Assembly (NCBI GenBank): GCA_030649165.1
Contig: JAUSGG010000263.1
Coordinates: 1 to 35,039 of the forward strand
Length of the DNA: 35,039 nucleotides
Direction of reading: 5' to 3'
Source of the DNA: Armatimonadota bacterium
Lineage (GTDB): Bacteria; Armatimonadota; UBA5829; JAUSEB01
This document shows, in pieces, positions 1 to 35,039 of the stretch. Position 1 is the stretch's first letter, and each line of letters opens with the position of its first letter. The notes under the pieces are model-generated. The model saw only the letters and a list, made by a program, of their open reading frames with translations. It was not told the DNA's origin and ran no database searches. A program made the position numbers and the translations under genes.

Positions 1-146
1 CGGGGACACGGACTTGTTGTTTTCGTGCTGGAAAAGTATAACTCCGCGTTCCCGAGTAGCCGCTCCGGCGGCGTATCGAGGGACAGTGTAGCCTATGGCA
101 GACTGCAGTGTTTTCAGACGTTTCGTGAATAATCCGGGCTAACCAC
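1..146 (+). repeat. Left terminal copy of a 146-bp inverted repeat
   Basis: This segment matches the reverse complement of 34888-35033 without gaps, 136 of 146 positions identical. All ten differences (positions 12, 15, 29, 35, 41, 87, 88, 89, 106, 115) are transitions. It contains a GC-rich hairpin (GCCGC-TCCG-GCGGC, 59-72). In the right-hand copy an outer 9-bp stem CTACTCGGG/CCCGAGTAG is also complete; here its outer arm is cut by the window edge. The repeat ends 6 bp from the stop codon of the gene at 153. It is most likely a dispersed element at which the assembly broke. Confidence 0.9.
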
Positions 147-152
147 CTGCCA

Positions 153-3100
153 CTAATCGTAAAAAGCCAAAATCGTCGTCTTCTCCCGTAACCCCGGCAG
201 CACAACCCACTCCTTCTCGGGATCGAAGTCCTTCCACGGTTTTCCGTTTACCGTGACCCTGTTCATGCACTTCCCTTCGGGATGCCTGAACCTGGCATAT
301 ATCTTGCTCGGCAGGTTTCTGGTCGGCGGGTCGATGACCATCTTCATGTATCCCTTCGCGGCGTGGCTTTCGACCGACATACTCATCGGTCCGAAGTGCG
401 TCGCTGCGTTTTCGATTTTCGCCCCTTTACCGTCCGCCAGCCAGTATCTCGGTATAGCTTTGCCTAAGTACAGCGCATCTTCTTCATCAAATATGAACAT
501 CCACCGCAGCCAGCTTGTGTTGTTAGCCTCATCCGAGGTCTTGAAATGGCCGCCTCGCCAGTTGCCGAGGTCCGGGAGCGGATGCTCGGTCAACATCGCT
601 CTTTCGGGGAAATAGCCGGCCGCAAAGGCGTTGAAATAGGCTCGGAGGTAATGCTTCGGTTGATCGCCCATTATATACGGCGTCGGACTGCAAAGCAGGC
701 TGGGCTGCTGAGAAAACCCGCCCAGGCTGAACCAGTCCCTTTCGAAGAAGGGGACCTGGTAGCCGTAGCTGTTGGAGAGGTAGCGGTTGTCCTCATAGTC
801 ACGCATAATCCATTCGGCCCATTTGCTGTCGGGCTGGATGACGCCGCAGCGAATGAAATATATGCCGCCCTCCAGGGTCTCGCTGATCCATCCCCACGAT
901 CTGCCCCGCCTGTGAACTTCGGACGGAGTGTACGGCACGAACGTCCCGTCTCTCAGCTCGACGACGGGCGACCTGACTGTCGCTTCCGTAAACGCGGCGG
1001 TGATGTCCTTCTTGTACTCCGCGGCTTCGCCAAGAAGCCTCGCTCCGTCGGGATGGCCCACGTCCGCCAGGGCGCGGCCAACGTTCTCCAGACCCCAGTA
1101 CGTGAAGTCGTTGTTGGACATCCAGCAGCGGAAGTCGCTAATATCTTCGAGTGATCCCTGCGGCAGCAGACCGTATTCGATCGCTCGTATTCCGACACAT
1201 TCATCGGTCTTGCTGCGTTTGCGCTGGTCGATAATCCAGTCGCAGCCCTTGATGATACTCGGCGCCACTCGTTCCAGCCAGACCTTATCCCTGGTGAACC
1301 GGTAATGCTCCGCCAATCCCCAAAGGACCCAACCCTGGTTCTGGTTATACCCGCCGTCGTCATAGCCGTGGGCGCCGGTGTAGACTCCATCCTGGCTCGT
1401 GTAATCGCCGGGCAGCTTGACCGTTCCCTGATACCGGACGAAACTCTCCAGCGCCTTCTCCGCCACGTCATGATATCCGCGCCGGTCGAGTTCAACTATC
1501 ATCATGATCGATTCGTTCGCGAAAACGCCGTAGCTTCCGGTCCCGACGTTCGCCATCGCAGTGTCGCGTCTTCCGACCTCATTCTGCGTATTGATGAGCT
1601 GGTGGCTCGCATTTGCCGAGTAAAAGCTGTTGAGCATCGGCTCCGGAGTGGTGATCCTGCATCCCTCTACGGTGCGTTTTCGCCAATACGCCGCGATCAT
1701 CTTGTGCTGCTCATCGAAACGGAGCGACTTAAGCTGTTCGATCTCTTCCGGCGACCGCGGCGTCAGGAATGGGATTGTGACGTGGAACTGCCGCGTCGCG
1801 CGAGCGGGCATCTCCATCTCGCAGAGAACAGTCTTCCCCCGCGGAATGAGTTTCGCAACGTCGCCGCGGTCCACGAAAAACCTCGCCCGCTCCTTGTCCG
1901 TGCGGCTGTAGACAATGCCCTCTTTGACGCTCAGAGGCTCGTACAGGCTTTCGTCGGCGGCTATTGGGGGCCACATCGCTTGGTCGCCGCGCTCCGTCAG
2001 TTGAACGCGGAACGGGAGCCGAAGAGTTCGAGCATTCTCTCCGCAATTGGCGACGGTGAACCTGATCATACACGCCTGCGGCTCTTCGCCTTCCACCCGC
2101 CCTTCGCGCGGCAGCTTTCCGGCAAATGTTGTCGCGAACGCCTTCTGTGTGACCCGCAGGCCGTCGAACTCCCACCATGTCTCCGAAATCGGCATGTATC
2201 CGCCTTCGATTGTCGCCCCTCGCTTGCCGTCCCGCGGAATTCCGAACTTGACGGTGATGGCGTTCTTGGACCAGTCGGCGCGCGGAGTGTCGGAGCTCTT
2301 AACGCGGACCAGCCACGTCTTGTCGTGCATCACCGACCCGTCGGGCTGCAGGCGGAAATACTGCCTCCCACCTTCGACGCAGAGAGGCATGTAGATGCGG
2401 TTCTTCTGAGGAATCGCGGCCCAGGCGTTAGAAAGCGTCTGCTCGGGCATTTCGGCCACTCGGCGGTAGATGTCCTTCGGGGCGTTCGCGTAAGCCTCTT
2501 CCATCTCAGTGTATGTTATGGGATCATCGGCCTTCTTAACCAGGACTCCATAATCACGTATGAATATCCGTTTTCCCTGCGCGAGGTCTCTTGCCGCGAA
2601 GGAGAAGCTGTTTTCCTTGCATCTGAACGTGACGACGGTTTCGTCGTATGAGTTCACAAACGCCGGTTTCGCGTAAAGGAACGAGACTATTCCCCCGCGT
2701 TCGGTCCGCTCCGTTCGCTCGATCCGCCCGTTGAATATCTCGGCCTTGCCGTCCCAATCCGCGGCGGATGCGCCGGCGCCGCTCCATTCGATGGTGGCCG
2801 TCATCTTATCCCACATCGAGTCCGTAAAAGCATGAAACGCAGTGATCTTCGGCGCCTTCTCAGCGCACAACAGACGCAGCTTGAACGTCGAGCGGTATTT
2901 CGCGTCGAACTCGGGTATCTCCACACACTCCCGCGCGTTGATCGGGCGGAAGGTGAAGGTCCACATCCGGTTCCGTCCGCGGTCCAACAGGAGAGCGAAG
3001 GCGTCCTTCACGGACCAGCGTTTGGCCTGTACACCCTTGATTCTCAGACGCCTCACCTCTTCCGTTACGGGAATGAGCGGCTGCATAAGATCAGCCAGAC

Positions 3101-3977
3101 TTCTCTTCAGGACATCAGCATTTACGCCCATTGCCGTTAGTTCGTCCCTGAACTCATACACCAGCTTGTCGGTTCCCTTGATGACGGTTACTATGGCCGC
3201 CTTGTCATAGTAGGCACCGTCCGCGAGAACGATCTTTTCCGGAAGCTCATCAGGGAGTGTCGGAAGCGCAAGTACCAAACATCGGGCAAAATCGAACCGG
3301 GACATGACACGGTTGCTTTCAACATCCCAGCCTCTTGGAGGCTTCGCCAAACCGCTCTTGAACAGCGTTCGCAGGGCGTCGTACGCCCAATGGTCGGCGG
3401 GGAGGGTGTCAAACGGCCCCTTCTTGTCACCGGACGCCGGGGCCGGAGCGGTTCCGAAAGGCCACGTAAAAGGCAGATATTCTGCCTGGCCCACTTCGAC
3501 ATCCACATCCGCGTTTACCCACTTGCCTTTGAACCAGTCGCCTACGTTGATCCAGCCCGACTCGCCCGATCCCGACACCTCGTCGCGCGGAATCCGCCGG
3601 TACGGCCAGGATGATTGCCAGTACTGCAGCTTGATCGAAGACGGGTCGGGTAGGGGAGCGTCTTCGGCGAACTCCACGACGACTTTGAAGATGTCGCGCA
3701 TCTCCTCCCAGAGTACTCCAACGTCACGCCCGTTCTCCCATGTGCGGAATTCGCCGAATGGGGCGACATCGACTGGCTCTCCCACGCGAGGCACGGTTCC
3801 ACGTAGTGACAACTTGACCGGAACGCTCGTCTCCCGGACCGGCGGGCTCCTGCGTATGGTCGTATTCGGCGATTCCGGCTCCGCCGCGAAGGTGGCTGAC
3901 ATACCGATTACTCCCAGGGTAACGCAGACAGCGATGGCCTCTATCAACGCTCGTAACCCTTTCTGCAACACATCCAT
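153..3977 (-). CDS. Large secreted six-hairpin-glycosidase-like protein with an SLH-like segment
   Basis: This encodes 1274 residues. Residues 1-32 look like a Sec signal peptide (hydrophobic stretch ending SATFAA). Residues about 186-240 read like an S-layer homology module (FDTLPADHWAYDAL ... SRFDFARCLVLAL), which in other proteins anchors to cell-wall polymers. The C-terminal part, from about residue 770, has the alternating helices and aromatic/acidic motifs (GYDDGGYNQNQGWVLWGLAEHY) typical of (alpha/alpha)6-barrel glycosidases, so polysaccharide cleavage at the surface is inferred. I cannot assign a GH family or substrate. The ATG at 3977 sits only 1 nt from AAGGAG; the in-frame GTG at 3971 is better spaced (7 nt) and may be the true start. 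The gene is divergent from the carbohydrate-binding protein at 4660. Confidence 0.75.
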   Translation of the reverse strand: MDVLQKGLRALIEAIAVCVTLGVIGMSATFAAEPESPNTTIRRSPPVRETSVPVKLSLRGTVPRVGEPVDVAPFGEFRTWENGRDVGVLWEEMRDIFKVVVEFAEDAPLPDPSSIKLQYWQSSWPYRRIPRDEVSGSGESGWINVGDWFKGKWVNADVDVEVGQAEYLPFTWPFGTAPAPASGDKKGPFDTLPADHWAYDALRTLFKSGLAKPPRGWDVESNRVMSRFDFARCLVLALPTLPDELPEKIVLADGAYYDKAAIVTVIKGTDKLVYEFRDELTAMGVNADVLKRSLADLMQPLIPVTEEVRRLRIKGVQAKRWSVKDAFALLLDRGRNRMWTFTFRPINARECVEIPEFDAKYRSTFKLRLLCAEKAPKITAFHAFTDSMWDKMTATIEWSGAGASAADWDGKAEIFNGRIERTERTERGGIVSFLYAKPAFVNSYDETVVTFRCKENSFSFAARDLAQGKRIFIRDYGVLVKKADDPITYTEMEEAYANAPKDIYRRVAEMPEQTLSNAWAAIPQKNRIYMPLCVEGGRQYFRLQPDGSVMHDKTWLVRVKSSDTPRADWSKNAITVKFGIPRDGKRGATIEGGYMPISETWWEFDGLRVTQKAFATTFAGKLPREGRVEGEEPQACMIRFTVANCGENARTLRLPFRVQLTERGDQAMWPPIAADESLYEPLSVKEGIVYSRTDKERARFFVDRGDVAKLIPRGKTVLCEMEMPARATRQFHVTIPFLTPRSPEEIEQLKSLRFDEQHKMIAAYWRKRTVEGCRITTPEPMLNSFYSANASHQLINTQNEVGRRDTAMANVGTGSYGVFANESIMMIVELDRRGYHDVAEKALESFVRYQGTVKLPGDYTSQDGVYTGAHGYDDGGYNQNQGWVLWGLAEHYRFTRDKVWLERVAPSIIKGCDWIIDQRKRSKTDECVGIRAIEYGLLPQGSLEDISDFRCWMSNNDFTYWGLENVGRALADVGHPDGARLLGEAAEYKKDITAAFTEATVRSPVVELRDGTFVPYTPSEVHRRGRSWGWISETLEGGIYFIRCGVIQPDSKWAEWIMRDYEDNRYLSNSYGYQVPFFERDWFSLGGFSQQPSLLCSPTPYIMGDQPKHYLRAYFNAFAAGYFPERAMLTEHPLPDLGNWRGGHFKTSDEANNTSWLRWMFIFDEEDALYLGKAIPRYWLADGKGAKIENAATHFGPMSMSVESHAAKGYMKMVIDPPTRNLPSKIYARFRHPEGKCMNRVTVNGKPWKDFDPEKEWVVLPGLREKTTILAFYD

Positions 3978-3999
3978 GCTCCTTGAAATAGGACACCTA

Positions 4000-4062
4000 T
4001 CCCGCGGGAACGGCCTTGTACGACCACGCCATCGAGCGTCACCAGAGTCAGTTCCCGCGGGA
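4000..4062. promoter_or_regulatory. Pair of TTCCCGCGGGA dyads, possible operators
   Basis: The 8-bp palindrome CCCGCGGG occurs at 4001-4008 and 4054-4061. Both copies read TTCCCGCGGGA when taken on the appropriate strand. Their centres are 53 bp apart, close to five helical turns, just upstream of the glycosidase-like start. Function as repressor or activator sites is inference; G+C-rich palindromes can occur by chance in this genome. Confidence 0.3.
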
Positions 4063-4261
4063 GGCCACCACTTTTATCTTCTTGGTTGGCGCCAAGCGCT
4101 ATGATGACTCCTGCCTCGTACAGATGACGCCATTGACATCATATCAGTTACTGCTGCGTTTCCTCAATGGCCTGAAGAACCAGGTAACAGTTCAGAGTTG
4201 GGGAGGACGTCATTTCGAGCAACCGACCACGACGCATCGGGGTTATTTCGGAAAGGAACCA

Positions 4262-4351
4262 CCCCGGTGTTTCGGGATTTGAGGGTTGGGCTTCACACTC
4301 GTGTGGTTATAGCACAACCTCGCATCCCAACCCGGAAATCCCGAAACGGGG
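4262..4351. repeat. 90-bp imperfect palindrome (REPIN-like)
   Basis: The arms 4262-4290 (CCCCGGTGTTTCGGGATTT...GGGTTGGG) and 4326-4351 (CCCAACCC...AAATCCCGAAACGGGG) are near-perfect inverted copies around a 35-nt loop. The loop contains smaller dyads such as CACACTCGTGTG. The layout of two inverted half-elements with a spacer resembles REP doublets. No transposase is nearby. Confidence 0.7.
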
Positions 4352-4360
4352 CGCTTTCTT

Positions 4361-4448
4361 AGGAGCGGAGCGCCAGCGGAGTCGAGAAATCTGCTTTTCC
4401 TGCTCAGCGCCCCGGAAAAAGCAGATTCCTCACTCCGTTCGGAATGAC
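4361..4448. repeat. Dispersed palindromic element, GAATCTGCTTTTC family, copy 1
   Basis: The inverted arms are built on GAGAAATCTGCTTTTCC and GGAAAAAGCAGATTCCTC, with GGAATGAC at the right border. Related copies are at 26251-26340 (full) and 8773-8830 (half, inside a gene). Elements with these arms look like non-autonomous, intergenic palindromic repeats. Confidence 0.75.
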
Positions 4449-4659
4449 GTTGCCCGGTACGTACTCACCATTCCTGAACTCTTTCAGAACCAGTCCATTG
4501 CGCTCTGCGCAACAAAAATGCAGTATTTTTCCTTTTCATGAAGGAATTGCCGAACGCCTTCTCTAACCCCAGCTAGGAAACGCCCTCATGAAGTTCCCGC
4601 GGCTGGTCCGCCCTGCCGGCTCCAGCGGGTTCGTCATTCTTATTTTGCAGGGATGTAAG

Positions 4660-6924
4660 ATGAAGTTTCCTCGTTTCGCCGCTTGTCTCCTCGCGGTAAT
4701 CTCCGTCAACGTCTCCGCGGCAGAGCTGCCCGTGCTTCACCTTCGCACCGCAAGCTCGCCTCCGCCCATCGTGGCGACTCTCCAGGATCCCGCAAAGTCG
4801 GCAGCCTGGTATCCCTCCAGCCCTACCTGGTTCGGCCTCGGAGGAAAGACTCCCGACCGCAACCACACCGAAATCCTCGCCACGTACGACAACTCCGCCC
4901 TCTATATCGCCTTCCTCAATATCGACCGCTCCAGCGTCAAGTACCCCAAGAACACGACGACCGATCTGACCACGGTCGACACCGACGCGATTTGGATTCA
5001 GACCCCCTCAGGCCGCCGATTCTACCTGATGGCCTGTATCGACAACAACTATCCGCCGGGCCCGCGCCAGGCGTCGGGTGAGTTTCCGTCATTCGACCCT
5101 AAGGCCGACAAGCTGTCCGGCTGGACGCATGCGGGCTGGTACGCCGGTGACAAAAGTATGCAGCAGACGATTCGCATTCCGTGGTCCACGCTGCAGACCT
5201 CGGCTCCGGTCTCAGGCGCGAAGTGGCGCGTTAACTTTGTGAGCTACAACCAGACATCCACGACGCTTACGTCATCAACAGTGTACATGCAGAAATGGGC
5301 GCCCGGGACCGAATCCCAGCCGGAGCAGTGGGGCTATCTGGCGTTCGACCAGGCTGCTCCCGCCCCGCCGCTCGCGGTATCGGCCGAGGCCGTTCTTACG
5401 CTCAGGCCCGGAACCGGCTACGGCGGCGAGACAACGCTTCGCGCGGGGGATTACGCCGATCAGCCCAACAAGCAGCTTCACGAGGCGATCACCCAATCCA
5501 ATTGGAACGATTGGGACCCCATACAGTACACGATCAAGGAGTACCTGCAGTACGACCTGTCGATGATCCCGCAAGGCCGCAAGATCATTTCGGCGAAGCT
5601 CCTCAACAACTTCCGCGGCCACTACGAGTCGTATCCGACCGACCTCTACCTCCACGTGGTCCGGCTCGCGTCCTACTATGACCCCAAGACTGTGACTATG
5701 CTGACTTCTCCACTGCCGGTCGAGAACGGCTTCCGGCGGCTCGTCAAGGTTTCGGAGAAGAAGGCATGGATCGAGTTCGACGTCACCGACGCGGTCCGTA
5801 AAGCGTTCGACAGCGGAGCACAGAAGACTGCCTTTGCGCTGGCCGGCTCATCCGGCGATATCCATAACGGGAAGATATGGAACGTCTCTTTTGGTCGAGC
5901 CGACTGGTACGACAAGTACAGGCCGAAACTGGTGATCACCTTCGGCAATCCGGCCAGGACATTCTCGTCGCCGGTAAACGTCGGAAGCGGCAACTGCTGG
6001 AGCGTTGCCACCAGCGCAAGCAAGAACAAGTTGACAAATGGGACCTTCGCCTACGGTACGGTCGAAGGCAATACCAATACAACCTACTGGGATGCCGGTA
6101 CCTATTTCGTCTACTCCGGTGGGGTAAACGTGCCCCTGATGCAACTGAAGGGTGATGTCAACCCGAATACCGGCCACAAGGCGCTGAGGTTCATGTGTCC
6201 CGCGACGTGGAAGTCGATGAAGCAGTACGCCACTGGAATTACGTCCGGCAAGAGCTACACCCTCAGCGGTTGGTGGAAAGGCTCCGCGCCGGGCATCAAG
6301 TCGGATGTCCGTTTCAGCTTCCGCGACGCCGCCGGCGTCTCACTGTCGAGCGGCCAGGCCGTCTACAGTGGCTCAGGCAGTTGGGCGACAGTGAAGCTCA
6401 CCAAGACCGCGCCGTCGGGGACCGCCTATGCGAGAATCGACATCGTCAACGAGACGAGCGGCTCCGGAGCGTACATGCTCTACAGCGATTTCCAACTGGA
6501 GGCAGGGACCACGCCGACGGCGTATTCCGAGACTATGGGCGTCTACTACCCCAGCTATCCGCGTACGGACGGCGCGTCCGTGACGACGGCGACCTACGAC
6601 TTGTCTACCACTGGACCTGTCGTGTCTGAGTATACGTCATTTGAAACCGATTGCGCCGGCGTCGCCAAAGAGTTCGCCGCGGGGACGCTGCTGAAACTCA
6701 ACAATATGGTCGTCACGGAGACGTTTTCCGATTCCTTCCGCGTCCAGGATACTATCCCCGACCACGACTGCGGAATGCGGGTCATCAGCGCCGAAGCGCC
6801 CGAACCCGGCTCACTGGTGGACGTTACCGGGACACTTGGAACGGACCAGGATGGCGAAATCGTGCTCAAGGCAACGTCGATAACGCCTTCCGGTTCCGAC
6901 CGGGAAGTGGAACCGTCTCCGTAG
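4660..6924 (+). CDS. Secreted multi-domain carbohydrate-binding protein (CBM9-like, DNRLRE, CBM4/9-like, OB-like)
   Basis: This encodes 754 residues from the ATG at 4660, chosen because it opens a clean signal peptide (MKFPRFAACLLAVISVNVSAA). An in-frame ATG at 4588 would add 24 residues that spoil it. Residues about 30-240 resemble a CBM9/DOMON-like sugar-binding fold. About 245-440 is a DNRLRE-type beta-sandwich (TLRPGTGYGGETTLRAGDY ... WIEFDVTDAVRKAF ... PKLVITFG). About 460-640 resembles a CBM4/9-type jelly roll (NGTFAYGTVEGN ... YTLSGWWKGSAP ... FQLEAGTTPTAYSE). The last ~100 residues look like an OB-fold (GSLVDVTGTLGTDQDGEIVLKATSI). No catalytic module was recognised, so it probably binds surface or environmental glycans. 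Domain names are from motif recognition only. Confidence 0.75.
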   Translation: MKFPRFAACLLAVISVNVSAAELPVLHLRTASSPPPIVATLQDPAKSAAWYPSSPTWFGLGGKTPDRNHTEILATYDNSALYIAFLNIDRSSVKYPKNTTTDLTTVDTDAIWIQTPSGRRFYLMACIDNNYPPGPRQASGEFPSFDPKADKLSGWTHAGWYAGDKSMQQTIRIPWSTLQTSAPVSGAKWRVNFVSYNQTSTTLTSSTVYMQKWAPGTESQPEQWGYLAFDQAAPAPPLAVSAEAVLTLRPGTGYGGETTLRAGDYADQPNKQLHEAITQSNWNDWDPIQYTIKEYLQYDLSMIPQGRKIISAKLLNNFRGHYESYPTDLYLHVVRLASYYDPKTVTMLTSPLPVENGFRRLVKVSEKKAWIEFDVTDAVRKAFDSGAQKTAFALAGSSGDIHNGKIWNVSFGRADWYDKYRPKLVITFGNPARTFSSPVNVGSGNCWSVATSASKNKLTNGTFAYGTVEGNTNTTYWDAGTYFVYSGGVNVPLMQLKGDVNPNTGHKALRFMCPATWKSMKQYATGITSGKSYTLSGWWKGSAPGIKSDVRFSFRDAAGVSLSSGQAVYSGSGSWATVKLTKTAPSGTAYARIDIVNETSGSGAYMLYSDFQLEAGTTPTAYSETMGVYYPSYPRTDGASVTTATYDLSTTGPVVSEYTSFETDCAGVAKEFAAGTLLKLNNMVVTETFSDSFRVQDTIPDHDCGMRVISAEAPEPGSLVDVTGTLGTDQDGEIVLKATSITPSGSDREVEPSP

Positions 6925-6973
6925 TTGACGGAAGAGTAGGGGCGACCGAGGCGTTTGTCCGAAGTCGCCGCGG

Positions 6974-7007
6974 AAAAACGGCCCGGGGCGTTCTGCGTCC
7001 CGGGCCG
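6974..7007 (-). terminator. Intrinsic terminator of the 14-gene block
   Basis: On the minus strand a perfect 9-bp stem CGGCCCGGG/CCCGGGCCG with an 11-nt loop is followed directly by TTTTT. It lies between two convergent genes, 178 bp past the end of the last radical SAM gene. On the plus strand there is no T-tract, so it should act mainly on minus-strand transcription. Confidence 0.8.
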
Positions 7008-7103
7008 CCCATTGATGGTTGAACCTTCGTTTCGGTGTAACAGTTGAGGACTGGTCAGTACGATTCTCCTCGCTCCTCACCCTTGGGGGAACACGAGCGT
7101 AAT

Positions 7104-7140
7104 CCCCTCTCCCTTGACGGGAGAGGGTTAGGGTGAGGGT
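7104..7140 (+). repeat. CCCTCTCC...GGGAGAGGG hairpin repeat, copy 1
   Basis: The hairpin CCCCTCTCCC-ttgac-GGGAGAGGG is followed by TTAGGGTGAGGG. Three further copies, all in the same orientation, are at 8551-8589, 33166-33207 and 34716-34749. This hairpin plus GGGGTGAGGG tail is a small element found widely between genes in many bacteria. Confidence 0.8.
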
Positions 7141-7184
7141 GAAAGCTGCTTCTGATTCCCGAACTCTTGCGTCTTGGCCGAACC

Positions 7185-8477
7185 TCACGCGCCATTCCAA
7201 ACGCCGTCTCCGGCGGCGATATACCAGGCCAGCAGTTCGCGGGTGATCTCACGGTTTATCCAGCAGCGCGTGCGATCGGTATCCAGAGTCGAAGCGCAGC
7301 GCAGGGCGCAGTCTCCGCCGCAGTGCCGGTAACAGAAACAGCCCTGGCATTTGGCGCGGCGCGCGTTCTGGCCATCCGCGAACTTCCGCAGGGCCGCGGG
7401 GTCGATTCTTACCTCCGTCGGTGTGGCCGAGCCTATCCTGAACGACTCGGTAAGCGGATGCCTGCGGTCGTGGGTCTCAAAGCAGGTCACCACGTCCCCC
7501 TCCGGTGTCACCACGAGAGCGTCTTCAGGCGCGCGACAGAATGACGAAGCCAACACCCACGGTCTGGCTCCGGAATAGAACAACGTCCGTCCCGCGGCTG
7601 CGGTCAACTGAAATGCTTCCAGAAAACCCCGGACAAAGCTATTCGCCTCACTCGCCGTGAGGTCGCCGTACTCGCCGCGTGATGATGTATAGCAGGGCTC
7701 GACCTGGAATACCTGGCAGTTGGTCTCGCTGCACAGGAACTCCATGCTTTCCGGAAGCCGGGCGAAGGACTCCGTGGTCGCCGTCATACGGATTCCGTAT
7801 GGCAGCCCGGCCTCGTCCAGGGCATGGACCGCTCCCATGACCTTGTCGAACGAACCTCGTCCGTCTGTCATTGGACGCTGGGCGTCCTGAACCTCGCGGA
7901 CTCCGTCCAGTGATAAGCTCAGACCGGTGAAGTTCTCCAGGATGAACTGCCGCCGGCGTTCGCTCCACATCCCGTTTGTCGCCATAGTGATCTCGCACGG
8001 AAGGTCTTTGCCCCGTGCGTAATCGACCGTCGATCGGAGAACCTTCCAGTTTACCGTCGGCTCGCCGCCTCCGTGAAAAGCAAGCTCAAACCTGTCCCTG
8101 CCCAGGGACTTGGCGTTTTCATAGCACGTGTCCACGACTTTTCGCGCCAGGTTCTCGTTCATATCCTGGCGGGTATGCTCGCCCGCGCGGGCGTAACAGT
8201 AGGAGCACCTGAGGTTGCACGCGGAAGTCATCAACAGGACCGCCGTGGTGGGACGATGCTCGTTCGAGGGAACCCACGGGCTGGGCGGCTCCGGGTCGGC
8301 GCTGTCGAATCCTATCTTCCTCAGGAACTTGTCGGCCGCGCTTGCGGGACGTCGGGGACGGGCCGATCGGTCGGCGAGCGCATACTCCGCCATAGCGGAA
8401 TTGCCAACGAATGCAAGCCGTAAGAGGGGCCGGTACACGATGAACTGGTCCTCGAAGGGAATCGAATATATCTCCAC
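7185..8477 (-). CDS. Radical SAM/SPASM peptide-maturase-like enzyme (rSAM3)
   Basis: This encodes 430 residues from GTG at 8477. The radical SAM [4Fe-4S] motif is CNLRCSYC (Cys87, 91, 94), followed by the GGGEP motif. A Cys-rich SPASM region for auxiliary clusters includes C377, C380, C382, C386, C390, C394 and C405. The first ~35 residues (FIVYRPLLRLAFVGNSAMA) resemble the N-terminal extension seen in SPASM enzymes that act on ribosomal peptides. SPASM enzymes make thioether, C-C or formylglycine-type modifications. Which one is made here is unknown; the likely substrates are the Cys-rich WD40 tails in the same operon. It is the last gene of the block, and a dispersed repeat lies in the 183-bp gap before it. 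Confidence 0.85.
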   Translation of the reverse strand: MEIYSIPFEDQFIVYRPLLRLAFVGNSAMAEYALADRSARPRRPASAADKFLRKIGFDSADPEPPSPWVPSNEHRPTTAVLLMTSACNLRCSYCYARAGEHTRQDMNENLARKVVDTCYENAKSLGRDRFELAFHGGGEPTVNWKVLRSTVDYARGKDLPCEITMATNGMWSERRRQFILENFTGLSLSLDGVREVQDAQRPMTDGRGSFDKVMGAVHALDEAGLPYGIRMTATTESFARLPESMEFLCSETNCQVFQVEPCYTSSRGEYGDLTASEANSFVRGFLEAFQLTAAAGRTLFYSGARPWVLASSFCRAPEDALVVTPEGDVVTCFETHDRRHPLTESFRIGSATPTEVRIDPAALRKFADGQNARRAKCQGCFCYRHCGGDCALRCASTLDTDRTRCWINREITRELLAWYIAAGDGVWNGA

Positions 8478-8501
8478 AACTTACCGCCTTTTCGGGAAAC
8501 A

Positions 8502-8593
8502 GTTCAGTCTTGCGGGAACGCTATCCAGGTGATGGAGCATACGCCACTTGCCCCCTCTCCCTCCGGGCGGGAGAGGGCTGGGGTGAGGGAGGA
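8502..8593 (+). repeat. Composite ~90-bp dispersed repeat, copy 1
   Basis: This starts GTTCAGTCTTGCGGGAACGC, passes a CCAGGT...TACGCCACTTGC segment and ends in the CCCTCTCC hairpin (8551-8589) with GGGGTGAGGG. The same order and spacing recur at 33117-33208 (GTTCAGTCTTTCGGAAACGC ... ATGCGCCACCTGC ... hairpin). The unit is therefore longer than the hairpin alone. It fills the gap between two radical SAM genes. Confidence 0.75.
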
Positions 8594-8660
8594 TCGGATC
8601 TGTCATCGTGGTGGATTTCGTAAACTTCCCGTACAAGTGAACTACCGCCTTTCCGGGTTC

Positions 8661-11456
8661 TTATGCCTCCAGGTATCTTACCTGGAGGGCCGACGCTTCG
8701 CAAACTTCCCGCAGCATATCGGACACGAACCAGGACCCGTTGCCTGTCAGAACGTAGCCGTCTCCAGGGTTTGTCATTCCGAGGAACGAGGAATCTGCTT
8801 TTTCTGGGTTTGGCGCTCCCACCAACGAGCAACCGCACTGGCGCCTCACCATTGCGCGCTCCAACCAGGTGTCTATGAGGCGTTCCGCGCCTACCGAAGA
8901 CATGTCAGCCTCCGTGACTACGCCGCCCATTATCGACGCGCTTACGCGCTTGAGTCGCCTCTGTTCCGGAGTCTCCCACACCCCGCCTTCCAGGACGGGG
9001 CCGTCACTTCCACCCACGTACAGTTCGTGGCTCGGATGCCGGTAATGATAGTCCCCGAACACGCCGTCCGCGGTCGCACCTATCGCCAGCAGGTCCTCGC
9101 CTCTCAGCGTGTGGGCATAGTACAGATTCGTATCCGCGGGTCGGGCGAAATGGGTGAAGTGCGTCTTGCGGTAACCGTGTCGAGTCAGGACCTGCTCCGC
9201 GGCCTGAAAGAGGACGTAATCCCGCGGCGCATCCCGCTCGGCTGCTCCGTGTCGCTCAAGAAACCGCCTGTTCCGGTCCGAAACCTGAAGTTGGTACAGC
9301 GAAACGCCGTGAACTCCTGTCGCAACAAGCCGATCGACGGTGGAAACAAGCCCCTCCAAAGTCTGTCCCGGAAGTCCATAGATGAGATCGACCGAAACGA
9401 CGAATCCCGCCGAAAGGGCATCCGTCAGCCTGGCTGTGGCGGCGTCTGCGCTCTCCCGTCTTCGGATTGTCTGCCGGACGGACTCCTCCAGGGTTTGGAC
9501 GCCGACGTGAAGACGCGTGAACCCCCATTCGCGAAGCTGCCTCAAATGCGCTCGCGTCAGAAGGCTGCTGGTGGATTCCAGCGCCCATTCCGTTTCAGCG
9601 GTCACTCCGAGGCGGTCTCGGCAGCGCTCGACTATGTCGCCAAACACATGAGCGCCGAGGTGATTGGGAGTGCCGCCTCCGAAGTGAACGGTAGTCACCG
9701 GCCTGATGCCGGTCATCCCGATGCCCGACCAGGCGTCCACGTCTCTCAATAGGACATTTGCATACTCTTCTTCACGAGCGGACCCTTTGGTTCCCGACGG
9801 GACGGAGCAGCAGTCGCAAAATGGGCATCTGCGGTCGCAGAAAGGCACGTGAACGTAAACGGAGATCGCGTCAACCGCCGGGTTTTTCGGAAATTCGCGA
9901 TTCAGCAGCCGCCATGCCTCGTCGCCGTCGTGTTCGTATCCATCCGCCCACACCGGCTTGGGCAGCGGCCGGGCCTGTATGCGGTAAGAGCTTCGCGCCG
10001 CGCGCCATTGTTCCATGATTTCGTCTTTGTCCACGGACTTTGGCGCGTCAGACAGAATCTCCCTCAGCCTGGCCTCTTCCCCGTTCAAAGTGTCGGAATC
10101 AGTCCTCACCGGTTGCCGCGCGTCACTGGCCCGCTCGGTGGCTTCCAGAATCCAGGCCCCCGCGAGCAGCCTGGACACGCGGCACCGGAAACCTTCTCCC
10201 AGGTCTTTCTCGCCGGTGTTCATGGAATAGCAGACCTCGGGGCATTCGCGGGCGCAGTGGTAGGCGTTGAGGCAGTCCCGGCATTGCGGTGGGACCAGTC
10301 CGGCCCGCCGGCGCAGTTCGTCAATCCGCGTTTGGTCCAACACGAACCGGCCGGCGTCCCGGTCCATGCGCCCGATCACGAATTGTGAACCCACGCCGCT
10401 TCGTCCGTCCGTGGAAAAGAAGCACGCTGTAGCTGAGCCGTCGGGCGTCAGGTGCAGCGTGTCGCGCAGCGCGCTGCAGTAGGGACCGTGCAACTCGTCC
10501 AGTCGGGTTCCGGAGAACGTCAGATCGCAGCCCAACTCGCCGGCCCGCTGCTGCGCCTTCAGGAAATTCTCCGCGAACCACTCCGCCTGATCGGCGTCGA
10601 AGCCGGCGCCTTCCGATCCCCGCACCCGGTAGACAGGCTCGAACCGCATTTCCATGGCGCCAAGCCGTTCGTGCAAGTAGGTCACGATATCGACCTGCCG
10701 TTCGACGGTTTCCGGCACGATCGTCGCCCGGACCGCGAAGTGGCCGCCCGCGCTCAGAATCGCCCGCGCGTTGCTTTCGATATACGGGGAAGATGGCCCT
10801 CCGCCGCGAAGCGGCCTGTGCCTGTCCTGTATGTCCGGAGGCCCGTCGCAAGACAATCCGATCGATTGGAAGTTCTTCGCGAGCCATTGGGCACGCGCGT
10901 CCGGCAGCGCGCCATTTGTCGCGATATGGCCAAACCAGCCGCTCCCGACTCGCGCGGCCTCGCGGCGCGTGATTTCCACGAACCGCTCGACCAAATCCCA
11001 GTGAACGGTCGGCTCCCCGCCCCCGTGCAGCACAAGCTTGAACGGCTCGCCCGCCTGTCCGCGGGATTCAGCGACCAGCCGCGCCGCGGCGGTCACGGTT
11101 TCCGCGTCCACGATCGCAGTGTCGGCTCGCCCTGCGCCTGAGTCGGCGAAACAGTAAGAACACGCGAGGTTGCATCGATTGCTGAGGTAAACCGTCAAAC
11201 ACCGCGGCGCGAACGGGGCCTCGACCCGACGCTTCCAATCGTCCACCGCAGTCCGGGCTGCCCGCATAAGGTCGGCTGCGAGCTTGCCGGATGACGATCT
11301 GTCCCGGTCCTTCCCTAGAAGGGACATTCGTACGGCTTCCGCCTTGTTGTGCGGAACCACCGCAGCATGGCCCGGCGCGTAGAACACGTGGCGATCGCGC
11401 GCCTCAACGCCGAATACGGGAAGGTCAGGATGCAGCTTCTCTATTGAGAGCTTCAC
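8661..11456 (-). CDS. Fusion of a radical SAM/SPASM maturase and a HemW-like radical SAM enzyme
   Basis: This encodes 931 residues from GTG at 11456, with AGGAG 8 nt upstream. Residues ~85-410 are a radical SAM/SPASM module: CNLACSYC (C95, C99, C102), a GGGEP motif and a SPASM-like CRDCLNAYHCARECPEVC near 392-409. After a ~100-residue linker, residues ~532-931 form a HemW/coproporphyrinogen-dehydrogenase-like module. It has YVHVPFCDRRCPFCDC (C540, C544, C547), HFGGGTPNHL, and LIYGLPGQTLEG. HemN/HemW-type domains include heme chaperones and class C radical SAM methyltransferases; which applies is unknown. Two radical SAM sites in one chain suggest two-step processing of one substrate. Near the C-terminus the frame runs through a dispersed palindromic repeat (see 8773-8830), which appears to add ~20 residues. 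Confidence 0.85.
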   Translation of the reverse strand: MKLSIEKLHPDLPVFGVEARDRHVFYAPGHAAVVPHNKAEAVRMSLLGKDRDRSSSGKLAADLMRAARTAVDDWKRRVEAPFAPRCLTVYLSNRCNLACSYCFADSGAGRADTAIVDAETVTAAARLVAESRGQAGEPFKLVLHGGGEPTVHWDLVERFVEITRREAARVGSGWFGHIATNGALPDARAQWLAKNFQSIGLSCDGPPDIQDRHRPLRGGGPSSPYIESNARAILSAGGHFAVRATIVPETVERQVDIVTYLHERLGAMEMRFEPVYRVRGSEGAGFDADQAEWFAENFLKAQQRAGELGCDLTFSGTRLDELHGPYCSALRDTLHLTPDGSATACFFSTDGRSGVGSQFVIGRMDRDAGRFVLDQTRIDELRRRAGLVPPQCRDCLNAYHCARECPEVCYSMNTGEKDLGEGFRCRVSRLLAGAWILEATERASDARQPVRTDSDTLNGEEARLREILSDAPKSVDKDEIMEQWRAARSSYRIQARPLPKPVWADGYEHDGDEAWRLLNREFPKNPAVDAISVYVHVPFCDRRCPFCDCCSVPSGTKGSAREEEYANVLLRDVDAWSGIGMTGIRPVTTVHFGGGTPNHLGAHVFGDIVERCRDRLGVTAETEWALESTSSLLTRAHLRQLREWGFTRLHVGVQTLEESVRQTIRRRESADAATARLTDALSAGFVVSVDLIYGLPGQTLEGLVSTVDRLVATGVHGVSLYQLQVSDRNRRFLERHGAAERDAPRDYVLFQAAEQVLTRHGYRKTHFTHFARPADTNLYYAHTLRGEDLLAIGATADGVFGDYHYRHPSHELYVGGSDGPVLEGGVWETPEQRRLKRVSASIMGGVVTEADMSSVGAERLIDTWLERAMVRRQCGCSLVGAPNPEKADSSFLGMTNPGDGYVLTGNGSWFVSDMLREVCEASALQVRYLEA
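8773..8830. repeat. Half copy of the GAATCTGCTTTTC element inside a coding region
   Basis: GTCATTCCGAGGAACGAGGAATCTGCTTTTTC matches the left arm of the full element at 26251-26340. It is read on the minus strand as ADSSFLGMTN within the C-terminal part of the radical SAM-HemW fusion. The right arm is missing or degraded. The reading frame stays open through it. Confidence 0.7.
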
Positions 11457-11505
11457 AGGAAATGCTCCTCAGCGCGCCCCGCGCCTGATGTTGCGATAGG
11501 TTACA

Positions 11506-13197
11506 CTATTGCCCTTTGCTCTTGGGCAGCAGCACATAAGACTCCTGCCTGCCGGCTGGGACCTCGCGCCGCTCGACCAACCGGGCCGCGGAACGCTGGA
11601 AGATCAGCCGCCTGGACTGTTCGCCGCCGGCCCACTGATTGGGCGATGACGACGGCGCGGCGAAGTAGAACACTCCGCCGGGAAACCGCGCCCCAAGTTC
11701 GTCAAGCCGGCATTTGTCTTCCCCCACCCAGGTGATCAGCGCGGCTGACCGACCCTCCGCGATGACAGCCGGAGGATCGGCGGTTATCACGACGCCATTT
11801 GCCGGAACGCGACGCACGATTTCCCTAAGAAAAGCGCAGTCCCTCCTTGGAACCGCTGTTTCGGCGTCGTGGAGCGCGGAGTGAGGTCCTGCTGAGAACA
11901 GCGCGCCCAGAAAGACGATGGCCCACGTGACGACCACGGCCCCTCTCGGAATGCGCTCCTTCACCGTTCTGTGGACGGCATAAAGCCCAACTCCCGCCAA
12001 CAGCGCAAGAGGCGCTGCCCACGCGAGGACGAATCGCTCTCCGCCGGGATAAGCGTACGATCCCGCGATGTAGAACATCGGCACGGCGAACGCCGCCAAC
12101 GTCCAGCCCCACAGAGCGACGCCGCGGCGTGAGCCGGACTTCGATGCTCCGAGGGCGGCGAGCAACAGGCAAAAGAGCGCCGCCGGTTCGTGACGAAAGT
12201 AGCCGGAGACGGAAGCAATGTTTGCCGGAACGTTGCCGGCGCCGAAGCCCGCCCCTGCCATCCACGGCTCATAGCCGCGGGACACGACACCGAGATGCGC
12301 CGCCTGGGGGAGCAGACTCGCCGCGGCGGCTGCGAGCGGCCACATTGCTCGACGCAAAACGGCGCGTCCGCCGATACTCAGTATGAAAAGCGCGCAGACA
12401 GGAACCACGATGATGGCTTCGTTTCGGACCATCGCCGCCATGACCACTGACGCAGCCAACAGAAAGCCGGACCTTGCGCTTGGCTTTCGAGCGAAGACAA
12501 TCGCGGCCAGCGCCGCTAATGAGAACGTAAACACGCCGAGCGCCTCCGGAGCGCTCGTGCGCGACCATATCTGGTTCGCAGGCAGGCACAGAAACACCAT
12601 CGCCGCCGCCAGCCAGACTCGCGTTTTCGGGAACAGCGAGCAGGCTATAAGGGCGATGATACCCGTGGTCAGCAGCGAAAGCGCAAGGTTCAAGGCGTGC
12701 CCGGACCAGCGGGCGTATCCGCTGAGTCGCAGGGCTCCCGCGAGAAGCGTGGGCCAGCCGGCCGACCAGTGAGGGTACGAGCCGACATCGCACTTCAGGC
12801 GATCCCCCTGGAACGTTCCGCACGCCGCCACTTGCGCGCGCCCCTCATCGGCTATTGCGCGCGCGATTTGCAGATATGTGTGCTCGTCATAGTAGACTCG
12901 TTCGGTTGCGGGAATGGACGCCAGCCTGGCCGCAAGAGCCAGGAGAGCAGCCAGCGCAATCAGCCGCCATCCTCGCTTGAGCAAGCCGCCGCCAAGCTGC
13001 CGGATTTCCGCGTGGCACAGGGCCAGGCCCGCCAGCGTTGCAAGCGCCGCGGCCGCCCACGCCGCAGGGCCCAGCCACGCCAGGACCGAGGTCAGATGCG
13101 TTGGGTCCCTAAGCCAAAACCGCGCCCAGGAATATAACAGCGCCCACGCTGCCACGGCGCATACCGGCAGGCACAAGGACGACACCGCGCGAATCAT
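11506..13197 (-). CDS. PMT/ArnT-like integral membrane glycosyltransferase (GT-C fold)
   Basis: This encodes 563 residues with about a dozen hydrophobic segments over residues 1-440 and a C-terminal soluble part. The first extracytoplasmic loop carries YYDEHTY (D104-E105), the acidic pair typical of GT39/GT83-type enzymes that transfer sugar from polyprenyl phosphate to lipid or protein acceptors outside the membrane. The ATG overlaps the stop of the upstream GT2 gene as ATGA, with GAGGTG 8 nt upstream. Paired with a polyprenyl-phosphate sugar synthase-like GT2, it may glycosylate an exported product. The Ser/Thr-rich tails of the operon's WD40 proteins are candidate acceptors; that link is inference. 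Confidence 0.8.
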   Translation of the reverse strand: MIRAVSSLCLPVCAVAAWALLYSWARFWLRDPTHLTSVLAWLGPAAWAAAALATLAGLALCHAEIRQLGGGLLKRGWRLIALAALLALAARLASIPATERVYYDEHTYLQIARAIADEGRAQVAACGTFQGDRLKCDVGSYPHWSAGWPTLLAGALRLSGYARWSGHALNLALSLLTTGIIALIACSLFPKTRVWLAAAMVFLCLPANQIWSRTSAPEALGVFTFSLAALAAIVFARKPSARSGFLLAASVVMAAMVRNEAIIVVPVCALFILSIGGRAVLRRAMWPLAAAAASLLPQAAHLGVVSRGYEPWMAGAGFGAGNVPANIASVSGYFRHEPAALFCLLLAALGASKSGSRRGVALWGWTLAAFAVPMFYIAGSYAYPGGERFVLAWAAPLALLAGVGLYAVHRTVKERIPRGAVVVTWAIVFLGALFSAGPHSALHDAETAVPRRDCAFLREIVRRVPANGVVITADPPAVIAEGRSAALITWVGEDKCRLDELGARFPGGVFYFAAPSSSPNQWAGGEQSRRLIFQRSAARLVERREVPAGRQESYVLLPKSKGQ

Positions 13198-13922
13198 AAC
13201 CGTGTCACCTCAGGCGGAGGAACGGGGGTTCTCGTTCCTCTCGTGAACAGAGAATGAGTCAGCAGTGAGATGAGGTTCCACGCGCACTTGGGCGCGAACG
13301 GCCACAGGCGCAGACGGGACTTGCCGTAGAGCCGGCGATATTCGTGGCTCGGCGTATTCGTGACGCGATATCCTTTGCTCAGACACCGGATCACCATTTC
13401 CTGCTCGATGCAAAATCCGTCCTCGCGCAGTCCCAGGTCGCGAGCGACATCGGTTCTGACCGCTCTGAAGCCATTCTGCATATCCGTCAGCCTGGTTCCA
13501 AAAACCGCATTGACCAGCATCAGGATTGCCCGTGAACCGAGGGCTCTGAGCAGGTGTCCGTGGTCTCTGTCAAGCTCGTCACTGCCTCCGGTCGCCCGGC
13601 TGCCGATAACGAGGTCGGCGTCTCCGCGAGCGATCGGTTCGGTCAGCGCGGGAATGTCCTTCGGGCAGTGCGAGCCGTCGGCGTCTATGAACACCAGTAT
13701 CTCGGAGTCGGCCGTTGCGATTGCGTGCCGCGTCGCCAGTCCCTTGCCTCGGCGTTCTAACGAGACGACCCGCGCCCCGGCTTCATGCGCGGCGGCGCGG
13801 GTGCGGTCAGTGGAGCCTCCATCTATAACCAATGCTTCGTCCGCGTGATCCAGGCAGCCCCGAACGACGCGCGCGATGCTCTTCTCCTCATTCAACGTGG
13901 GAACAATCGCCGTTACTCGCAA
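13194..13922 (-). CDS. GT2 glycosyltransferase, polyprenyl-phosphate sugar synthase-like
   Basis: This encodes 242 residues from a TTG at 13922, preceded by GGGAGAG and overlapping the end of the upstream radical SAM gene by 10 bp. The open frame runs upstream to 14099, but those 59 residues are low-complexity, overlap the neighbouring gene and precede the conserved start of the fold (VTAIVPTLNEE). GT2 motifs are VIDGGSTDRT, the DxD-type DAD at 80-82 and the family-typical TDMQNGFRA. Dolichol-phosphate-mannose-synthase-like members load a sugar on polyprenyl phosphate for a membrane transferase. The next gene, joined by a 4-bp overlap, is such a transferase. Confidence 0.82.
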   Translation of the reverse strand: MRVTAIVPTLNEEKSIARVVRGCLDHADEALVIDGGSTDRTRAAAHEAGARVVSLERRGKGLATRHAIATADSEILVFIDADGSHCPKDIPALTEPIARGDADLVIGSRATGGSDELDRDHGHLLRALGSRAILMLVNAVFGTRLTDMQNGFRAVRTDVARDLGLREDGFCIEQEMVIRCLSKGYRVTNTPSHEYRRLYGKSRLRLWPFAPKCAWNLISLLTHSLFTRGTRTPVPPPEVTRL

Positions 13923-15319
13923 GCCTCTCCCGCCTTTCTCACGTCGCTTGGTCGAGCGACCACTTGACTTGATGATCTGATTCGCAGAGCGACTCTGGCC
14001 GGCAGAAGCGCCGCGCGCGGCCTGGCGTAGAAGCGGAGATAAGCCCGTCTTCGCCATCGGTCGATTTGGCGCTGCGTCAGAGCCTCCGTCGCCATACACG
14101 CCCGCTCCTGGGTGATGACCGTTCGGGAAGTCCCGTCACTCGCTCTCCAGGAATCGTACAACTCCGTCCCGGGGTAGGGGGCCGCGCAGTAGAACTGCGC
14201 GAAATCGACACCCATTGCGAGAGCCATATCGAGCGTTGCGCGCGCGGTCACGTCGGTCTCCCCGGGAAGTCCGAAGACAAAGTGACCCAATACGAGCAGG
14301 CCGGCCTCGCGCGCCCACTTCGCGGCCCGTATTGAATCCTCCACGGAATGTCCCTTGCGGCAGGCGTCCAGTATCGCCTGCGAGCCGCTTTCAAAACCGA
14401 ATCCGACCAGCCGGCAGCCCGCCGACCGCATTTCCCGCAGCAGGCCGGGGTCCACGCAATCGGCTCTCGTCGTGGCCACCCACGATATACCCTTCAACCG
14501 GCGCAACGCCTCGCAAACCGCAAAAGCGTGTTCGCGGTCCGCCGAAAAACACTCGGACCAGAGGAAGAAATCGCGGACGCCAAATCGGCCCCGCAGTTCC
14601 TCTATCTCTTCGGCGATGTCGATCGGGCGGCGCGTCCTCACAGATGATCCGTAGTAAAGCCTTTGCGCGCAGAACGTGCAGGAATGCGGGCATCCGCGGG
14701 ATGTCAGGACGGGAAGAAACGGTCGGCGACTGAACGGCATTCGGTAGCGCCCGACGTTTACCAGGTCCCAGTCCGGCCTGCCCAGCGACGACACATCCAG
14801 CTCCACCGGCCTGTCCGGGCCGTGGATGATCCGATTGCCCGCGCGAACACTCAATCCGGGCGCGGGACTAATGCTGCTGTCGTCGCCAATGGCCGCGTCC
14901 ACCGTCAGTTCCGGCTCTCCTCTGACGGCGAAATCGGCGCATTGGTCCCCGGAAAGGTATCTGTCCGGCTCCGCGGTCGGGTGAACTCCGATCACCCCGA
15001 TCCGGCACGCCGGCGCGCACCGGCGAATGCGGTCGATGGCCTCTATATCCGATGGAAACGTGGGCGCGGATACGGCGACGATCGCCGCATCGGGCCGAAA
15101 CGCGGTCACTACCTCGGGCAGGTCAGCCCACTTGACGTCGCCCACGGCGGCGTCGAGCAGCCGCGCGACGTGCCCGCGCATCCGCAGCCGGGCCCCAAGC
15201 ATAGCCAACGTGTAAGGGGGCCACGCGGTTCCCCAGAAGCTCGTCGGGTGGGTACACCGGCCTTCGCGCACATATCGCCGTCCGTCAGCGCACGGCGGGT
15301 TCAGCAGTAAGACGCGCAT
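13913..15319 (-). CDS. B12-binding-domain-type radical SAM protein
   Basis: This encodes 468 residues. The N-terminal ~150 residues (MRVLLLNPP ... DAAIVAVSAPTFPSDIEAIDRIR ... VIGVHPTAEP) have the Rossmann-like layout of cobalamin-binding domains of class B radical SAM enzymes, but no DxHxxG motif is seen, so lower-axial cobalamin coordination is doubtful. The radical SAM motif is SRGCPHSCTFC (C210, C214, C217), followed by the usual FGFESGSQ and HFVFGLPGET segments. Relatives methylate unactivated carbons or rearrange lipids and natural products. It lies between the WD40 genes and the two glycosyltransferases, 30 bp below WD40-A. Substrate could be a tail peptide, a sugar or a polyprenyl lipid; I cannot choose. 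Confidence 0.82.
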   Translation of the reverse strand: MRVLLLNPPCADGRRYVREGRCTHPTSFWGTAWPPYTLAMLGARLRMRGHVARLLDAAVGDVKWADLPEVVTAFRPDAAIVAVSAPTFPSDIEAIDRIRRCAPACRIGVIGVHPTAEPDRYLSGDQCADFAVRGEPELTVDAAIGDDSSISPAPGLSVRAGNRIIHGPDRPVELDVSSLGRPDWDLVNVGRYRMPFSRRPFLPVLTSRGCPHSCTFCAQRLYYGSSVRTRRPIDIAEEIEELRGRFGVRDFFLWSECFSADREHAFAVCEALRRLKGISWVATTRADCVDPGLLREMRSAGCRLVGFGFESGSQAILDACRKGHSVEDSIRAAKWAREAGLLVLGHFVFGLPGETDVTARATLDMALAMGVDFAQFYCAAPYPGTELYDSWRASDGTSRTVITQERACMATEALTQRQIDRWRRRAYLRFYARPRAALLPARVALRIRSSSQVVARPSDVRKAGEACE

Positions 15320-15349
15320 ATTTCAGTCCCAGGCGATAGACGCATCCGA

Positions 15350-16669
15350 TCAGTTCGGATGCCAGTAATGCACTTGGTTGCAGGTGCAATAGGTATAGGT
15401 ATAGGTGTAAGTTCTCGGCGTTGATCTCGGGGAAGCAATGCTCCCCGGCACGCAGTTGCACACGCAGGTGGCTCCGGGCGGAATAGGCGAACCGCAGGGC
15501 AGGGTGTACGTGATCTCCTGGCCGGTCACGGTGTGCGTCTTGTACTGGACACCCTTGATGGTATCGTAGTTGACGCTGAGATCGAGCAGCGCTCCCATAT
15601 ACTTGCCACTTGGCAGTTCCCAACACCGGATTGTGCCGTCCGCGCTTCCGGACGCCAGATAACGCCCGTCCGGGCTTATCTCCAGCGCGGTCACGTCATC
15701 CGTATGTCCCTTGAGGGTCTTGCGCAGCTTGACGTCGCGCAGCGACCACAGCCGGATCATGTTGTCCCCCGAGCCCGAGATGAGCAACTTGCCGTCCGGG
15801 CTTACCTCAAGCGCGAGCGCTCCGCCTGCTCCGGCGTTTATGGTGTTGACCGGCGCGCCGTCGGGCAGGGACCAGAGCCTGATAGTTCCCACCGAGCCGC
15901 CCGTGGCCAGTGTGGTGTTGTCGGGCGTTACGGCAAGCGATACGACACTGTCGGCATGGCCTTCGAGCGTCCTGGGTTCGGACGAACCTTGCGCCGCATC
16001 CTGTCCGGTAGATGACGTTAGTTGGTCCACGCTCCACACGCGAACGCGGCCGTCTTTGCCCCCGGCTATGAGCAGCCTGCTCCTTCGGTCGAAGATCACG
16101 CATTTGGCCGCGTTGTCTATCGTAGTGATCACATCCAGACTGCTTGCGGACCTGAGTTGGATGTTGTTGTCAGTGACGCAGGCGAGTAGCTTGCCATCGG
16201 GGCTGGCGCCGACTCTCAGCATAGCGGTTGCGCTCGATGCAGGTTCACCATCCCCTTTGAAATCCGGCAGCTCCCTCACTGTCAGGCCGTCCGATCCGAC
16301 CGATGCGAGCATCTTGCTGCCCGGCATTATCTCAAAATCGGCAACGTCGAGGTCGTATTTCGCGCCCTTCTCAAGGGCTCCGTATGGCAGCGCCCAGCGT
16401 TTGATCTCGTTTCCGCCGCTGGAATACAAGCTCTTGGCGTCCGGACTGATCTCAAGCGCGGTTATTGTCTTGCTGTGAGCTTTGCCTACTCCGCCTTGCC
16501 CGCCGCTCTTGCACCCGGCCAGACCTGCGGCCATCGCCGAGGCGCCTGCCGCCGCGGCCAGAAACTCCCGCCTCGAAAGAGTCCATTTCCCATTCTCGCG
16601 GCTGATCGCGAATACTTCAGGCTTCTCTTCCTGACCTGGCTTTGTCGCCTTTCGTTTAGCCTCGCTCAT
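15350..16669 (-). CDS. WD40 protein A: Tat lipoprotein-like, seven-bladed propeller with Cys-rich tail
   Basis: This encodes 439 residues from ATG 16669 (GGAGAG just upstream); upstream in-frame starts would run into the WD40-B tail region and are rejected. Order: a cytoplasmic motif EVFAISRENGKWTLSRR, a Tat signal (SRREFL) ending in a lipobox-like LAGC, seven WD40-type blades, then the 50-residue Cys-rich tail. Blades 1-4 are the most degenerate of the four paralogues and lack GH/WD signatures; blades 5-7 are canonical. The linker of the tail is a striking Tyr/Thr alternation (RTYTYTYTYCTC). It probably ends up lipid-anchored on the outer face of the cytoplasmic membrane. It is the third of three tandem WD40 genes. 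Confidence 0.85.
   Translation of the reverse strand: MSEAKRKATKPGQEEKPEVFAISRENGKWTLSRREFLAAAAGASAMAAGLAGCKSGGQGGVGKAHSKTITALEISPDAKSLYSSGGNEIKRWALPYGALEKGAKYDLDVADFEIMPGSKMLASVGSDGLTVRELPDFKGDGEPASSATAMLRVGASPDGKLLACVTDNNIQLRSASSLDVITTIDNAAKCVIFDRRSRLLIAGGKDGRVRVWSVDQLTSSTGQDAAQGSSEPRTLEGHADSVVSLAVTPDNTTLATGGSVGTIRLWSLPDGAPVNTINAGAGGALALEVSPDGKLLISGSGDNMIRLWSLRDVKLRKTLKGHTDDVTALEISPDGRYLASGSADGTIRCWELPSGKYMGALLDLSVNYDTIKGVQYKTHTVTGQEITYTLPCGSPIPPGATCVCNCVPGSIASPRSTPRTYTYTYTYCTCNQVHYWHPN
15353..15502 (-). other. Cys-rich tail of WD40-A (candidate modified core)
   Basis: The tail has six Cys: LPCGSPIPPG, then CVCNC and PG, a 17-residue P/S/T/Y linker, then CTCNQVHYWHPN at the extreme C-terminus. 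The framing residues are the same in all four WD40 genes of the operon while linkers differ in length and sequence. Confidence 0.8.
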
Positions 16670-16704
16670 CTTCTCTCCGTCTCCTCCATCCTCTCGAACA
16701 GTTC

Positions 16705-18045
16705 TCAGTTCGGATGCCAATAGTGGACCTGATTGCAGGTGCAGTAAGTGTACGTTGTCGGCGTCCGCGGAGCCGAGCGAGCAGGTGTTGATGGGGCCGA
16801 CGAAGACAGCGTTCCCGGTATGCAGTTGCACACGCACACCGCCCCGGCCGGTATTGGCGACCCGCACGGAAGTGTGTACGTTACCGTTTGCCCCGTCACC
16901 GTGTCGGTAACCTTGTACTGTATCCCCTTCGCGTCACTCGGACTTGCGGCTATGTCTATGAGGCAGCCCAGCGGCTTCCCGTCGGGCAATGACCACCGCC
17001 TGATCGTCTTGTCCCAACCGCCCGAATAGAGTGTACTCCCATCTGGGCTTATCGCGACGCAATTCACGTTATTGGTGTGCCCGTTGAGGGTCTTCAGCGC
17101 AGCGCCATCGGGCAGCGACCACAACCTTAAGGTGTTATCGTAGCTGCCGGAGGCCAGAGTCTTCCCATCGGGGCTTACTGCGAGGCAGCTCACGGTGCCG
17201 GTGTGTCCTTCGACGGCTTTTGACGAGCCGTCTTCGGGCAGCCACAACCTTATGCTCTTGTCAGAGCTGACCGAAGCCAGTGTTTTCCCGTCCGGGCTCA
17301 CGGCGCAGCAGTACACTGTTCCGTCGTGCCCTTGGAAGGTGTTCAGTGGCGCGCCATCGGGCAGCGACCATTTTCTGATAGTTTTGTCGGCGCCACCTGT
17401 GTAGAGTGTCTTCCCGTCGGGGCTTATCGCGATGCAGTTCACGTTATCTGTGTGCCCCTCAAGGGTCTTCAGGAGCGCGCCATCAGGAAGAGACCACAGC
17501 CTTACTGTCTTGTCATCGCTGCACGACACCAGGATCTTGCCATCCGGGCTTATCGCGACGCAGTTCACCCAATCGCTGTGTCCATCGAGGCTCTTTAGCG
17601 CCGCGCCGTCGGGCAGCGACCATCGCCTGATCGTTTTGTCCCCACTCCCCGAATACAGTGTCTTCCCGTCCTTGCTGACCGCGAGCGAAAGCACTCCGTT
17701 GGGGTGCCCTTTGAGGGTGTTGACCAGAGCCCCTTCAGGCAAGGACCATATTTTGATGGTCTTGTCCCTGCCGCCTGAGAAAAGACTCTTGCCGTCGGGG
17801 CTTATCGCCAGAGCCCAAACCGCGCTTTCGTGGGCAAAGACGTTATCGCAGGACGCCTCGGATTCGACTTTCTTACCCTCTTCGGCCAAGGCGTGACCGG
17901 CGACTATCGCCCCGCCCAATGCCGCGCCCGCTTTGAGCAAATCCCGCCGGCTCAGCTTCCATTTGCTTCCGTCTCGGCTGATCGCGAATACCTCAGGATC
18001 TTCTTCCTGACTTCGTTGCGTCGGCTTTCGTTTGTTGTCAGTCAT
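16705..18045 (-). CDS. WD40 protein B: Tat-exported seven-bladed propeller with Cys-rich tail
   Basis: This encodes 446 residues. The N-terminus has EVFAISRDGSKWKLSRR, then a textbook Tat signal (SRRDLLKAGAALGGA) with an Ala-x-Ala cleavage site (HALA/EE). Seven regular WD40 blades follow, with starters FAHESAV, GHPNGV, GHSDWV, GHTDNV, GHDGTV, GHTGTV and GHTNNV. Blades repeat AISPDGKxLxSGxxDKTIRxWSLPDG almost unchanged, and the propeller is flanked by GIQYKVTDTVTGQTVTYT before the tail. WD40 propellers are binding scaffolds. The AGGAG site lies 10 nt before the ATG. It is the closest paralogue of WD40-C, 35 bp upstream, which suggests a recent tandem duplication. Confidence 0.88.
   Translation of the reverse strand: MTDNKRKPTQRSQEEDPEVFAISRDGSKWKLSRRDLLKAGAALGGAIVAGHALAEEGKKVESEASCDNVFAHESAVWALAISPDGKSLFSGGRDKTIKIWSLPEGALVNTLKGHPNGVLSLAVSKDGKTLYSGSGDKTIRRWSLPDGAALKSLDGHSDWVNCVAISPDGKILVSCSDDKTVRLWSLPDGALLKTLEGHTDNVNCIAISPDGKTLYTGGADKTIRKWSLPDGAPLNTFQGHDGTVYCCAVSPDGKTLASVSSDKSIRLWLPEDGSSKAVEGHTGTVSCLAVSPDGKTLASGSYDNTLRLWSLPDGAALKTLNGHTNNVNCVAISPDGSTLYSGGWDKTIRRWSLPDGKPLGCLIDIAASPSDAKGIQYKVTDTVTGQTVTYTLPCGSPIPAGAVCVCNCIPGTLSSSAPSTPARSAPRTPTTYTYCTCNQVHYWHPN
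16708..16872 (-). other. Cys-rich tail of WD40-B (candidate modified core)
   Basis: The last 55 residues hold LPCGSPIPAG, CVCNC, IPG, the longest linker of the four (Ser/Pro/Ala/Arg/Thr-rich) and CTCNQVHYWHPN. All six Cys positions are conserved with the paralogues. Confidence 0.8.
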
Positions 18046-18079
18046 TCTGCGTCATCTCCTTTATCCTGCTCAACAGCCT

Positions 18080-19438
18080 TCAATTCGGATACCAATAGTG
18101 AACCTGATTGCAGGTGCAGTGGGTGCTGGGAACAGGCACGCTCCTGGCCCCAGGCACGCAATTACACGTGCATATCGATCCGGGCGGAATAGGTGAACCG
18201 CACGGCAGCGTGTACGTCGTTGTTTGTCCTGTGACGGTGTCCGTGATCTTGTACTGGATGCCTTTCGCGTCACTCGTGCTTGCGGCTATGTCCATAAGGC
18301 AGCCTAGCGGTTTTCCGTCGGGCAGCGACCATCGTCTGATCGTCTTATCTGCACTTGCAGAATAGAGTGTGTTCCCGTCTGGGCTTATCGCGACGCAAGT
18401 CACGTTATTGGTGTGCCCGTTCAGGGTGTTCAGCGGCGCGCCGTCGGGCGGCGACCACAACCTTACGGTATTATCGTAGCTCCCGGAAGCCAGAATCTTT
18501 CCATCGGGGCTTACCGCGAGGCAGCGCACGGTACCAGTGTGTCCCTCGACAGCTTTCGACGAGCCGTGTTCAGGCGACCACAACCTTATGGTCTTGTCAT
18601 AGCTGCCCGAAGCCAGTGTCCTTCCGTCCGGGCTTACCGCGCAGCAGTACACCGTTCCTTCGTGTCCTTGGAGGGTTTCCAGCGGCGCGCCGTCAGGCAG
18701 CGACCATCTTCTGATCGTCTTGTCTCCTCCAGCCACATATAGTATCTTTCCATCGGGGCTTATTGCGAGGCAATCCACGTTATCTGTGTTCTCCCAAAGG
18801 GTCTTTAGGAGTTTGCCATCAGGAAGAGAAAACAAACTTACACTGTTGTCATGGTTGCACGACACTAGGGTCTTCCCATCCAGGCTTATCGCGATGCATT
18901 CCACCAGACTGGTACGTTCGGCAAGGCTCTTCGATGCCGAGTCGTCTTTTTTCTTGCTGGGGTCGGTCCGGCCGTATGGAGATGGGTTGAGGCTCTCCAA
19001 CGGTGTGCCATTAAGCGCTGACCAGCGTTTGATCACCTCGTCCGCGCCCCCCGAAAACACTGCCTTCCCGTCCTGGCTGATCGCGAGCGAACACACTTCG
19101 GCCTTATGCTCGATGGTCTTGACCAGCGCTCCTTCGGGCAAGGCCCATATCTTGATGGCCCCGTCCTTGCTGCCTGAGAAGAGCCTCTTGCCATCGGGGC
19201 TTATCGCTAGGGCCTGGACTCCTCCTTCGTGCGCGAAAACACCATTGCAGGACACATCCGATTCCACCTTCTTTCCCTCTTCCGCCAGGACACGTCCGCC
19301 AATAACGGCCCCGCCCAATGCCGCGCCCGCTTTGAGCAAATCCCGCCGGCTCAGCTTCCATTTGCTTCCGTCTCGGCTGATCGCGAACACCTCAGGCTCA
19401 GCCGCCCCGCGATTCTCGTCCATGTGATTCTTCGCCAT
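18080..19438 (-). CDS. WD40 protein C: Tat-exported seven-bladed propeller with Cys-rich tail
   Basis: This encodes 452 residues from ATG 19438, which has AGGAGG 8 nt upstream; ATG 19444 is only 2 nt from it. The N-terminus (EVFAISRDGSKWKL, SRRDLLKAGAALGGA, cleavage near VLAEE) is almost identical to WD40-B. There are seven blades. Between blades 2 and 3 is an added charged loop (NPSPYGRTDPSKKKDDSASK), absent in B. Blades 5-7 stay close to B, while blades 2-4 have diverged (HKAEV, ERTSLV and ENTDNV in place of canonical GH starts). The tail is the shortest of the four. It is likely exported and soluble or surface-associated, with a binding role. Confidence 0.88.
   Translation of the reverse strand: MAKNHMDENRGAAEPEVFAISRDGSKWKLSRRDLLKAGAALGGAVIGGRVLAEEGKKVESDVSCNGVFAHEGGVQALAISPDGKRLFSGSKDGAIKIWALPEGALVKTIEHKAEVCSLAISQDGKAVFSGGADEVIKRWSALNGTPLESLNPSPYGRTDPSKKKDDSASKSLAERTSLVECIAISLDGKTLVSCNHDNSVSLFSLPDGKLLKTLWENTDNVDCLAISPDGKILYVAGGDKTIRRWSLPDGAPLETLQGHEGTVYCCAVSPDGRTLASGSYDKTIRLWSPEHGSSKAVEGHTGTVRCLAVSPDGKILASGSYDNTVRLWSPPDGAPLNTLNGHTNNVTCVAISPDGNTLYSASADKTIRRWSLPDGKPLGCLMDIAASTSDAKGIQYKITDTVTGQTTTYTLPCGSPIPPGSICTCNCVPGARSVPVPSTHCTCNQVHYWYPN
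18083..18208 (-). other. Cys-rich tail of WD40-C (candidate modified core, shortest)
   Basis: The 42-residue tail has LPCGSPIPPG, CTCNC, VPG, a linker of only about ten residues without the Tyr/Thr run, then CTCNQVHYWYPN. It shows that the linker is dispensable while the two Cys blocks are kept. Confidence 0.8.
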
Positions 19439-19465
19439 CCCCATTCCCTCCTAAAAGCGTCCCCT

Positions 19466-20563
19466 TTATCTAACGTCTGACTTGACGCCGAAATTTCGGA
19501 CCGTCACCGGGAGCCGAACAGACCGCAAATCTCCCCCGGCCAGTTCCACAACCACTTCCGCCTTTGATTCCCCCAAAGGGACCGTGTCCCGGACATTGAC
19601 CTCGACCGGCCATCGCGTCAACCCTTCAACGCTCTCCCGCGACCCCAGACGCGCTTCCAGCCACTTGGCGGTGGTCGATACGCTTCCGGCCTCCACTCCC
19701 GGCGGGGCGGACAAGGTTACCTTCTCGTCCGCGCTGCGCCTCGATCCCGCTAACGAGATGAAAAGCGTCTCCGGATACAGTTTCGGAGTCCGCGGAACCT
19801 TGACATCGAGAACGAGCACGACCCTCGGCCAGTAAGGGTCGTTCGTATCGAATGTCGCGCTATATACGGACCTGCCCGCCTCTTCAGGCTCCGCGGACAT
19901 CGTGATTTCGGTCGAACCGCCCGGCGGGATAGACCCGTTTCCCGAGGTTGCGGTCGCGCACCTGCACGAGATCTGGCGCAGGTCGATCAGCAGCGGTTTC
20001 GCGCCTTTGTTCGTGACGCGGAACTGCCGCTTGACTGCCTCTCCCGGCCCGCGAACGTCCACCGTTTGGTAGAACTCTTGCAACTCCGCCGCTGCCGGCC
20101 TCGGCGCGCCCTGCGGCATTCGCAGGATGTGTCCGGTGAAACGCCGGGCCACCTCGTCCCACGACACCAGGCGCACTCCGCTGGAGTCCAGCCTTTCGAC
20201 CCCCGACGGTCCCCTCAACAGGTAGATTGCGTATTCGTCCGGAGACCGCTCGACGGCGACCACCGGCCCTTCTATCCCGCGCAGGTTCGCTGCTGTGAGA
20301 TCAGCCGTCTCAAGTTTCAGACCGATCTCCCGCGCGGCGCGTTTGATTGTCTCCAGCCCGCTCTTGCCGCTTCGGCACAGCTCGACAGCCTTGTTCATCG
20401 ACCGCGGCTTCGGCTCGATGCCCGCCGCGTCCGCGATCAAGAGAAGCGCTGCCGCTTCCCGATTCGGCGCCGCCATCAGTCGCATCTGGTCGGACGCCAA
20501 CGCAGTCGAGCCCAAAACGGCTGCGACAAGCGCCAATCCGGCCGCCGCGAACAATACCCTCAT
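19466..20563 (-). CDS. Secreted degenerate C39-like peptidase domain fused to DUF1573
   Basis: This encodes 365 residues with a signal peptide (LALVAAVLGSTALAS). Residues ~30-150 follow the layout of C39 cysteine-peptidase-like domains, but no catalytic Cys is seen at the expected helix start (NREAAALLLIADAAGI) and the expected His is Tyr (DEYAIYLL). It is thus probably non-catalytic. Residues ~165-260 match DUF1573, an Ig-like domain with F.VTNKG...PL and ISCRCAT followed by IPPGGSTEI. A second beta domain fills the C-terminus. The ATG overlaps the WD40-D stop by one base (TGATG), so expression is coupled. A role as an extracytoplasmic partner or binder of the mature WD40 proteins is inferred. 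Confidence 0.7.
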   Translation of the reverse strand: MRVLFAAAGLALVAAVLGSTALASDQMRLMAAPNREAAALLLIADAAGIEPKPRSMNKAVELCRSGKSGLETIKRAAREIGLKLETADLTAANLRGIEGPVVAVERSPDEYAIYLLRGPSGVERLDSSGVRLVSWDEVARRFTGHILRMPQGAPRPAAAELQEFYQTVDVRGPGEAVKRQFRVTNKGAKPLLIDLRQISCRCATATSGNGSIPPGGSTEITMSAEPEEAGRSVYSATFDTNDPYWPRVVLVLDVKVPRTPKLYPETLFISLAGSRRSADEKVTLSAPPGVEAGSVSTTAKWLEARLGSRESVEGLTRWPVEVNVRDTVPLGESKAEVVVELAGGDLRSVRLPVTVRNFGVKSDVR

Positions 20564-21897
20564 CAGTTCGGATACCAGTAATGGACCTTATTACAGGTGC
20601 AGTGCGTGTACGTGTAAGTCGTCGGCTGCACTCTCGGAGCCCGCGGAACGGCAACGCTTCCCGGCACGCAGTTGCACGTGCAGATGGCGCCGGGCGGGAT
20701 CGGCGAACCGCAGGGCAGAGTGTAGGTGATCCAGCCTCCCGACGCCGTTCGCGCGCGGTACCGAACTCCCTTCACTTTGGCCGAAGTGACCTCCAGATCG
20801 AGCAAGCATCGCACTACTTTGCGCGCGGACACCGACCATATCCTCAGGGTCCCGTCCTGCCCGCCGGAAACCAGGTATTTCCCGTCCGGCGTGAACGCTA
20901 CGGCCTTGACCCAGTCGTTGTGGCCGCGCAGCGTGACCAGCAGGGAGCCATCGGCGGTTGACCACAGCTTGACGGTCTTGTCGGCGCTCGCCGAGGCCAC
21001 GATCGCGCCGTCAGGCGAGACCGCGACCGCGTTGACCCAGCCCTCGTGACCGGAAAGCGTATGCGCCTCGCTGCCGTCGCTGACTCGCCACTTCTTGACC
21101 GTCTTGTCCGGACCGCAGCTAAACAGCGCCTGGCCGTCAGGCGAAAACGCAAGCCCCAGCACGGGCTGTTCGTGAGCAGCGATGGTCTTGATATTCGCTC
21201 CATCCGACACAGACCACAGGACGATCTTGCCGTTCTCACCGCCGGAAGCGAGCGTTCCGCCATCCGGACTGATTGCCAGCGACCTGACCCACCATTGGTC
21301 CGGTTGGAGAGTAGCGACCTCCTCGCGACTCGCGGTAGACCACCGCTTGACCACTCCGCTCTTCAGTGCGCAGAACAGAGACTGGCCGTCAGGTGTCGCG
21401 ACGATGTCGAAGATCGTCTCGTCCTGGTCGCTCGGAGCGGCGGTGCGTTTTCCGTCCGGTACGGACCAAAGAATCAGGGTCTTGTCGCTTCCTCCCGAGG
21501 CCAGAGTCTTCGTTCCCGGCAGAAACGCAACCGTGCGCACGAGATCGGTATGGCCCTTAATGGTCTTCATGTGCGCGCCGCTGGGCAGCGCCCAGAGTTT
21601 GACCGTGTTGTCCTCACTGCCCGATGCGATGTAATTGCCGTCCCCACTGATCGCGACTGACAATACGCTGCTCTTGTGAGCTTTTCCGCTCTCGCAGCTA
21701 GTCCTCGAAGCCGCCGACGCCTTGTCTTTCCCAGCCGCCACGGCCAGCGCCGCCGCGCCCGCGGCGGCGGCCCCGCCGAGCAACTCCCTGCGGCTCAGTT
21801 TCCACTTGCTTCCGTCCCGCTGCAGCGCAAACACCTGCGGCTCGGCATCGTCACCCGAGCCATCCTCCAACTCTCTCGTCCTTTCCTCATCAGCCAT
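20563..21897 (-). CDS. WD40 protein D: Tat-exported seven-bladed propeller with Cys-rich tail
   Basis: This encodes 444 residues with GGAGG 8 nt before the ATG. The N-terminus is QVFALQRDGSKWKLSRR, then the Tat signal SRRELLGGAAAAGAAALAVAAG with Ala-x-Ala near residue 60. Seven WD40 blades follow, with starters KAHKSSV, GHTDLV, DQDETI, PDQWWV, AHEQPV, GHEGWV and GHNDWV. The propeller is clearly diverged from A-C, yet the GVRYRAR...TYT spacer and the tail match them closely. It is the first WD40 gene of the operon, directly below the radical SAM/U32-like gene and translationally coupled to the C39-like/DUF1573 gene. Confidence 0.88.
   Translation of the reverse strand: MADEERTRELEDGSGDDAEPQVFALQRDGSKWKLSRRELLGGAAAAGAAALAVAAGKDKASAASRTSCESGKAHKSSVLSVAISGDGNYIASGSEDNTVKLWALPSGAHMKTIKGHTDLVRTVAFLPGTKTLASGGSDKTLILWSVPDGKRTAAPSDQDETIFDIVATPDGQSLFCALKSGVVKRWSTASREEVATLQPDQWWVRSLAISPDGGTLASGGENGKIVLWSVSDGANIKTIAAHEQPVLGLAFSPDGQALFSCGPDKTVKKWRVSDGSEAHTLSGHEGWVNAVAVSPDGAIVASASADKTVKLWSTADGSLLVTLRGHNDWVKAVAFTPDGKYLVSGGQDGTLRIWSVSARKVVRCLLDLEVTSAKVKGVRYRARTASGGWITYTLPCGSPIPPGAICTCNCVPGSVAVPRAPRVQPTTYTYTHCTCNKVHYWYPN
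20566..20718 (-). other. Cys-rich tail of WD40-D (candidate modified core)
   Basis: The last 51 residues: LPCGSPIPPG, CTCNC, VPG, a linker with Pro/Arg then TTYTYTH, and CTCNKVHYWYPN. Only the K for Q in the last block differs from the paralogues' framing residues. Confidence 0.8.
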
Positions 21898-21947
21898 CCT
21901 GGTGACCTCCCGTCCCCAAATCTATCGCCCCCGCGTTGGTCTCGTAT

Positions 21948-23936
21948 TCAACTCGGGGATACTACCACTGCGTCTGACACTCGATCGTAATAATCCCGGC
22001 ACACACGGCAGCTATTGCACTTGTGGTCGCAGTTCAGCGTGGATGCAAAGAACTCTTCCTCGATCGGATATGGTTCCAGCGGTGATGCCGGTCCCCCGCC
22101 GATTTCGTCGGGCGTCATCTCGCCCGCCGTGACGTAGTTACCGAGCACGTAACGGTACATCGCGGGGTCTCTGAGAGTCGATCTCCCCACGAGTTTGAGT
22201 TCGTCGTAGAGCCCATCGTAGAGGCGCAAATGCTGCGGCAGGACCCAAGCGCCTGTCAACCTTAGCCACGGCTTCGACGCGAGAATGTCGGAACACAGCG
22301 ACTCCGGCCGCGCGAAGCCGTCGCCCATCTCGTGGAAATGCTGCACCCGCAGCGGACAACCCGGCAGGCACGCTTCATTGACGATCAGCCTGATCCGTCC
22401 GGCGAACGAATCCCGAAGCGACCTGAGGCCGGCCAGATTGCGCATCACGCGACTCGCGGGGACGAGCGCGTCACATACCCCGTCGATCATCACCGCCTGC
22501 AGCGGGTCGGCAATGTCCATCAGCACGGACGCGGTGATGCTCAGGTCGGGGATTTGCTCGCGAATACGGCGCGCCAGCGATAGGTTGGTGACCGTCACGC
22601 CGGTAATGCGGAACTCATCCGCCAGCCGCTTTAAGGTGTCGATCACCACCGGCGCCGTTTCTTCCACCGGACGCTGCAGAGTTATAGGGTTTACAAGCAC
22701 GGACACATCGAACAATCGGGCTTGCAGAAATTCGCTTACGCGCTCGGACGGCTGCGGAGGCCGTCCCGATCCGACAACCTCGCCGGGAAGTGGCAGGTAA
22801 ACCTCTTTGATGGAATCACCGAAGTCCCGCGCAAGATCCTCCCAAAACCCCATATCCTGATCGACGTACGGAATCACCCATAAACCGTCACGCTTGGGGC
22901 CGTCGGTATCCGGCTTGCGCGCGGCCCAGCCCGGACGAGTTCGGCTGCCCGCTTCCGGGAGAGCAAACGAGAAGTCTCCTGAACGCAGCCGCTTCATCGA
23001 TGCCGACACGCAGCCTCCATCGCACGCGTCGTTGGCCCGCCAGGGACAGGTCGCGCACTCCGGGTAGATACCGATTCGCCGGTAGGCGGCCAACTCCGCG
23101 GTCAGTTCGGCGCGAATCGTTGCGACGTCAGCGCCATCCTCCACCTCCGTCCGGCAAGTGGAAGCCAGGGGATAGCACGGCACTGCAAGCGAGTTCGGCA
23201 GTATGTCCGGCACGATGTTGCAGCTCTTGCCTATACCGGTGTTGACGTAGCCGGCGCTCTCCAGCCAGCCGTCGGGAAACATACACGGCACGAACCCGCA
23301 GTCGAAATCGATCCTTACGTCCGCCTCGGCGGCACGTTGGTTGAACTCTGCTATTGCCAGGCCCACCTCCGGGTAGCGCTTCGGATGCAAATAGCGGTTC
23401 GCCGAACTTGCGCAGGGGTGGGCCAGCCCCAGCCTGATTGACCGATTGAGCCCGTAGCGGTCGATCTGCTCCAGCAGAAAGTTGAGATCTGGCGCGCGGT
23501 TGTGTATGTTGAAACCAAGCGTCACCCGCTCACCCAGCGTTTTGCAGATGAGCGACTGCGCGGCGGCTTCCGCCTCACTTTGCTGACCGGGCGCGTTGAC
23601 ATTGATCAGCGCGATGATCTTCTCCCGCGGCGCGTCCCGAAGACAGCGCAGCGATGACTCAGGCATCATCCCGCTGGTGAAAACAAATACCCCGAACCCG
23701 CGTTCCAGCGCCGTTCCCACGAACGTCTCGAACTCCGGGTGGGCCGTCGGCTCGCCGCCCAGCAGCCGCGCCTGGTCGATTCCCGATCGCGACAGGCAAT
23801 CGAGAACTCGCCCAAACGTCTCCGGCGTCATAGGCCGCGCGGACGGGTAATGCTCCCGCGCCTGTTTGGCAAAGCAGTAGGGGCATCCGCGCTCGCAATC
23901 CAGTGTTATCGAGACATTAGCCATCGTCCCCACCAT
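21948..23936 (-). CDS. Radical SAM enzyme fused to a U32-peptidase-like domain (rSAM2)
   Basis: This encodes up to 662 residues; ATG 23936 or the nearby ATG 23924 may start it, both overlapping the end of the PqqD-like gene. The radical SAM motif is very close to the start (CERGCPYC, C14, C18, C21), followed by LLGGEPTAHPEF. A Cys-rich region near 295-310 (CATCPWRANDACDGGC) looks like an auxiliary-cluster motif. Residues ~340-662 resemble the U32 family TIM barrel: a run of beta strands (ITGVTVTNLSLAR, LSITASVLMD), then NEACLPGCPLRVQHF (C523, C527) and later C548. A terminal Cys block has C636, C640, C643 and C646. Known U32-like proteins bind [4Fe-4S] and oxidise or hydroxylate RNA or quinone precursors. 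The fusion suggests two redox steps on one substrate. Confidence 0.82.
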   Translation of the reverse strand: MVGTMANVSITLDCERGCPYCFAKQAREHYPSARPMTPETFGRVLDCLSRSGIDQARLLGGEPTAHPEFETFVGTALERGFGVFVFTSGMMPESSLRCLRDAPREKIIALINVNAPGQQSEAEAAAQSLICKTLGERVTLGFNIHNRAPDLNFLLEQIDRYGLNRSIRLGLAHPCASSANRYLHPKRYPEVGLAIAEFNQRAAEADVRIDFDCGFVPCMFPDGWLESAGYVNTGIGKSCNIVPDILPNSLAVPCYPLASTCRTEVEDGADVATIRAELTAELAAYRRIGIYPECATCPWRANDACDGGCVSASMKRLRSGDFSFALPEAGSRTRPGWAARKPDTDGPKRDGLWVIPYVDQDMGFWEDLARDFGDSIKEVYLPLPGEVVGSGRPPQPSERVSEFLQARLFDVSVLVNPITLQRPVEETAPVVIDTLKRLADEFRITGVTVTNLSLARRIREQIPDLSITASVLMDIADPLQAVMIDGVCDALVPASRVMRNLAGLRSLRDSFAGRIRLIVNEACLPGCPLRVQHFHEMGDGFARPESLCSDILASKPWLRLTGAWVLPQHLRLYDGLYDELKLVGRSTLRDPAMYRYVLGNYVTAGEMTPDEIGGGPASPLEPYPIEEEFFASTLNCDHKCNSCRVCRDYYDRVSDAVVVSPS

Positions 23937-24201
23937 TCACAAGCCACCCGTCGACCAGCCACTGGCGAACCGCGGACTCCACGACATCCGCCGCCCGGTC
24001 CGCGCCGATTCGTTCCATAGCGGAAATGATCTTGACCACTCGTTCGTATCCGACGTTTCTGCTCAGCAAGTCCCAGATCGCCGCCTCCGGGTAGCTCAGC
24101 GTCGCGCTGGCTCCGGTGTCTTGCCTCATCAGCAGCAATCCGTTCGACTGCGCGGCCCAGCTCACCTTCGCGCGGCATCTTACCTGTTTCCCACCGCTCA
24201 T
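23917..24201 (-). CDS. PqqD-like peptide-recognition protein (RRE), RREb
   Basis: This encodes 94 residues. The pattern (VSWAAQSNGLLLM...TGASATLSYPEAAIWDLLSRN, then helices and VRQWLVDGWL) fits the PqqD/RRE winged-helix fold, which binds leader peptides and presents them to radical SAM maturases. It overlaps the upstream rSAM1 stop as ATGA and the downstream rSAM2 start, so the three are a coupled unit. The likely ligand is the conserved N-terminal segment of the WD40 proteins; this is inference. Confidence 0.75.
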   Translation of the reverse strand: MSGGKQVRCRAKVSWAAQSNGLLLMRQDTGASATLSYPEAAIWDLLSRNVGYERVVKIISAMERIGADRAADVVESAVRQWLVDGWLVNGGDDG

Positions 24202-25565
24202 GTCGCCGCTCCGTCCCAGTCTTCCAGCGTGTCGGACGCGCGGAGCGCCAGACGCTCCATTTCCGTGCGGTCGCTCAGGAGTCGGTCAACCTGTTCGTCT
24301 CCCACGAGACCGCCCACAAGCCGGCAGGCGGCTATCAGCCTGGTCTGTACGCAGAAGTCATCGTATCGGTCCGGGTGTCCCGGGTAAGAGTGGTTGACGT
24401 GACACCCGCCCGCGCAATGCCGGCGAACGAAGCATTTCCGGCATCTGTCCGCACAACCGGTAAGAGCGCGGACCCTCTCGACGGCGGATTGGTCCAGCTT
24501 TACGCCATTCGCGGCGTCAACAGTGCCCACGTTAAGGTCGATCCCGCGCGATTGCCAATCCTCTTCGAGCAGGTAGCAGGCGCTGAGGCGGCCGTCCGGG
24601 GACGCGATGATGGTATCCGTGCCGACGGGACAGAAGCTGTGGCGCAATTCGTCGGTCGATGCCGCCGAATAGACCGCTCTGACGCCCGCCTCTGCCGCGA
24701 CTCTCGACGCGCGGATGAACGCTGTTGCGAATTCCCACGGGTCGGGGGGAGCCAGCCCGGCGGCATCGCTCTCGGGAGTGGGTTGCAGAACCTCGTAGTC
24801 AATCGATGACGGGTTGAGCTCTTCGCACATCCAGGCCGTTGACTCCTGGAGGTCTTTTGCGTTTTCGGCGGTCACGCAGGTCCTGACGCAGAGTTCGGTC
24901 GAGGACGCGGCAAGTCGCCGCGCGTTGGCCGCCACAGCCTCGAAAGTCCCCGCGCCGGACGAGGTGGGCCGGTAGCGGTCCTGGTAAACGGACTTGCCGT
25001 CGAGGGATAGGACCACGGAGTCTATGTAGTCGGACAGAAACGCTCGGGAATCATCGTCGAAACAGCCGTTTGTCGCAATCTCGAATCTGGCGGCAAGGCC
25101 GGCTTCCGCCGCCCTCCGCCGGGCGTGGTGAACGACCGCGCTCACGACATCCGGCGCGCAGAGTGGCTCACCGCCGAAGAAGTGGATTTCGAGAGTATCT
25201 ATGCCCGACTGCTTCGCATAGTCCGCCCACCAGTCTACAAGCGCGACCGCCGTATCCAGGTCCATCGTCCGGTCAGGGCAACTCGACGCGCCGAAACCGC
25301 AATAGACGCACTTGAGGTTGCAGGCCCTGGTGGGGATCACGCCCACGAACTGGGGGCGAGCCGGACCGCTGTTCGGAGATGGGACACGGGCCGGTTCGGC
25401 CTCGATCGCGCGCTTGATGGAGGCGAGCGATTCAGGCAGGCGCCGTGAATTGGACTCGCGCAAAGACGATACCGCCGCGCCATTGAGCAGCGCCGCGAGA
25501 TGATGCAGCGGCGAGTAGATCAGCCACTTGTCGATTATTGGAATGACAAATGTAGAATCCTGCAA
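24198..25565 (-). CDS. Radical SAM/SPASM peptide-maturase-like enzyme (rSAM1)
   Basis: This encodes 455 residues from TTG 25565, directly after the TGA of the upstream gene with GGAG 8 nt away. The N-terminal segment (FVIPIIDKWLIYSPLHHLAALLNGAA) parallels that of rSAM3. The radical SAM motif is CNLKCVYC (C82, C86, C89), then FFGGEPL. SPASM-region Cys are C371, C375, C378, C384, C388, C405 and C414 (CRKCFVRRHCAGGC). Enzymes of this build use auxiliary clusters to hold the peptide substrate or accept its electron. It is the second gene of the operon, between two PqqD-like genes. Confidence 0.87.
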   Translation of the reverse strand: MQDSTFVIPIIDKWLIYSPLHHLAALLNGAAVSSLRESNSRRLPESLASIKRAIEAEPARVPSPNSGPARPQFVGVIPTRACNLKCVYCGFGASSCPDRTMDLDTAVALVDWWADYAKQSGIDTLEIHFFGGEPLCAPDVVSAVVHHARRRAAEAGLAARFEIATNGCFDDDSRAFLSDYIDSVVLSLDGKSVYQDRYRPTSSGAGTFEAVAANARRLAASSTELCVRTCVTAENAKDLQESTAWMCEELNPSSIDYEVLQPTPESDAAGLAPPDPWEFATAFIRASRVAAEAGVRAVYSAASTDELRHSFCPVGTDTIIASPDGRLSACYLLEEDWQSRGIDLNVGTVDAANGVKLDQSAVERVRALTGCADRCRKCFVRRHCAGGCHVNHSYPGHPDRYDDFCVQTRLIAACRLVGGLVGDEQVDRLLSDRTEMERLALRASDTLEDWDGAAT

Positions 25566-25994
25566 TCAAGGGTCTCCATCGGCGTCGGGGTGGGCGTTCC
25601 TCGGGGCGCACAATCCCCGTCGAACCAGGGCCAGAAAGACCTTCTTTGCCGTCTCAAAAGCGCTGTCCGACTGCATGCTCCATTGGCGCGCCAATTGTGA
25701 GGATATCGACAGCAGCGAAGCGTTGCCGTCGAAATGGTCTATGATGAATGATTGTGGTGAATCTGCCTGAACGCAATAGCCGGCCTGGTCATCGTTGGCC
25801 GCGCGGACGGTGAGCCGGCCTTCCGAGCGGTCAACCAGCGTTTTCTCAGCGAGGGCCGGGGTCATCTGTCCCAGCGTTTCGTCGGAAACAGTCCATAGGT
25901 CCGCGAGCTTGTAATTCGGCTTTCCATGCGCTTCTTCGAACGCCGCAATCGTCTCTGATATAAGCGATTTCAGGAAACTCCGCCTGTTGATCAT
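25566..25994 (-). CDS. PqqD-like protein with RRSFLK N-terminus (RREa)
   Basis: This encodes 142 residues with GGAG 9 nt before the ATG. The C-terminal ~75 residues (SFIIDHFDGNASLLSISSQL...AFETAKKVFLALVRRGLC) fit the PqqD/RRE fold. The N-terminus MINRRSFLKSLISETIAAFEEAHGKP starts like a Tat signal but lacks the hydrophobic core, so it should form an amphipathic helix and stay in the cytoplasm. It is the first gene of the operon. Possible roles are leader-peptide binding or acting as a chaperone for the Tat-type substrates; both are inference. Confidence 0.65.
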   Translation of the reverse strand: MINRRSFLKSLISETIAAFEEAHGKPNYKLADLWTVSDETLGQMTPALAEKTLVDRSEGRLTVRAANDDQAGYCVQADSPQSFIIDHFDGNASLLSISSQLARQWSMQSDSAFETAKKVFLALVRRGLCAPRNAHPDADGDP

Positions 25995-26077
25995 CAGCCG
26001 AATCTCCGTTAGTGTTCTGAGTCCGCTCTGATACAGATGTTAACCCGGAGTGCAGTACGGAGGTGGACCCCGCGCGG

Positions 26078-26093
26078 CAAACCTTGAGGTTTG
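26078..26093. promoter_or_regulatory. Perfect 16-bp dyad in the operon leader
   Basis: CAAACCT-TG-AGGTTTG is a perfect inverted repeat about 30 nt downstream of the predicted transcription start and about 85 nt before the first gene. It could be a repressor operator or a leader hairpin. Confidence 0.45.
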
Positions 26094-26129
26094 AGATGGA
26101 CTGCGCCGCCGACATTGGCAGCCAGGCGA

Positions 26130-26158
26130 ATAATAGCATTCTTGAGATTTTATGTCAA
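26130..26158 (-). promoter_or_regulatory. Sigma70-type promoter of the 14-gene block
   Basis: On the minus strand TTGACA (26158-26153) is a perfect -35, followed after exactly 17 nt by TATTAT (26135-26130), one base from the -10 consensus. It faces the first gene (start 25994), giving a leader of about 130 nt. No other comparable site was noticed in the region. Confidence 0.75.
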
Positions 26159-26250
26159 TTGGCGAAAGGGCTGGGTAGCCGAAAAAACCTCTCGATTTGA
26201 TAACGCATTCAAGTATGCTTCGGGACACGCATTGGGACTGTTGAGGAACC

Positions 26251-26340
26251 GTCATTCCGAGGAGGAGCGTGGAGGAATCTGCTTTGCGACGCCCTTAAAT
26301 GGCGCGGAAAGGCAGATTTCTCGTTTGGATCCGAAATGAC
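26251..26340. repeat. Dispersed palindromic element, GAATCTGCTTTTC family, full copy
   Basis: The left arm (GTCATTCCGAGGAGG...GAATCTGCTTTGCG) and right arm (GGCAGATTTCTC...ATCCGAAATGAC) are imperfect inverted copies around CTTAAAT. The 5-bp borders GTCAT/ATGAC are exact. Confidence 0.75.
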
Positions 26341-26568
26341 ATCCGACGCCGTCCGCCGGCTTTTTGAGCGCTCCCGCATTTCGTCCCTAAGCAGCACGCC
26401 AGTGGACTGCTTCGCTTTACAGCCTGGTGGCAATCGCGTATCGGAGGGGGGCATCTCACGCTCGCCTATTGAGCGACGGTCAGCTCCGCCTTGCGGATCC
26501 GTTTCGCGCTTTCCCGAATTTCCTGTTTTCCCGGTTAAATCCGAAGTGTCCCAACCCCATTGAATGTT

Positions 26569-28437
26569 CTAGTCCGAGGCATCCACCGGCTCCAGCCCCT
26601 TCACGTTGAGACTCCGCGCGACGCGCTCGAAAACCTGCTTCGTCTTCTGTGGGTTTCCGCCGGAGGTGTCGGTCAGGTTGAGCATCCACACGGACTTGCC
26701 GTCCACGAGCAGAGCGCGGTGTATGACGGTTTTCGCCGATTGCTCTCCCGTGGTCGCGCTGAAGCCGCTCACGCCGTTGATGGTGACCCGCTCCCACGTC
26801 AACAGAAACGGATTCTCCGCGGCATAAGTCTCCGGCGTCGTGTCCGCGGCAAGTACAGCGCGGCGGACGTTTATGGCGTAAGCCGTCTTGTTGTTGGTCC
26901 TCACGCTGAACTCCAGCCAGAACGATCCGGGAGTCTTCCGCGTCAGTTCGGCGGACCTGTCCTTGAGCACAGAGGCCCCTGGGCGCTCTAGCGCGAAGTT
27001 GCGTTTGCCGTCGCGGTAGGTCTTCCACTCCTCCGCGGCCTCCGCCGCTTGAAGGTCCTTCGCAATAGCCGCCGCCATCACGGACAACTTGGCGGCCTCC
27101 CTGAACAGGTCGGCTATGGTCTCTTCCTCGCCGCTCTGCTCCGCGTAGGGCATATAGCCGCATCTCTCGCCCGACGGAGCCAAATGCGTACGGCATTTGC
27201 CCGGCTTATTCTTGTACGTCTGGAACTCGTGGTAGTAGTATCGCAGGAAAGCCGCTCTGGCCGCCGGAGGCTTTTTCATATAGGCGGTGATCTCGTCGTT
27301 GCCCTCGGAATCCGCGGCGATTGGCGAATCGGGACTGACCTTGCCGTAGTTGTCTATCTCGATCAGCATCGGCAGGTCGAACGGGGGTTTCATCAGCATT
27401 TTGAACTCGGCGCGTGTCCTGTGTTTTCCGTCTTCGGTCGCGTTGAGACCGCACTCCATTCCGAACTCGTGCTTGCTGCTGTAGAACATCCTGCTCGGCC
27501 ACGTCATATGCGTGAACATAGTCGGCGAATCGGGATTAAGCTGCCCCTTGTACGCGACACAATAGTGATGTGTCGAAAGGAAGACCGACCGTCTGTATGC
27601 CCTCGCGGCGGCGAGCCTCTTGGTGAACTGGCTGAACTCCCACATACACTCGTTGCCCTTGTCGCGGGAGCCGGTCAGGCCGAACTGGCCGAAGAAGATG
27701 CCTTCGAACCCGGCGTCGATATACTCCGTTATGAGATAGGCGTACCAAAGCTGCGTTTCGGTCATTGTTATGTCCGGCACGCTCGCCTCGCCCGATCCGT
27801 CCTTGCCTCTCGCCGCCCAACGACCCACCATACCATTCCAATCCGCCGCGTTGCGGTCGAACATATTCTCGTAGCTGAAACACTTCGGTCCGCTTGGCCC
27901 CGGCTTCCGCGTCTTGTTGATACCGAGGTCTTCCATGCATTGGAACAGCCATTCGGGAATAGTTACCTTGTCAATGGTGTCCTTATATATCGCCTCCATC
28001 ACGCCGGCTTCAAAAACCACGTCCTTGCCCCACTCGGAGTTGTGCACCGTGTCGATCTCAGCGCTCAGGGTCTTCCAGTCCGGCGGCGGAGGCCCCCACA
28101 GCAAATGCGACCAGTGAACGTACTTAGTCCCCGTGTTGCGAAGGAACTCCCGCGACCGTTGCGGTTTGTCCCACGGCAGGAAATGCGAGATGCCCCGACT
28201 CAGATAACGATCTACAAGGTCGCTCGTCAAATCCGACTGCCTGACGAACTGCAAGTCAGGCGTCTGCCCCGTCGGCGACAGGACCGCCCTCGTAATCGGC
28301 TTTTGCGCCTTGCCGGAGATGATATAGTCCGATATATACTTCAGCGCGCGATTTGCTTCCATAGCCGCCGGTGTGTCAGCCGACGCGGACGAAACCAAGA
28401 TCAATGCCAATACAAACGCCGCGATTATTACTTTCAC
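26569..28437 (-). CDS. Secreted protein of unknown function, TIM-barrel hydrolase-like
   Basis: This encodes 622 residues from GTG 28437 with AGGAG 6 nt upstream. A signal peptide (VIIAAFVLALILVSSASA) precedes a long central region rich in aromatic and acidic residues (YIDAGFEGIFFGQFGLTGS, FLSTHHYCVAYKG, LPMLIEIDNYG). These look like strand ends of a (beta/alpha)8 glycosidase-like barrel. The last ~130 residues form a separate beta-rich domain (FWLEFSVRTNNK...VNGKSVW-like pattern). No family was recognised. It follows the DUF4380 gene by 16 bp and is probably co-transcribed, which supports a carbohydrate role. Confidence 0.7.
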   Translation of the reverse strand: MKVIIAAFVLALILVSSASADTPAAMEANRALKYISDYIISGKAQKPITRAVLSPTGQTPDLQFVRQSDLTSDLVDRYLSRGISHFLPWDKPQRSREFLRNTGTKYVHWSHLLWGPPPPDWKTLSAEIDTVHNSEWGKDVVFEAGVMEAIYKDTIDKVTIPEWLFQCMEDLGINKTRKPGPSGPKCFSYENMFDRNAADWNGMVGRWAARGKDGSGEASVPDITMTETQLWYAYLITEYIDAGFEGIFFGQFGLTGSRDKGNECMWEFSQFTKRLAAARAYRRSVFLSTHHYCVAYKGQLNPDSPTMFTHMTWPSRMFYSSKHEFGMECGLNATEDGKHRTRAEFKMLMKPPFDLPMLIEIDNYGKVSPDSPIAADSEGNDEITAYMKKPPAARAAFLRYYYHEFQTYKNKPGKCRTHLAPSGERCGYMPYAEQSGEEETIADLFREAAKLSVMAAAIAKDLQAAEAAEEWKTYRDGKRNFALERPGASVLKDRSAELTRKTPGSFWLEFSVRTNNKTAYAINVRRAVLAADTTPETYAAENPFLLTWERVTINGVSGFSATTGEQSAKTVIHRALLVDGKSVWMLNLTDTSGGNPQKTKQVFERVARSLNVKGLEPVDASD

Positions 28438-28453
28438 TTACAACTCCTAAACC

Positions 28454-29455
28454 TCATAGACCTACCAACCTACGAACACTCCCATCAATACTCTCGTCCC
28501 TCTCCTCAAACTCAACACCGTCGAACAAGTACCAGTCCTCTATATGCGTCACACCCGCTCCGGGCGCCAAATTGACCACAGGCCCGAGCGTCTCCACCTC
28601 AAGCATATCAGCGTTCGTGAACGTCTCGAAGCTGCACCCGCCGTCGGGATACACCGCGCCTTCCTGATACTGAGAGGTCTTTACGAACAAATGCCCGTTC
28701 CTGGCGTAGGCGGCCCAGCCCTGCCGGTTGCTCATCCCGATCTTCTGTGGACGCTCTGCCTTCGGGTCCTGTTTGAGCAGCAGGTACTTGTCAGTATACA
28801 CCCAACGCGGGTCGCTCAGCTTCGTGTATGACCACATGATCAGATTGCGCGCCGGCAGGTAGTACTTCGGGTCGATCTTCTGACCCGGATAGTCGGGTAT
28901 ATCGGGATGGGGAGAGTAGGGTTCCTGCGGGAAGATCGCCTTGCCGCCGCCGTGCATAACCGTCAGCGCCCAGGGGGCGAACTCCACGGGCCACAGGTTT
29001 GTGTTGGTGATCTTGTGAGTCACCCGCACGTGGCCGTTCTCGCCCGGCGTCGTCATCGCGATCTCCTTTTGCATCCCCGTAGTCGGCTCCACCTCCTGCG
29101 TCAGCCGGAGCGTGTCGCTGTTCATCTCGAATCTGACCGGACTGTTATCCGGGAAATACGTGCGCGGCTTGGCCTCAGGGGCGTGCCACAGGCGATGTCC
29201 GCCGTACCCCCGCCACTCGTCTCCACCAATCTTGCCCATGTCCGACGCGGCCTCGTGGAACTCATTGTCCTGTCCCACGAATCCGTATCGTATGATCCTC
29301 GGACCCACGTCCGTAGTGGCGACGAGTTCCACCGTTCCGTTCGTAAGCCTGATGCAATTCGGCCAACCACCGTATTCGATCTTCTCCACCTGCGTCCCCC
29401 AATGCGCTGGAATCAAGAACACTGATATGTTAGGCCGCCCGTCGTCCGCAGTCAA
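28454..29455 (-). CDS. DUF4380/aldose-epimerase-like beta-sandwich protein
   Basis: This encodes up to 333 residues. The sequence YGGWPNCIRLTNGTVELVATTDVGPRIIRYGFVGQDNEF is the hallmark start of galactose-mutarotase-like DUF4380 proteins. Further conserved parts are GGHRLWHAPE and FAPWALTVMHGGG. No signal peptide is evident. The open frame begins at TTG 29455, but the conserved fold begins near residue 23, so GTG 29389 or GTG 29422 are equally possible starts. The likely role is binding or interconverting sugars released by neighbouring glycosidases. Confidence 0.75.
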   Translation of the reverse strand: MTADDGRPNISVFLIPAHWGTQVEKIEYGGWPNCIRLTNGTVELVATTDVGPRIIRYGFVGQDNEFHEAASDMGKIGGDEWRGYGGHRLWHAPEAKPRTYFPDNSPVRFEMNSDTLRLTQEVEPTTGMQKEIAMTTPGENGHVRVTHKITNTNLWPVEFAPWALTVMHGGGKAIFPQEPYSPHPDIPDYPGQKIDPKYYLPARNLIMWSYTKLSDPRWVYTDKYLLLKQDPKAERPQKIGMSNRQGWAAYARNGHLFVKTSQYQEGAVYPDGGCSFETFTNADMLEVETLGPVVNLAPGAGVTHIEDWYLFDGVEFEERDESIDGSVRRLVGL

Positions 29456-29783
29456 GGGTAAAGCTATCAGCCATCAGCTTTCAGCTATCGGTCCGCGGCC
29501 TGATCACCGTTCACTGGTCACCGCTCACTTCGATCCTTCGGTAGCAGAGCGGCAGCGACGCTGCCGAAGGACGCCCCAGGAACTTGCGCGCCAATAACAC
29601 CCGATATGAGAGCGTGGATGAGGTCCGGGCCTGATAACCCAAGACCTATCCCATCCGCGTTCATCCGTGTTTATCTGTGTTCATCTGCGTTCTCCCTTAA
29701 CCAAACCTCTGCGTCCTCCGCAAATTGGCCCAAGGAAAATGCCAATCCGCCAGCGAACCTTGGAGTTAGGAGGAACTGCGACT
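29456..29783. other. 328-bp divergent intergenic region with short-repeat clusters
   Basis: This holds an ATCAGC/TTCAGC low-complexity run (29462-29491), GTTCACTGGTCACCGCTCACT (29509-29529), and a hairpin CCTTCGGTAG/CTGCCGAAGG (29535-29570) with an inner GGCAGC-GAC-GCTGCC stem. Four 10-bp CATCYGYGTT units lie at 29652-29691. No gene is seen; the open frame at 29667 starts inside the 10-bp repeat and is read only because it joins the downstream gene. Confidence 0.7.
29652..29691 (+). repeat. Tandem 10-bp CATCYGYGTT repeat, four units
   Basis: CATCCGCGTT, CATCCGTGTT, TATCTGTGTT and CATCTGCGTT follow each other without gaps. A three-unit relative is at 34863-34892. Runs of this motif are known to be scattered between genes in many uncultured bacteria. 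Confidence 0.85.
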
Positions 29784-32700
29784 GTGAAACTGCCGACCAT
29801 CTATGCTGTGTTGTTGACCGTGATCCTGTCTGTGACCCAGGTGTCTGCTCTGCCGCCTCAAGCGATTGTCGAGAGCGGCGTGACGAGTCTTGTCATCGAC
29901 CTTGCCGACGGCCACGCCGCGCTCAAGTCCATCGCGAACAAGGAGACCGGCGAGACGACGGCCTTCGCTCCCGAGTCCTCCGATTTCGAACTGACGACCG
30001 ACCAGGGCGTTCTCAAGCGGACCGACTTCAAGGTCACAGATGTCATCAGTGAGGGCCGCGGCGCTTACGTCCTGATGGATGGCGAGAAGGCCGCTGTTAC
30101 GGAACGCTACGAGGTATTCGACAGCGGCTGCGTGAAACGGTCGCTGCAGGTGTTCGCAAAGGCCCCGATCTACATCGAGAAGGTCTCGCTGGTCAATCTT
30201 AAACTCAACGAGCGTCCCGCGCGGATCATCCAGCATAACGCGCGGTTCTTCGCCGCCGGCAAAGGCGGTTGGTTCGTTACCGCCGAGATGCCGATGCCGG
30301 CCCGCGCGATGAACCTGAGCAAGGAGAATGTGCTTTGGACGGAATACACTCCCGGTCAGCAACTGCAGGCGGGGGAGAGCGCCGAGACTGTGCCCGCGGT
30401 GTTTCGCGCGTGGACGGGCGAGATGAGCGACGGCTACGAAGCTTACCGAGACTACACTTACGAACTGAGCGGCTGGCGGAAGCACGCGACAGTCAGGACC
30501 TCCTCCGAATCTCCTCCCGCGCTTACCACAGCCTATGACGGCTACAAGGCCGTAGACGACGATACCACCACCCGCTGGCGCGCGGACAAAGGGCTTGGCG
30601 GGACCCATTGGCTGGAGATTGAGTTCCCGTCGCCGGTGACGTTCAACACGATGGTCGTTCTCTTCGATAACGAGGACGCCCGTCCCGCTCTCGAAAAGCC
30701 GGTCCCATTTGCGCAATACCATGTTCAAGTTTGGGCAGACGAGGGATGGAAGGATATCGCGACCGGCGAAGATCCCCCATCCGGCCCGGTCCGTTTTGCC
30801 GATACCCTCGCCGGAAAGGTCAGGTTCCTCGTGGACGGCTGCTTTGGCCGCTTCAGCCTGTTTGACTTCCGCCTGCATCGCGATCTTGGAAAAGCCAACA
30901 TCATTTCTGAGAATCTGTGCTCCAGGTTCTCGGTAGACCAGGGCACGCGGATGCCGTTCACCTATTTCAACACGTGGTATATCAGCCATCCTGGAACAGG
31001 ACGCCTCCAGCGGGCGAGGGGACTGCTGACGTACCAGACGGTCCTGCCCCAAATCCCTCTTGCCGCGCAGTGCGGGATCGATAATTTCGTCCTGGACTCC
31101 GGCTGGAAATATGCCTGGTCCGGGGTCGGGATCAACCCAGGTTGGCCGGTGGAGTTCTACGACGGCGAGAGGCCATTTGTCGAAGCCGCCGACCGAGCAG
31201 GAATCAACCTTGCGGCCTGGTTCTACTTCTTCTGGCTCGAAGGGGATAAGTACGATCACCAGTGGCGCGTCGTGCGCAAAGACGGTAAATATGAGCGCGC
31301 TATGTGCTTTTTGTCGGGCTACTACGATTTCGTTAAGACCGAGTTCCTCAACCAGATCCGCAACTCGCACATGAAAGTGATGAAGGTGGACGGCTTCGTT
31401 CCCTCTGAGGAGTGCTGGGCGACCAACCACAACCACAAGCCCGGCGCTACGGGTGACGCGGCCTGGCTGGCGTTCATGAGAATGGTCCAGGAAATCAAGA
31501 AACAGTACCCGGATTTCCGCATAGGTCCGTATACGTGGGACGGCTCGTGGGTGAAGTACTCGGAGCTGATCCATACGTACCAGGACCACGGCGGGCTTAC
31601 GGCCGGGGAGCTCGCTCCGACTCGCGCCAAGGCCAACTATATGCACGACCGGGAGATGTTCAACGAAGCCTATTGGCGGTATCTGGTTCGCAATCAGATA
31701 GAAGGCTCCGCGCTCATCCAGGACAAAACCGCCGATTGGAAGGAAGAGGTCATCGGCAACCTCGCCGGTCCGACCAGGCGACAGATATCGACCGACCTGC
31801 TCAGCTTTTCGGCCGACGAGAGAAACTGGATTCGCTCCTGCATGAACTGGAGCCGGAAAAACGCGAATTATCTTGAACAGTTTAAGCCGTTCTTCCCAAA
31901 TCCCGTGGTTATGGAGCCGTGGGGTCTGCATCGCAACCGCGGAATGGAGAAACAACTCGGCGTGGACGTGCTGGAATGCAATACGCTCGAAGGTTACGCG
32001 CACATATCGCGGGACGAAGGGTACATCTTCATCTTCAACCCTACGTTCCATGGCGCGGACTACGCGATTCCTATCTCCGAAGACCTCGGCTTCACCTCCG
32101 GCGCAAAGGACTTGGTGTTCCAGGTGATCTACCCATATCTGGAGGACATCGTTCCCGATGGCAAGCGCGTATTCGCTTACGGTGAGACCGTCAAGGGCTA
32201 TCTTCCGGCCGAGAAACACGTCGTCATTAAGGTGACCCATCAGCCGATCCCGCTCCTTGCCGGCAACTGCCGCTATACGGTGAACGAAACGATCTACGAT
32301 TCGGTCAATCTCACCCTCCGCGCCGCCCCGACAGCAAAGGGCGGTGTTGTAAGAACCAGGCTGGTCCCTCCATCCGGCGTAGTCTTCGGCGAACTCACCG
32401 CGAACGGCAAATCCGTTTCCCCTGCGAAAGACGGAGCTTACGAGTTCACATTGCAGTCTCCGGTCACAGGCGCGATCATCGTGGACAGGAAACCCGCGCG
32501 GAAGAAGAACGGCAAAGTGACGACAACCGCCCGGGTTTCCATATCGGGCGACCTGCTCCAGCCCTCGCTGATGCTCTTTCTATATAGGGCGGGCCAGTCG
32601 GACAGGGAGAAGCTTCCCAAGGCCGAGTCCGGACAAATGGAATACCGCCTGCTCGTGGACGGCAAGCGGCTCGAAGGCGCCTACGGCGACACTTTCGAGA

Positions 32701-32975
32701 AAGACTGGGAGACCGAGAAGAACGCCGGCTGGTGGGTCTTCAAGCTCCCCGCCAACCGCCGCCGGTTCACCGTCACGGTCGAGTGCACCGACAAAGTAAC
32801 ACCCGTGCTCCTGCTTTCCGCCAAACAAGACCACAAAGAGATCAGCATAATCGGCAAGTACGACAGGAACTCGAACAAAGGCGTTATCTCAAAAGGCGAC
32901 GAGGAGACCTTCTTTCACACCGTGTTTCCGGACGAAACCGAGTACTTCCCTATCTTCGATCTCAACAAGAGCTAG
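29784..32975 (+). CDS. Secreted GH36-like glycosidase with F5/8-type C domain
   Basis: This encodes 1063 residues from GTG 29784, chosen for its AGGAGG (29768-29773) and because it opens a signal peptide (KLPTIYAVLLTVILSVTQVSA). A beta-sandwich precedes a discoidin-like module at ~232-357 (AVDDDTTTRWRAD...HWLEIEFPSPVTFNTMVV). A TIM barrel follows at ~395-620 with IDNFVLDSGW and VMKVDGF; Asp535 is the likely nucleophile by analogy with alpha-galactosidase-type GH36 enzymes. C-terminal beta domains complete the protein. Substrate is not predictable; a retaining alpha-glycosidase acting on bound polysaccharide is inferred. A strong hairpin follows the stop. Confidence 0.8.
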   Translation: MKLPTIYAVLLTVILSVTQVSALPPQAIVESGVTSLVIDLADGHAALKSIANKETGETTAFAPESSDFELTTDQGVLKRTDFKVTDVISEGRGAYVLMDGEKAAVTERYEVFDSGCVKRSLQVFAKAPIYIEKVSLVNLKLNERPARIIQHNARFFAAGKGGWFVTAEMPMPARAMNLSKENVLWTEYTPGQQLQAGESAETVPAVFRAWTGEMSDGYEAYRDYTYELSGWRKHATVRTSSESPPALTTAYDGYKAVDDDTTTRWRADKGLGGTHWLEIEFPSPVTFNTMVVLFDNEDARPALEKPVPFAQYHVQVWADEGWKDIATGEDPPSGPVRFADTLAGKVRFLVDGCFGRFSLFDFRLHRDLGKANIISENLCSRFSVDQGTRMPFTYFNTWYISHPGTGRLQRARGLLTYQTVLPQIPLAAQCGIDNFVLDSGWKYAWSGVGINPGWPVEFYDGERPFVEAADRAGINLAAWFYFFWLEGDKYDHQWRVVRKDGKYERAMCFLSGYYDFVKTEFLNQIRNSHMKVMKVDGFVPSEECWATNHNHKPGATGDAAWLAFMRMVQEIKKQYPDFRIGPYTWDGSWVKYSELIHTYQDHGGLTAGELAPTRAKANYMHDREMFNEAYWRYLVRNQIEGSALIQDKTADWKEEVIGNLAGPTRRQISTDLLSFSADERNWIRSCMNWSRKNANYLEQFKPFFPNPVVMEPWGLHRNRGMEKQLGVDVLECNTLEGYAHISRDEGYIFIFNPTFHGADYAIPISEDLGFTSGAKDLVFQVIYPYLEDIVPDGKRVFAYGETVKGYLPAEKHVVIKVTHQPIPLLAGNCRYTVNETIYDSVNLTLRAAPTAKGGVVRTRLVPPSGVVFGELTANGKSVSPAKDGAYEFTLQSPVTGAIIVDRKPARKKNGKVTTTARVSISGDLLQPSLMLFLYRAGQSDREKLPKAESGQMEYRLLVDGKRLEGAYGDTFEKDWETEKNAGWWVFKLPANRRRFTVTVECTDKVTPVLLLSAKQDHKEISIIGKYDRNSNKGVISKGDEETFFHTVFPDETEYFPIFDLNKS

Positions 32976-32986
32976 TCCGCGCTCCA

Positions 32987-33020
32987 GAGGGGGCGCGAAA
33001 CGCCTGCGCCCCCTCTCTCT
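32987..33020 (+). terminator. GC-rich hairpin after the GH36-like gene
   Basis: The perfect 10-bp stem GAGGGGGCGC/GCGCCCCCTC with a 9-nt loop lies 12 bp past the stop codon. The following TCTCTTAC tract is T-poor, so termination may be partial. Confidence 0.6.
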
Positions 33021-33025
33021 TACAT

Positions 33026-33058
33026 CATAACCCTATAACCCTATAACCCTACAACCCT
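33026..33058 (+). repeat. ACCCTATA microsatellite
   Basis: AACCCTATAACCCTATAACCC is followed by TACAACCCTTCC. A related run with ACCCTACG units and the same CCCTACRACCCTTCCC ending lies at 34068-34101, just past the next gene, so the two runs bracket that gene. Confidence 0.7.
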
Positions 33059-33063
33059 TCCCC

Positions 33064-33080
33064 TTGGCACGTTTCTTGCA
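33064..33080 (+). promoter_or_regulatory. Sigma54 (-24/-12) promoter of the PEP-CTERM gene
   Basis: TTGGCACG-TTTC-TTGCA matches the sigma54 consensus TGGCACG-N4-TTGC exactly, with ten bases between the GG and GC doublets. It points to the gene at 33285. The predicted start site is near 33092, giving a ~190-nt leader that includes the composite repeat. Confidence 0.8.
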
Positions 33081-33116
33081 TTCAACCCATAGGCAGCCTG
33101 CTTTCCTCGCGGAGCG

Positions 33117-33208
33117 GTTCAGTCTTTCGGAAACGCCAAGCAGGTAACAGCGGATGCGCCACCTGCCCCCTCTCCCCTTGGGCGGGAGAGGGCTGGGGTG
33201 AGGGGGGA
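33117..33208 (+). repeat. Composite ~90-bp dispersed repeat, copy 2
   Basis: This is the same order of parts as at 8502-8593: GTTCAGTCTTTCGG, AACGCCAAGCAGGT, GCGCCACCTGCC, then the CCCTCTCC hairpin and GGGGTGAGGGG. Differences are scattered substitutions. Confidence 0.75.
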
Positions 33209-33284
33209 TTACGGTGCGGCTTCGACTATTCGCCGTAGTACTGAGCTTCCCTTCCGCTGCCCAATCTGAGAACAGGAAAGATAT

Positions 33285-34070
33285 GTGAGCCTGGCGTCAC
33301 TGTCGCTTCTCTGCATATTCATATTCTCCGCCGCGCCTGCCGGCATGTCCGAGCCTCTCGTAACCGACCCGGGAGATCAAACCGAACCCGACATCTACGG
33401 TAGGTACGTCGTCTATCGCGATTTTCAGTTCCCCGGGCCGCTGGGATTTGCCGTGATTGCCTACGACCTCAGCGCAGGCTCCAAGACCATCCTCAATCCC
33501 ACTCGGTCCGCGGACAATCGACCGGCTGTCGGCGAGAGTCGCGCAATCTGGTCCGACCGGCGGTGGGACGGCGGCTTCGGCATAGTCTCGACGGTAATCG
33601 GGTCCGGTGTGGAGGACGTCATCCTGCGGGGCGGCGGATCGGCCTGGGGCCTCGACGTCAACGACCGTTGGGCGATGTGGTATTACGATATCAACGGCGA
33701 GAAAGGCATTCGCGCCTACAATTTCCTCACCTCCCAGTTCAGCATTCTGGAGCCTACGCGCGACCTGACCGGTTACTATGACCCATCGGCTCATTTGTCC
33801 CATTCTTCGGATAGTGTCCTATTGCAGACCAGAGGCGGCGACTACCTTGCGATCGACTTGGCGGCCGGTCTGGCTTCCGCATCGACCGCCGAGCAATATG
33901 ACGTCTCACGCCGCTCTTACTACAACGGCTCGCGTGTCTGGGAGGAAAGGAATTCCGACACCGGCCTCGATATCTACGTCTCACACGCCCCCGAACCCTC
34001 CGGGCTTATCGCCCTGGTCTCCGCCCTCGCCGCCCTGTCGCCCAAAATCCTTCGCCGAATCCGCCCCTAA
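33285..34070 (+). CDS. Secreted TolB-like propeller with PEP-CTERM-type anchor
   Basis: This encodes 261 residues from GTG 33285, with AGGAAAG just upstream. The signal peptide ([18 protein letters not shown]) is followed by repeats such as [44 protein letters not shown] and [13 protein letters not shown]. These resemble TolB/periplasmic beta-propeller blades. The C-terminus is APEPSG, a hydrophobic segment ([11 protein letters not shown]) and a basic end (RRIRP), the tripartite form of PEP-CTERM signals processed by exosortase. Its sigma54 promoter fits known sigma54-dependent control of PEP-CTERM genes. No exosortase is in the window. Confidence 0.75.
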
Positions 34071-34101
34071 AACCCTACGCCCCTAAAACCCTACGACCCT
34101 T
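34068..34101 (+). repeat. ACCCTA-type run after the PEP-CTERM gene
   Basis: CCCTAAAACCCTACG occurs twice and ends in ACCCTTCCC. It overlaps the stop codon of the gene and matches the ending of the run at 33026-33058. Confidence 0.6.
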
Positions 34102-34159
34102 CCCACGGAGGAATCACCCACCCCTCTGCCCAAGACTCTCGTTGAAGGAGGGCGATGCC

Positions 34160-34708
34160 ATGATCTGGATTCTGCTGGGTTTGATAGTCTTAATCGCAGC
34201 CTACATTGTTGGGACCTACAACGGTTTTGTATCACTGCGGAATAGGGGAGGCAACGCCTGGGCCGATATCGACGTGCAGCTCAAGCGCCGGCACGACCTG
34301 GTGCCGAACTTGGTCGAGACGGTCAAGGGTTACGCCGGGCACGAGAAGGGCGTGCTGGAGAACGTGACGAAGTTTCGGTCCGCCGCCATGCAGGCTCAGA
34401 CTCCCGAACAGCGGGCCGAGTCGGAGAACATGCTGACCCAGGCCCTGAAAAGCCTGTTCGCCGTCGCGGAGAACTACCCGCAGCTCAAAGCCGACCAGAA
34501 TTTCCGGGAACTGCAGTCACAGCTCGCTGAGCTGGAGGACCAGATTCAGATGTCGCGGCGCTACTACAACGCGGTCGCGCGCGACATGAACATCAAGTGC
34601 GAATCGTTCCCATCGAACGTTATCGCCAACTGGTTCCACTTTCAGAAGCTGCCGTATTTCGAGATCGAAGAGGCCGAACGCGAGCCCGTGCAGGTCAAGT
34701 TCACTTAG
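34160..34708 (+). CDS. lemA: LemA family membrane protein
   Basis: This encodes 182 residues from ATG 34160, with AGGAGG 8 nt upstream; an in-frame TTG at 34142 overlaps that site and is rejected. An N-terminal membrane helix ([23 protein letters not shown]) is followed by the LemA core [31 protein letters not shown] and the usual helical repeats, ending [16 protein letters not shown]. Length and order match the family. LemA genes commonly precede a TPM-domain or M48 peptidase gene, which here would lie beyond the window. Confidence 0.95.
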
Positions 34709-34715
34709 TACGAGG

Positions 34716-34749
34716 CCCCCTCTCCTTTTAGGAGAGGGTTGGGGTGAGG
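34716..34749 (+). repeat. CCCTCTCC...GGAGAGGG hairpin repeat, copy 4
   Basis: CCCTCTCC-tttta-GGAGAGGG with GGGGTGAGG directly follows the lemA stop. It could serve as a weak terminator, but the tail has no T-run. Confidence 0.75.
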
Positions 34750-34862
34750 TTTCACTTGGTGATTCCCTTTCTATGCTTCGGGACGTGCTTTTCGTCCCGA
34801 AGCAATGGGAGTCCTTCGTACTTTGTGTTTTCGTGATTGATTTCGCTCCCATCCGGGGCCGG

Positions 34863-34892
34863 CATCCGTGTTCATCTGTGTCCATCTGTGGT
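34863..34892 (+). repeat. Tandem 10-bp CATCTGTGTT repeat, three units
   Basis: CATCCGTGTT, CATCTGTGTC and CATCTGTGGT abut and slightly overlap the terminal inverted repeat. This junction is absent at the left end, where the terminal repeat runs into a gene terminus instead. Confidence 0.85.
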
Positions 34893-35033
34893 TAGCCCGG
34901 ATTATTCACGAAACGTCTAAAAACACTACAGTCTGCCATAGGCTGTGCTGTCCCTCGATACGCCGCCGGAGCGGCTACTCGGGAACGCGGAGCTATACCT
35001 TTCCGGCACGAAAACAACGAGCCCGTGTCCCCG
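34888..35033 (-). repeat. Right terminal copy of the 146-bp inverted repeat
   Basis: This is the reverse complement of 1-146 (136/146 identical). This copy extends a few bases further and completes a 9-bp stem (CTACTCGGG with CCCGAGTAG, read on the minus strand), with the GCCGC/GCGGC hairpin beside it. The structure suggests a folded RNA or DNA element rather than coding sequence. Confidence 0.9.
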
Positions 35034-35039
35034 AGTAGG

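Follow-up and report, generated by a model that had tools for sequence, protein, structure and literature searches.

A portable cysteine-rich C-terminal tail on Tat-signal propeller proteins, a probable substrate of co-occurring radical SAM maturases

To our knowledge, most known cases of peptide maturation by radical SAM enzymes concern free peptides, with QhpC as the known protein exception. In the QhpC/QhpD system a SPASM radical SAM enzyme crosslinks the cysteines of a protein in the cytoplasm prior to export; QhpC is the ~9 kDa subunit of quinohemoprotein amine dehydrogenase, its leader is cut off, and it is exported by an ABC transporter (PMC7876137). The CteB and freyrasin PapA-PapB systems form Cys thioethers, with RREs binding the leader (PMC8326336). 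The stretch of DNA analyzed here, henceforth the window (35,039 nucleotides, part of a 5.48 Mb MAG), contains a cassette in which a tail on folded propellers with a Tat signal, rather than a free peptide, is the presumed substrate.

The cassette is a ~19 kb minus-strand operon of 13 co-directional genes which runs from 25994 to 7185, with mostly short gaps or overlaps between them (Table 1). In order from 25994 these encode an RRE/PqqD-like protein, rSAM4, rSAM3, WD40 protein D, a DUF1573 protein, WD40 proteins C, B and A, a B12-binding radical SAM protein, a family 2 glycosyltransferase, a PMT-like glycosyltransferase, rSAM2 and rSAM1. The B12-binding radical SAM protein is also present in the cassette L015 of Candidatus Zipacnadia, and the pair of glycosyltransferase genes (11506-14099) is common to the window, L015 and L104; this pair could glycosylate the Ser/Thr/Pro-rich linkers of exported tails. 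The DUF1573/HYDIN-like Ig protein (19466-20563, minus strand), encoded between WD40 genes D and C, has an N-terminal region which by eye has the appearance of a degenerate C39-peptidase-like domain.

Table 1. Coordinates of genes and tails of the cassette in the window.
Feature	Position	Strand	Remarks
Stand-alone RRE/PqqD-like protein	25566..25994	-	142 residues; predicted fold matches RRE structures
rSAM4	24198..25565	-	radical SAM/SPASM protein
rSAM3	21948..23936	-	MoaA-like radical SAM N-half and C-terminal extension without assigned function
WD40 protein D	20563..21897	-	leader PQVFALQRDGSKWKLSRRELL (Tat RR), propeller, tail
Tail of D	20566..20727	-	TYTLPCGSPIPPGAICTCNCVPG-linker-CTCNKVHYWYPN
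WD40 protein C	18080..19444	-	AF2 model: 28 propeller strands, 7 blades
Tail of C	18083..18217	-	TYTLPCGSPIPPGSICTCNCVPG-linker-CTCNQVHYWYPN
WD40 protein B	16705..18045	-	
Tail of B	16708..16881	-	TYTLPCGSPIPAGAVCVCNCIPG-linker-CTCNQVHYWHPN
WD40 protein A	15350..16669	-	start at MSEAKRK; Tat signal, then lipobox-like LAGC
Tail of A	15353..15511	-	TYTLPCGSPIPPGATCVCNCVPG-linker-CTCNQVHYWHPN
B12-binding radical SAM protein	13913..15319	-	HpnJ/BchE-like below cut-off
Family 2 glycosyltransferase	13194..14099	-	true start inside ORF
PMT-like membrane glycosyltransferase	11506..13197	-	
rSAM2	8661..11456	-	SPASM-type radical SAM half fused to HemN/HutW-like radical SAM half
rSAM1	7185..8477	-	radical SAM/SPASM maturase, PapB/SCIFF/QhpD-like below NCBIfam cut-offs

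All four WD40 proteins possess a conserved leader (PxVFAIxR...KWxLSRR) ahead of a Tat signal, a seven-bladed propeller and a six-Cys C-terminal tail with the consensus LPCGSPIPxGxxCxCNCxPG-linker-CTCNxVHYW[YH]PN, in which C1 lies in LPCGS, C2-C4 in CxCNC and C5-C6 in CTC. Pfam searches with whole tail proteins mostly recover WD40 again. The first-pass annotation had proposed that the tail blocks are almost unchanged between the paralogues and that selection acts on them more than on the propeller. The alignments bear out the former, with 81-94% identity between tail blocks as against 33-42% between propellers (73% for the B-C pair). The latter is supported by pairwise dN/dS, which is 0.009-0.126 over the 36 tail codons, where pS is 0.44-0.73 and thus near saturation, versus 0.30-0.59 over the propellers (pairs where dS is defined), and by the family-wide conservation of the core cysteines described below; purifying selection is much stronger on the tail than on the propeller. 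Since the tail synonymous sites have diverged, selection and not recent gene conversion maintains the identity of the tails, and conversion as its source can be ruled out.

The twin-arginine pair is invariant in 35 of 35 aligned members, and TIGR01409 (Tat signal) scores above its cut-off in protein B; by their N-terminal signal the tail proteins would thus be Tat substrates with predicted export. A lipobox-like Cys follows the Tat signal in A (15350-16669) and in L009, L013, L018, L032 and L033, and is absent in B, C and D, which suggests that some members are Tat lipoproteins. In the AF2 model of protein C most of the propeller is predicted with pLDDT >90. The pre-tail and core follow as three strands of low confidence (pLDDT 50-79), the core being a weak strand (pLDDT 50-70), and the distal tail is disordered. 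If this weakly modeled core strand is correct, C2, C3 and C4 would share one of its faces.

Per-position conservation over many homologues, which the first-pass annotation had named as a check, places the core cysteines near the top: among 35 full-length members, a set partly collected with the pattern C[TV]CNC[VI]PG and hence biased toward them, the four core cysteines occupy ranks 2-5 out of 425. The 18 tails obtained independently of this pattern (by profile, rSAM1 or plasmid) have C2 and C3 in 18/18 and C1 and C4 in 17/18; most positions near the core cysteines vary more in this set, with one Pro and the Val after C4 also at 18/18. The near-invariance claimed for the six-Cys tail therefore holds within A-D and fails family-wide, where the near-invariant part is the four-Cys core. 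Downstream of the core lie distal units of the form C-[T/S/G]-C-x-x-[V/I/D/H], which range in number from none in L137 (8008-9186) to >10 in L041, L133 and L135, so that the distal cysteines number from 0 to >20 across the family, and a fixed six-Cys motif is ruled out. These units are nevertheless constrained, with C-[T/S]-C in 127 of 163 and V/I/D/H at +3 in 143 of 163. Loss of single tail cysteines in homologues that keep the maturases, which the first-pass annotation had named as refuting its reading, is confined in the core to L111, where C1 and C4 are lost and rSAM1 is kept; for the distal pair, which varies freely, the objection does hold.

Several other features of the tails deserve mention. 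In L041 (8960-10459), L133 (7230-8969) and L135 (952-2637) they have grown into long Cys/Asp/Gly-rich CxC repeats such as GCSCVSDTGCSCVSD. A Peptidase S74 (endosialidase chaperone) domain directly follows the CTCIPV tail end of WD40 proteins in L020 (10250-10675), L029 (10265-10624) and L110 (9782-10144); as S74 domains cut themselves off at their own N-terminus, the tail would become the mature C-terminus in these proteins. In L023 (10262-10663) and L026 (10250-10624) the tail is followed by a C-terminal extension which starts with CQAHxxLD and has no significant Pfam match. A formylglycine site, with the motif CxPxR, was rejected for the tail, since CGSP does not fit it.

The distribution of related tails is sporadic and covers at least eight phyla. 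Scanning GTDB genomes with the tail recovered 34 loci from Acidobacteriota, Armatimonadota, Nitrospirota, Desulfobacterota, Verrucomicrobiota, Bacteroidota, Planctomycetota, Pseudomonadota and Aminicenantes. In profile searches the tail-positive genomes amounted to 10/250 in the order of G103, 3/291 in the phylum of the window, 7/297 in the phylum of G118, 3/241 in the phylum of G106 and 1/200 in the class of the Nitrospira genome. No tail was found in any of the 100 nearest relatives searched; Candidatus Zipacnadia, with its tail cassette L015, belongs to the window's own phylum, Armatimonadota. Chlorohelix allophototropha, a cultured member of the Chloroflexota, carries a YW-type cassette (see below) on a 241 kb plasmid (L137, NZ_CP128402.1 226368-241389), near the end of the plasmid record and adjoining IS21 genes, a location that makes mobility plausible. 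The plasmid cassette comprises rSAM1, rSAM3, rSAM4 and RRE-like genes without rSAM2, together with two tails ending in HYW[YH]PN, the second of which, with the same leader, is borne by a body that has no Pfam match and no detectable propeller homology. Hence, the tail is portable from one protein body to another. A phage origin was discounted, as no match was found in viral contigs. No NCBIfam model covers the tail (seven tails searched, E up to 5, no relevant match), and no Pfam family or paper was found that describes the motif or its combination with radical SAM enzymes.

In most loci where the contig extends far enough, the tail gene has an rSAM1 homologue as its neighbor, and rSAM1 is the partner common to nearly all tail systems; in L011, L036, L040 and L041 no rSAM was found within the sequence available around the tail. 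The reverse search by rSAM1 gave matches in 13 of 250 genomes of one order, nine of them already tail-positive. Among the four new ones, L133 and L135 have, next to rSAM1, a CxC-repeat tail that had escaped the tail search, L134 has a broken rSAM1, and L136 a divergent rSAM1 with no tail nearby. In G122 the tail and rSAM1 are on different contigs, and in G335 the match is rSAM2. The rSAM1 alignment displays CxxxCxYC and seven further invariant cysteines, with the SPASM cysteines present; rSAM1 thus has the features of a radical SAM maturase (CxxxCxxC and SPASM cysteines), along with Pfam and NCBIfam matches. Its NCBIfam neighbors are the PapB (best), Nif11, SCIFF and QhpD maturases, all far below cut-off (119.3 against 340 bits for PapB NF047865, 105.7 against 425 bits for SCIFF TIGR03974). 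The minimal systems show no conserved extra partner, no family occurring in more than 3 among 47 flanking proteins.

The terminus of the tail tracks the enzyme complement. Tails ending in Y[W/Y/R][Y/H/R]P[N/T] or YWY (YW-type) are accompanied by rSAM3 and rSAM4, in most cases by rSAM2 and frequently by the RRE-like protein, and those ending in CTCVPV, VRCR and similar by rSAM1 alone. In a whole-genome search of 45 tail-bearing genomes, rSAM3 at >=140 bits was found in 11/13 YW-type genomes versus 0/32 others (Fisher p=8e-9, to be read as a guide only, because the end-motif classes were set after the loci were viewed and the sequences are related, with phylogeny ignored); at a 50-bit threshold the counts are 12/13 versus 2/32. 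The two YW-type genomes missed at >=140 bits are G101, where the tail gene is at a contig end, and G308, with a 73-bit match in the locus. In the rSAM tree the YW-type systems fall in two separate rSAM1 clades plus L107; L113, nested inside a YW-type group, has lost both the YW terminus and rSAM3, and the Chlorohelix plasmid, found later, fits the pairing.

The RRE-like protein was found only in YW-type cassettes. Its sequence match to PqqD is weak (PDB 3g2b, E=0.0035; Pfam PqqD, E=0.07 in a homologue). The AF2 model of 25566-25994 (pLDDT 77) matches RREs (lasso B1, TbiB1, PqqD, PbtF, ThcOx) at probability 1.00, with target TM of 0.6-0.8 to small stand-alone RREs (0.7-0.8 for TbiB1, lasso B1 and PqqD); ranked by E-value, the first match is a methyltransferase with a similar subdomain. 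It is therefore predicted to fold like a RiPP recognition element.

The account of the documented sequence pattern, selection, co-occurrence and portability that we hold probable is that a portable tail is modified in the cytoplasm by radical SAM maturases and the protein is then exported folded by Tat. The protein would be made with an N-terminal leader and Tat signal and a C-terminal Cys tail, and the SPASM radical SAM maturases would modify the latter while the body folds. In all systems rSAM1 would act, with rSAM3/4, often rSAM2, and the stand-alone RRE-like protein added for YWxP[N/T] tails. Cys thioether crosslinking, as in ranthipeptides and QhpC, is the most likely fate of the CxCxx[V/I/D/H] units, and YWxPN probably either forms a second site of modification or serves as a docking signal of rSAM3/4. 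Tat would then export the folded, modified protein, which in some species would be a lipoprotein, and outside the membrane the tail may serve as a surface-displayed crosslinked tag or a cofactor. Counting against the tail as substrate are the unfixed distal Cys number, the one Chlorohelix tail without distal CxC, the core-Cys loss in L111, L136 with no tail near its divergent rSAM1, and L011, L036, L040 and L041 with no rSAM in the sequence available.

The first-pass annotation had left crosslinking, metal binding and anchoring open; because the tails co-occur with radical SAM and RRE-like genes, crosslinking would be favored, with the other two less probable on these genomic grounds. A metal or Fe-S site, with Cu(I), Zn or a cluster coordinated by the CxCxC core strand and distal CxC units and with the radical SAM genes acting on another target, could accommodate the CxC spacing, the variable unit number as in metal-binding tails, Tat export of folded cargo and the one-faced C2-C4 of the low-confidence core strand; it is unlikely, however, as it leaves unexplained the reciprocal rSAM1 link, the RRE-like fold and the pairing of a non-Cys YWxPN terminus with rSAM3/4. 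We consider it quite improbable that the tail serves chiefly for anchoring or sorting, being attached after export to the envelope, where its cysteines would form disulfides or covalent links: no gene for a sortase-like or dedicated anchoring protein was seen to recur around the tails (no family in more than 3 among the 47 flanking proteins) and the lipobox-like signals of several members would make a second anchor redundant, even if the C-terminal position, the Ser/Thr/Pro- or Gly-rich linkers and the membrane glycosyltransferases in the window, L015 and L104 are consistent with such a role. Similarly improbable is a tail that only docks radical SAM enzymes which modify the propeller or another protein, despite the resemblance of a near-invariant core beside variable distal units to a docking motif plus substrate and the tracking of enzymes by YWxPN, given that one tail is joined to a body in which no propeller homology was detected and that conservation in the propeller falls far short of that in the tail core, so that no common body target is seen, and that the distal CxC repeats are constrained as if substrates.

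Returning to the tail as the modified substrate, the cassette is probably mobile, with one copy on a plasmid, and is spread over many phyla. Because the tail divides into a core, distal CxC units and a YWxPN end that goes with a particular set of enzymes, the assignment of enzymes to residues is directly testable. A bolder version, which we offer as a tentative possibility, is that the cassette forms a transmissible tagging system. A single leader and a single Cys/YWxPN tail could be grafted on unrelated folds, with thioether-stapled CxC units and a Tyr/Trp-derived modification at YWxPN made in the extracytoplasmic module by up to five radical SAM proteins; the outcome would be a RiPP on a folded exported protein and, conceivably, a new protein-derived redox cofactor.

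Set beside a RiPP-type system, the cassette lacks the short precursor peptide, since in essentially all loci the tail forms part of an exported protein of ~440 aa or more, and an RRE is represented by the predicted fold of 25566-25994 in YW-type cassettes only. The likeness to QhpC/QhpD extends to QhpD being among the nearest NCBIfam models to rSAM1 and rSAM4 (73.5 and 100.8, respectively, against the 453-bit cut-off of TIGR03906). Unlike in QhpC, the Cys stretch here lies at the C-terminus of a ~45 kDa protein with a Tat signal, and as many as five radical SAM proteins accompany it. The ranthipeptides (SCIFF/CteA-CteB, PapA-PapB) share a Cys-rich substrate and a SPASM maturase with an RRE; PapB is the best model for both rSAM1 and rSAM4, and CteB the nearest solved structure to rSAM4 (5wgg, E=7.8e-20). 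However, their substrates are short free peptides, whereas the tail is on a large protein and its CxCxx[V/I/D/H] spacing is not the ranthipeptide pattern. Finally, PqqD/PqqE and other stand-alone RREs likewise place a small RRE-like protein beside a radical SAM enzyme; unlike the matched RREs, the version described here has a conserved N-terminal RRxFFRxL segment with no noted counterpart, and its presumed substrate is a large exported protein.
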